Positions 1-64,000 of a DNA stretch of 64,000 nucleotides are shown here, piece by piece. The first letter of the stretch is position 1. Each line of letters begins with the position of its first letter. This DNA is from Polytrichum commune. Its lineage: Eukaryota; Streptophyta; Polytrichopsida; Polytrichales; Polytrichaceae. The stretch is taken from NCBI GenBank assembly GCA_950295325.1, contig OX485808.1, positions 40,570,527 to 40,634,526 of the forward strand, in the 5' to 3' direction. The position numbers and the translations under genes were made by a program. Below the pieces are notes generated by a model, which saw only the letters and a list, made by a program, of their open reading frames with translations, was not told the DNA's origin and did no database searches.

Positions 1-1122
1 AGGGGGTCCGATGGTATTTTACGACGATGCGTGTCAAAAACGGAGGTTGAAGCGATTTTAATCGCTTGCCACGATAGCGCTTGCGGCGGTCACTTCTTGG
101 GTCAACTCACCGGGCAAAAAATACTTAGAGCGGGCTACTTTTGGCCTACACTATTTAAGGACGCCCATGACTATGTAAGGAAATGCGACGCTTGCCAACG
201 GTATGCCCGAGACGACCTTAGAATGGAGATGCCTTTACATGTATCATTACCCTTAATTCCTTTCGAAAAATGGGGCATCGACTATGTGGGTGAGGTCCAT
301 CCCCAATCTTCAAAAGGAATGAAATATATTGTGGTGGCAACCGAGTACCTCACCAAGTGGGCGGAAGCCAAAGCGGTGAAGACCGACACGGCGGAACACG
401 CGGCAACATTTATGTACGAAAACATAATTTCGCGGTTCGGGGTGCCGAAGATCCTAGTAAGCGATAGGGGTACTCACTTTTTGAATGACTTGATTCGAGA
501 GATGACAGAGAAATTTAAAATTGATCACCGGAAGACTACTCCCTACCACCCACAAACCAATGGACAAACGGAAAGGGTTAACGGAATTTTGGTGAGTATA
601 CTACGCAAGACGGTTATAGACTCGAAGCGGGATTGGGATACGAAACTAACGGCGGCACTTTGGGCATACCGTACAACCTATAAGGTAACTACGCGTGCTA
701 CACCATTTTCCTTAGTCTATGGTCTTGAAGCGACACTACCAATCGAATATGAAGTCGAGTCACTTAGGGTGGCCGTGAGTACGAGACTTACCGAAAGTCA
801 ATCCTTACGAAATCGACTAACCGATTTGGAAGCACTTGACGAAGGGAGGAGAATGGCGGCTCAACATATTGAGGCAATCCAAAGAAGGAGAAAGATTACT
901 TTCGACAAACGACATAAGAGAAGGGCCCTAACACCGGGAATGATGGTCATGATTCAAGACGCACGAAAGCTTGAATTTCCGGCGAAATTCAATGCGGTAT
1001 GGTTAGGACCTTACCTTGTCTATGAGGTCTTTCCTAATAATTCAATTCAATTGGAAACGTTGAATGGTGAGCTCTTTCCTACCCGTACATCGCGAAGTAG
1101 ATGTAAGGAGTACCGAGCTTGA
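1..1122 (+). CDS. Ty3/gypsy integrase, C-terminal part of a polyprotein (5' end outside window)
   Basis: The frame is open from base 1, so this is the end of a pol polyprotein and not a gene starting at 31. Integrase joins retrotransposon cDNA to chromosomal DNA. Counting from the codon at 31, an HHCC zinc finger is visible (His14, His21, Cys52, Cys55). The catalytic core follows: Asp84 in WGIDYVG, Asp145 in LVSDRGTHF and Glu181 in HPQTNGQTERVNG, which gives the classic D,D35E spacing. A GPY/F-type module (WLGPYLVYEV) follows near residue 327. The protein stops soon after it, with no chromodomain. The reading frame is undamaged inside the window and ends 61 bases before an LTR, as expected for the 3' end of pol. 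Confidence 0.95.
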   Translation, partial: RGSDGILRRCVSKTEVEAILIACHDSACGGHFLGQLTGQKILRAGYFWPTLFKDAHDYVRKCDACQRYARDDLRMEMPLHVSLPLIPFEKWGIDYVGEVHPQSSKGMKYIVVATEYLTKWAEAKAVKTDTAEHAATFMYENIISRFGVPKILVSDRGTHFLNDLIREMTEKFKIDHRKTTPYHPQTNGQTERVNGILVSILRKTVIDSKRDWDTKLTAALWAYRTTYKVTTRATPFSLVYGLEATLPIEYEVESLRVAVSTRLTESQSLRNRLTDLEALDEGRRMAAQHIEAIQRRRKITFDKRHKRRALTPGMMVMIQDARKLEFPAKFNAVWLGPYLVYEVFPNNSIQLETLNGELFPTRTSRSRCKEYRA

Positions 1123-1183
1123 CTAGGCAACTTACCCTTGGAGCAAGAGATGTTTGGATTCATCCCCCGATGGTCGCCAATTA

Positions 1184-3215
1184 TGTGAGCCCAAAAGGGT
1201 GCCCACATTTAGTCTTAGACCCTTGAAACGTTAGTTGATGCACTTTGAAGTAGCATGTTACTTCACAAAAATATAAAAAGAGTGAAATGTTAGTCTTAGA
1301 AGTACCATGTTGTAAGAGGCTAGGATGTGAGTTGTTATTGTGTTTTTACCTTCGGAAGGATTTGAGTGAATGAGGATAGGTAAGGAGAACTTGGATTGAG
1401 TAGTTAGTGAGTAGGCTAGTACAAATGGATGGAGACAACCAAAGTGACTCAAGAGGCAAGTGCATTCGAATTGGGATGAATGGAGGATCACATGGAGCGC
1501 ACAAGTGGACCACCTCATCATGGCCACTTAATGGGGAAGGCCCAAGGAAGAATGCAAGGTGGAGGATAAGCAAATTCTCAAAGCACCAATCAAATCACGA
1601 GTTAAGCATCGTGGTTTGAATTAAGTGGTGAGCGACGATTTGGGAAAGTAAGGGGAGAAAGTTATGGCGGCGGAAAGCGAAGGAGGCTAAGTTTGGGTTG
1701 AAGCATCCCAAGTTTGGTAAAGTGTGGTAGGTAGAAAGCCAAGGCTAGTTAAATGTTCGAATTAGGATCCTTGTTGATCATTTGAGGGAGGAAGACTTAG
1801 AAGATAGGATTGGCGCCTACTAAGTAGGAGGAAATCTCAAGGGCTTATCGTGAGCCTTGAGGGTGCTCACCCCCTCAAGCTTACTATATAATCCCTCATT
1901 CTTCCCTCACTCATCCTCTCTTTCCTTTGTGCTCCAAGGCACCCCACGAGTTATAAGTGTGGGTGTGGGAAGCCATATTGGAGCACATGTGTGTGCTTAG
2001 TTTTTAGTTTGAGAGCCAAGGCTTGTTAGCCTTGAAGAGGGCTTAACCTCTTGGTAGAATTAGTGTTGACGTGAAGGATTTTAAAGTTAATTCATGATTC
2101 CAATTTGTGGTACTTTAAGTTCATGTTTTGAATACACGTGGTTGCAAGTTCCATGTTTAAGAGTTGAGCACTTGATGTTGTGATGAGTGCAAAAATATAC
2201 TTGTGTGGATTAGTTAGTCTTAGTGAAGTTAGGAAATTCTCTCTCCCCCTCTCCTCTCTAGGATTTTAGGATTTTAGGATTAGAGAAGAATTGTGTGATT
2301 AGAAAGGGGTTGTTAGTAGAATTAGGGAAATTAGGTAGGAAGATTAGTTAAGGGCTTGAATAATTAGTGAGGTAGTTGGGGATTACAACTACAAAGTTGT
2401 GGGTTCATGAAGGAGCTGGGTTTATGAAGGAGCTGGGTTTGTTTAGTTAGAAAGTAAAGAGCTGGGTTTATGAAGGACCTGGGTTTGTTTAGTTAGAAGC
2501 TAAGGAGCTGGGTTCATGAAGGAGCTGGGTTTATGAAGGAGCTGGGTTTGTTTAGTTAGAAAGTAAAGAGCTGGGTTTATGAAGGACCTGGGTTTGTTTA
2601 GTTAGAAGCTAAGGAGCTGGGTTTATGAAGGAGCTGGGTTTATGAAGGAGCTGGGTTTGTTTAGTTAGAAAGTAAAGAGCTGGGTTTATGAAGGACCTGG
2701 GTTTGTTTAGTTAGAAGCTAAGGAGCTGGGTTTATGAAGGAGCTGGGTTTGTTTAGTTAGAAGCTAAGAAGCTGGGTTTATGAAGGAGCTGGGTTTATGA
2801 AGGAGCTAGGTTTATGTAATTAGAAAGTAAAGAGATGGGTTCATGAAGGAGCTTAGTAGATAGCCTACCTAATTAGCTCATAGACAAGTAGTTAGTTACA
2901 TTATGCTAGTTAGTGTTATGTGTGGCTTTCACAAGTAAATGTATTTGAGATTGACTATAGAGAATAGTGTTTTTTTTTAACACTTGCATCCTCTCTTTAA
3001 AAATAAATCACGTGCACAACTTAATGGAGAATGTGGAGCACTCTCGCGATGGCAAGACAAAGGAAGCAAAGACCAAAGTTAAATCCAAGACCACTTGAAG
3101 GGTGAACCTTGCACTATGGACTCATCCAAGTCCAAATCCAATACCGCGGAGGAATGTGAGCCCAAACCCACTACTCGGACTACGGACGCTTAAGGGTGGG
3201 GGGTTTGGCCTCACA
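1184..3215 (+). mobile_element. 3' LTR of the gypsy element (LTR copy 1)
   Basis: It starts TGTGAGCCCAAAAGGGTGCC and ends TTTGGCCTCACA, so it has TG...CA ends. It is nearly identical to the LTR at 12096-14259 over its first ~1.2 kb, which indicates recent activity. A TATA-like CTATATAATCC lies near 1884. No 5-bp duplication flanks it (AATTA before, CCCCC after), consistent with a 3' LTR whose partner is outside the window. It lacks a ~330 bp block, present in copy 2, that holds a small reading frame. No clear polypurine tract is visible just upstream, which is odd for a 3' LTR. The flank after 3215 matches a repeat also present at 46960. Confidence 0.85.
2402..2860 (+). repeat. Imperfect tandem repeat inside LTR copy 1
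   Basis: The phrase GAGCTGGGTTTATGAAG is repeated many times with spacers such as GTTTAGTTAGAAAGTAAAG. The same array in LTR copy 2 (about 13315-13560) has fewer units, so the array length is unstable. Confidence 0.85.
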
Positions 3216-4500
3216 CCCCCTCCCCTTGATATTGTACCAAGCCGATGGATCAAGTTTCTCCTCCAATTCTTACCAGCACAAGCCCCACAACCTACCCAAT
3301 TGCACCATTGACACATCAAGTCCAATTTCCGTCGGTGTTGCCTCATTCCCCATTTTATCATACAACACTCACCAAATGTACCCTAAAATTGTAATAAATC
3401 ACAAACAAACTTCTAGATCACGCTAATGCCGCTCCCACTTGGACCCCCAATAACCAACATGTATCCCAAAATATTCCATACAATGTGACCCATACATACA
3501 CATTTGTCCATGCTCCCTATTAACATTTCCATCTTTTTTTCTTATCTTTATTAACTTGGTCCATCTACTAGCTAACTAGACCAATTTGATTCTCATCTTG
3601 TCATCCAAATTTAATTTTTATTAATTTTGTTTTAGATTATTTATATTTATTCTGAAGCACTACACTAAACATATGATATTGAGTGGCACACGTTGGTTCT
3701 CAACAAACCCACATTTAAACATTTGTGTTTAGTGTAGCTATCCCGACTTGAGAACTTCAATTTTGCATGAGTTGGGTTGTTTTGAATCTTCCCCTATCTC
3801 CATTGTGGACTTGACTTTGACATACAAGTGCTCTATATAAAACAAATAAATAATTATTTGTAGAAGTGGGTTCAAAGAAGGGTCCTTAACACTACAAAGG
3901 TGGTTGTGGTCAACCATAACAATCAACCACAACTACGATTGTTTTCACTCACATTTGTCTTATATGAATCCTTGTGGTTATGGTCGATGATATCATCGAA
4001 CTTGTAAATCCTATCATTGCGTGAGGCATGTTTTGGATTGGAGAAGAAACCAAAATGATTATTACCCTTATTGGCCTTGGATTGTAGTGTAAAAGTGGCT
4101 ATCTTCTGAACTCTTTATCCCCAAACCTTGGTCTTGAAGCCTTCCAATGATACCACATGAGCAAGAACAACCATCTTAAAGATGGTTAATCACATGAAGT
4201 AGTGGGGTTGATGGGATAGAACGTGGTTTGGTTGTGGTTAGTGTGTCTTTACCTTTCCATGGAGATAGAACCAAAGAAAGTAAACCACAACGACGACAAG
4301 AACCATGACCAACCCTTGAATGTGGAAACAAGCCTTGAATGCTCTTAACTTTAAATGAAACTTTGATGCAGTGGAACACAGACTTAGAGCGATTGGATGA
4401 ATGAATGAATGAATGAATGGATGGATAGTAGTGGATGGATAAAATCTTGGATGACTAGAGGCGGTGTAATCACCGTCCACATGTCGTTTCTTCAACGCTC
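3216..4500. repeat. Dispersed repeat, second copy rearranged at 45680-47310
   Basis: 3216-3560 matches 46960-47310 in the same orientation. 3570-4500 matches 45680-46380 in inverted orientation. It contains the self-complementary phrase CACTAAATATCATATTTAGTG in variant forms, also seen near 21880-22180 and 38990. No gene is recognisable. Boundaries are approximate. Confidence 0.6.
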
Positions 4501-5025
4501 GCGATGCCGTTGCTTCGACGCAAGTGTTTCGGTGCTTCAGGGCCGTGCCCCGCCTCCCATTGGCTGAGGGCGGTGCCTACCTGCCCCACTGACGGCAAGC
4601 GGCAGGCGGCATATACCTCCGTGGCATGCCCTGGATTTTAGGGAATCTACCGGGGGGCTCCGGCTGGTACCCCCTACCCCCCCGGCGCCGGGATCCTTCG
4701 TGGCAGCCCTTCATCCCCCGGGCTTCATCCCCCCCAGCTCTGCTGCTGCTCCAGCTGAGGCGCCTGCTTCCAGCTGCCTCGCCTGCTTCACCTGCTTCAC
4801 CTGCACCTGCTTCAGCTGAAGCTGCTTAAACTGCTTCACCTTCACCTTCAGCTGCTCGAGTCGTCATCGACATTTCGTGCTCGACATCGACATCTCAGGT
4901 ACGTGTTTGTGCTCGTGTTCGTGTTCTTCATTTTTTTCCTCATTTTTTTTCTCATTTTTCTCATTTTTTCCCCTTCCCTTGGCAACAACTTACCATTCCA
5001 CTTCAAATTGGGTTTAGGGTTTCAC

Positions 5026-7091
5026 ATGGAGTCGCAGGGAACTAGTAGGGAAGCGGGTGGTGCCAACACCAATGTTGTGACTGGTGGAATCCCCCCTATC
5101 GCTGGCACTGCAATTTCGGGACAAGGTCTTCCCATTCCTCCCGCACCATTCTTTCATGGCTTTCATGGGGTGGGAAATCAATTGCCATTTCTATACTCCC
5201 ATTCCTACATGCCTCCAATTCCAAGATTTGGGTTTAGTGCTCCCGCCCAAGGCACTCCAAGCGCCACCATTGATCTCACGGAAGGTTCACCAAAACGAGG
5301 CCCCCAAGAAACCGTCATTGACCTATCCAAGTCCAACAAGAAACGGAGAGCCCCTCGCAAAAAACCCGAAATTGTCGAATTGGACGATGGCAAAGAGGAT
5401 GTGGAGCTCTTGAGGAATGCAAACCAGTGGAGGGACCACTGGGTCATTCAACTCATCTCCCTTCGTGGGGAGATGCAAAACACATTCAATGCCCCCCCAA
5501 AGCAAGGTGCGCCTATTGAATTTCACAACATTTTTGAGTTTTTTTCCGTGCTTTCCATTATGCTTTTGGGCCTTCGTATGTGCACGCCAATTACAACCTG
5601 CTTGATTACTCCTTTGAATTAATTTGATTTTATTGAGTATATCCGGGGAGATTTTTGGGCATTATCGGTCAAAATCCTAGTGTTTCCAAGTCCAACCATC
5701 TACATGTTGTGATCTTTTGTTTTTTCTTTATTGATTTGAGGCATATTTTATACATTCCTCTGTAATGATCAGTAATTGTCCTGAAGTTTTGAGCTTCAGC
5801 CGGTTATTTCTCCAAGTCATCAGTTCATCCGTAACTAACGGTTCGTTCTCCCTGTTCGAAATCATGAAAACCTTCAAGAGAATCAAATTATACATATGGT
5901 ATTTCAAACATTTTGTGAACACTTCTTTTTTTTGTATTTGATCCAACCAAAGTGGAAGCCCTCCATTATTCAGTAACTAACATGGATTTGTATTAGAGGC
6001 TGTATGACCTGAGTTTGTGGGAGGGTTTAATATGGTTCATGAACAAAGACTGGAGAGAACCGACTGCTAATTGCAGATGAACTGGTTGAGTTTGAGAGAT
6101 TACCAGTTGAAGTTCAAGACTTCCGGAAAATTACTGACCATTTTAGTGGAATCTATGGAATGTACCTCGATTTGGTAAAGAAAAACCGAAAGATCACAAC
6201 ATGTAACCAGTTGATTTGGAAACACTAGGATTTTGACCCATAATGCCTAAAAATCTAAACTGTTTTGGTCATTGTTTTGGTCAATTTGTGGCTCATCAGT
6301 GCTTGACAATGAATGGGAAAACCAACTGTTGATTATAAGATGAACTGCTATAAGATGAACTGCTGCTAGCCATTTTTTTTGTCTGCTGAGTGAGTATTTT
6401 TATCTGTAGTCTGCAATTACTGTATTAACAGTAATGTGCATGGAATTTCGACGTGTTTTTGAATGCGTTTGCTGTATTGAATTGAGGCTGCAGCCAGCTA
6501 AGATGCGTTTATGAATTTTTGTGCGGAATATTTGCTTTTGTTTGTCAATAACGTTGCGATGTTATGCAATTAAAGGTTTTTGCACGTGGAATGGATCGAT
6601 GTGCAGGTGTGGACAATTGGTCCCGGTTGCACACAAAATTGGTTGCTCTTTGTCCGGATTTTACGAAGGACAGTGAGGCATGTAGGAAGAAGTGGAGTGT
6701 GGTTTATAATGAGTACAAAGAAGACAAATCCATGAACTTGAGGTCCGGTTCAGATCGATCCGAGAAGTGTCGCTGGTACACTCTCGTGGATGAGTTCATG
6801 TCGGATAGGGCACATGTGATTTCACATGCACATGCGAGTGCCACGAATCCGGATGGCCCAAAAATATCAAGCACAACGGAAGCCAATACCACGAAGCTTA
6901 CAAGCGGGGAGAGCATTACAAAGTCCCCGGAACCGAAGCGGAGGGAAGAGGTTTTCATGGAACGATGTCTAGGGGAGATTAGGGAGAGTAGCGATCGCCT
7001 TATGGATACTATGAAAACAGACAATGAGATGAAAATGACTCTACTTTTGGGCATGCAAGGCTTAATGCAAAAAATGATTGAAAAAATGTAA
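5026..7091 (+). CDS. Myb/SANT-like protein of the PIF/Harbinger element (two exons)
   Basis: Exon 1 is 5026-5506 (donor CAAG|GTGC) and exon 2 is 6607-7091 (acceptor TGTGCAG|GT). The join is in frame and gives about 321 residues. In the family this protein works with the transposase in binding element ends and in nuclear import. The trihelix-like domain spans the junction: WRDHWVIQLISLRGEM in exon 1, then NWSRLHTKL and CRKKWSVVYNEYK in exon 2. Upstream are a basic stretch NKKRRAPRKK (possible nuclear signal) and three short hydrophobic-acidic motifs (TIDLTEG, VIDLSKS, IVELDDGKED) that resemble SUMO-interaction motifs. The ATG at 5026 is preferred because upstream frame residues are low-complexity Phe/Leu. 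Confidence 0.8.
5507..6606 (+). other. Intron of the Myb/SANT-like gene
   Basis: This is about 1.1 kb of AT-rich sequence with no supported reading frame. It is inferred from matching splice sites and from continuity of the Myb/SANT-like domain across the junction. Confidence 0.6.
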
Positions 7092-7190
7092 GTACGTGTT
7101 ATTCAAACATTTTCTTCAATAAAGGTTTCGGGCATACTATTTTTTGTCTTAGCCATCCATAAATCTATTGCTATGCTAGTCCATGTTGCA
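7077..7190. repeat. Diverged duplicate of the transposase 3' end
   Basis: It matches 8063-8185, including TTTTGTCTTAGCCATCCA and GCTATGCTAGTCC, with visible substitutions. The two copies are direct repeats that bracket the rDNA fragment, as if that fragment entered with a long duplication or by unequal repair. Confidence 0.7.
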
Positions 7191-8031
7191 GGTACCTAGT
7201 TGATTCGGCATGGGAGTTGTTACACACTCCTTAGCGGAAATCGACTTCCATGACCACAACCCTACTGTCTTAATCAATCAACACCCTTTGTGGGATGTAG
7301 GTTAGCACGCAGTTTGGCACCGTAACCCGGCTTTCGGTTCGCCCCGCATCGCCAGTTCTGCTAACCAAAAATGGCCCACTTCGAGCTCTCATTCTGTGTC
7401 AGGTTTCAACTAACGAACCCTAGCGGCCTGTGTGTATGTTTGACAAATTTCATGTGACGTTGAACTTGAAATCCAAAGTGTCACGTGACGTTTTCAAAAT
7501 CAATATTGTATGTCAATTGACATCTACATTTTATTCCTGAATGTCACCTCAATTTATAGTACTGAGGTAGCACGTGTCATTTCCATTTCTAGTGTGTCAA
7601 TTGACGTGCGGTTTTTTTCTTCACAAGCCACAGTACGTGTCAATTTCTAGATTGTGCGTGTCAATTGACGTGCATTTTTTTTTGTGCAAATTTTTGCGTG
7701 TCAAAAGAGAAAAACTTGCAAAAACTTTGTCAAACATATACGCTGCTAGCGGCTTACCTATTTAAAGTTTGAGAATATGTCGAGGGTGTTACACCCCCGA
7801 TGCCCCTAATCATTTGCTTTACCTGATAACAGTTCACGAGCTCCAGCTATCATGAGGGAAACTTCGGAGTGAACCAAGTACTAGATGGTACGATTAGTCT
7901 TTCGCCCCGGTACCCAAGTATGACGAACGATTTACACGTCAGGATCGCTACGAGTTACCACCAGAGTTTCATCTGGCTTCGCCCTGCTCAGGCATAGTTC
8001 ACCATATTTCGGGTCCTAACAGGTTTGCTCA
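7191..8031 (-). pseudogene. Fragment of nuclear 26S rRNA gene, antisense, split by a MITE
   Basis: Two blocks read as the reverse complement of plant 26S rRNA. 7195-7419 holds phrases such as CGCCAGTTCTGCTAACC and AAAATGGCCCACTT. 7746-8030 holds ACCTATTTAAAGTTTGAGAA, TTCGGAGTGAACC and GGCATAGTTCACCAT. In 26S rRNA these blocks are neighbours, so a single ~520-base fragment was interrupted by the 318-bp MITE. Many substitutions show it is a decayed copy, not a working rDNA unit. It lies between the two Harbinger genes. The identification is from memory of the 26S sequence. Confidence 0.85.
7428..7745. mobile_element. hAT-like MITE inserted in the rDNA fragment
   Basis: It is bounded by 20-bp inverted repeats with three mismatches, CTGTGTGTATGTTTGACAAA on the left and CAGCGTATATGTTTGACAAA read inward from the right. 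A perfect 8-bp duplication CTAGCGGC flanks it (7420-7427 and 7746-7753). An 8-bp duplication points to hAT. The inside repeats TGTCAATTGACGTGC-like phrases and codes for nothing. Confidence 0.85.
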
Positions 8032-8095
8032 CAGTCAAACATTTCACAGAAAATCAAGCCATGCGTTTATTGAAAAATTGTTGGCACATGTTATT

Positions 8096-9616
8096 TCAAA
8101 CACTATCCTCAGTAAAAGTTTCGGCTACACTAGCCTTTGTCTTAGCCATCCACAAACTTCTCGCTATGCTAGTCCGTCTTGCAGATAACTCCTTAAATGA
8201 TTTCCCCCCGGTATTCATTGCAATTTCAAATTTTTTGGCCGCCTCTTGTTTTAGATACTCAAAAGTCTCTCTTGAACTCTCGTCAATTCCAGCTAAACTT
8301 TGCAAAGCCAAATCGGCCACCGCCAGTCGCTCCCGCATACCACTACCGCCAGTTGCTCCCGCACGGGCATTGGACAACCCACTGTGTACATCATCCGTAG
8401 CCTCCCGCATCCATTCTTGTTTACATAGGTTGTCTCCGAAAATAAGACACATATTGTGCAAAATCAAGCAGGTTGTAACCAAATCAGGCACATTCTTCAA
8501 GTGTGCGTCCACCTTCTTCAACAAGATTCGCCATCGGAGTTTGAGCATCCCAAAGGCCCTTTCAACACACATTCGGGTAGAGGATTGGACATAATTCCAA
8601 TGATATTCCTCCCTTGAAAGGCCATCCTTATGGCCTTTAAAGGGAGCGAACATCCATGGCCTACAGGGGTAGGCGGCATCGCCCACTAAGACATAAGGTG
8701 AGAGCATGCTAGCCTCACAGTATTGGCCTATGTCACTTTCTCCCCACAAATTTGCATCGTGCATGGAACCAGCCCAGCCGATGTCAAAGTCCCAAAAAAG
8801 ACACTTCGACGTTACTACACCCTGCAAAAGGACGGAGTGAAATCCTTTGCGGTTGTAGTAGTCGGCGGCATGCAAGCGGGGAGCAACGATGGGTATGTGG
8901 GACCCATCAACAGCTCCAACCACATATGGAATGCCATGTATATCCTGAAAATCTCTCGCATATTTTTCCATAATTACAGGGGTAGGCCATTTGATGAAAT
9001 TTTGTAGCCAATGTGTTTTCACAGCAATACAAAATTGAGATACCGCAACATGGCTAGAAGAAAGGCCAATCCGATATAAATCCGCAATGGATTGCATTGA
9101 ATTACCTGTGGCAAGTCTTGAAATTGCTACAGCAACCTTGACATGCACTGGAATGGCCAACCGCAGACGTGTATCCCGCCGTTGCAAATCCAGCGCGAGA
9201 GTACTACACAAGTACTCAAATGTTGAGAGGTCCATTCGCATACGCCCTTTAAACTCCCGGGCATTGAATGAATCCAAGAGGTTCCGATCGAAGAATCCTG
9301 GTAGAAACAAGCCTCTATCGTGGGCCCACAATCGTCTTTGGCCTCTCCCGTTCAAAACCCTAAACCCGTGCATCGCAAAGGTAATGTACCACATTTGATG
9401 CAAATTCCACATGAAAATCGCCTCCGCATCTCTAGACATACAATCCAATGTAGTGTATAATGACATTTGGAAGAGAAACATAAAAAATAATTTTTTGAGC
9501 TCGGGATCCATTTTCACAGTATGCAGGTACAAGCCGGCAACAAGCAGCTGAGAACTCGCAGCAGCTGGAACAGACACAAAAAAAAAGACTCTGCTGAGGA
9601 GCTCGAGACTATTCAC
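8096..9616 (-). CDS. PIF/Harbinger DDE transposase
   Basis: This is an uninterrupted 506-residue frame; a second in-frame Met lies at residue 36. It belongs to the DDE_Tnp_4 type, whose members cut and paste the element at its ends. The likely catalytic residues are Asp237 (VVGAVDGSHIPIV), Asp313 (YVLVGDAAYP) and Glu352 (RMCVERAFGMLKLRWR). An FxxRxR-like helix-turn-helix region precedes the core (residues 120-200, with a GNSMQSIADLYRIG recognition-like helix). Length and motifs are normal for the family and no damage is visible. It converges on the Myb/SANT-like gene. The first Met gives a hydrophobic N-terminus, so Met36 is a possible true start. Confidence 0.93.
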   Translation of the reverse strand: MNSLELLSRVFFFVSVPAAASSQLLVAGLYLHTVKMDPELKKLFFMFLFQMSLYTTLDCMSRDAEAIFMWNLHQMWYITFAMHGFRVLNGRGQRRLWAHDRGLFLPGFFDRNLLDSFNAREFKGRMRMDLSTFEYLCSTLALDLQRRDTRLRLAIPVHVKVAVAISRLATGNSMQSIADLYRIGLSSSHVAVSQFCIAVKTHWLQNFIKWPTPVIMEKYARDFQDIHGIPYVVGAVDGSHIPIVAPRLHAADYYNRKGFHSVLLQGVVTSKCLFWDFDIGWAGSMHDANLWGESDIGQYCEASMLSPYVLVGDAAYPCRPWMFAPFKGHKDGLSREEYHWNYVQSSTRMCVERAFGMLKLRWRILLKKVDAHLKNVPDLVTTCLILHNMCLIFGDNLCKQEWMREATDDVHSGLSNARAGATGGSGMRERLAVADLALQSLAGIDESSRETFEYLKQEAAKKFEIAMNTGGKSFKELSARRTSIARSLWMAKTKASVAETFTEDSV

Positions 9617-9790
9617 AGTCTCTGCTGGAGCCTGCCTGCCTGGGGCTCCATTCGGAAGTTGCTGGGAAGGCAGCTGGCTTCACCCAGCTGCCGCTAATGT
9701 GGCAGGAGCCACGGCAAGCCTAGGTCGAACCCTAGCCTGTGGCCGGGTAAGCCCTGCCCCTAGTGTGGTATGGGCCTCAGTTTGTCGGCT

Positions 9791-10084
9791 AAAATTTATG
9801 GTCGATCTCGCAGACTTCGATGTCAGAAATTTTCTTGTCAGAGCCGCAATTATAGAAAAGAAAAGATAACGCCTGTACTATGTGTACCGGCGTGAACGTG
9901 AGCCCGTTAACCCTATATTGATCTCGGGGATCCGAGATGCCTATTTCCTCGTCTACGACGCGCACCTGCCTTGGATCGCGTGCCGCCAACCTCGGCCCAA
10001 CTTCATAGGGACGGGAGCGCCGCAATTATACTTTCGATGCATAGGGTCACATTAGAAAAGAAGATTTTTGTTTTGTTTTCTTAC
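9791..10084. other. Non-coding stretch, nothing recognised
   Basis: No supported gene or repeat was seen. A short open frame on - (9789-10025) has no recognisable domain. Confidence 0.4.
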
Positions 10085-10331
10085 CACAGGCTCTCGTATG
10101 TGTTTTAGGCGTGCTCTGTAGCCTAGTTTCGACATCGGTGAGGTCAATGAGGGCCTGAAGATTGTTAGACTGCATCAACAACGGCTCAAACTCTAGCTGA
10201 TTCATTCTTAAGAAGGCAGACATCTGTCACAGGTAAGCTAACCAGCTTCGAGATTTCATTTACCACATAGAAAGGGAAATACGTTGGTTTTGGCACGGGA
10301 GTTGGTGTAATCCACGGATGCTGTAGTTCCT
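10085..10331. repeat. Partial unit of the ~280-bp tandem repeat, left of element A
   Basis: It carries the same phrases as the array at 30599-31549 (for example TTTACCACATAGAAAGG and GTTGGTGTAATC) in the same orientation. It stops mid-unit at TCCT, where element A begins. The unit resumes after element A with TCCT at 30595. The host repeat was therefore split by the insertion. Confidence 0.85.
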
Positions 10332-10360
10332 AACACTATATTCGGTAATTGGAGACTTTT
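10332..10360. repeat. Left terminal inverted repeat of element A
   Basis: It begins AACACTATATTCGG and ends GGAGACTTTT. It pairs with 30566-30594 and matches the left end of element B at 48727-48755. The 4-bp duplication TCCT precedes it. Confidence 0.9.
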
Positions 10361-10736
10361 TGTTGATTATGAGACTATATAAGGATGCGCATTTCAAAAT
10401 TGGACCAGTAATGACGACTAAAAATCCCATATGTATAATGGTATGCTACTATTATTATACATAAAGGCATGGAAGTGAACAAAAATGTGAGGCATACATG
10501 AAAATAGTTGCGTATGAAATGACAACTCGTTATGAATGGAAGGGAAGGTGCGAAGAATGAATGGAAGTTTAATGAATTAATTGGGATTGAAATACAATTA
10601 TAATGGAAATACCATCAATGTCTTGAGTAACTTGGAATAGCATACTAGAAAGTAAGCACTTAAATATGTTCTACACCTAAGCCCATTTAGGGAGTCCGTC
10701 CCACTAGTACGCTTCTAGTCACACTAGTCCGACCCA

Positions 10737-11689
10737 CTATTTTTTTTTTGCGGCTAAGTCCTTTTTTTTGGCGGCCTCCATGGCTCTAAAAATCTCAGGC
10801 CCACGACTGTATCCTTGTGTGTTGCCTGGACAGGAATATGTGTCGTTCTTGCATGTTTCAGGACGCGCTCCCGAATTGTACGAGGTGGTATTATAAGTAG
10901 AATACGAGGGCGTTTGCGAAAGGGAACGTCTTGCGCTTCTCCGGAGGGCCAGACAACGATTGGACTCGGAAGATGCGGCCTTGAGGGCGTGCCTATCCAA
11001 GGAGGACGTGGAGGAGGGCCGGGCACCAAGCGAGCGGGTAGCCACCTGCGAAACAACGTCATAGGAAGATAAGAATAGGAATGGAGTGGGAAAAATAATG
11101 AGGGCGGTTTGGGATGGGCGCTCGTAACGAGAACGGCACGCACACGGAAGACAAGCAAAACAAAAGCGGGAAAGGGGTTTAGGGTTGAGGAGGGCACCTT
11201 GGCTGTGGGGACGTCCATGCGGGGAACGGTAGGAACGAGGGGGGCGTCGACGGGAGCATCCGGAGCCAATGGAACTATTGCACTGTTGGATGGCGGGGGG
11301 GAGTCGAGGCGTGGAGGAACGGAGTCGGCGGGGGAGGTGTGGCAACGGGGGCCTTCCATGCGGAGACGCCGGCTCGGCCCACGACGAGCGACGGCGTCGT
11401 CCCTCGAGGGTGAGAGGTGTCCCAAACGAACGAGCGTCCGTTTCTCCTTGGAGAGGGGGGAGGGCGACGGGGCGTACGCGCGGGGGACAAGTGCTGGGGG
11501 CGGGCTGTTGACGACGCCGTCGTCGATGCCGACGTCGCGGGAGTAATCCACGGCCGAGGCCGCGTCGACCGCCGAGAAGTGGTAGAGGGATGGCATTTGG
11601 AAGTCCGTGACGTCGCGGGAAGGGGATGCGGGGAGCGAGAGGGGACGGGAAGAGCCGTTGACCACAGGGGCGTCGCATATGGGGGCAGA
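10737..11689 (-). CDS. Small downstream frame of element A (two exons), unknown function
   Basis: Exon 1 is about 11198-11689 (acceptor CCATAG|TC, donor AAG|GTGCCC). Exon 2 is 10737-11045 (acceptor TTTCGCAG|GTGG). The join is in frame, and the same structure is seen in element B (49037-49933), which is the main support. Conserved stretches are SAVDAASAVDYS near the start and SxSQTxSYSTY and QGYSRGPEIFRAMEA near the end. It is Pro/Ser-rich and GC-rich, with a Lys-rich tail. No ATG precedes the first acceptor, so an upstream exon is missing from this model. It could be an alternative 3' part of the large gene, whose own stop lies just upstream. Confidence 0.5.
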
Positions 11690-12095
11690 CTATGGGCAAG
11701 AACAAGAACAACAACAATCACAACAACAAAAGACATCCAAAAACGGGGCAAGCATTAGATATGTGAACCACATGATAACAAGCAAAGACATGGAGGCATT
11801 TCAAATCAATTTATTGAGTTTGGCGAGCCTCATGATGCTCTTATATACATTATCGCGGGGGCTTAGCGCCGCATTGCCGAAGGGGTTGGACCTAACAAAA
11901 AATGGGATGCTACCGGCGTGGAGCACGAGCCTTCTAAGGTAGGGGGCTAGCCTATCGACCAAAAAGGTGTCTTGCCTATCGCCGGTCCAAGTGTCCGGGA
12001 AGATGACGTTGCCCGGGGGGTTCAACACGCTCTTGGTGGGACTGTCGTCGATGAGGAGGGTGTTCTCAGGAGTCGGCCACCACCCGTGGGGCGTC

Positions 12096-14259
12096 TGTGA
12101 GCCCAAAAGGGTGCCCACATTTAGTCTTAGACCCTTGAAACGTTAGTTGATGCACTTTGAAGTAGCATGTTACTTCACAAAAATATAAAAAGAGTGAAAT
12201 GTTAGTCTTAGAAGTACCATGTTGTAAGAGGCTAGGATGTGAGTTGTTATTGTGTTTTTACCTTCGGAAGGATTTGAGTGAATGAGGATAGGTAAGGAGA
12301 ACTTGGATTGAGTAGTTAGTGAGTAGGCTAGTACAAATGGATGGAGACAACCAAAGTGACTCAAGAGGCAAGTGCATTCGAATTGGGATGAATGGAGGAT
12401 CACATGGAGCGCACAAGTGGACCACCTCATCATGGCCACTTAATGGGGAAGGCCCAAGGAAGAATGCAAGGTGGAGGATAAGCAAATTCTCAAAGCACCA
12501 ATCAAATCACGAGTTAAGCATCGTGGTTTGAATTAAGTGGTGAGCGACGATTTGGGAAAGTAAGGGGAGAAAGTTATGGCGGCGGAAAGCGAAGGAGGCT
12601 AAGTTTGGGTTGAAGCATCCCAAGTTTGGTAAAGTGTGGTAGGTAGAAAGCCAAGGCTAGTTAAATGTTCGAATTAGGATCCTTGTTGATCATTTGAGGG
12701 AGGAAGACTTAGAAGATAGGATTGGCGCCTACTAAGTAGGAGGAAATCTCAAGGGCTTATCGTGAGCCTTGAGGGTGCTCACCCCCTCAAGCTTACTATA
12801 TAATCCCTCATTCTTCCCTCACTCATCCTCTCTTTCCTTTGTGCTCCAAGGCACCCCACGAGTTATAAGTGTGGGTGTGGGAAGCCATATTGGAGCACAT
12901 GTGTGTGCTTAGTTTTTAGTTTGAGAGCCAAGGCTTGTTAGCCTTGAAGAGGGCTTAACCTCTTGGTAGAATTAGTGTTGACGTGAAGGATTTTAAAGTT
13001 AATTCATGATTCCAATTTGTGGTACTTTAAGTTCATGTTTTGAATACACGTGGTTGCAAGTTCCATGTTTAAGAGTTGAGCACTTGATGTTGTGATGAGT
13101 GCAAAAATATACTTGTGTGGATTAGTTAGTCTTAGTGAAGTTAGGAAATTCTCTCTCCCCCTCTCCTCTCTAGGATTTTAGGATTTTAGGATTAGAGAAG
13201 AATTGTGTGATTAGAAAGGGGTTGTTAGTAGAATTAGGGAAATTAGGTAGGAAGATTAGTTAAGGGCTTGAATAATTAGTGAGGTAGTTGGGGATTACAA
13301 CTACAAAGTTGTGGGTTCATGAAGGAGCTGGGTTTATGAAGAAGCTGGGTTTGTTTAGTTAGAAAGTAAAGAGCTGGGTTTATGAAGGACCTGGGTTTGT
13401 TTAGTTAGAAAGTAAAGAGCTGGGTTTATGAAGGACCTGGGTTTGTTTAATTAGAAGCTAAGGAGCTGGGTTCATGAAGGAGCTGGGTTTATGAAGGAGC
13501 TGGGTTTATGAAGGAGCTAGGTTTATGTAATTAGAAAGTAAAGAGATGGGTTCATGAAGGAGCTTAGTAGATAGCCTACCTAATTAGCTCATAGACAAGT
13601 AGTTAGTTACATTATGCTAGTTAGTGTTATGGTGGCTTTCACAAGTAAATGTATTTGAGATTGACTATAGAGAATAGTGTTTTTTTTAACACTTGCATCC
13701 TCTCTTTAAAAATAAATCACGTGCACAAATTAATGGAGAATGTGGAGCACTCTCGCGATGGCAAGACAAAGGAAGCAAAGACCAAAGGTGCGAGGGAGAG
13801 ATTGACATAAGTCACATAAATATTTCTTAATACTTAAAGGCTTATGTACGGTATGGAGACACCAAGTGAGACCTCTTATAGTAGCGATACGGAATACACA
13901 AGTGATAGTTCAAGTGGTAGTATAGAGTCAACGGCACGGACTCCATTTAGGAGAGGGATATCCTTAAGGGCTTGTGTAGCTAAAGCGGCCGGATGGACGT
14001 TAGAAGCAAACAAAGACAAAATAGCACCCGAGCATAAGGAGGTTAAAATAACATAGTTAACTTGTGCATTCTCCACATACGTATTGAAATTGTACATTGA
14101 GTTGTTAAAAGTGAAATTCCAGTTAAATCCAAGACCACTTGAAGGGTGAACCTTGCACTATGGACTCATCCAAGTCCAAATCCAATACCGCGGAGGAATG
14201 TGAGCCCAAACCCACTACTCGGACTACGGACGCTTAAGGGTGGGGGGTTTGGCCTCACA
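12096..14259 (+). mobile_element. Solo LTR (copy 2) inserted in the element A HAD exon
   Basis: It starts TGTGAGCCCAAAAGGG and ends GGCCTCACA. A perfect 5-bp duplication GCGTC flanks it (12091-12095 and 14260-14264) and no internal retrotransposon sequence is present, so it arose by LTR-LTR recombination. Its first ~1.2 kb is nearly identical to copy 1, so the insertion is young and later than element A. It keeps a ~330-bp block with a small frame that copy 1 lacks. Confidence 0.95.
13844..14056 (+). CDS. Small LTR-encoded frame (LTR copy 2)
   Basis: This 70-codon frame carries the motif RGISLRACVAKAAGWTLE after a Ser/Thr-rich N-terminus (TEYTSDSSSGSIESTAR). The same motif in the same LTR position occurs at 40736-40924 and on - at 27572-27745, in LTRs that otherwise differ a lot. 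Copies 2 and 4 also share the start context CTTATGT followed by a second ATGGA. It ends 203 bases before the LTR end. The function is unknown; it may be a retrotransposon accessory peptide or a leader frame. Confidence 0.5.
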   Translation: MYGMETPSETSYSSDTEYTSDSSSGSIESTARTPFRRGISLRACVAKAAGWTLEANKDKIAPEHKEVKIT

Positions 14260-15360
14260 GCGTCCCCTGCAGACGGGGGACGCCTTGCCAGAGTCTTGAG
14301 CGGAGGACCTTGAGGAACTGTTGTCCTCCGCCTCGACCGCCAAACTTGGGCACCGGTTGGCCCTTCTCGTCGAGCAGCTCGTCGCATTCCTCTTGGCCGA
14401 GGACGAGGCAAGGGCGTGGGAGATCACGGAACAAGAAGTCGACGATGGGCTCCGTGTTGTCCATGACCATGGAGCTCCACACAACGACGTGGGCGAACTC
14501 GACCACCTCGCGAAGGAAGTCGCGCAGGCCGGGACGGGCGCGGACAGCCTTGCGGTTTATGAGGGTGTCGAGCTCGCCGTCATAGTCCCTTTCGTCGGGG
14601 TGACGGAAGGGACGCGTGGGAACCCTGGGGATGTGTTGGGTGTGACACAAGACCCCGTTGAGGTCAAAAACTATGAAAGGCTTGTTCCGGGTTCGAGGTC
14701 CACTGGTCGAGGGGTTGCGACCTATCTCCGGGGGGTCCTGTGATGAACAACGCGACTAGTTTAATTCTATGATCCAATAAAGAAATTGTTGCGTTGAAAA
14801 TAAAGACGATGCATTATGGGAAAAGAGGAGGAAGTGAGGAGGGTGCAAGGAGAATGTTCAGAGGGGCACAATTGCGAACGACCGTTCGTGAATGAAGGCT
14901 GCGGGGCGGTGCGCATCATTTACGAACGCTCGTTCGTGAGCGCGGATGCATGCATATACGAACGCTCGTTCGCGAAGGATGTCAAGACGGGGTCGCACAG
15001 TTTTACGAACGAGCGTTCGTGAGTGAGGTGTGCATGCAAAGAATGCAAGGACGCGCAAGAGCACAGACAACACAAGACGCGAGAATATGCAATAAGTTGA
15101 GGGGATGCGAGCAGAGATCGTCTGCTCATATATTAATTCGGTGAATATGTACATTTGTCTCGCGTGATAATCTATCACAATTTCCTAAGGAAAAATGCAG
15201 TGTCTTACAAAATTGATCGGCCCAAGCGATCACATAGAAAAATGCTCGCGCGGGCAACGTGATGTCGATGGAGTTGAAGCGCCAAGAACACAACGCGGGG
15301 GGTTAGTGATATTACGAACGCGCGTTCGTAAAACATTTGGCATTCTCAAAGATGAGTTAC

Positions 15361-16764
15361 CTCTTTGATTAACGAGCGCGCGTTCGTAATATCCATTGGG
15401 GAAGCAACCTCTGGATCCATGACCTCCGCTGGACGCTCCTCCTGAGACGACTGGGTCTGTTGGATGAGCTCCACGTCGTCGTCCCCGCCCAGGTCGAGTC
15501 TCTCCATGCGGACATCCTCCATGTGCGCGGACGGATGTCCTTCCTGGTCAGGGCTCTCCACGACCATCCCACGCGGACCTGCCGAGTCATTAGGGCTCCC
15601 CTGCGTTTCCTCCACAATGACCATGTCAGTGTGTTGCGCAGTGTCATCGCCCCGCCTATCTAGAACCCTTGGGACGACGGTGAAAGAGGCCGTGTCGGTG
15701 TCTGTGGGCAGTCCTACCCTTGAAGGGGGAGGGGTGAGGACTGCCGGACCTGAAGATTCACGAACGCGCGTTCGTAAATCTTCGTCCTCCCTTAGCGCCG
15801 CCGTGATTGCATCGTGGGAGGTTGAGGCGGCCGCCGTCACTTCCGGGGGCAATGGACTTCCCGCCGGCGTTGGGTGTGGCACTGTTTGGTGGGAAGGCCC
15901 TCCTTGGTACATGACTGGAGGTGGGGGTTGTGAGGGGTATCCTCCAGGGGGGAAGGGGTAAGGTTGCTGGACCGGCGCAGAGAGGCTCTGCATGTTTTTG
16001 AGCATCTCGAAGATGGCGTCGGTTTTGGCCGCTGAATCCCTCAGCTGCTCTTGCAGCCTGGCCAGATGCTTCGCGCTCTCCTCCTGTGCTGCAGCCATCT
16101 CCTCCTTCATCTTCACCTCCAGCTTGGCGTTGAGCTCAACGACGGTGAGTGCCTCCTCCTTCACCCGCTTGTTCTTGTCGTAGTCCACGCCAAGCTCGGC
16201 CATGATGTCCATGTCCCCCTCGTCCTCGTCCGAGACCTCGATGATTGCTCCCGGCGGCAACTCCACGTATGGAGTCTTCTTCATCCTCCTCCTCGTGTTG
16301 CGGAAGAGGTCCAAAGATGGCCGCGAGCGTTGGTCGAGGATGTCCAGGGTTTCCATCTTCGGAACCACGGCTGGCCTTGGAGACTGTGACGTCGAGCATC
16401 CGCCTGGCGTTCCGAAAGGCTCCGCAAGAGATGTTCTCGCCGGGAGGACGTCCAGGGTTGTCCCCGCGGACGACCCGGTGTAACCACCCGGCGTCCCTTG
16501 AGGGTCGGGAAGATCCGTTGTTGGCGGCAAGATCCGAAGTGGGGGTACGTCGAAGGACTGCAAAATGGCGTCCACGTTGGCGGAGGGGGTGGGCTCGTCG
16601 TCCTCAGAATCGTGGAATGGTATGCTCTCGTCGGCAGGCATACTGGAGTCCATCCTGGGGACAGAGATGTCCTTGAGGTCCATCGTCGACGCCTTCGCAC
16701 GGTGGATCTTGAAGTTTTCTTCGTCGATAGCGTCAACGAATGTGTTGACTACGAGACCCATCAT
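15361..16764 (-). pseudogene. Element A large gene, exon 3: proline-rich and coiled-coil region
   Basis: The acceptor TTCTCACAG precedes MMGLVVNTFVDAIDEENF. A KTPYVELPPGAIIEVSDEDE block is conserved in B and contains a SUMO-interaction-like hydrophobic core followed by acids. Next come a heptad-rich helix (about EALTVVELNAKLEVKMKEEM onward) and a Pro/Gln-rich tract. Two element palindromes fall inside this exon, at 15759-15776 (encoding RTRVR) and 15371-15388 (near the exon end). The donor GAG|GTAAC is conserved. Unspliced reading would stop at 15346. Confidence 0.6.
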
Positions 16765-16986
16765 CTGTGAGAAGAGAGCAATAAGGTCAGAAAATACGAA
16801 TGCACGTTCGTAAACATCAACGCGTAGCGTGCAACGAGTTTCAAGCATTACATTACGAAGGGGTTATGTTTACGAACGAGCGTTCGTAAACATGAATGCG
16901 TCACGTGTAGCGACTGTGAAACAATACATTGAGAAGTTGGTTAACTTTACGAACGAGCGTTCGTAAATGGAGTCTGGACAACTTAC

Positions 16987-18312
16987 CATAGCCGCATACA
17001 TGAATTTGGAGCCTCCACATACGTTGTATACCGTCTCTCCACTTATAACCAGACTCTGCAATACAGAGACGTAGAACTCCATCATGAGTTCCATGGCGGG
17101 GAAGACGGTGTAGAGGGTCTCTTGCAGCAGATCCTTGGGAGGGGGATGCGGGATGCTGTAGATTTTTTTGAACGTGTTGTTTGCCTTGATAGGCGGTCGC
17201 CCATCCCTTAGCTCATTGTACGTCAAGAAAATCAGGCTGACCGCTCCCACCTGCTTGTTGCCCCTGGCCTCGTTGATGGCCACGATCCCCTCCGTCTTCG
17301 CTGGCACGTACGTGCTGTGGAAGATGCTGTACTCGAATTTGATCTTCTGCTCGTACAGCTCTGTGACCACAGACAGCTTCTCTTGTTCGACTATCCACAG
17401 CCAAACGTGTGGTTCCCTCATGGCCGGCGATTTGAACTCCATGAACTTGGCCATGAAAGGGTTGTAGAAGGGAATGTCCTTCCCCCCCTGCCTTGACGCA
17501 CCCGGGATCCCCTTGAAATCGATGAGGGCAAAAGGGCAACCCCGTCGATCCTCCCTCACCTCGGCCCTGCTGATGGTGCTGTCCCACTTGGAAAATGTGA
17601 CCCTCTCCACGCCGGAGGTGATCACGCAAAACCTTGCCACTCCTTCGAATGTGGCGTTCTTCTTCCTCTCCAAAAATTTTAAGTACAGCATAACCTCATG
17701 GGGATCCGTGTCGGTTTTCTTAGTCCTTTTGTTCCCCTTCAACTTCAAAACCGAGGCATGCTCCTTGACCAGACTGCGCATGGAGGCTCCGTTGATGTTG
17801 TAGTCGACCTTTAACATTTGCCATTGCGGCCAGATGATGTCGCCGTCGACTTCAAAGATTCTGTACTCTAGTACGAGTACGCTCAACTCTCTCATGGCTG
17901 CAGTCTTCAGCTTCCGGTGGTCACACCACTCTTTGATAGAGTACGTGCCGGGCTTGTGCTTTGGCCTCTTCAAAAAGATCTTGGGATAGGGAAGGGTTCT
18001 TCCCACGGTGTTCCCAAGAACATGAATCGCACACCTCTTCAGCTCTGACTCCGTCAATCCCTAGAGGTGTCTAAAGAACTCCCTCAGTAGTGGGGGCGCT
18101 TCACCGGTTTTTTCCGTGCTGTACTTCTCCTCCGTGTCGGGGTTGACCAAATCGCCCGAGCTGTGTGCATAAAAAAACTGGGTCCACAAGTCCCATGTGT
18201 CCCTGTTGCAGCAGATCAGTCTGAGCTCACCCTTTAGCTCAAGCACAGACTTTGTGGTGGTGGACTTCATATCGATGGAAGAGAACTTGTCTACCATCGC
18301 GTCGCAAAATGC
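16987..18312 (-). pseudogene. Element A large gene, exon 2: conserved region of unknown function
   Basis: It is 442 codons, aligned end to end with 52786-54105. Conserved blocks include RTLPYPKIFLKRPKH, EPHVWLWIVEQE, STYVPAKTEGI, NKQVGAV and GETVYNV. A TAG at 18061-18063 replaces a Gln codon (CAA in B). I recognise no domain. Confidence 0.65.
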
Positions 18313-18428
18313 CTGCACAAAACAAGATGTCAGTATTGCACATAATACGAACGCACGTTCGTAAAACATGTCAGTAATTGATGTTTTCGTGAGTCCAACA
18401 CTTTACGAACGTTCATTCGTAAACTCAC

Positions 18429-19721
18429 CTTCCATTGAGGAGACTGGTTCTTGGCGTTCTCCCTCTCCTTTGGTGGGCATCCGTGTGCCACCCAGACGTC
18501 TCTCACAGCCACTATGTTAGCCGCCCACGAAGCCTCGAACGCCTTGATTTTGTTCCCCGAGTTCAGGAAGGTTGAAATCTTGCGCAGCTTGTCCCAATCG
18601 TCCGACCAGACCAAGAACGCCTTCCAGTACCGCAGGTCAGCCTTCAGCTCGTGCTGGAAGTTGTCGTCCTTGAGGATCTGTTGCGACGCCTCCAAGCTAT
18701 GCTGACCATCTATAATCCAGAATTCTCCATTCTGGATTTGCGGCCAATCCATCTCTGTCGGTCGGGATGTTAGCCCCTTGGGCATGACGCAAACGGTCTG
18801 CCTATCCCACTTTACGTTGTTCATGAGGTTGTTGATCTGCCACTTCACCCCACCCCTCTCGCGAGACCTTACCACCCACTTGTTGGGGGACTTTTCGCAC
18901 TTGAAGCAGTCCACGTTGAACGTGAAGTGGCGCCCTATGGGCCAACAATCCTTTGAGTAATTATTGAAATCTCATAGGATCTTTGTTGCCTTCACTGCAT
19001 CTGGATTCTCACCCTTCTTTAAAGGGGTTGGCATCAGGGGAGGAGAGCTCACCTTAGCGCCCTCTGTTACCCCAGACCTCTCCATTTCGTCCCGGGACCT
19101 CTTCGATGGCGTGGAATGTCGGCTGGGACCCTCCGTCACCCTGCTCGCGGAAGGCACCGGCCTGGGTGCACTTCTCGATCCTCCTGCCCCGGATGCTGAT
19201 GGTTTTCGTGGGCTCTTCTTCTTCTTGTTGGCTTCGGCGACCGCGCTATTGTACTTGGAGATATTCAAGGAAAGCGCGGCCAACTTCCTTGCTGTCCAGT
19301 ACGAGCTCAGGGCGTACTTCGTGAACAAGTCCTTGAGGAAGTGTTTGGCATCAGCCACTACGTTATTTTCTGCGTATGTGTAGGAGAAACTATGTCTCCT
19401 GTACTCTAACAGGAGGTTAATGTGATCCTTCTTATTTTTCATGTCTAAAATCACATAATCTCCTTGTGCCTCAATTGATTCTACTTCCCAAGTCTTCATC
19501 TGCACCCATTGCTCTGGCTGGTCCGGCGTCGTTTCCAGCTCGTAGGTGAAGCGAAGACAGAAAAGACCGTCTGATGTCTTCTTTGGCAGTGCCGTCCATT
19601 CCCCAATGAAGTCCTCCTTCGGGACATAATTATCGTTTCCGTTGGGGTCGGACACTGACTCTGGTAGCTGATCTATCTGCACTGCGAACATCTCAATGGC
19701 GCTCCTGCTCGGTCTAGCCAT
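18429..19721 (-). pseudogene. Element A large gene, exon 1: DGQH (ParB/DGQHR-like) region
   Basis: The exon begins MARPSRSAIEMFAV. The C-terminal half contains NGEFWIIDGQHSLEASQ followed by ISTFLNSGNKIKAFEASWAANI. This order, a DGQH box and then an Asn-rich F-x-N motif, resembles the ParB/DGQHR superfamily (DndB-like proteins). That link rests on motifs only. A low-complexity Ser/Pro/Arg linker precedes it. A TGA at 18972-18974 aligns with a Gln codon in element B. The donor is AAG|GTGAGT at 18428. Confidence 0.6.
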
Positions 19722-21274
19722 CTGCAGAGCACATAAACATTTAGTATTGTGTTTACGAACGAGCGTTCGTAATTGACAAGCAAATCATATATACTAATCA
19801 ATGAACGCTGGCTATGGGTACCCGTGAGGAGTTTTAATTATGTCTTCGCTGATTTCATTTACGAACGATCGTTCGTAAAGAATGTGGTTGCTAAGGTGTA
19901 TTTGACACAAGTTTACGAACGTGCGTTCGTATTGTTTGTAAACAAGTCCACGAGTTGTCCAGTGTTATCTAATTTCCACGAGGGTTGTTCGAATTTCCAT
20001 GAGCATCTTCTAAATAGGTGAATTAATACTTTAGTTCTTAATTACGAACGTGCGTTCGTAAATTATGCTACTTGGGAATGCAGACAATTACCATTAAGGG
20101 TTTGGGATATTATTATAGTTTGTGATTACGAACGTTCGTTCGTATTTTTGTATGTTTCATTTGGATTTGAGGATTTGAGGATGTACAGGGTATAGACGAA
20201 TATACGAACGTGCGTTCGTAAAAATGGAGGGTGAGGTGCGTATTTACGAACGCACGTTCGTATGTGTTTGTGGGGTAAGGCATGTTTTCACGCCACATTT
20301 ACGAACGAACGTTCGTAAATGTGGTCATCTGGGATTAGGAAATGGTATATTTATTTATATACATATATCCATACATATACATATACGTATATATGTTGTT
20401 ATGAATGTTGCGATCTGGCATTGTTCATGATCCTGCAACTCGTGATCAGATTGATGAAACACAAGTGAAAAATGGAATCAGAACAAAATTGCGAGTCAGT
20501 GATTGATAGTTCAGAATGAAGAGGAAAGTGTTATTTCATACAAAACATGCCATACCTCATAATGCAGAAAACAAATCACAAGGAATTCATCAAACAACAA
20601 TTTCAGATTGTGAAGGACTGATTTGTAAAGGAAACCTGTACTCACATTGAATTGTTGCACAGAAAACCTCCTGCCTCCTACTGAGAAATCCAGAAATCCT
20701 CACAAATGCACACCAAATTGTCTTTCAAAAGCGTTGAATTCGCTTTCAATTGCAATTTCACTTTGTCACACTCTCAAGCCTTCACAACTTATATGCAAAT
20801 CCTACACAAACCCTGATGTACACAACTCACAACCTTCCGAAATCTCAAGCTTTCTGAAACTCTCAAGATCTCAAGCTTTCCTACTCTCAAGCTCTCAAGC
20901 TTTCCAAAACTCTCAAGCTCTCAAGCTTTCTAAAACTCTCCACTTCTCAATCTTTCTAAAACTCAAGCTCTCAAGCTTTCTAAAACTCTAAACCTCTCAA
21001 GCTTTCTATAACTCTCAACCTCTCAAGCTTTCTATAACTCTCAACCTCTCAACCTTTCCTACTCTCAAGCTTTCCTATTCTCAAGGTTCTGACAACACAA
21101 CAAAACAACATTCACAATGAGGCTCTAAAATTGGCAAGGGCTTCGCCGCACCTAAGAGCTCCTCTCCCCCTCTGCTCCAAATGACAAATGAGGAGGAGAG
21201 AGAGGGGCGCGGGGAGGTAGTCGGCGCCGCTAGGGTTTCCAAGCGGCAGCCACGTGGCTAGTGGCCACTGGCTA

Positions 21275-21440
21275 GGGCTGGGATGGGGGAGGGGGATGGG
21301 ATGGGGATGGGGGGGAGGGGAGGGGGAGGGGAGGGGAGGGGATGAGGATGGGATGGGATGGGGAGGGGATGGGATGGGGGGGATGGGAGGGGATGAGGAT
21401 GGGATGGGAAGGGGAGGGGATGGGGATGAGGGGATACCAT
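21275..21440 (+). repeat. G-rich GGGATGGG minisatellite
   Basis: Runs of GGGATGGGATGGGG and GGGGAGGGGA repeat irregularly on +. The stretch has strong G-quadruplex potential. Element B has a purine-rich GAGCAAGAGAA array in the comparable position (57165-57520). Confidence 0.8.
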
Positions 21441-22368
21441 GGGGACATGGAGGGATGAGGGTTCAGGAAAAATGAAATAGGAGATGGGAGGAGCTTAGTT
21501 TAGGGACATAAATTTAACTTTCCGTATCCCCTTAGTACCTCGACATATGGATTCCTTGTAAACATATTTTAGAAAAGTATGTTCAAATAATTTGTATTTA
21601 ACAATTCATGTCATTTAGTAGGTTTTCGATGAAGAATCCACCCCCAAGATGCAAATGTCGTTTTCATGAACGAGACATCTTTAAAGTTCTTCAATGGTTC
21701 CTCAAATACATATTACATATATAAATGACTCAATTTGAATTGTGGAGAGGGGCTATCTGATTCTCCACAAGAGGTGGATGAAAATTCAATTTTCAATACG
21801 ATGTCATTAATTTAATGAGGTGTTAGCTTGAACCACCCTTAATATGATATTTAGTGCTAGATACTCTAAATACAAACGCATAGTACACTAAATATCAGTA
21901 ACCCTATGAAAGTAACTACTATTCATTGTGAACTCAAACACTTAATTTCAACTATAATGGTAATATGTGGATGTCGCATGCACAAATTTTGTGTAAGGAA
22001 ATTAATATGAAAAAAACAATTAACAATGATAAAAGCATAAAGGACATGGTAGTAGGAAATGTGGTGGCCCATTTAATATGTCCAACACTAATTATCAAAG
22101 AATTGAAATTTAGTGTTGACCATGATAGTATAACAACACTATATTATACAATCAAACACTAAATATCATATTTAGTGTAGTGTATTTTAGCCATGTGGTC
22201 GCATGTTTTGCTAGTAGTATCAATAATTGATAGTATGAGCTTCCCATAAATTAAGTTAGTGCGATATGGATTATTTAGGAGTCGATATTGTTTGTGTATA
22301 TAATGCATTGAAGTAACGATCTAAACCCTAAGCCCGCAAACCACATAGACAACTTTCACAAACTCTAT

Positions 22369-22402
22369 ACCCTAACCCCAAACCCTAAACCCTAAACCCT
22401 AC
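22369..22402 (-). repeat. Interstitial telomere-like run
   Basis: Several CCCTAAA units, some imperfect, occur in the spacer of element A. A TTTAGGG run lies in the spacer of element B (59825-59882). Confidence 0.8.
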
Positions 22403-23236
22403 ATCTTTTTATCTTACCAACCTTTCTTATATATGGCCATGTTGTGGTCTATGCGCATCATGTCAAAATGGTCTACGAATGTTGGTTCGATTGGAACTTG
22501 CCTTATTTGGGTCATAGCAACTATAATAATCTAGACTCATGCCAATAATTGTCATTTTGATATAAAACATTGGTTTAGGGGGTGAAGAGTGAATTTTGAA
22601 ATGCTAGCACTTTCACCTTAATAGTTTTGAGTGCAATTTGATCACAAAATACACACTTAGTCTTATTATAACATGAATGGTTTAAGACTTCAACTTAAAT
22701 CAACAGTTTAAGCTATGGTCATGCACATACTTCTTGTTGCAAATAATACAAATATATAATTGTAAGTGCATACTATTGTATGCACCATTCCAAATTAGTT
22801 ATCCATTTCCACACCATGGTGGACCTAAAGTGAATTTCCAATAGGACGTCAAGTCATTTAATTAGGTGTCAACTTGAACTAACGATCGAATACTAGTGCA
22901 TTAAACTTTAATTTTCACCAATGATGAATTGCAACAATGAGTCATATTAATATGGGGCGATGTTTGGTGAGCCTCCAGTTCCAAATGTCCTCAATCTACC
23001 TAGCACAAGCCACTATGGATTAAGCAACTTTTTATTGGTATTCATGCACTTGGTGACCATATTACAAGCATTTTTTTTATGTGAATCATATGATACCTAC
23101 AATTTTAGGGGATTCCACAATATGTTCTTAGCCACTTTTACCTCATTGTGTGTGTGAATATATATATCACTTAGACCTTCATCAATTCACTTGGACTTCA
23201 CACCTTAGTCGCAAATAATTTAATACTCAATGTTAA

Positions 23237-23321
23237 CCCACAACCCATATATATATAATATAATAACCCATATATAAAATAGTAAAATATAAATTATACA
23301 TATATATACATATATATACAT

Positions 23322-23385
<64 letters not shown>

Positions 23386-23425
23386 ACATATATATATATA
23401 TATACATATAGACATATAGACATAT
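23237..23425. repeat. CA/TA microsatellite
   Basis: Mixed ATATAC, ACACAC and TATATA runs. Long open frames on - here are simple-repeat artefacts. Confidence 0.9.
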
Positions 23426-23797
23426 TTTCGTGCGACCTTGATAACAACTAAGGTATGCGACGGATTTATAGATTTACAATATGTTGCGTGCACGCAACAC
23501 ATGTTCCATACATAATGCTATTTATATATTGCGCATGGATGGAATGGCATATTGTTAGGTCAAAGTAGGCGGCGGGAATCCGCTTTTTAAATAGCATCCA
23601 AGGGATTTTGAACCATCGGGGGAAAGGTACTTAAAGCTCTTCCCCCCACAGAAGAGCTCTTTTCTGCGGCACATCCAAGTGTGCGCTCCACAGACCTGAC
23701 TGGAACGCGCTCAAACCATTTTCTTGTGCGCCAATCCCACACCTCCTAGGTCCACTACAGACTGCACATATCCGTATATACCGCCGCAAATACCGGA

Positions 23798-25107
23798 CGT
23801 TTACGAACGCACGTTCGTAAACGTGAGTTGGTAGCACATGCAGAAGAGGTACATAGAGATGATGTGAATTGTTTACGAACGTGTGTTCGTAAGTTGTTTA
23901 CAACCGTACTCGACATTGAGTTACTTATAGACAGAACTAGGCACGAAAATTGTGTCGATTATATACGAACGTACGTTCGTATATCTGCCTTCAAGACCCA
24001 GACGCGCATGAGTTCCCGTGTAACCGTTTTCTCCAACGGAACATATGATGATGGGATATTTACGAACGTGCGTTCGTAAATATCACCTGGGATTATTTTT
24101 CAAGAATCCATAATTATTCCTTAATTTATACACTTCTGTGCATTGGCCACGTTAACAATATGGAAGTTAAATACGAACGCTCGTTCGTATTTCTCACTAC
24201 CATTTATGTCCACAGAGAATTACGTTTTCCAATTTTACGAACGCACGTTCGTAAATACCACCTGTCCACCGTCCACGCATCCACCAACAGACCTGTTAAC
24301 GCAAGCATGTGTGGAGGACTACACCATGTTTAGGATAGATACGAACGCTCGTTCGTATTTGGTACTACCATTTATGTCCACGGAGAATTATGTTTTTCAA
24401 TTTTACGAACGCACGTTCGTAAATACCACCTGTCCACCGTCCACGCATCCACCAACAGACCTGTTGACGCAAGCATGTGTAGAGGACTACACCGTGTTAA
24501 TGATAGATACGAACGCTCGTTCGTATCTGTTCAATCACGATTTTAGTGATAGATGTCGATTGTCATTTTCCACTGGATATTGAATTTCATGTATCCCTGT
24601 AACGTGGCTATAGATATCTCTATTCGGACGTGTCCAATCATTTTTTCCTAACACTGTCACGGCTGTAACATACATACGATCGGTCATATGCATCCGCCCC
24701 TATGTTTCGGCTGGAACTTACGAACGATCGTTCGTGAACATAAGCCATCAATTTCGGCTGTAGCTAACGAACGATCGTTCGTAAACTCTCGCCCATCAAA
24801 TACACGCCTCTCAAATATGATGCTTACTGCATGTGAATATAGTGGCAATTATATTTTTGGTGCTCTTATAATATGTCCCATTTAGATTTTATTATATATT
24901 GGGTTGATGTTTTCGTCCTCGCGTTCGTGAATATATGTGCTTGTGTTGTCCCTTGGTGGTGGAAAACCCTTCCAATGTTTTATTTGCGACTCCACCCAAA
25001 GCCCTTCATTGGTAATATATATCGGAATGGGGTTCCGTTGTGCAGGGACGTCTGAGTCCCGTGTAGGATTTGTATGACATGGGGATGTTGTCGAACGCAC
25101 GTTCGTC
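23798..25107. repeat. Dispersed palindromes, rightward-gene side of element A
   Basis: Twelve copies of TACGAACGNNCGTTCGTA or near variants start at 23802, 23874, 23964, 24061, 24172, 24236, 24340, 24404, 24508, 24719, 24766 and 25090. They occupy the leader region of the DUF7869-like gene. Within it 24172-24525 is a ~168-bp tandem duplication with two palindromes per unit. The cluster starts just after GCCGCAAAT (23783-23791), a block conserved at the same place in element B (61083-61091). Confidence 0.95.
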
Positions 25108-27571
25108 TTCATATGTGAGGTCCCTCAACGGTGTGTCGAGTGTTGGTTGTGATTTTTCAGCCATATATGTAGGCATATCTCGTATCCACTTTTGTATGCA
25201 TTGCGGTTGTTGATGTGTTGGTCATTTATTGGTGGTTTGTTTAGGTTGGATGGCGATGCACGTTGGATATAGTTCATTGGAGTTGTCCACAAAAGCTTCC
25301 TCTTCCGATGGTGACTGTGAACTATCTTCGGCATCGGCGGGTAATCATGGCATGGCAAATGCCATGGGTGGGTTTGTGGATGCATCCTCCCACGAATCAT
25401 TTGAAGCGCATGAACAATCTATACGTTCCGGGGATGACAATGATGACATTCCGTTATGTGCCGGTTTCGGTAGGGAGCAATGGGTGGGCCTTGATGTTGT
25501 TTTTTTCAACGATGTTGGTGTCCCGGTGGCAGATGGCATATGTAGAAACTCCGATCCCCGTGATTGTGTGGATGCCAACCCCCTTGGTCCCGATGATGTG
25601 GGTGTGTTCATCTTGAATTCTTTGCTTCCGCTTGACGTCCCGGTGACATGGAGATTTTCCTTGCGTCGATGGCCTCTTTGTCGGGTTCTCCATGACGGAG
25701 TAAGCTTGTTGGACCATGAGCGGCGCCATAAGCAAACGCAATTAGCTTTGTTGGCCAAAATACGTCCTCGCAAAGGCCTACGCAGATATGATTCTAACCG
25801 TGTGCCTCGTGGAGATAAAGAACGTCGACGGGATCGCATATTGGGAGACGAATCTATCCGTCTTGTGTCCGCCAAGGACTGTTGCGAGAGGAAATGTTGG
25901 CAATTTTTCCCGCGGGAGAAAATTAAGTCCCTACGTCAAGAGATGTGGCTTGCGGATTTCCGTATGAGATCGGCAAAGAAACTCGAGGTCTACAGAAATG
26001 TCCACATTGACACCCATGGGCATAAGGTGGTCACACTTGAGAATGTGGAAGTGTGTTGTACTGCGTGGTATACTATCCACGCCGTGTCAAAGTCTGACTT
26101 TTATAGGTTTCAAAAGTATTCATCGTTGGGTCGCCGTTCTCGATTTCATGGCAATTCGGGCACAAAGAAACCTAGGGAGGCTACACTCCAAGCCTCCGCG
26201 ACACTCTCCACCATCATAGTCCCATTGGCCGATGCAATGCCCCACAAGACGAGGACATTGTCGTCAGGGGAGAAAGTTGTACAAATGGTGTTGCCCACGG
26301 GTACAAAATGGAAGAACATATTAACGGACATCAATGAAGTGGGTCGCATAGCGGGATGTGGGCCCATTTCTTTGTCCAAGTTGAGTGTGATTAAAAACCA
26401 ACAGTTTGCCGAATACATTTTGAAGAGACCTGGGGACAAGTTCGCTAGGTGTACGACGTGTGAAAAATACAAAGGTCTTCGAGACGCCCACCCCATAGGC
26501 ACCGAATCCCACACTAGACACCAAACAAAATATATTGAACATGTCAACAACCAAGAGGCTCACCGTCAAGATTACTACAAGAACCGTGCTCTATCCATAA
26601 TGAGGCCTACAGAGGTTCTAACAATCATCCATGATAAAATGGACCACGCCAAAACCGCATGCCCTTGTTATGCACGCAAAATAAAGGCCACGGATGGTCT
26701 CTTCAAGTTGCCCGTATTTGTCATAGGTTTGTATTGAATCACAAATAATCTGTATTCAAATTCTCTCAAATTTTACTGGGTGTGTTTGCCAAATGTCCAA
26801 TTTCATACCTCCGTTTGGAGTTGTCGTTGTTATTGTTGTTGTTCAAACATCGTTTGTTTTTTTCCGCAGGGATGATTGTCCACGGCCATGGAGACGTAAA
26901 GTATGCCCATTATGGGTTGGATTTTTACCATGGCGATGCTAACCACACAGTGGGTTCATTTGCAAAACTCTTGCGCGATCTGGAGAAGCCGCCGTTACAT
27001 TCATCACGTGCATTTTTTGATGGTTGTGGAACGACACCCCTTTACGAAGCAGTGCTTGCGGGGAAGGAGGTTTGTATGTCGTCATTGCCAGAACCACCGG
27101 GAGAACCTATTTGTGCAAAACCATTGCCTCCAACTCTTCACGTTCAACTTGATAATTGCGCGAAAGACAACAAATGTCGATATGTATTTTGTTTTTGGTC
27201 ATTGCTCGTGGCGAAAGGAATCTTCAAGGAGGTGTTTGTGTCGTTTTTTATGGTGGGACATACACACGACGACATTGATGCATCATTCGGACGGTGGAGC
27301 ATGAAGTTGCATGAAGAAGATTTTCGAACCATACCTCTTCTTATGAAATCGTATATGGATTTGGACCATATGCCAGTAATTCCGCACATGATTGAGGAAG
27401 TACCAGATTTCAAGGCCTTCATCAAGTCATACATGTTGAAGGGAGGGGACTGTGAGGCCAAATCCACCACCCTTAAGCGTCCTAGTCCGGGTGATGGCTT
27501 TGAGAATCACATTCAATTCCTAATACCATAACATGAATTGCTATATGGTTCTCATGTTCAAGGCACTAACT

Positions 27572-27745
27572 TCATCTTAACTCCTTTGCTTTATTATTGT
27601 GAGCATCGTTGCTCGTAGTGGAATTCGATTTTTCAAGGGTCCAACCCGCGGCCTTGGCCACGCATGCCCTTAAAGAGATCCCTCTAGACTTCTTGATTTT
27701 TACTTCCTTAATCTTGTCCCTGCTAGGATCCTCCACAGTTCCCAT
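27572..27745 (-). CDS. Small LTR-encoded frame (LTR copy 3)
   Basis: 58 codons from the ATG at 27745. The motif RGISLRACVAKAAGWTLE is identical to copy 2, although the surrounding LTR is strongly diverged and the N-terminus differs. It ends 121 bases before the LTR 3' end. Confidence 0.5.
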   Translation of the reverse strand: MGTVEDPSRDKIKEVKIKKSRGISLRACVAKAAGWTLEKSNSTTSNDAHNNKAKELR

Positions 27746-28009
27746 TGATGGTGCACGTATTATATTCCAACCAAAGGTACGAGTGTTTAGAAACACTTAC
27801 TTCAATGGGTAACCATCCACACATTTGAAAGTCCCACACACGTCTACTTTCCTAGTAAATCCAACTCTACCTAAAACCAAGATGGCATGCAATAATCTAT
27901 CATGTCTATCAATCCTAAAAGGATTATCCTAACTACCACCCCCCTAGTAGTTTAACTAATTAGAGCTAATGAAATACTTAGGACCAAGCCAAATTATCTA
28001 ACCGCAGCC

Positions 28010-28535
28010 AAGCTGGTTGGCCTTAGGCCCAGCCGAATCCCTCCAGCAGTTAAATCTTCGCCTAGTCCAGCAGCTAAGCTGGTTGGTGGCCTTAGGCCCA
28101 GCCGAATCCCTCAACAGTTAAATCCTCCCTTAGCCCAGCAGCTCAGCTGGTTGTTGGCCTTAGGCCCAGCCGAAGCCCTCAGCAGTTAAATCCTCCCTTA
28201 GTCCAACAGCTAAGTTGGTTGGCCTTAGGCCCAGCCGAATCCCTCAGCAGTTAAATCCTCCCTTAGTCCAGCATCTCAACTGGTTGTTGGCCTTAAGCCC
28301 AGCCGAAACCCTCAGCAGTTAAATCTTCCCTTAGTCCAGCAGCTCAGTTGGTTGGCCTTAGGCCCAGCCGAATCCCTCCAGCAGTTACATCTTTGCTTAG
28401 TCCAGCAGCTCAGCTGGTTGTTGGCCTTAGGCCCAGCCGAAGCCCTCAGCAGTTAAATCCTCCCTTAGTCCAGCAGCTCAGCTGGTTGTTGGCCTTAGGC
28501 CCAGCCGAATCCTTCCAGCAGTTAAATCTTCGCCT
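28010..28535 (-). repeat. Tandem repeat inside LTR copy 3
   Basis: About eight units of 60-75 bp contain TTAGTCCAGCAGCTCAGCTGG and GGCCTTAGGCCCAGCCGAA. It occupies the same part of the LTR as the GAGCTGGG array of copies 1 and 2 but has a different sequence. Confidence 0.85.
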
Positions 28536-30565
28536 TGGTCCTAGCTACTTTCAATACAACCTCTCCCATCCCATCATCAAGGTTCTAATTCTTCCTCTTT
28601 TTTCTTCCTTTTGATGCTAAGTCATGCGCTAATCTAACACACTACTTTAACTAACTAACACCTAATCACTACATGCAAACTTAAGCTCAAGAACTCCCTC
28701 ACTTGGGGCCTTGAGAGAGAGCTTAATTAATCAACTCTACTAAAAACTAATGTCACACACACGCGCTCAAGCTCTTTAAGAGCTTGCTCCCCTTGAGAGC
28801 GCTTGATGGAGAGAGTCGCAAATGAGAGAAAGAACACCTTAAGTAGCAAAGAGGGAGAGAGGGAGAGAGGGAGAGAGAGGTGAGGATAGGGTGGGAGGAT
28901 TAGCACCTCCAATCACAATCCCTTAACCTTCACCTTCAAAGTAGGGACTAATCCCCTTCCACCAAGCTTCCTTCTTCCTAAACTAACAAAGTAGATCCAA
29001 AAGTGGGCATTTAATCCGCGGAGCTCACCTTGCCTCACCTTACCCTTTACTCACATAATCAAGGCATCCTCTTATTGAAATCAAACCTTGAAATAACTAC
29101 ACAACACATTCTAATGCCTAAACTTAAATCCAAACCACACTTCACTCTTTTTATGTTTTGTGAATAATCATAACACATCAAAGTCAAACTAAAATTGGTT
29201 TCGAAGAGTTAATCACCACATGTGGGCACCATTTTGGGCTCACAGGGACTGTTTGGTGGGGCATACCAAAGCACAATAATTCCAATTTTATATAAGGGAT
29301 GATGGTCTCCCAGCCATGCAATTCAAGCTTTTGTGCACATCTCCTAATTGGGGCCCGGATGATGGTATACTTGTATGGCGTCAAGACAATGATGGCAAAT
29401 GTTTGCTCCCGAATGGGGATCCAAAGCCTTGTAAACCCGACCCCATGAGGAATGGGCCGGAAATCATCAAAGGCATATCCGGATTCATTGAATATTGGAA
29501 AGAGTTGTGTGAGGAGGACATTACTAGACGTGTTAGAGATACTCATGAACCTTTGATTGCGTATTGGGATCGCATTCGTTCCGCCCTAATGACACTTGGT
29601 GGTGACACCCGTACAACTTTAATACAAGGATTTTGGCCACAAAGTCGTTTGACGTTTGTCGAGTCCGACACCATGGTTTTTAGCAATGGAGACGTTCGTG
29701 AAGAGTTCGCAATGGACGAGCATTACGTTGGCCCTGCCCGCAATCGACCGGCACCGTCGTTTCGTGTAGGTGTTGATTGCCATGAAGGTTATTTGGTCCT
29801 TGTACGAGCAGGGGATGAGGAACATCCCAAGCCAATTTGGTTGGTGAAAGCATTGTTTTCACCCAATTTTGTTCGAACTAGCCCCAACTTTCGTCAGATT
29901 GAGGTGGAATATTGTCGTCCAAGTACTAAAGACCAGAACGTACTACGCACTTATTTAGGTTGGGACACCAAAAAGAATTTTAAGTGGACAGTGGACTCAA
30001 CGTACACACCGTTTTGGATAAACACGGATACTATACTTTGTGCTTGGAAGCCGCGCAAAGGGTCCAAAACAGAAACAATGACCATCCCCCAAAAACATAT
30101 AGATTTTGCCAAAGACAACTTGGCACGTATTGCAGCGGCAGAAAATGACGCCGAGAATGGATATGAAGCGGAAGATGGAGATGTGTAAACATAACATATT
30201 AGGTGGGAGTTAATGGCGAAAAACATGGGCGATTAGTAGATTTGGTTTTTAATAGACTTAGTGGACTTGTCACACTCCATTGTGGTATACGTTTGGGATG
30301 TGCCATCTAAATTCATAAGAGCCTTACTTATGGAATGCGCACCCCAAACTCTATAATGACATAAACCATTTGTTTTTTTTGGAGTGGATTGTTATTTTCC
30401 ACATGGAGCTCATTTTTCATTTTAATTGAAATTCTCTATTTTTAGTAATAAGAATATCCTTTACGTACGAATTTTTAAATCGTCATGTTCTTGATATTTC
30501 CAATATTCCGTATGCCCACAATATTGGCATCCCAAACTATGGGCATATTTTATTTTGAGACTTTC

Positions 30566-30594
30566 AAAAGTCTCCAATTAACGAATATAGTGTT
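30566..30594. repeat. Right terminal inverted repeat of element A
   Basis: It reads AAAAGTCTCC through CGAATATAGTGTT and is the inverted match of 10332-10360 with one mismatch. The duplication TCCT follows. Confidence 0.9.
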
Positions 30595-30598
30595 TCCT

Positions 30599-32110
30599 GT
30601 TGTGTGATTAAGAGTTTGATCACCAGAAACCTTAGCGCATTGTGTTAGTGCATCCCTAAGGAGGTCCTGGAATTCATTTTTTGGGATCAGAGTGAAAGAC
30701 TTTGAAGATTGTGTAGAGTGCATGAACAGGGACTCAAGTCTGGCTGATTCATTCTCAGGATAGGGGATGTCTATTTCAGGTAACTAAAGGTGGCTTTCAA
30801 GAATTCTTTTACCACATAGAAAGGGAAAGAACATGATTTTTGCCGGAGAGTTGGTTTCATTTGCAAATGCTGGAGTTTCAATGGTGTTAGAGAGGTTCGA
30901 TGACTAGAATTCTGATCGCATTGTGTTAGCGCGGTCTTAGGTAGGTCTCTAAGTCCTTTCTTTGGAGCAGAGTGAGGCCGTCGTGATTGTTAGACTACAT
31001 CAACAAAGGCTCAAGTCTGATTGATTCATCCTTAGGAAGGCCGAGGTCTACTCCAGGTAACACAAGGTGGCTTGTGAGAATTCATTTACCACGTAGAGAG
31101 GGAATTACAATGATATTGGCAGGGGATTTGGTGTAATTTACGGATGTTGCTGTTCTAATCGTGTGATTCAGAGTTCGATCACCAGGAACCTTAGCGCGTT
31201 GTGTTTGTGCAGTCCTGAAGAGGTTCTTTAAATCCTTGTTTTCGAAGCAGAGCGAGGTCGTCGGACGCTGAATGTTGTGGACTGCATCAACAACATCTCA
31301 AGTCTGGTCGTTCATTTCGTAGAGAGGCCGAGGTCTACTCCAAGTAATTTCAGGTGGCTTTCGAGGATTCTTTTACCACATAGAAAGGAGATGGGATGAT
31401 CTTGGCAGGGCAGTTGGTGTAATCTACGGATGATGTAGTTCATGTTGTGTTCATAATAGTTCGATCACCAGGAACATCAACGCGTTGTGTTGGTGCAGTG
31501 CTAAGGATGTCCCTTAAATCCTTGTTTTGGACCAACGCGAGGTCAGCGGCCCAGGGAGTGCACTGTTCAAGTACTGTATTTATACACGTGGGTGCACAAA
31601 AGGGGTATTATTTAAAACAAGCATGTACAAAATGTACGTACAAGAGACATATTGCTATTAAGCAAGAAGTAGATATACATGAGGCTATAGAAAAATATAT
31701 GTAAAGTACGCATTTACGCATTTACGCGTTCAAGTCAGACCTGGACCAAGAATCATGTGTTTTTTCATCCACTAAGTAACGACTTTATAACTAAAAATCC
31801 ATGATTTGATATTATACATATAATAGGGCCATATTTTTGCATTTCCAAACATTTGTACACATGTTATATACAATTTCTGTATTTGTTTTTGGACCCTTGT
31901 GTACGTATGGAAATGTATTTTGAAGCAATGAGATTTGTAAGTATATTGCTTGATTTTAGCAAAAATAAAATGTATACAGGGGTATTTTAATAAGGGGCAT
32001 GCACGCACGTGATGCTTGGTTTTAATGAATAGTGCACTCCCTGAGGTCAGCGGGCGTTGAAAATTGTTGATTTCATTAACATTAAGATGACTCCGATTTT
32101 GGTTGCGAGG
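30599..32110. repeat. ~280-bp tandem repeat array hosting element A
   Basis: The marker TTACCACATAGAAAGG recurs at about 30808, 31086 and 31370, giving periods of about 278-284. Each unit also has GTTCGATCACCAGGAACC and TGGTGTAATYTACGGATG phrases. A MITE splits the last unit at 31550-32043. No coding potential was seen. Confidence 0.85.
31550..32043. mobile_element. 494-bp MITE in the tandem array
   Basis: Inverted ends are CAGGGAGTGCACTGTTCA on the left and CAGGGAGTGCACTATTCA read inward from the right. The 10-bp direct repeat AGGTCAGCGG flanks it (31540-31549 and 32044-32053), with two extra C bases before the left CAGGG. The CAGGG ends suggest hAT; a 10-bp duplication would suggest Mutator. 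Unassigned. Confidence 0.8.
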
Positions 32111-32225
32111 ATTTAGGTCACGTCCAAAGAAGCGCGGAAGCTAGTTCTAAAGTCCCAGAGTCTACCTACGAACAACATAACATTGTTGATCAACGGAAGG
32201 CAGCGAACAGGTGGAAGACGCATGG

Positions 32226-34052
32226 ATGGAAGAAGAACAGGGGCCAACTGTGGGTGAACCAATGCGCAATGGAGAATCCAGCGGCGGTTCTGTGGAAACG
32301 TCGAACGGGCTGCCCGATCTGCCCGAGGCCTGCATCGCCACAATACTCTCCTGCCTTCCTCCCCGAGAAGTTGCGAAAGCAGCGTACGTATGCCGGTCTT
32401 ACCATTTGGCTTCACAATCTGACTCAGTTTGGGCCAGTCTGCTCCCACCTGGTCACATGGACATGTTAGAGCTCATAACGGATCCAAAACCAGTGTTTAA
32501 AAGCAAAAAAGACATCTACAACTATCTCACCACACCAAAGTTCTTCGCAGAGGGAACAAAGGTTCATTTTGTTCTTCTCTCCACTCCGGAAGTCTACCTG
32601 TCGCTTTATGTCCGAACTCCGAGCATGTCTCCCTCTCTCTTTGCAGAAATGTCAGGATTCAAATTAAAAGCCATTATGGACATGTCCGTGAATTGCGAAC
32701 CTATTGAACTCATCCGAAAAGGGATATATTAGTTATCGCCCCTCTCTTGCAATTATTGTTTATGAGCAACTTTGCGATCCATCCTAAGCGCCATTTGCAT
32801 GCCTTTCTGTGAATAAAGTGTGAATTGATTGGTAATCTTTTAGTTGCGATGGAGGTCTTCGGAGAGTGGTAGTAGGCTCAAACATTCTACGTCCACTAAT
32901 TCAGATGCAAATTTATCATTTATGAAAACCTTATCGTATTGCGCATAGGAACTGCTGATGACATGGTTTTTGACTTGTGCAAAATAGGCTTACTGGATAG
33001 ACCGGGGAACGGGAGGAGTCATCGTGAGCATGTCAGCAAGGGCATTACGCATAATTTGGGGCAACACACCTGAGTACTGGAATTGGATACCGAACGAAAA
33101 CTCATTGTACGTCTCTTCACCTAGAGAATCGACTGTGGTTGTGAAATTTTTTTGTCAGTGTTTTGTGTCTGCTGGAAACGAATTGCACCTCTTGCCTTCT
33201 TGCCTATGTGAATTACACATGATGGAGTATTATGATGACCAGTTCAGATTTGAGAAGGTTTCAGCTGCATCTTCCAAATGAATGGAACAGTTGACAAGTA
33301 ATTAGGTCCAACTCTTGAGAGCACTTAACATCATGGCATGAATGGTTTCCTTATTCAGCTCCTAGACATACCATAGCATGATTTTGGTTTTTATTATATG
33401 CTCAATCATGAATATCATTTATATAGCCAAGCTGGACTGATTTACGTGGCATAAACTTCGACTTGGTTCTGATCTCATAGTTTCTGTAAAGCTGATTACC
33501 AGGTTTCCAGAGGTTGCACGATTGAGGAATGTTTGCTGGTTTGAAGTATGTGGTGAATTTGAGGTTGCACTCCCTCCTGGTTCTTACACATTGTCCTGGC
33601 GAATCCAATTAGAAAGGCCGACTAATTTTAGTGCTCATCCTGTACATTTCACCTTCTCAAAGAACGACCTTGATGTATCGGAGTGCGCGTGTTACTTGGA
33701 CCCGAGACCTGAAGTTGCACTTCGAGCAACCGAGAATTACAAGCTACCAACGATACGTGTCCTTGGCAATCGCTGGCAAGAGTATGATGTTGCAGAATTT
33801 TCTGTGGATAGAGAAGAACCAAGCTGTATGCTACGGGTCCACTTGATATCAACTAAAGGGGGGATGTGGAAAAGGGGGATATCCATGGATGGGATTGTCA
33901 TAAGACCGACTAATACTATCAAGAATCTGCAAAGAGGCCCTTCTCTGGCAGGACCAAGCATTGACAGGGGGCACAGATCAGTTGAAGGAGCACGCTTGCA
34001 TTTTCCTGATATTCTTCAGAGGTTCTTTTCAGCCTTGCGAAACCTTTCCTAG
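32226..34052 (+). CDS. F-box protein with PP2-like lectin domain (three exons)
   Basis: Exons are 32226-32561 (donor AAAG|GTTC), 32988-33106 (acceptor AAATAG|GC, donor CATT|GTACGT) and 33503-34052 (acceptor TTACCAG|GT), joined in frame for 334 residues. The F-box (LPDLPEACIATILSCLPPREVAKAAYVCRSY, about residues 29-60) binds SKP1 in SCF ubiquitin ligases. The C-terminal part matches plant PP2-type F-box proteins: YWIDRGTGGVIVSMSARAL, IIWGNTPEYWNWIPNENS, FPEVARLRNVCWFEVCGEF, LPPGSYTLSWR and a late MWKRGISMDGIVIRP. The start is the first in-frame ATG; another lies at 32262. Length and exon plan are normal for this family. It is the only ordinary plant gene seen here. Confidence 0.88.
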
Positions 34053-37000
34053 GCCCTGACCACTGAGGTGGGCAAAGTTTTGAGTAGATGGTCATCTGTC
34101 TTGTAACTATAGAAACCGGTGATTGGTAGTGTAAATAAGGAGCCTATGGAACCTTGATAGTTTCCAGCTAGCACAAGGCTGGCAGTTCCAGGTTTCAGCC
34201 TGCAACCAATTTTGTGAGTCACATACCATGCAATTCCTAGGATTATTTTGATGAGGTGATACTCAAGTTCTTTCACTCTCTTAATGTTATTGTACACTAT
34301 CTTTACAAGGAGCTAGTGTCCGATATCAATTGCAGAAAATAAACTAAGCAGATTTTTAGCTCTTTTTGTGCATGAGGTCCTCATCTAGTTTTTTTTAAAT
34401 AATTTCCTTTCACTGACGGTGATCTCATCTTTGTGGGATTTACACATTGTTTCTTCTTGTCCTCGAGAAAAGAACATGGACTAAGGTACATCATGCAAGA
34501 CCTCAAAAGTAGAGCAAGAAGCTACATAAAGCGAAGTGGACTTTCTGGCTCAATCAACCTGTGAATCTCACAATTAAATTTTTGATGCATTGAGCTCGTG
34601 CAACATGGTAGATTGGTAGGAACTAGGGGTGTTTGTATTTGTGTTTCTGCTAATATTGGTGTGATGTGACTGAAGCTTTTCTGTCCACAGCATTCCTCTG
34701 CAGCTGAAGTTTTGTCAGGTCTACTAAAGCTTGCTCCTGTGTATGGTGCAGTTGGAATCCTTGGCATGTTGAATCCGATGTTGACAACGATGATGATGGC
34801 GATGATTCATCAGTAATGGACATGAACCGATCATACCCGAACCTTTAAATTGCCTCTTGATTTTAAAATATGAGCCTCATAATGTAGACAGTGCCAGGCT
34901 CCAACTTCACCATGGATACAAGTCTAGCTTCAGAGGAGACTCATCTCATCTTTAGTTCCGACCTTGGGATCGACGAATGATGCAACCCAGCTTCCAGTTT
35001 TCTGGGGCTCCAATGCCTACTGGCACGTTGTCATATTTCAGACTGATACTTCTTAACAGGGGGCCAGGAGCACCCAATAGGAGACAGGCGAAAGGGACAT
35101 ATTTGGAAATATATTTTTGGGACAAGTCCGTGGGCACTGGAGGGACTCTGGAGGAGGCTTTACATTTCCAACACCGTTTGTTTGTGTATATGTTGTTGCT
35201 TTTGCACAACAATGCATGTCCATTAAATGCAGTGTTTTGATAAACTTCTATGGTAGTTGTGGGGAAACTGACCTCCGATTCGGAGTCCACTTTGCCAATA
35301 ACCACATCATCATAGTGGAGCTTGTGGAAGAGATGGAAAACATTGGTTCCTTAAGCAGTTATGTGAAGTATTCTATTGTGAAGTATTACCTTATAATATG
35401 TGCACACAACCACCTTGCATTTATTGAGCATTTTAAGTGTGATTGCCCTCTCACCTACTTGGGAGTCATTTTCCCTTCTCACGAAGGGAAACAATCCATA
35501 CACATGTGAATTCAATTAGATGAAATGATATGACGACCAACATGAGGTTGTTTTCTTCTCCACTTCCTAGTGCCCCCATCTAAGAAACTCCCATCTCACA
35601 TGAAATTCCATGTGTATCATAATAGGATGAGTGGTACTTAATCATCTCGCCAATTTGCAAGCACTAGCTGAAAATAATTCCAATATCCTTGTTGTATATA
35701 TACTCCAATGGTATTCAAAAAGGTGATAGTAATCATGAACTAGTCCAACACTCATTGGAACTCTTTGAATCCACATTACCTAGTGTGAAGGCAAATGCAA
35801 CTAGACAATTAACTAGAATGACTAAGTTCATCATGAATTAAAATGAACATGCAATCCATCGCCTTCAAGTTAATAGCAATTTATTGTAGTGTTCTCTTGC
35901 AATTGGTGTGCAATGGTAATTTCCTAGGGAGAGGTGATCTAGGGTATGTATGTACAATAAAGTCAAATCTTGTGCGTTTGGATTGTGCAAATAAGGTAGG
36001 TGGTATGTGGCCTATTTATGGACATTGGAAATTGAGATAATAGTTTAGCAAATATATGTTATATGCTTCTCCAAATATAAAAACCTAATGGAGTCATAGC
36101 ATGAGTTATGTGCACGCACAACAAGTCCACCCCCTAGTACATTGTGATATATACAAAAGGTGCATATTACACAAGGGCCATGCCATAATATTCTACACAC
36201 TAAATGTAAAACGCATCCCATCATGATGGGAACATTGGAATTGTGTCAAGAAAATGGAAAAGTAGAAGATGATCAAGTAATTCAAATGCCATATAAACCA
36301 GTTTATGATCCGTCCATTACGCTTATGTGCATCTTCACTAGCAACTAGTAAGAATGGAATTAGTCCATATATAATCTAATTGTTAATTATAGGTTGTTGT
36401 GATTTTTTAAAAGTAAGCCCAAAATTATAAAGTCTCGTCCAAATTTTTACATTGAGGACATATATTGAATATATCCACATTGAAGTCTCTTATAAAACCT
36501 TATAGGACAAGAACATGAAGCATTGAGACGGAATTTCCCTTAAGTGTGGAGGAATTCATCTAAGTGCATTGTATGGATTTTATATAGAGCTATGACATGT
36601 AATGCTATTCAAGTGTTCAAATTGAACAAACCAACAATGCACTTGGCACCACTATGTGTGTATATCTCACAATAAAATAGATAAAAAATCTAGATAATCT
36701 AACAAATATGAATAAAAAAGACAACCACCAACCACATAATGATAACCACTCGGGGGTTTCACTAGCGAAAATTGTAGAACAACGTGCGATAAAAAATAGG
36801 GTCTAATATATTCATTGTAGATAAATTTTGTGAAAAACTTACATATAAAATAGGGGGGTTTAAAATATTGAAAATGATTACATGTAAAGTACCATCACAT
36901 GTAAAATACCATCACATCTTTATTTTGAAAAATACCATACCTTATAATATTTTCTGCAAGGTAAATAGCCCCCCCATAAATAGGTCCCGAATGCACGTGT

Positions 37001-37320
37001 ATGGAAAATATAAGAGGGAGTGAACCCCCCGAGGATAACCAATTGTTGGTTGTAGTAGCGAGGGTCTTCACCTTATTGCAAACCCCACTAGCTTTGGGAA
37101 GAGTTTTGGGCATAATTGGTCAAAATCCTTGTGATATTTTGGTTGGCGTCTGGAAGCAAGGCAACGAAATGAGCAAGAGAAGGTGAAACCCTAAAACAAA
37201 GCTCCTTTAACAAAAAAAACCTCCCTATGCGATGACCCCATAACATGCCAATACGCAGTCCGTAAATACCCATGGCATGACCAAGACGGATTCATCATTG
37301 GGAAAAGAGGCCCCCACAAC
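34053..37320. other. Non-coding region, nothing recognised
   Basis: 34053-34300 is probably 3' untranslated sequence of the F-box gene. The remainder is AT-rich, with only short frames that have no recognisable domain. Confidence 0.5.
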
Positions 37321-37339
37321 TCCAAAATTTTGGTGAACT

Positions 37340-38830
37340 TCTCCTGAGAAGTGTTTGACAACAACCTTAAGACATTGGCTAGGCAAAAAAGTCCGGGCTC
37401 TGACAGCATCCCAAACGAAATCCCTTCACCCAACATTTCACGATATGTTATTTCTTTTTTTTCAGCAATGTTATCACCAAAAGAACATACCCCAATATTG
37501 GAAACACAGTAAAACAATACTCCTCCACAAAAAAGGCGACCCGCTACTACTCACTAACTATAGAACTATCACTCTGGCCAACACTATTTATAAACTCTAC
37601 ACCATCACAGTCACTGCCCTCCTCACAAATTATGGCAAAAAACAAAAAATAATACACTTTAGCCAGGAAGGCTTCAGACCACAAAGAAACATAACCTGAC
37701 AAATCCAAATGATAATAGCAACACTAGAGGATGCTTGCCTAACTAATAATGACATCTACCTTACCTACATAGATTTTAGAAATGCCTTTGGATCCATAAA
37801 CTATGCAAGATTTCTTGCACTAATGGAAGATTTAGGATACCCCCGAGATGCCATCAACTAATACGTAACATCTACACAAACTCAACCACCTCCTTTCATG
37901 ACAACCACTTTGGAACAACCCTACCCGTTCAAATTAATAGAGGCACCATCCAAGGTGACACCTTAAGCCCCTACCTCTTTATCATTTTCCTAGACCCACT
38001 CCTCCGATGACTAGAAGAAGACATCACCAACTACGTATAACACCATAGCATATGCTAATGACCTTGCCATCCTCACCAATAACATAGCACACATCCAACT
38101 ACAAATCCGCAAACTCCAATAATTCTCATAATGGGCACACCTAGACCTCAACCTCTCTAAATGTGTAATTACATGATGCCCAAACAAATCAAACCTGCAA
38201 CCCACTATCTTCAAAGCATACATATAGGCACAACATATCCACTTCAAAACTCAACCTTTCCCTACCCTCACATAAAACAAACCATACACATACCTTGGCA
38301 TCCACCTAGTCCCTTCTCTAAAATGGAACATCCAAAAAAAAACACCACCATTGAAAAAGCCAAAAAACAAAGAAAATTACCAATGACATCCCCAACCACA
38401 ATTAAGCATCTGCATCCTCAACATAGTAATAAAACCAAGAGTAGCCTACGCCTACTATGCAGTCCCATTCTCTAAACCATACATCAAGAAACTGACAAAA
38501 TCCTCAGTAAATTAACCAAAGAAATATGTAACCTACCCAAAAGTATAGCGAACGTACTAACCCACCTCCCCAATGAGTATTTTGGCATTAATACCACCTC
38601 CCTCCTTCCTGACTACATCAATTGTATTGGTAAACAACTAGTAAAGGCCCTCATTGACCAAGGCCTAACCAAATACATTACAACAATATATGGAAGGTCC
38701 TACCACCTCCCACGCCTAAAATATCAAGCATGTGCAAGATCACCCACAACCCGCACACTATACCTACTTGAAAAGAAATATGAAATCCATGTACACACCA
38801 CCATCAAAAGTTTCCCCATAAAATAGTCAA
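37340..38830 (+). pseudogene. LINE-type reverse transcriptase relic
   Basis: Successive frames give fingers/palm motifs in the right order: HKKGDPLLLTNYRTITLANTIYKL, SQEGFRPQRN, IDFRNAFGSINYARF, GTIQGDTLSPYLFIIFLDPLLR, AYANDLAILTNN (YADD changed to YAND) and later YLGIHL. Stops and at least one frameshift (near 38030) separate them. The order and motifs are those of non-LTR retrotransposons. Confidence 0.88.
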
Positions 38831-39065
38831 CAATAGAACTTGCATGGATACAAACCGTAGGATTTGTACATCTCAATTTGTTTTTACCAACAAAGGTCGA
38901 ATGGGTTGTTTGGACATTATTAACCATTCACATATATACTTGGTGAATAGTAAAAAAATATAAAAATGTGTGATTCCAAAGAATAAGTGACACAAAATAT
39001 CATATTTAGTGTAGCTATTAATATCATAGTCATGGAATATCCAATTGGTAGACAATTCCCATAGG

Positions 39066-39401
39066 CTCCGGGGGGGGGGGCAGTGTGTTAAAAAGTTAAG
39101 GATATAGGTGCGAACAACCATTATTTTATAGGGGGGTATTACTTTCAATTTTTTTTTTCACATGCTATTATTATGTAAATTTCTACTTTGGGTTAATATA
39201 AAAATGGCTTGCATTACTTATAATTTCAAATTACCTATTATTTCATACCCTATAGTACTTTAAAGATGTCCAGTGCCATTTTTGATACCCTATATTACTC
39301 TTAAGTCCAATTATAATTTTTTGCCCCCATGTTTTTAAAATACCCTATCATTTGTTCGCACGTATATTGCTACTCCAACCAATAATTACCCCCCCCCCGA
39401 G
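39066..39401 (+). mobile_element. CTCGGGGGG-type MITE, copy 1
   Basis: Its C/G-run inverted ends (CTCCGGGGG... and ...CCCCCCCGAG) are flanked by a perfect 8-bp duplication CCCATAGG (39058-39065 and 39402-39409). It lies in a repeat whose inverted relative near 46470-46760 lacks it. The inside is AT-rich and non-coding. Confidence 0.9.
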
Positions 39402-40229
39402 CCCATAGGTGACTGCATTTAATAGTTTGTATCAATGTGATCGTTGATAAACTAAAGTGGGATTTTGAGTGCTTTTGAGTATCTTGGGCCCTTCCAAATA
39501 TTAGGAAATGGTAGTTGAAGGCCTTGTGTAACTTTGAATGTTCTGGTCTCCCAATTTTTGAGAATCGATTGAAAACTTTAAGATTATTTACAAAAATATA
39601 AAAAGAGTGAGACTTGAATGAAGTTATGTTTAGGCATTAGGCTTGTGTGGAGTGGATTGATTAGAAGTTTAGTGGTGTGAAAAAAGTTCCTTAGTTAGGT
39701 GAGCGTAGTGCGTGGTGAACCAAGGTTAGTTACTTAAGTTAAATGGTTGAATTAGGATCTATGTTGTTAATTTAAGAGCCGAAGACTTAGAGGATAGGAT
39801 GAGAACCTACAAAGTAGGAAATGATCAAAAGGGCTTATCTTGAGCCTTGGGGGTGCTCACCTCCCACCTCACTATATAACCCTCACTCTCTCTTCTCTCT
39901 CTCCCTCTTTCCTTCGTGCTCCTTGGCACCCCACGTGTTATAAGTGTGGGTGTGTAAGAAGCAAGAGAGGAGCATGTGTATGTGCAAGGTTCCAAGTTGA
40001 AGAATCAAGACTAATTAGTCTTGAAGTTAGCTTCACATTGTTGAATGTGGTATTGGATTTAAGGTGTTGAAGAAACAAGAGTTTAGCTCATCATGTTCAA
40101 CTTTTAGCATTTAGATTTATAGTGTTTAAGCTTAGTTAAACTTGTGACATCTAGATTTATAACATTTAGATTGATGTGAGATTATTAGTACTTAATTTAA
40201 GTGGGTTTAGCCTAAGGCTGAGACGGCCA

Positions 40230-40485
40230 GCTGCTACTGCCGGCTTCAACTGGTGCTACCCAGCTGCTGGACCTGCCGACTTCAACTGAACTACCCAGTT
40301 GTTGGTTTGCCGGGCTTCAACTGGACATGCTCAGCTGCTGGACTGCCGGGCTTCAACTGGTGCTACCCAGCTGCTGGACCTGCCGGCTTCAACTGGTGCT
40401 ACCCAGTTGCTGGACTGTCGGGCTTCAACCGGACCTGCCCAGTTGCTGGACTGCCGGGCTTCAACTGAACCGTCCAGCTGCTGCT
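40230..40485 (+). repeat. Tandem repeat inside LTR copy 4
   Basis: CAGCTGCTGGACTGCCGG and GGCTTCAACTGG phrases alternate with a period near 35-45 bases. It holds the same LTR position as the arrays of copies 1-3 but has a different unit. Confidence 0.8.
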
Positions 40486-40735
40486 TGGGTTTATGAGTTG
40501 GGTCAACCAACTAAGTTATGGCCGAGCTTAAGTTGGGTTTGCCAGTTAAGCTAGTTAGGTTAGGTTAGATAATAAACTAAGTTAGTTAGGCTAGATAGTT
40601 AGGTCACTTGTGTCAAATTAGTTGGTGTAGTAGTTACACTAAGGGGTGAACTTGGGAAAGAGTTGTGAGGAATTTGTGGAAGAGGAGGCGATGATAAGTT
40701 ATATAAGTATTTTTTAACTCTTGTATTAAAGACTT

Positions 40736-40924
40736 ATGTGCATCATGGAATCAACAAGTTATAGCCTCAGCGAGGTGTCATGCACTAGTGAAGAATCGAC
40801 AGCCAGGACCAAAGTTGCACGAGGGAAATCCTTGAAGGCATGCGTGGCAAAGGCGGTAGGGTGGATTCTTGAAAAAACCAATGATGTACCTATGCAAGAG
40901 AGTCACACCAATAAAATGTCATGA
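40736..40924 (+). CDS. Small LTR-encoded frame (LTR copy 4)
   Basis: 62 codons with the motif RGKSLKACVAKAVGWILE and an upstream ESTART phrase shared with copy 2. It ends 132 bases before the LTR end. Confidence 0.5.
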   Translation: MCIMESTSYSLSEVSCTSEESTARTKVARGKSLKACVAKAVGWILEKTNDVPMQESHTNKMS

Positions 40925-41191
40925 TTTGAATTGAGTTGGAAGTTCATCAAGGTAGAACGCACATCCCATGTTACTACAAGTTTTTATGTTACACATGTGA
41001 TCTCCAAACCCATCACCCAGACTATGACGCTTAAGGGTGGTAGGTTTGGCCTCACATAAATGCTATACTCACTAGAAGAACACCTGTCCAAATGAACCTT
41101 GCAGGTTTGCAGGAATCACAGTACGTGGAAATGATCACCGGTATCCAGTGGTAGCAATCAATTGGTGCAGTCTTGATGGGCTAGTCGAAAG

Positions 41192-41524
41192 CTCGGGGGG
41201 GTAGTCATTGGTTGGAGTAGCAATATACGTGCGAACAAATGATAGGGTATTTTAAAAACATGGGGGATAAAAATTATAAATGGACATAAGAGTAATATAG
41301 GGTATCAAAAATGGCACTGGACATCTTTTAAAGTACTATAGGGTATGGAATAATAGGTAATTTGGAATTATAAGTAATGCAAGCCATTTTTCTATTAACC
41401 CAAAGTAGAAATTTACATAATGATAGCATGTGAAAAAAAAATGAAAGTAATACCCCCCTTTAAAATAGTGGTTGTTCGCACCTATATCCTTAACTTTTTA
41501 ACACATTGCCCCCTCCCCCCCGAG
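41192..41524 (-). mobile_element. CTCGGGGGG-type MITE, copy 2 (inverted)
   Basis: It is the reverse complement of copies 1 and 3 throughout. A perfect 8-bp duplication GTCGAAAG flanks it (41184-41191 and 41525-41532). Confidence 0.9.
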
Positions 41525-41532
41525 GTCGAAAG

Positions 41533-42448
41533 CAGGTGATACATCCAAAAATGTTGTTTTCATCCCCTTGGGTCTTCTGTGGGTTACAATCCCCATCGTG
41601 GGGGTGATACACATCCTTCTGCCCATTCTACCACAATGGGTAGGATGGATTGGGTTTTGGGTGACATTTATTCAGTGCCCTCTTGGTAACGTATGGCAGA
41701 ATTGGTGTACTTTGTGGTTTGCACCACCTACCCGCATTGTTGGAGATACCATGATTGCCATTGTTGTGGCTGCAAACATGTTGTTCACCGATCATGTGTT
41801 GACACGACCCTCATTGGTGTATATGGTGGGTATGACAAGTTACCCGTCCACGGGTGGTGCATACCAATCACCGGACAAACCAAATGAGGGTGGATGTATT
41901 GGGTGGCATAGTGCATTATCGTAAATCTGGTAGGGTTCGGATCTGGTATAGGGCATATATGAAGGTGGCATTCGGGTACATACTTACCCATATGTTCACC
42001 ACAACCAGTTTTGCTTGCCCATTGCCGTATCCATGCATGCCACATCAATCGACATGTGGCCAAAAATGTGCCATTTGTTACCCGTGGGTGGGTGGTGTTC
42101 AATGGGTGAGGGTGGGTCGGTATTGAGCTGGGTTGGGGTGTTCAAAGATTAGTGTTGGATGGGTTAGTGTTCGGTGGGTGTTAAGTGGGCGTCCTCGGTG
42201 GATGGGTATGTGTTGGGTGGGCGTTGGATGGGCGTTCTCGGTGGATGGGTTAGGGTTTGGTGTAAAATCTTAACTACAAACCATGCCAAAAACCACTCAA
42301 ATATAGGTGGCTCATATAAGATCACAAATCTGTCTTTCTTTATAAAACCCAAAAAGAGGTCAACTTTTATAGTTTAGAGGACATCCAGTCAAGATTCATT
42401 TATCTTATCTACTCATTGCCATAACCTTCGAGCAAGTTCACACATTGA
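41533..42448. other. Non-coding region with short GGGTGG minisatellite
   Basis: Two short open frames have no recognisable domain. About 42120-42260 repeats GGTGGATGGGT and TGGGTGGGCG phrases. Confidence 0.5.
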
Positions 42449-42766
42449 GGGTCGTTTACACTATGGACCATGAAGTCGGACCATGGAAGATGGCCTTTGT
42501 CAATGGTCCGACTTCCATGGTCCGACTTCATAAAAAAATAGTTTTGAGAGCCTCGGGCCCCTCGCTAGGTGTAAACCGAATGTGGACCAAGAAGAATGAC
42601 CATGCACCAAAAAGTGGAGGTGCTGAATTTTTAATACATGCCCCAAAAGGGCAATTTTGAAATAACTTCAAGTTTGACCATGCTCTTGTCTTCTCTTGGG
42701 CTTGAAAACACCTTTTCAATGGTATATTACACGCCTCAAAAAAATTTAAATTACAATTGCAAAACG

Positions 42767-42797
<31 letters not shown>

Positions 42798-44927
42798 TGT
42801 AGTCAAAAACTACAAATAATTCAGTTGGTAGAGCAAAAAACACAATTCTGCACTCAAATTCTTGAGTTTTAGATGTCCCACGTTGTTGGTGAAACATGTG
42901 GGAGCCAATTTAAGGGGTAGGGCAAGGTAGTAATGGTATGTCTCATGGGCTATGATATGATTAAGGCACATAGAGGGTAGGTTCAACAAAAATTTATTAA
43001 AATAGAGTTTCTCTATCATGGGCCCTTGCCTTTTCCTACCAAACTGTAAGCCCTAAACCTCCACCCTTATGCGTCGTAGTCCGGGTGAGGACTCATGGCT
43101 CACACACAAGCACCTGCCTCCACTTAGCCTCCGACACTCCAATGATGTAAATATCAAACACCCACTTTTATTTAAAGAACACAAGGTAACAAGTATTTAG
43201 GAATACTTATCCGCCTAGTGAATATCACTAACACTTCAATTCACACATTTTCAACTCCTCTCATTTGAACTTTCACCCTCCCAACCTGAACTACACCCCT
43301 AATCTAAGCTACTTACCCATGGTATTAGAGCACCACCAATTCATACAACTAGTCCGCCCATGATTGGTTTCTCCATTCTATTTAATAACCTAACTACTTG
43401 CCAGCTACTGCCCATTCATCACCCCACTACCTACCAGCTTGTTACTACTCTGTTCCCACTTTCTCCCAACCTCGAGGTGGTAGCACCCTGGAATCGGTTT
43501 CCTCCTGAGTTTAGAAGCCTCCGTCAACGGTTCTGCCGAGGTCTCGATGCCTGCTCCACCCTTTCACAGTCAAACCGCGGCCCTTCACTTGAAACAACAA
43601 CCTTGCACCATCACCTGAGTCGACCTTGGTTAATCAACTGGCAGGGATTCAATTCTCACCTGCTCTCTGCGACTGAATTGGTTGACACGGCGTTTGCATG
43701 CAATGGAGCTGAGACTGAATCGCACTCAGTTCAAATGAGTTGTGCTGCCCTTCGTTGGCCCTCCAGTGTATCAACAATTGAGAGGCTAGTGTGGAATTCC
43801 AGCTTCGAAGTCTCCTTAATTCCAACCATGTATAGATCCAGGTCTAGTTGTTCAAATTCATCTGATTACCTGAGCTCCTACACCCCTGGGAACTCTTTCA
43901 TGTGCACACTTTCTGACCTCGAATTTGAGCCGAGGCTCTTCACATTGACCTTGAATATGTTGGCTTTCCTCCGCATGCGGCCTAGACCACACCTCTCCCT
44001 CTAACCTCGGATTCAACTCTCATTATTTTCCCAGCAGGGTCGCCCCCTCCGGTTGCAACTTTTGAAATCAGCAAAGACAAGTAAAAGAATCCCCTTTACC
44101 TCAGCGACAGTTCTTCCCAACCGCGCACCTCTGTTGTCCCTTTACCCTGTCTCCTACCTCCTCGTTGCCACCTCCAGCAGTTTCCGCTGCCTCTCTTTCC
44201 ACAATGCAGTTAACCAGACCTTCCCTAAATCTTCCGTCTCCACAGACAGCTCCGAGGTCTCAAATCCCAACTCTTGAAAAAAAACACAGGGGCTCCGCCC
44301 CCGCTGTCCGTTCGGCTCTCCTTCTCTCCTTCCCTTGAGATAGAACCCCTTGCCCTTGCCGAAACAGGGGACCCCTACCGTTCACCGGATCCGGAATTTG
44401 GGCAGTTGCTTATCCAACTGTGAGCCGCCCCCCTACTAATGTGAATACTCAAAGATCCCAATTCCAACATTAAACTCAGCTCCCCCAATGTCCAATCTAA
44501 ATATTACTAACCTAACTAAACAATTGAGTTCAATCCAAACCCATCACACACTAGCCCAAAACGCTACCTTAACACTTAATAACTCAATTCCAACCTAAGC
44601 CCTACCCTAGCACTCTTTTTATGTTTTGTATAAGTGTTGAGAACATCAAATCCTAATTCTAACATATTCTACGCATAACACACATGTGAGCACCCTATTT
44701 GGGCTCATACAAACCACCTCTCTTGCCTCTCTCACTACAAAACCCGTTGACCATGTTAGTGCATTTATTAGGCCTTAAGGAATGTATTTGGGGACCTCGA
44801 CCTTCATGGTCCCTCTGACATTTTTTCCTTAGTAAAAACCGAATTTTTCCTGAGACAACTTCATCAGCCAATCAACTGCCTTGCAAAGCCATGGTCCATC
44901 TTCATGATCCATAGTGTAAACCGGCCC
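42449..44927. mobile_element. Harbinger/Tourist-like MITE carrying a nested solo LTR
   Basis: Its ends are GGGTCGTTTACACTATGGA and, inward from the right, GGGCCGGTTTACACTATGGA. TGA is repeated on both sides (42446-42448 and 44928-44930), matching the 3-bp duplications of PIF/Harbinger elements. Without the LTR at 43045-44709 it is about 0.8 kb. A poly-A run lies at about 42766-42795. Confidence 0.7.
43045..44709 (-). mobile_element. Solo LTR (copy 5), old
   Basis: A 5-bp duplication CAAAC flanks it (43040-43044 and 44710-44714). Its termini have decayed to TGTAAG and CTCATA on +. It keeps the family phrases (CACCCTATTTGGGCTC, CCTCCACCCTTATGCGTCG). The small frame is not recognisable in this copy. 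Confidence 0.85.
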
Positions 44928-44930
44928 TGA

Positions 44931-47900
44931 ATTAAACTTGTCTATGCATGTGCCCTCGACTACAATTAAGTGCAAAGACAATCAAGAGTGGAGAAGGCAT
45001 CCATGTCCAATAGCAGCTAAAGTGGCCAAGGGACAATGTCTGAAATGTACACATATATATATATATATGGCTGGGTTTTGTCGATTATTAGTTCCAGATC
45101 CCAAAGCTTCTAGCAGCGGATGGAAAGCAAGAAGACCCAATGTTGTGCATGTCATGCAATGTTTTGCATGTTGAGTTCAATGGAAAACATGAAACAAATG
45201 AGCAAATCATGTTCTAGTTGATCTTGGGTTTCACTCTCCTCCGTAACAACATCTAGATGACAACTGCTACGATAATTATAATACCAATCACTCTTTTTGT
45301 CCAGTCGAGTCCCAAATCCATTTGCCTTTCCTTAAGGCTTCGGATTGGATGCAAAGCTGCCAGTCTCATTAGCCTCCATGTAGAAGCTAAACATCCACAA
45401 TACATACAATTTCAGCATCATATTTTGCAATATAATGTACTTCGAAATACTAGTATCCACTAAAACCCATCCAAAACTTCACAGTCCAAGCCACTTATTA
45501 AGACTCTTCTGTCCTCAAAATCATTGTCATGATATTAACGTCTACGATATTAAAGTAAACTGGGGAGCATTCACAAGATATTTACTACATCCAAGATTTC
45601 TTAAGCATAGTTAGCATCTATATCAAATATTTTAGCACATAACATCCAACCAATCATTTCATTTTGCAAAACTTTTGTGTGGCAGCCACGGCATCACGAG
45701 CGTTGAAGAAATGACATGTGGACAGTGATTATACCGCCTCTTGTCATCCACAATTTTATTCATCCACTTCTATCCATCCGTCCAGTTGCTCTAAGTCTGT
45801 GTTCCATAGCATCAAAGTTTCCTTTAAAGTAAATATCATTCAAGGCTTGTTTCCACAAGGGTTGGTCATGATTCTTGTCGTTGTTGTGGCTTACTTTCTT
45901 TGGTGTTATTTTCATGAGAAAGATAAAGAAACACTAATCACAATCAAACAACATTCTACTTCATTAACCCCACTGCTCCATGTGGTTAACTAGTTTTGGG
46001 ATGATTGTTCATGCTCATGTGGCATCATTGGAAAGATTCAAGACCAAGGTTCGGGGAGAAAGTTCAGAAGATAGTCACTTTTATACTATAATCTAATGCC
46101 AATAAGGATAATAATCACTTGACATTCTTCTCGAGTCTAAGACGGGCCTAAAGCAATTATTGGATATACACACAATGGAGCTAGAGAAAGATACAAAATT
46201 GAAGTTCTCAAGTCAGGATAGCTACACTCAACACAAATGTTTGAATGTGGGTTTGTTGACGACCAGTGTGTGCCAATCAATATGAGATGTTTAGTGTAGT
46301 GTTTCAAAATAATTTGATTTAATATATATACATAAACCGAATTTGGATGACAAGATGAGAATCAAATTGGTCTAGTCAGTGGCCATTCATAAGTTGGAGA
46401 CTAACAAAAGTGTGACTTGAAAACAATTACTACTACACTACGTTCTTCATTGGCAACATGCAAAGAATATTGCAGGTTTCTCTTTAAGGTTTCAATCAAA
46501 TCTCAAAAATTGGGAGACCAGAACATTCAAAATTACACAAGCCCTTCAACTTTCATTTCCTATTATTCGGAAGGACTTAAGATACTTAAAGCACTCAAAA
46601 TCTCACTTTGATTTATCAACGACCACATTGATGCAAACTATTAAATGTTCACCAATTGGACATTATAGAACATTAACATAAATACTTAGTGAATAGTAAA
46701 AATATATAGGAATGTGTAATTCCAAATACTAAGTGACACTCAATATCATATATAGTGTATTAAATCCATAACACAAGAGCTAGAATACACTCAATGCTAA
46801 TTAGGTAAATTAGGTAAAGTCCCATTAAGCTTTGCAGCTGCAAATTCAACAACAATAAAAGCCGCTAAGTTGTAAGAATTGCCAAGATCCAAGCCACCAC
46901 CTCATGTTGGGAAGGGGTCATTTCCATCATTGGTCCCTATAGCCAAAGCTAATGCCCATAACCACCCTCTGCTTGATATTATACCAGGCCAATGGACCAA
47001 GTTTCTCCTCCAATCCTTACCGGCACAAGCCCCACAACCTACCCAATTGCACCATTGACACATCAAATCCAAATTTTCCCAATTTTGCCTCATTCCCCAT
47101 TTTATCATACAACACTCACCAAATGTACCCTAAAATTGCAATAAACCATAAACAAATTTCTAGATCATGCTAATGCCACTCCCACTAGGGCCTCCAATAA
47201 CCAACATGTATCTCAAAATATTCTATACAATGTGACCCATACATGCACATCTGTCCATGCTCCCTATTTACATTTCCATCTTTCTTTTTCTTTATGAACT
47301 TGGTCCATCTACTAGTGTAGCCATTGAACCTATACATACATCCCGATTGAACCCATGACCATCTATATGTAGGGGATCAAATTGTTTACTATGTCAGACA
47401 AAGGTGACGTTATCTTTCTCTTAGAAGGACCTCTCATCAAGAATGAAATAGTGTTAAGATAGTCACACCTATTTCTGGCATTCTAGTGAGTTTGGGCACC
47501 TACAAACTCCGGTCTATATGTTGATCATTTGTTGGATTAGGCTTTCAAAGTGGATTTGAAAGCTTTTGTATTCTTGCGTGTAGAACATGCCAATTTCTAA
47601 CAACTTATTTAAGTTGGGATTTGTCAAACCCATTGTCTTCAGATGAAGCCACTGTGGACACCTCCACCTCTGTGGAATCATCTAACCAATGCATTCGAGC
47701 ATTAGAAACTTTAGCATGTTAGCGATTGCAAATCATGACCAAAGAATCTAAAATCATTGAAATCGGAGTTGAGGAAGGTGTTGATCTAGGTTCTTGAATC
47801 AAAGAACCTCTTGTTCCCAATTTGGTTTTAATTGGAGAGAACTTTTTTATTGTTCAATGTTGTGTAAGTGGATGACATCATTAGTGGATTCTACATAGGT

Positions 47901-48726
47901 CATTTGCCAATGAAAACCAAGTTTACTGCCAATATAGGCTATGTCATGTCTCTAAAATGGTTACATGTAAGATCATATGTTGTTGAATTGACTTGTCATG
48001 ATAGAATACCCACAAAACTAGTTGATTGGGACCTCACAACCACATGCCGCCTCCTAATTTGCCCACCTTGCCCACAAAAATCAATCAGGTCATAGGTCGG
48101 TGGATAGTACTCCTGATTATGGAGGATGCTGAGTGTGGTTTGATTTTTGTGGAGGTGACTAACCCAAATATCATCGAGAATGGTGGCTAAATCACCATGT
48201 GTTACTCATCCACCAAATTGGAGTGATTGTACCACCCATTAGGAACCAAGATAAGTGTCGAATTAAGGAAACTAACCAAATTAGCCTCATCTACGTTAAG
48301 GGCACCCATTTGTGCCACGCATCTTGGTCAAGCCCCATCACGTTCGGCATGGGATAAAATACTATTTGAAAGACCTAAGTTTTCCGACCTTGCTCATAAA
48401 TTCATGATTGTGATAAGAATGTGAGATCACAAGTGACATGCCATACTTGCTTGTAACACCTTATATATAGTTATGAATCAGCAAATCCATGTCCCTTAGG
48501 GGCACTTTATATTAGGGCCCATTTGCAAACCCTAGGCATCAACCAATGAGAGTGCTTAGATTGCCCAAATGATCTCCTAAAGCTTACGTGGCGGGTAGCA
48601 TGGCGGCGTTTTGGAGGGAAAGAAATGGGCTGATGCCAAAAAAATTGGGTCGAGGGTTTATGGAGACCCACTTCGCACCTTCGGCCCACTTCACCCAACT
48701 TCCGTCATATAGTCATTTATGACTTT
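44931..48726. other. Repeat-rich non-coding region
   Basis: It includes the partner of the repeat at 3216-4500 (45680-47310) and an inverted relative of 38990-39590 (46440-46760). Short frames near 47868-48424 have no recognisable domain. No gene is supported. Confidence 0.5.
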
Positions 48727-48755
48727 AACACTATATTCGTTATTTGGAGACTTTT
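48727..48755. repeat. Left terminal inverted repeat of element B
   Basis: It differs from the left end of element A at two of 29 bases. CTTT precedes it and should recur at the right end outside the window. Confidence 0.8.
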
Positions 48756-49036
48756 TGTTAATTTTGAGACTATTTAAGGACGTGGCTTTCACATTTATAG
48801 GAATGAAAACACTAAAAATATGCTATGTTCCCAATTTTGGAAACAAATAAGAGACTCAAATGCATGGAACTACACATTAACAATAAGAAAATGGGATATA
48901 TGAAAACATTTGCATATGGAAAATCAATATCATATTTATTGAATAGGGGTTGAAGTACAAAATGCAAGTGGAATATCCAATATTAGGCGAAAGTCCTAGA
49001 AACATAATTCCACAACTACATGTATGTTAATATAGC

Positions 49037-49933
49037 CTATACGTTCGGATCATGATTACGACTCACTACTTTTGCTTTTGCAATACTATTATTAGCATTT
49101 ACGGCCGTTTCACGTTCCTTTGCTTTCATGGCCTCCATGGCTCTAAAGATCTCGGGTCCGCGGCTGTAACCTTGTTTATTTGTTGACCCCGAATATGCGC
49201 CATTTGCCCATATTTGCCGACCCCCTTCCGAATAAGTGGAATACGAATGCGTTTGGGAAACCGAACGTCTTGCACTCTTCCGTAGGGCCAAACAACGATC
49301 AGACTCGCAAGAAGTTGTCTTCAGTGTTCGCCTATCCAATGACGAAGTCGATGATGCCCGGCCCACATTCGTGTACATTGGGGTCTGAACAATGACCATA
49401 AATATATATAATGAAGTGGGTTAGTATAAGTGGTTACAAGTTACGGATGGAAGTCCGAAAAACCCAAGAAGTTGAAATGCACTAATACACGGAAATCATC
49501 AAGGAAAAACTTGAGAATGCCAATAGTTGGGCACCTTCGCCTTTGGGGCGCTGGTTAGAGCTTTTGGGACATCGACGGGTGTAGATACAAGCCCGAGAGG
49601 GACGTTCGCAAACGCCGGGACATCAATTTGGGGTTCATCCATGCAAAGGCGTCTGGTCGACCGTGGGTTACGGACGTGCTTCTCACTGCGGAGGGGAGAT
49701 GGAGATGGACTTGGAGAGTAATTGAGTTTTGCAACCTTTGCAGGAGGGCTATCCACGACTCCGTCTTCAAACCCGGAGTCTTTGGAGTAATCAACAGCAG
49801 AGGCAGCATCGACGGCCGAATATTGGAATAGTGAAGGCATTGCAACGTCGCTCATACCAAGGGAAAGGGAGCCGGTGTCTGCCTGAGATGCAGACATGCC
49901 ATTGACGACACTTTTGGGTGCTTGGTGAGGCAA
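49037..49933 (-). CDS. Small downstream frame of element B (two exons), unknown function
   Basis: Exon 1 is 49535-49933 (acceptor GTGTCTTAG, donor AAG|GTGCCC) and exon 2 is 49037-49384 (acceptor TTGTTCAG). It matches the element A frame in exon plan and in SAVDAASAVDYS, SLDRRTLK and QGYSRGPEIFRAMEA, while the linkers diverge. The frame is intact. The first coding exon is not resolved; it may be a separate gene or an alternative 3' end of the large gene. Confidence 0.55.
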
Positions 49934-50025
49934 CTAAGACACAAAAATACATTACAAAGATAAGGGGAGAAATGTTAGATATTTACATGGAGAGTCCAAG
50001 TACAAACCCAAAATCATCAAAGTTT

Positions 50026-50793
50026 TCATATTAATTTATTGAGTCTAGCGTAGCCGTACAATCTCCTAAATTCCTCATCTTGTGGGCCTAGAGGCCTATT
50101 GCCAATTGGGTTGGAGAGCACAAAATCCGGGACACTTCCGGGGTGATAGGCAAGCCTCCTAATGTAGGGTCCTAGTTCACTCTCTAGAAAGTTGTCATTT
50201 CTATCGCTTTCCCAAGGATCCGGGAATATGCAATTGCCCGGGGGATTGAGAATACTCTTTGCCGGGCTGTCGTCAATGAGGAGTGTGTTATCCGGGGTGG
50301 GCCAACAACCGTGGGGAACCCCCTCCAACATAGGGACGCCCACCCAGAGGTTCTTCCTCAGGACCTTTAAGAATTGAGGCCCACGACCCCCTCCGACCTT
50401 GGGTACAATATTGCCACTACGGTCATAGAGGTCATCGCAGTGTTCTTGACCGAGAAGCAAGCATGGCATTGCGAGTTCTCGGAAAAGGAAACCGACGATG
50501 GCCTTCGTGTTGTCCATGAGCATAGAGCTCCAGATGATGACATGGGCGAAGCCAAGGACCTCACGAAGGAAGCTCCTCAAACCGGGGCGGGCACGTACAA
50601 CCTTCTTATTTATGAGAGTATCGAAATGTCCGCCGTAATCCATGTCTTGTGGACTACGGAAGGGCCCCTTGGACGCACTATTCGAGATATGTTTGGATTG
50701 ACAAAGCACCCCATTGAGGTCAAATATTATGAACGGTTTCATCATGGGCGCGCTTGGTTTTCCCGCGGGGTTGCGACATATCTCCGACGGACC
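50026..50793 (-). CDS. Element B large gene, exon 4: NIF/FCP1-type HAD phosphatase domain
   Basis: 256 codons including the stop, undamaged. Motifs: PFIIFDLNGVLC, RARPGLRSFLREV, VIIWSSMLMDNT, LIDDSPAKSILNPPGN, ending RLNKLI. The nucleophile Asp is present. The second Asp of DxDxT is Asn in both elements, so catalysis may be altered, although plant NIF-like proteins with DLNG are known. Confidence 0.85.
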   Translation of the reverse strand, partial: GPSEICRNPAGKPSAPMMKPFIIFDLNGVLCQSKHISNSASKGPFRSPQDMDYGGHFDTLINKKVVRARPGLRSFLREVLGFAHVIIWSSMLMDNTKAIVGFLFRELAMPCLLLGQEHCDDLYDRSGNIVPKVGGGRGPQFLKVLRKNLWVGVPMLEGVPHGCWPTPDNTLLIDDSPAKSILNPPGNCIFPDPWESDRNDNFLESELGPYIRRLAYHPGSVPDFVLSNPIGNRPLGPQDEEFRRLYGYARLNKLI

Positions 50794-53700
50794 CTGTGAT
50801 GGAACATTCTATCTAGGTAAATGGTACTACTCAAGAAAACCAATTGACAAGCATGGATAAACTCAACACAAATTATAAGGCCAAAAATAATCCGAACCAT
50901 CCAGTTGAAAAATTGGTATTAATGTAATTGGTGATATACATTTGGTGAATAATATACATTGTCGCAAAAAATATCTATTGAAGTTAATGGAATCTATGCT
51001 AACAAAATTGTATCCACCCGCCGGGCGAAGTCGAGGATTGAACTCGATAATATACACACGCCACGAAGGAGGCAGACAAGGAAGTTTTGGACGCGCGTCC
51101 GTAACGTGGGAGGCATGCTCAAAGGTTGATTACCTCTTCAAGGGCGAGGTCCGCGCCAGCAGTGCCTCCCTCACCTGGCCCCGTCATGGGCACAGGATCC
51201 GGACGCGCGTCCGCAAAATTGTCCAGATCTTCGACCACCAACAAGGTGTCTCCAGCCGCTTGCGACCCTTGAGTATCCACGTAAGGCTGATCCTCATCTG
51301 TGGAGTCTTGGCTGCCCCGCATATGTACATCTTCATCGCCGATGGGGGCATTGCCTTCATTGACATCTGTCTCGGCGGCACCCGCCATGTCACGTGCCGG
51401 TATCTCCTCCACTCCTGTAGGATGAGAGGAGGGCTCCTCTGGAGTGGCGACAACAAGGGGAGAGGGCGGGACAATCAACGCGGGGGCTGGATAAGCATGC
51501 TCGGGTATATACACCGCATGGCTACTAGACGGAGGCCGCATGAGAGTGGGGGGCATAGACATGACGGCATCGGGAGCTGTATAGACTACAGGGGGTCTTG
51601 CCTGCAAGCTCTGCATCAGGCTCATAAATTGTTGACTTTGGGCCAAGAACTGTTGATTTTGGGCCATGAGATCGGCGTGCCTTCGAGCAGACTCCAACCT
51701 AGCTTGCTCCATCTCAGCTTGGATGGCGGCCATCTTTTTGGCGTGCTCCTCGTTAGCTTCTCGAAGCCGTTGGTCAAGCTCTTCCTTCATTCGCCTCTCC
51801 ATCTTCTCGTCCAATTCGGACACTGACATCGGCTCTTTCTTCACCTTGCCAGGTTCCGTAGGCAAGGCAGAGATGGCATTGTGAATCCTAATCTCATCCT
51901 CGTCTTCATCGGAGAGCTCCAAGACCGCGCCTTCAGGGTATTCGTTGTATGGCGTCTTGTTCCTCTTTCGTCGACTCTCACGATATAGAGAGATATCAGG
52001 CCTCAATATCAACTCCAGCACATCCCTCCCCTCCATAGGGGGTAGATCTGAATGTTGAGATCCCCCTCCAGATGAAGCGGTGCATCCGCCTTCTGCCGCA
52101 AGGTCCACATCCTTCTCGGCCATAACTCCTGGAGCACGAGATGGACCCGCAGTTGAGGGAAATCCAACTCGAGAGGTGGAAGTCCCAAAAGGTGAGAGAA
52201 CAGGGGTATGAGGGACCCTTATCGGAGTGAAGTTCACGCGTGCCTCCTGCGCATCCGTGTCGTCTGTTCCCAGCAGGAAAGCACTTGGATTAATTGGGTC
52301 GCGAACAAGGCCGTGTAAAGGCTCCTGTGTGGAGGGTTGCGCTCTTGGGGAACTGGGATCTTGGTCCTCTTCAGGGTCTGTCTCCATTCCGGGCATTGCC
52401 TCTTCTCTAGAAGAAAGAGGCACAACAGGATGGGGTGTAAGGACGTCCATGATGTCCTGGATATCCATTTTGGAGGCCATTACCCTGTGAGTATGGGCGT
52501 CATCGTAGTCGGAATCCTGCACAAAAGAATTCACCTGCAAGCCAAGCATCTGGACCATAACAAGAAAATTAGATAAGAACAATAGTGGTGATTGCATATA
52601 AATGAGGCTAGATGTCAACACGTTATACGGACGCGCGTCCGTAAAACCACCACTCAAAAGTTGGACAATTTTACGGACGCACGGTCATAAAATTCACATG
52701 CACCTGATACTGGGTTTTTACGGACGCGCGTCCGTAAAATAACTATGCAAAAGATAGGTGGGTTGAAAGACAAACAAATACTCACCAGTGCTGCATACAT
52801 AAACTTCGTGCCTCCGAAGACGTTGTAAACTGTCTCACTCATGACAGTTAAAGCCTTCAAGACCCCTATATAAAAGTCCATCCGGAGCTCGAACGCCGGA
52901 TAGATTGCATGCATTGTCTCCTCAACAAGCTCCTTGGGATGTGGTGGCGGCAACGAATAGACTTTCCTGAACACCTCGTGTGATTTAATGGGCAATCGCC
53001 CAGTTGGGGAAGACTTGCGTGTTAAGAAATAAAGCTGCACAGCTCCCACTTGCTTCACCCCCCTTGCCTCTTGAATGAAAGTGATCCCTTCTGTCTTCGC
53101 TGGGATGTAGGTGCTGTGGTACATATCGTATTCGAGGTCCATCGTTGATGTGTACAGATGGACAATGGATGTGGACCTCTCTTGCTCTACAATCCATAAC
53201 CACACATGAGGCTCGAAGAGGGCAGGCGAGCGATAGCTCTTGAAGGCTTTTAAGAAGGGCTCGTAGAAGGGTGCTCCCGCAACGTCTTGCTTCCATGCTC
53301 CGGGAATTGCACGAAAATAAAAAATGGCGAAAGGGCAACCCCTGGGGTCATCTCTCACAGAGGCTCTTGAAGCATGGGTGTCCCATGCGCCGAACTTCAT
53401 GCCCTTTGCGACCGTGCAGAATCTTGCAAACCCTCCAAATTTCGCGTTCTTTTTCCTATCGAGAAAGTGAACATACAACCCTGCCTCCCTCTCGTCGATG
53501 GATCCCTTCTTTTCGTTCCTTCTGGATCGTTGGGCAAGGAAGGATGATGCCCCTCTTATCAAAGCTCGCATTGAGACGCCATTGATGTGGTATTCACCCT
53601 TCAGCTTCCTCCAATTCTCCCACACGATCTCACCATCACTATTAATGAGGTTGTGGGTGGGCAGCAATTTGCTAATCTCCCTTACAGCCATGGTCTTCTT

Positions 53701-55527
53701 CTTTCTGTAATCGCACCATTCCTTAATGTGGTACGTGGATGGCTTCATGTGCTTCGGCCGCTTCAGAAAGATTTTGGGATAGGGCAAAGTTCTTCTAGGA
53801 GTTTCTAGAAGAATGTGTTCTGCTGCCCTGTACAGCTCCGAGTCCATCAATCCTTGGAGGGGACGAAAGAACTCTCGCAGGATTGGTGGTACCTTAACTT
53901 TTGAGTCGCTCTTGTAGGTGTTCTCCGTATCTGGATTGACAAGGTCGCCGTTGTTGTGGGCATCGAAAAGTCGCAACCATATTGACCACGTCTCTTCTGT
54001 TGCAGTGATGAGCTTGAGTTCGCCTTTTAATTCATGCACTGTTTTCATGCCGCTTGTCTTCATGTCTATACTCGAGAACTTTGTCAATATGGCATTGCTG
54101 AATGTCTGCAAGAGGCGCGAATTGCAAGAAATCAGAACATTGAATTCAGTACAAATTAAATTCAAATATTTGAAGCAGTGGGAGGAGAAGGGCCACATTT
54201 ACGGACGCACGTCCGTAAATCTATTTGAGTAACATACCTGTCATTTTGGGTTCTTCACGACAGCATTATCTCTTTCTTTTGGGGGACATTCGTGCTCCAC
54301 CCACAAGGTCCTCCCAGCCACGATGTTGGCTGCCCATGAAGCCTCGAACTGCCTCACTTTATTCCCCTGGTTCATGAAGGCAGATATTGCTATGAGTTGG
54401 TTCGAGTCCTTGGAATGCACGACGAATGCCTTCCAATATCGGATTGTCTCCTTTAATGGGCTTTTCCACTCGTCGTCTTCAAGGAGAGCTTTTGCAGCCA
54501 TTACACTATGTTGGCCGTCGACAATGTAGAACTCTCCATTCTTGAGAATCGGCCAATTTTTTTCGTTGACTTCAACGATAGGATCCTTTGGTGTCACACA
54601 AATGGTTTGCCTGTCAAACTTGGGGTTGTTCATGATGTTGTTCATTTGCCACCATACACCGCTTTCTTCTTTTGCTCTGGTATTCATACTTTCGGTGCCC
54701 TTGTGGCATTTGTAGACATCTACTTCGAAAGTAAAATACCTGCCAAGGGGCCAACATCCCTTCGTCTTCTCATCGAACTCTTGGAATATTTTTGTTGAGA
54801 GTTCGGCGTCAGGGCGTTGACCCTTTTTGAGGAGTGGAGCGACAGTCAGTGTAGAGCTGACATCCGGACCCTCTGTTAGTCCAGAGTCCATCTGCGAGTG
54901 AGAGCGTTTACTCGCCTGTCTGCTCCCTCTTGATGCACCACTCTGCGAGGGCCTTGAGGATTCCGGCACTGGTTTAGGCACACGCTTAGGTCGTTCAGGA
55001 ACGACTTGTTTTTTCTTATCTTTCCCCTTTCTGGCCTCTAGCAAGGCTCCATTTACTCTTGTTACATTGTTCAAGAGTCGTCCAAGCCGCTTACCCGTCC
55101 AAGGTGCATTGCATGCATAGTCTTGGAACTCCGTCTGGAGATTGAAGCAAGCCGCATCTGTACTAGCATTCTCACACTCATTTTTGTTGAAGGGGTGGTA
55201 GGATTCGTGCAAAATGAAAGTGACCCGATCTTCTTTCTTCTCAAGGTCTATTACTACATAATCCCCTTGTGCCACTGCACACTCTACTGTCCACGATTTA
55301 AGCTTTATCCACTTCTCAGCTTCATCTATGTCCGTCTTCATTTGATATGCAAATCTAAGCACAAATATTTCTTTCTCGTCCTTTTCTACCAATACTGTCC
55401 AATTATCCACAATTTCATCTTGTGGCTTGTAATGGTCGTTGGGACTTATGTCTTTGATGGCTTCTAGTAGCGGAGGAATGAGAGCTTCTGCGAACATCTC
55501 AATTGCATGTCTCTTTTTAGATGCCAT
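50026..55527 (-). CDS. Large multi-exon gene of element B (DGQH region, coiled coil, HAD phosphatase)
   Basis: Exons are 54238-55527, 52786-54105, 51134-52549 and 50026-50793, with GT-AG sites and the phase preserved at each junction, for about 1,598 codons. The acceptor TTTGCAG lies directly before the ATG at 55527, so a leader exon lies upstream. One in-frame TGA (54241-54243) stands where element A has Trp, two codons before the exon 1 donor. This is the only visible lesion. The TGA could be real damage, or a slightly earlier donor could avoid it. Palindromes lie in each intron. Confidence 0.75.
51134..52549 (-). CDS. Element B large gene, exon 3: acidic motif, coiled coil and Pro-rich tail
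   Basis: MLGLQVNSFVQDSDYDD opens the exon. KTPYNEYPEGAVLELSDEDE is the best conserved block and contains a SUMO-interaction-like VLEL followed by acids. A long charged heptad helix runs from about SVSELDEKMERRMKEELDQR through to LMAQNQQFLAQSQQ. A palindrome of the B type (51198-51215) lies in coding sequence and encodes ADARPD, in a different frame from the exonic palindrome of element A. The donor is GAG|GTAATC. Confidence 0.6.
52786..54105 (-). CDS. Element B large gene, exon 2: conserved region of unknown function
   Basis: It is 440 codons without a stop. Blocks shared with element A include DLVNPDTE, RTLPYPKIFLKRPKH, RGCPFA, EPHVWLWIVEQE, STYIPAKTEGI and SETVYNVFGGTKFMYAA. Several conserved Trp and Tyr suggest a folded domain. 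Not recognised. Confidence 0.65.
54238..55527 (-). CDS. Element B large gene, exon 1: DGQH (ParB/DGQHR-like) region
   Basis: MASKKRHAIEMFAEAL opens the exon. A basic/Pro linker (about residues 167-210) separates an N-terminal region with CAVAQGDYVVIDLE from the region with NGEFYIVDGQHSVMAAK (DGQH at 337-340) and ISAFMNQGNK (about 381-390). These two motifs have the order and spacing of ParB/DGQHR-like proteins. Outside the motifs I see no further similarity. Confidence 0.6.
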
Positions 55528-55580
55528 CTGCAAATGATAAGATAGATAAGTTAGAATTCTTGGCAAAAGATATAGATCAT

Positions 55581-56340
55581 ACTTTACGAACGCGCGTTCG
55601 TAAAGTTTTCCAAATTGTCTCAATTATATTTTTGGATCCAAATGAAAAGATACATTTCTTCCAAATACGCATAACGCGTATATTATATACTCAAATATCT
55701 CTATAAGTTACGGACGCGCGTCCGTAAACTTCGCAAAGATAGTATGGTGGTAAATATCAATGTATTCAAGTTACGGTTAATATTTTTTTGAGAGTCTTGT
55801 TTCACACCTACGTTTTTGAGAGTCTTGTTTCTCACCTACATATATTTTTGAGAGTCTTGTTTCTCACCTACACAAAGATCCACAAAGTTTACGGACGCGC
55901 GTCCGTAAACTTTGAGTATTATAAAGGCTATTTTAATATGCCTAATATTACAATATTTGGCTTCGTTTGCGTAATATATTGTTTGAGAGGCTTGTCTCTC
56001 ACCTACCCAAAGATCCACAAAGTTTACGGACGCGCGTCCGTAAACTTTGAGTATTATAAAGGTTATTTTAATATGCCTAATATTACAATATTTGGCTTCG
56101 TTTGCGTAATATGCGGTTTGAGAGTCTTGTTTCTCACCTACACAAAGATCCACAAAGTTTACGGACGCGCGTCCGTAAACTTTGAGTATTATAAAGGCTA
56201 TTTTAATATGCCTAATATTACAATATTTGGCTTCGTTTGCGTAATATGTTGTTTGAGAGGCTTGTCTCTCACCTACACAAAGATCCACAAAGTTTACGGA
56301 CGCGCGTCCGTAAACTTTGAGGATTATAAAGGCTATTGTA
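55581..56340. repeat. 135-bp tandem array with 32-bp palindromes, element B leader
   Basis: Perfect 32-bp dyads start at 55883, 56018, 56153 and 56288, exactly 135 apart, within tandem units. Two single sites precede them: one at 55709, and one at 55581-55606 that has the element A core (TACGAACGCGCGTTCGTA). The period is divisible by three, which creates long but spurious repetitive frames on both strands. Confidence 0.95.
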
Positions 56341-58299
56341 ATGTTTGCGTATTCCAATGTTTTCATTAATGCTCCGTGTTTTTCGGGACTTTACCTTGTC
56401 GTCCAATATGGTTTTGCCCTCCAAATAAGAATGCAATTTTACTTCACTGCAATAGCAAACACTGCACTGCAGATTGACAACATAAGGCACTTTCAGAACA
56501 CTGACATGTCCATAACTAAATGATTCTTAGAATGTAGCCATAGACAAAGTACTAAACAAATTCAGAATTCCTTGAAACTGGAATCTCACATTCTGTCATG
56601 CTAACCTTAAGCCCTAAACCACAACAACCCAAAATTGCAATCATACAAAATGCAATTGCAATGTTCTAAAAAACTTACCTTTCTAGAGTGTTTGCTCCTA
56701 AACCACAACTAGCTGCTCCTGCTGCAGCTAATACCAACTGCAAATGAACAATAAAATTGAGGTCAGAAACCTCTAGTAATTCAATGTGCACATGCATGAT
56801 TCAACATTGAGAACTACTCAAAAAAGTTGCTCATAAATCAGATTCATGCAACACAAGTGAAAGGAAACTATTGATTTGTATGCAAAAAATATAATGAACT
56901 ACATGGTGAAGCTACAACTGAAACCCTAATGAGCAACATCTGAAACACTAATTACCCTTGCAACAACTGAGATCAACAACTGAAAACAACCTAATGAGCA
57001 GTAGCAAGCAACAATGAGCATCCTAATGATCTAATGAGCAGCAAGCAAGCAAGCAGCAAGCAAAACTTACTAATGAGCTAATGAGCTAATAAGCAAATGA
57101 GCAGCAAACAAGGAGAACTTACTCTAGCTCTGACGCGCGTCAGCAATTGACCAATAAGAATGAGTTTTGCATTGTGAGGAAAGAGAAGCAAGACCAGCAA
57201 GGGAAGCAAGAGAAGAGAGAGAAGAAAGTGAAGATAAGGGTAAGAAGCAAGAGAAACAAGAGAAGAAAGTGAAGAGAAGCAAAAGAAGCAAAAGAAGATG
57301 AGCAGATGAGCAAGAGAAGATGAGAAGTTGAGCAAGAGAAGATGAGCAAGAGAAGAAGAGTAGATGAGCAAGAGCAGATGAGCAAGAGAAGATGAGCAAA
57401 TGAGCAAGAGAAGCAAGAGCAGATGAGCAAGAGAAACAAGAGAAACAAGAGAAACAAGAGAAACAAGATAAACAAGAGTTGCAAGAGAAGGAAGCAAAAG
57501 CACGAAGAGGAGGGCAAAAGGGAGCTGGTGTACTTTGAAACCCTATAACCCTAAAGCAAGAGAAGCAAGAGCAACAGTAGAAGGAACGGAAGGAAGAGAT
57601 GATAGAGAAGGAAGGAAAAGCACGAAGAGCGAGGGCGAAAGGGTGCTGGAGTACTTGGAACCCTAAAACAATGGCGTGCCTCCACGTGTCCCTACCCCAA
57701 ACGTCGCGCCCAATCGCCGGCCTATACCCTTACGTGGCATCACCCTACTGGTCTATATTTGGTATTGAAATAGGGGTTTAATTTATACTTAGTTTGGTGA
57801 TTTTATTATCATATTATGTCATAATAACATCTTATGTTTATGCTAAGGCAAGTTAAAAGTCACACTAAATGTCACTCTAAATATAAAATGAGCCATCTCG
57901 TTGCCTCTTCTCTTCACTTTTGATAATGAGTGAAATATTCATACGAGCTCTAGAAAGTATTCATTATTTTAGGAAATTATATTAGGGTGTGAGGTTGAGT
58001 AAATTATTATGTCATTGTCAACAATTAAATGACATCAATAATAATAATAATATCATTTTGGAACTCCAAACAATGAGAGAAACTAACTACAATTTCTAGT
58101 GTGGCCTCTATGGAGAGTGGGGGAGCACCTTTCATTAAAACCTAGAATCACGTGCGTTCACTGCATACTCTAAAAACCCCCTAATATATACAAGTGATTT
58201 TTTGTGAAATGAAGTAATACACATACAATTGCAACAATAAATATACAAGCAACAATATGTATACACAAAAAAACATCCATTCATATATATTAGTCATTA
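56341..58299. other. Leader/promoter region of the element B large gene, non-coding
   Basis: Several AG/GT pairs on - (for example near 56687 and 56740) could be leader introns. A purine-rich GAGCAAGAGAAG array spans about 57165-57520, with one short TGACGCGCGTCA dyad at 57131-57142. No gene was seen. Confidence 0.5.
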
Positions 58300-58616
58300 C
58301 TCGGGGGGGCAGTGTGTTAAAAAAATAAGGATATAGGGGGGTATTACTTTCAATTCTCTTATTTTTTTTCACATGCTATCATTATATAAATTTCTACTTT
58401 GGGTTAATAGAAAAATGGCTTGCATTACTTATAATTCCAAATTACCAATTATTCCATACCCTATACTACTTTAAAGATGTCCAGTGCCATTTTTGATACC
58501 CTATATTACTCTTAAGTCCATTTATAATTTTTTGCCCCCATGTTTTTAAAATACCCTATCATTTGTTTGCACGTATATTGCTACTCCAACCAATGACTGC
58601 CCCCCCCCCCCCCGAG
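58300..58616 (+). mobile_element. CTCGGGGGG-type MITE, copy 3
   Basis: Inverted C/G-run ends are flanked by a perfect 8-bp duplication AGTCATTA (58292-58299 and 58617-58624). It is nearly identical to copy 1 inside, so the insertion is young and lies in the element B spacer. Confidence 0.9.
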
Positions 58617-58624
58617 AGTCATTA

Positions 58625-61082
58625 ACATAAGTATACAAATGCAATTATTGTCTCGAAGTCTACCATGGAATGATCAATAAGATCATATGTCCACTTGTTG
58701 TTAGCCCCTTTTGATACCAACATAAACCAATCTCCACGTTTGATGGACGGTCCATCAAGTCAAATGGATCCCTATACTCCACCCAACGATTACCAAACTT
58801 CCTCCGCATCCTATAAACTCTCCCAACAAACCAAACCTTATGAAAACTTATCCAATATGAACACTTATGATATATAGTATAGTAACAATACCATACAAGT
58901 ACAATTATTCTATACTTTTTAAAGGCCTTCCATATATGTACGTAACTATAAATTATAACATGTATACCATATGTATATGCAATACGGCAAGGTCCAAATC
59001 AATACCCCTCCTGTGCACTCACGTATAACTCGTACATGTTTAGTACAGTGCACCCCCCGAGCTATGGAGGGGACTCTATATTTCGATAATAGTAATAATA
59101 TTCAATAAAAGGATGTCTTGTTGATTAACTTCAGTATAAGAATTCTTTTTCTTCTCAAAGGTGGGATTCAAATGCAATTGGGGCAATATACCAATTGGCC
59201 ACAAATTCTCATGAAACTTTGCCAAGAAATACTTGTGAATCCCTCAATTATCGCAATAAGTTGTGAAACGCAATTAACAAAACCGAAACATCGAGATATG
59301 GGGAGAATTCATATGCTTGTAATACCTTAAACAACATTACGGATTAATTCAATCCCTCCACACATAGGTCTAAGCTTGTATTAAAACAAAATGCATGGGT
59401 ATGTGTTGAATGTACATCCCTCTTGTACATTAAACAACCTTTCGGATCCATCCAATCCTTCCACACATAGGCCTCAGCTTGTATTATCGCTTATAAGTAG
59501 TAGCAAACTTGTTTATATTTGGAGTTTTCTTTCGGTGGTGAGTTGTGTTTAGGACTCGATTATAGAATACCAATATACGATCTTCAAAACCTTTCATCAA
59601 AAGTATATGTTTAAAGCAAATGGTTTAAAGCCAAAGAAAGATTTTAAAAAATGAAAGGTAAGGTTACCCCTAAATTTGCTTCACATTTGAAATGTTTATG
59701 GTTTTATTTTACAAAATTTAAAGGTAGTCATATAGTTTTGAATTACTTCCACTTAAGGCTACACATGTATTGGGAGTTATTCAGTTAACCATGCGTACCG
59801 TATGTCGTTGTGTTTGTTCAGGGGTGGGCGGTTATAGGGTATAGGGTATAGTGTTTAGGGTTTAGGGTTTAGGATTTAGGGTACCACGTATGAACTAATG
59901 AGAGTATCCCCCTTCTGTCACCAACTTAAAATTGCTTGCCTTTATAATATTTGGATACCCTACCCTCCCCTTCTCTCCATTATGGTTTGTTGGGCTCATA
60001 ATGTTACTTAGAACAACAACTGCTATTGTTTGAGTCAATATTGTAGATAATGTACATGGGGTACTAAAAATTGTTTTTTGTCTCACGTATAGTACATTAA
60101 GAATGCTAGTATTATTTTTTTTGAAATAAATGTTGATGTATTGAAGGGGGCCCTAAAGTTAAGAGAGGAAATTGAGAATATTGATTTTAAAGCAACCCAT
60201 AGTGCCTATGACAATAGATGTGCTATTTTCATGGCATCTAGGCGCTCAAAGTTTGTGTACGTATTAGTATAATTATGTATAGGTGTGTAAAAGTGGGTAA
60301 ATTAAACGGGTTGGATGGTAGGGTGGTGGCAAATGTAATTACTAGTTTAAATGCTAGATGAGAGGAGATAACATGATATTGGAGTGAATATCATTACATC
60401 GTATGCAAAACAATAAAATAGATGCTAGTTTAATTTTGAATGACACGTATTTTTATACTCCATGTACTATTGTTGTTGTTGTGGTTGATGTTTCACACGA
60501 CACTATAATTTTCTGTCTCCTAGTTCTACAATGACCTCTCAATATTAGGTACTTCGATATTATAAACCACCCCTCAACAATGTTCAATGCTCATATATTA
60601 TTAGCCTATTTTCTTTGTTGTCCACCATAAATACGTAGATGCCTTTTGCTTTGTCATTATGTGGACTCATCGTCTATGCATGTTGTCCACTATGAATACA
60701 CATTCCATTGTAAGGCTGGCACACGGAATGTAGTAATGTTAGGTTTTTATTTATAGGACGTAGATGGTGGCTAGTATCCTATGTTGGAAAACGGATCCAA
60801 GGGAAACGATCAGTACTTAAGGGGACACCCCTCCACCAAGGGACTCTTTTTGCATCTCAGATGTGGGTTGCGCTGCTTGGACCCTTGTAGTGTTTTGGAT
60901 GTTTATTTCGTGCAGGTACAGATCCTATTGCAATGGACCTTTTATACCCTAAACACTAAATTCCAAGCCATAAACCCATTAGTGGAGCCAATTTTATGTG
61001 GATTGCACTGTCTGGATCCTTATAGTGATTGATTTTTTGTTTATGGCAAGTATCGTTCCTGGTGAAATGGTCCTATTATGGC
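58625..61082. other. Spacer of element B, non-coding
   Basis: AT-rich sequence. A telomere-like TTTAGGG run lies at about 59825-59882. A ~150-bp imperfect duplication lies at about 60840-61070 (GGGTTGCGCTGCTTGGACCC against TGGATTGCACTGTCTGGATCC). No palindromes occur here. Confidence 0.5.
59825..59882 (+). repeat. Interstitial telomere-like run in element B
   Basis: TTTAGGG and TATAGGG units, some imperfect, in the element spacer. Confidence 0.75.
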
Positions 61083-62142
61083 GCCGCAAATCACGGAGGT
61101 TTACGGACGTGCGTCCGTAAACCTTAAACCTCTTGCTTGGTTGGATATCTATTTCTGTGAGAATTGCACTTGAGCTATTTCATGTACATTGAGGTTTACG
61201 GACGCGCGTCCGTAAACCTTAAACCTCTTGCTTGATTGGATATGTATTTTTGTGAGAATTATACTTGAGTTATTTCATTTACATTGAGGTTTACGGACGC
61301 GCGTCCGTAAACCTTAAACCTCTTGCTTGATTGGATATCTATTGTTGTGAGAATTATACTTCAGCTATTTCATGTACATTAAGGTTTACGGACGCGCGTC
61401 CGTAAACCTTTAACCTCTTGCTTGATTGGATATCTATTGCAGTGAGAATTATACTTGACCTATTTCATCTACATTGAGGTTTACGGACGCGCGTCCGTAA
61501 ACTTTTGCACCTTTTTGTTCCATTGTTCGGTATTGCACCTGAGCTGACATCATGACCACTTGCCATGTATAGTATACCAACGAGACTGTATTGTCATGAA
61601 AATTTTCTGACTCACGTCCAGTAACCTAAACCTATTTGTGCTAGTAATGAGGTACAGAGAGGTTTACGGACGCGCATCCGTAAACCTGCAAACCTTTGGT
61701 TCCATACTTTTCACTATGTGCCATGTAGAATATTACATTGAGACTGTACGGTCAATGGAGGTATAAGATCCCTAAACCCTAAGCTTACATCACCCTATGT
61801 GTCATAGTATAATATTTTGACATTCATAATACACAGTAGGAACCTGGCACCTGGACATCTTGGTTTCCTAAACCTCTGTGTGTCTTGCACAACACTGACT
61901 TTTGACATTCGGATGTTTGCGGACGCACGTCCGTATACCTATGTTGTATAGTTTGCGAAAACATTTGCGCATGATATTGACCTCTTTGACCACGAAGAGA
62001 TTTACGGGTACGCGCCCATAAAACTGTCATGTTTTTGTTGTCTGGACCTTTCCGCCGACTATGAACAAATAAAGACATATGTATGCGCGTGCTTGCACTG
62101 ATAATGTTGTTACATGGAGATATACGTACGCGCGTTCGTATA
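61083..62142. repeat. 95-bp tandem array and further palindromes before the element B DUF7869-like gene
   Basis: 28-bp dyads start at 61097, 61192, 61287, 61382 and 61477, exactly 95 apart, in tandem units sharing AAACCTCTTGCTTGATTGGAT. Looser sites follow at 61660, 61918, 62001 and 62121. The array starts 15 bases after the start of GCCGCAAAT (61083-61091), as in element A. Confidence 0.95.
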
Positions 62143-62283
62143 CCAATGTGTCTTTGTTTCCAGGCCATGAAATCCACTATTGTTGACATTGTGTTTCATT
62201 GACAATAAGCGTTAGGACTATCCATGACATTTATTGAATGGGATATTTTGACATACTCTTCATGTGGGTCACTTGTAGTGGCC

Positions 62284-64000
62284 ATGGATTCCAACGTCCG
62301 AGATAGTGCATTCGAGTTATCTTCGGAAGCGTCAAGCTATGCTAGCGAATTTGAAGGTGTTATGGAACATGAAACTACAATTGGTGTCGCCAATGCAGAG
62401 GATGATTTCATACCAACATGTGAGGGTTATTCGCGGGAACAATGGATTGATCTTGATGTTGTCATAGTCAATGGATACGGCGTCCCCGTGGCCAATGGTG
62501 TTTGTAGGAACTCAAATCCTATGGACTGTATTGATGCAAATCCCCTTGGGGAGGAAGATGTTGGGGTGTGCATTTTGAACTCCTTACATCCATTGGAAGT
62601 ACCTCCTGGTTGGAGATTCTCTCTTCGTCGATGGCCGTTGCGAAGTGTTCTTCACGATGGTGTCAGCTTGTGGAATCATGCACGTCGTTTTGAGGAAATA
62701 CAAAAGACTTTGTTCGCCACAATGCGTCCTAGACAAGGTCGGCGTAAATATGATTCCGTTCGCGTGCCCCGTGAACCCACGCAACGTCGTCGAGATCTAA
62801 CATTGGGAGACACATCTATTAGGTCCGTAGCAACAAAGGATTGTTGTGCAAAAATGTGTTGCCAACTATTTCCCCGTGACAAAATCAAATCTTTGAGACA
62901 AGAGATGTGGCTTGCGGACTTTCGGACGCGATCTGCAAAGAAACTTGAAGTCCATCGCAACATGCACTTTGATGCCGAAGGTCGTAAGGTTGTGACCTTG
63001 GAAAATATAGAGGTATGCTGCACGGCATGGTACATTATACATGCAGTTTCAAAGGCAGATTTTTATAGGTTCCGGAACTACTCGCTGCAAGGACGGCGTT
63101 CTCGGTTCCATGGCAACTCTGGTACAAAGAAGCCCAGGGAGGCAACACTCCAAGCAGCTGCAACACTATCAACCATCATTATGCCATTAGCAGATGCGAT
63201 GCCACACAAAACACGGACTCTGCCGTCGGGGGAAAAGGTTGTCCAGATGGTTTTGCCTACAGGGACAAAATGGAAGAACATACTTATGGATGTTAATGAG
63301 GTTGGCGAAAAGGCTGGATGTGGGCCGATTTCGTTGTCAAAATTGAGTGTGATCAAGAATCAACAATTTGCAGAGTACATTACGAAGAGGCCTGGGGATA
63401 AGTTTGCCAGGTGTTCTGCTTGTGAAAAATACAAGGGCCTTCGAGATGCACATCCCATAGGGACTGAGTCGCACAATAGACATCAACGGAAATACATTGA
63501 GCATGTCAACAACCAAGAGGCACACCGTCAAGACTACTACAAGAATCGCGCATTATCGATAATGAGGCCGAATGAGGTTTTGACAATCATTCATGACAAA
63601 ATGGACCATGCGAAGACTGCGTGCCCTTGTTATGCACGGAAAATAAAGGCTACAGATGGATATTTCAAGCTCCCAATATCTGTCACAGGTTCGTTGGTTT
63701 TCACATTTTTTTTGCGAACCCACATACTCATCGTTAAGAGTTACGGATGTACATCCGTAAGTGTTTGTTCATTTTCTTGGCCTGCTTGCGGAAAAATTGA
63801 ATTTCCTTATTATAAATGATATTGGAATGTACTTCTCATTTGTATGTCTTAATTCAGGTATGATCGCACATGGCCATGTGGACGTCAAGTATGCACATTA
63901 TGGCTTGGATTTCTATCCAGGCGACGCCAATCATACCGTAGGGTCTTTTGCAAAACTTCTACGAGATCTTGAGAGTCCGCCAACATCATCCTCTCGCGCT
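62284..64000 (+). CDS. DUF7869-like protein of element B, candidate RNase H-fold transposase (3' end outside window)
   Basis: Exon 1 is 62284-63688 (donor CACAG|GTTCG); exon 2 starts at 63858 (acceptor AATTCAG|GT) and runs off the window. The intron holds a palindrome at 63741-63760. The ATG at 62284 is chosen because it follows an acceptor-like CTTGTAG and aligns with the start in element A; an in-frame ATG at 62224 is possible. CCAKMCC, FHGNSGTKKPREATLQAAATL, CSACEKYKGLRDAHPIG and IIHDKMDHAKTACPCYARK are shared with element A. The frame is undamaged. The role as transposase is inferred. Confidence 0.82.
63741..63760. repeat. Palindrome in the intron of the element B DUF7869-like gene
   Basis: TTACGGATGTACATCCGTAA is a perfect 20-bp dyad with the B-type outer arms and a changed centre. 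Confidence 0.9.

Follow-up and report, generated by a model that had tools for sequence, protein, structure and literature searches.

En/Spm (CACTA) transposons are two-gene elements whose second protein reads many short sites; their terminal repeats start with CACTA and are accompanied by 2-3-bp target duplications. The parS sites of ParB and the NBS sites of Noc are numerous and palindromic, and the CTPase clamp of ParB contains a GERR-type nucleotide-binding motif. VANDAL elements are Mutator-like. In Arabidopsis, as described in PMC5735166 and PMC10398659, VANDALs encode a protein, VANC, and carry a short motif in non-coding parts, namely the introns of the regulator and the region upstream of another gene; the motifs lie in tandem repeats and differ among related elements, and motif and protein co-evolve. 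In Salmonella, DndB is described as binding TACG-N10-CGTA and lowering the expression of its own operon (PMC4507180).

The locus analysed here lies in a window of 64,000 nucleotides of Polytrichum commune DNA, which contains one DNA transposon (element A) and the left part of a second (element B). Similar to VANDALs, its motifs are mainly non-coding, including the introns of the regulator (31 of the 33 element A sites found at ≤3 mismatches lie outside the DGQH exons, and none lies in the DUF7869 gene), and the motif varies between related elements along with the protein. However, the VANDAL motif, as given in those reports, has 9 bases, is not palindromic and occurs in one orientation, whereas an 18-bp palindrome is used here, and the terminal repeats, 4-bp target duplication and DUF7869 gene are further differences. 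The DGQH protein, whose best Foldseek matches are ParB/Noc structures and whose Pfam matches all stay below threshold, is set apart from VANC on these grounds. With DndB and the DGQHR family it shares the DGQH signature, and TACG-N10-CGTA fits, as sequence, two of the three site classes found as DNA; however, the profile (TIGR03187) matched only 24 residues in one of the five proteins scanned (11.1 bits against a cut-off of 58.85), TACG/CGTA is missing from the third class, no dnd genes were seen in the element and the host is a plant. The predicted ParB-type fold and many palindromic sites recall ParB-parS and Noc-NBS, but DGQH stands where the GERR motif sits, no significant sequence match was found, and the sites here lie in transposon promoters and introns. 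The element also resembles En/Spm in having two genes and a second protein that would read many short sites, but its palindromes are internal rather than subterminal, its ends read AACACTA and its duplications are 4 bp long. The DUF7869 domain of element A (E 1.9e-36) fits a DUF7869 transposon.

Architecture of the elements and placement of the palindromes

The features of element A are listed below; the exon boundaries of its DGQH gene were taken from alignment to element B.

10332..30594, element A, a 20.3-kb DNA transposon with terminal inverted repeats at 10332-10360 and 30566-30594 (28 of 29 bases match) and target duplication TCCT
11799..14749, minus strand, NIF/SCP-like phosphatase gene, interrupted by an LTR-like insert at about 12092-14300
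14873..15330, five palindromes 3' of the DGQH gene (starts 14873, 14921, 14957, 15004, 15313)
15346..19691, minus strand, DGQH gene (exon 1 18435-19691; exon 2 16981-18317; exon 3 about 15346-16740)
16795..16965, three palindromes in intron 2 of the DGQH gene (starts 16795, 16871, 16948)
18346..18421, two palindromes in intron 1 of the DGQH gene (starts 18346, 18404)
19754..20317, eight exact palindromes 5' of the DGQH gene
23802..25107, 12 palindromes 5' of the DUF7869 gene, some within a 168-bp tandem repeat (24155-24490)
25214..30188, plus strand, DUF7869 gene, encoding a putative transposase (Pfam PF25273 match at 26749-27528), with an additional frame at 29280-30188 that is kept in B

Element B ends on the right at window coordinate 66037, past the window edge, and the following features fall inside the window.

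48727..64000, element B, left part, with its left terminal repeat at 48727-48755 and target duplication CTTT
51086..56312, B-type palindromes upstream of the DGQH gene, in both of its introns, in exon 3 (a single inexact one) and in its 3' flank
51119..55497, minus strand, DGQH gene (exon 1 54241-55497; exon 2 52779-54108; exon 3 about 51119-52590)
61102..61935, B-type palindromes 5' of the DUF7869 gene, some within a 95-bp tandem repeat
62209..64000, plus strand, 5' part of the DUF7869 gene

Elements A and B and a third related element have similar terminal repeats starting with AACACTA (first 13 bases alike), 4-bp target duplications (AAGT was also observed) and the same gene order. The DGQH gene copy in element A has in-frame stops. 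An F-box plus PP2 gene adjoins this element.

The site of element A is TACGAACG-NN-CGTTCGTA, an 18-bp palindrome. Element A contains 20 exact copies, 28 at ≤1 mismatch, 31 at ≤2 and 33 at ≤3, in good agreement with the approximately 32 copies given in the preliminary description, and 100 shuffles of the window yielded no match at ≤2 mismatches. The sites span 14873-25107, except for one poor match at 11425. At ≤3 mismatches, none was present in the LTR-like insert, in the window flanks (1-10331 and 30595-48726; 28.5 kb including the F-box gene), in DGQH exons 1 and 2, in the spacer at 20501-23700 or in 25251-30594. The reported absence from inserted LTRs, flanking DNA, F-box gene and spacer was thus borne out, and the density outside the elements, as far as these flanks cover it, is not equal to that inside. 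Two palindromes lie in the reading frame of DGQH exon 3 (15371 and 15759). The claim that the motif is confined to element A did not hold, because an exact copy is present at 55585 in element B and thousands occur in the genome.

The main site of element B, TACGGACG-NN-CGTCCGTA, is a two-base variant of the A site and is present in 13 exact copies, and the third element uses TTGGGTCG-NN-CGACCCAA. Placement is alike in A and B: sites cluster ahead of the two genes and within the two introns, whereas exons 1 and 2 and the spacer have none. Tandem repeats of 168, 135 and 95 bp hold some of the sites.

Site class, DGQH clade and conservation

Exact sites of the A, B and third classes number 4,680, 1,382 and 10,011 in the genome, respectively, with no match to the reversed control in any class; for a fourth class, designed in the same way, the genome had no exact site. 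The first 100 of the exact A-class sites, all on one sequence (C1), form six clusters and two singletons. Pieces read from all six clusters contained DGQH exon 1 in four cases and DGQH exon 3 in one, and the remaining cluster matched the beginning of the DUF7869 protein over a short stretch (49 residues, E 2.6e-7). Both ends of C1 carry the plant-type telomere repeat TTTAGGG, which is missing from one end of C3, and the start of C6 reads N. Since the genome searches scored the best 92 of 1,058, 85 of 1,292 and 90 of 1,238 candidates, the copy numbers are minimum values, of which the loci read make up a small share.

The main site class matches the DGQH clade in all 52 fetched records. The seven A-clade records (three chosen from palindrome clusters and four by protein) all have TACGAACG and lack exact sites of either other class. 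All 13 third-clade records, which represent 11 loci and two pieces of one element, have TTGGGTCG and neither other class. The 32 B-clade records all have TACGGACG, with 189 exact sites versus 28 of the A type; one exact A-type site is retained in 28 of them, and minority sites of other classes occur, such as one exact TACGGCCG site in L039 and hybrid sites in L039, L040 and L044. These counts are inflated by related copies, because the trees contain few independent switches (AA versus GA, a nested GC group and a deep split to TTGGGTCG). Protein and site change together across lineages.

DGQH exon 1 is 34-44% identical among lineages with different palindromes. Between A and B, identity is 44% in exon 1 and 54% in exon 2, with no match in exon 3, compared with 78-89% in the DUF7869 exons. 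The NIF phosphatase is also divergent (58-60%), so that divergence by itself does not point to the DGQH protein. Of 16 comparisons of the DGQH exons, 11 are unsaturated and show dN/dS of 0.06-0.15, indicating purifying selection.

Eleven pairs of copies were compared. In the eight diverged pairs, the arms are 90-96% identical and the immediate flanks 53-61%, values that cover alignable sites only (e.g. 9/16 and 11/16) and are thus biased towards conserved ones; in three A-clade pairs, 130/144, 168/176 and 166/176 arm positions are identical versus 228/399, 313/517 and 283/506 flank positions. The other three pairs (winA-L041, winA-L042 and winB-L012) are nearly identical, with flanks at 94-99%, and are hardly informative. 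To the extent covered by these pairs, arms do not change at the rate of their surroundings; they are also far better kept than the two middle bases, consistent with the earlier observation of conserved arms around a drifting centre. CpG retention is 84-92% inside sites and 42-56% elsewhere. The earlier reading of the palindrome as the binding site of a dimeric protein is supported, as a predicted site.

The DGQH protein and alternative readings

The DGQH gene is predicted, from a structure model of moderate quality (mean pLDDT 69, pTM 0.41), to encode in exon 1 a ParB/sulfiredoxin-like domain with the DGQH signature, of which D369, G370, Q371 and H372 are nearly invariant among 27 sequences. 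The five best Foldseek matches of this domain were all ParB/Noc structures (probability 0.98-1.00; best E 7e-3, none ≤0.001), and no sequence search tied it to ParB. In Pfam, NCBIfam and PADLOC, exon 1 gave sub-threshold matches only, as did exon 1 of B in Pfam; among the 27 members, such matches were to DUF6551 in 12 and to YEATS (0.017) in three. Compared by sequence with solved structures, exon 1 gave weak interleukin-2 matches in its N-terminal part in one search and none in another, and a DGQH piece had no match among phage and plasmid records. For exon 2, Pfam gave nothing in the window copy and a single weak match across 38 members, and neither exon 2 nor exon 3 of B matched any family. 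A putative helix-turn-helix lies in exon 2, for which a methyltransferase-like fold is tentatively proposed, the fold search having returned mostly methyltransferases, all at E ≥0.12.

We prefer the DGQH protein as the site reader because it varies with the palindrome, whereas the DUF7869 protein is better conserved, and we regard binding of the palindromes by it as highly probable. A dimer would occupy the palindromes of its own element, in the arrays that precede each of the two divergently transcribed genes as well as within the DGQH introns and 3' of that gene, and would thereby recognize the element and control its expression. If it binds, the analogy with VANC on Arabidopsis VANDAL elements makes sequence-specific anti-silencing somewhat more probable than repression. 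Each lineage has its own main site (TACGAACG, TACGGACG, TTGGGTCG and others) with its own version of the protein, a pattern suggesting that elements mark themselves with sites readable by their own protein. Taken as a whole, recognition and control of the element by its own DGQH dimer, most likely through de-repression, appears likely to us.

The same protein might instead act as a plain DndB-like transcriptional auto-repressor that keeps element expression low. Sites do lie upstream of both genes, TACGAACG-NN-CGTTCGTA and TACGGACG-NN-CGTCCGTA match the DndB formula exactly, and the DGQHR profile gives a weak match (TIGR03187, E 0.24). However, repression at promoters needs no sites in introns or the 3' flank, some thirty sites is a high number for an operator, and the TTGGGTCG site lacks TACG/CGTA, so the resemblance to DndB may be due to chance; we consider this explanation rather unlikely. 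A role of the palindromes in transposition, bound by the putative transposase in the manner of TnpA of En/Spm, is very improbable. The element does encode this protein, and 12 sites directly precede its gene; however, the ends lack clusters (10332-14799 has one poor match and 25251-30594 none), and the DUF7869 protein and terminal repeats are better conserved than DGQH among the three elements while the palindrome differs.

An action in RNA, through splicing or folding, or as a host replication or recombination motif would agree with the sites in both introns, some of them near splice sites. It is hardly credible, however, given that the majority of sites lie upstream of genes or in the 3' flank, that a middle of 2 nt is too short for a hairpin loop, and that the site follows the DGQH clade within a single host genome, for which a host factor would not account. 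We give the least credence to the sites being functionless repeats multiplied by tandem duplication and gene conversion, for although some sites do lie in the tandem repeats, diverged pairs keep their arms far above the immediate flanks and above the middle bases, and CpGs within sites are kept more often than those elsewhere.

If the reading as self-recognition by the DGQH protein is true, these elements would represent another, independent case of transposons using a private DNA word for self-recognition, here with a prokaryote-like fold as its basis. We also propose, with somewhat less than even confidence, that they form a plant DNA transposon superfamily in which a bacterial-type regulator with a ParB/DndB fold, fused to a methyltransferase-like domain, reads a self/non-self palindrome code consisting of T-W-S-G-R-N-C-G, two free bases and the mirror image; code and protein would switch jointly, allowing sub-families to coexist in one genome without cross-regulation, and TACG-N10-CGTA may have been inherited from a DndB-like ancestor.

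Further site classes in metagenomic proteins

Three natural site/protein pairs are present as DNA in one genome, and four more site classes came from metagenomic proteins: TACGGCCG, TTCGGTCG, TTCGGGCG and TTGGGCCG, the last weakly supported by a single protein (P0105). With several natural pairs available, both the recognition code and the way in which mobile DNA evolves self-recognition are directly testable. Viral contigs contained single sites of TACGGCCG, TACGAACG and TACGGACG in 5, 7 and 4 stretches, respectively, which were regarded as background.

The metagenomic relatives were decoded from reading frames that run through sites, which gave 75 matches in 3,833 residues versus 10.5 expected from shuffles, some of the matches being double-counted or due to chance (e.g. 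P0011, P0023 'TYVRK'). Among 83 proteins, 13 rows read unambiguously as GA, all at least 62% identical to B, and 19 as AA, all at most 55% identical to B; one read as GC, three were ambiguous within xC and 47 were undecided, and no row had both GA and AA. The P0012 clade was not found in the genome, where its best match (66% identical) fell within B-clade loci. P0044 reads as a hybrid site. The half-sites have a common scaffold, T-W-S-G-R-N-C-G around two free bases, and the general pattern of the site classes can be written TACGNACG.

Three related elements and their palindromes

Element A carries a NIF-type phosphatase gene, a three-exon DGQH gene, named after a signature of its product, and a divergent gene (Pfam DUF7869, E 1.9e-36) for the DUF7869 protein, a putative transposase. 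The elements compared, with their NIF/SCP-type phosphatase genes (C1 is another contig of this genome), are as follows:

10332-30594, element A, a DNA transposon; terminal inverted repeats of 29 bp (28/29 match), 4-bp duplication TCCT
11799-14749, phosphatase gene of element A, split by an LTR-like insert
48727 to window coordinate 66037, element B, duplication CTTT, terminal repeat closely similar to that of A
50029-50808, phosphatase gene of element B
C1:610757-628840, complete element of the third lineage, duplication AAGT, first 13 terminal-repeat bases as in A and B
C1:626675-627379 (record L084), phosphatase gene of the third element

The phosphatases are 58-60% identical between A and B and 41% between B and the third element, and their presence in all three lineages marks the gene as a long-term passenger.

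Element A contains 20 exact copies of TACGAACG-NN-CGTTCGTA and 33 at three mismatches or fewer; at the latter threshold, DGQH exons 1-2, the spacer and the rightmost 5.3 kb are all free of sites.

Sites in element A (three mismatches or fewer)
Near left end: 1, a poor match
Upstream of DUF7869 gene: 12
Upstream of DGQH gene: 8
DGQH intron 1: 2
DGQH intron 2: 3
DGQH exon 3: 2
3' flank of DGQH gene: 5

Element B has the same kinds of placement, with 13 exact copies of TACGGACG-NN-CGTCCGTA and 22 at three mismatches or fewer. Shuffled windows gave no palindrome matches, and genome-wide there are 4,680 exact A-type and 1,382 exact B-type sites, with none for either reversed control.

The third clade was located through metagenomic exon 2 relatives (P0074-P0077, 37-39% identity), and a motif-free palindrome search around its DGQH loci returned TTGGGTCG-NN-CGACCCAA, which occurs exactly 10,011 times in the genome, against 0 for its control. 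In the third element, the two genes are preceded by arrays of 17 and 11 TTGGGTCG sites, and further sites lie in introns. This is the same kind of element as A and B with a different palindrome word.

Pairing of palindrome class with DGQH clade

Exact sites of the three classes were compared among fetched genomic records of known DGQH clade, including the window's own element B (L011) and three records (L061-L063) selected for their palindrome clusters instead of their protein. TACGAACG was present in all seven A-clade records, none of which had an exact match to either other class; TACGGACG in 32 of 32 B-clade records (189 sites); and TTGGGTCG, with neither other class, in 13/13 third-clade records, two of which (L083 and L084) are pieces of one element. 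Exactly one exact A-type site is kept in 28 of the 32 B-clade records. In the window's element B this site, at 55585, is just upstream of the DGQH start, and is perhaps an ancestral or cross-talk site. Hybrid palindromes occur in L039, L040 and L044, and L039 has one exact TACGGCCG as a minority site.

Site classes can also be read from peptides, because metagenomic open frames run through neighbouring sites. Among 83 proteins, 13 decoded as GA, 19 as AA and 1 as GC, 3 were ambiguous within xC and 47 undecided; all GA proteins are at least 62% identical to B and all AA proteins at most 55%. One protein, P0044, reads as a hybrid. The trees set AA to one side and unite P0005 (GC) with P0008 (xC) in a nested group; two xC rows (P0030 and P0037) take different places in the exon 2 tree. 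In L039, a neighbour of P0030, 10 GGAC sites outnumber a minority GGCC site, which shows that decoding from one site can mislead. Wider decoding of 111 proteins, assuming only CG-NN-CG, gave 75 hits versus 10.5 in shuffles, recovered TTGGGTCG once more and added TTCGGTCG (P0095, P0099), TTCGGGCG (P0102, P0104) and TTGGGCCG (P0105); exact TTCGGTCG sites number zero across this genome. Judged from these words, T-W-S-G-R-N-C-G is our summary scaffold of seven site classes.

In eight diverged copy pairs (synonymous distance about 0.8 to saturation), alignable sites showed 90-96% identity in the arms, 36-80% at the two middle bases and 53-61% in the 25-nt flanks, and CpG retention of 84-92% inside sites versus 42-56% elsewhere. 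For DGQH exons 1 and 2, dN/dS was 0.06-0.15 in 11 of the 16 comparisons, those without saturation.

A candidate reader and its possible role

Terminal repeats are shared by lineages whose sites differ, and the DUF7869 protein is better conserved among them, so the reader of the site should be the most divergent part. Pieces of the third element's DUF7869 gene are 54-84% identical to A, and its DGQH exons 34% (exon 1), 38% (exon 2) and 33% (part of exon 3); on this divergence, we propose the DGQH protein as the reader. In the exon 1 model, a linker of low confidence follows a beta-rich N-terminal domain and leads to a second domain, for which Noc and ParB fill the top five places in Foldseek (probability 0.98-1.00; E between 7e-3 and 7e-2). 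A weak YEATS match in the N-terminal domain (window:54244-55497, residues 66-109, E 0.017, 3/27 relatives) may represent a histone-reader fold. The exon 2 fold search returned mainly methyltransferases, below significance; from its sequence and predicted helices we read a putative helix-turn-helix.

Because the sites occupy the two promoters and the introns rather than the ends of the element, their role would be regulation of its genes, not cutting. This layout is that of VANDAL21 in Arabidopsis, in which the motifs bound by VANC21 lie upstream and within introns, and binding is accompanied by loss of methylation (PMC5735166, PMC10398659). Salmonella DndB binds TACG-N10-CGTA and reduces expression of its own operon (PMC4507180). 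Classes A and B match this formula but the third does not, so the site may, at most tentatively, share its descent with that of DndB. Searches of a literature library on DUF7869, DGQHR, eukaryotic or transposon ParB and self-encoded palindrome binding (DGQHR papers and the best-ranked ParB papers judged by title) found no description of the system.

Other features of the region

Two LTR-like copies, at 1184-3215 and 12092-14300, share identical blocks (100% over 300 nt); one lies outside element A and the other splits its phosphatase gene, and both are probably recent insertions. Three B-type DGQH exons on contig C6 (40434780, 40516209 and 40624770), one of them in the window, encode 100% identical proteins within 190 kb and reflect either recent local transposition or segmental duplication. 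A DDE transposase in the left flank (8096-9679; DDE_Tnp_4, E 1.4e-34) is one we take to be Harbinger-type. The clearest host gene in the window, at 32190-34049, matches F-box and phloem protein 2 (PP2).
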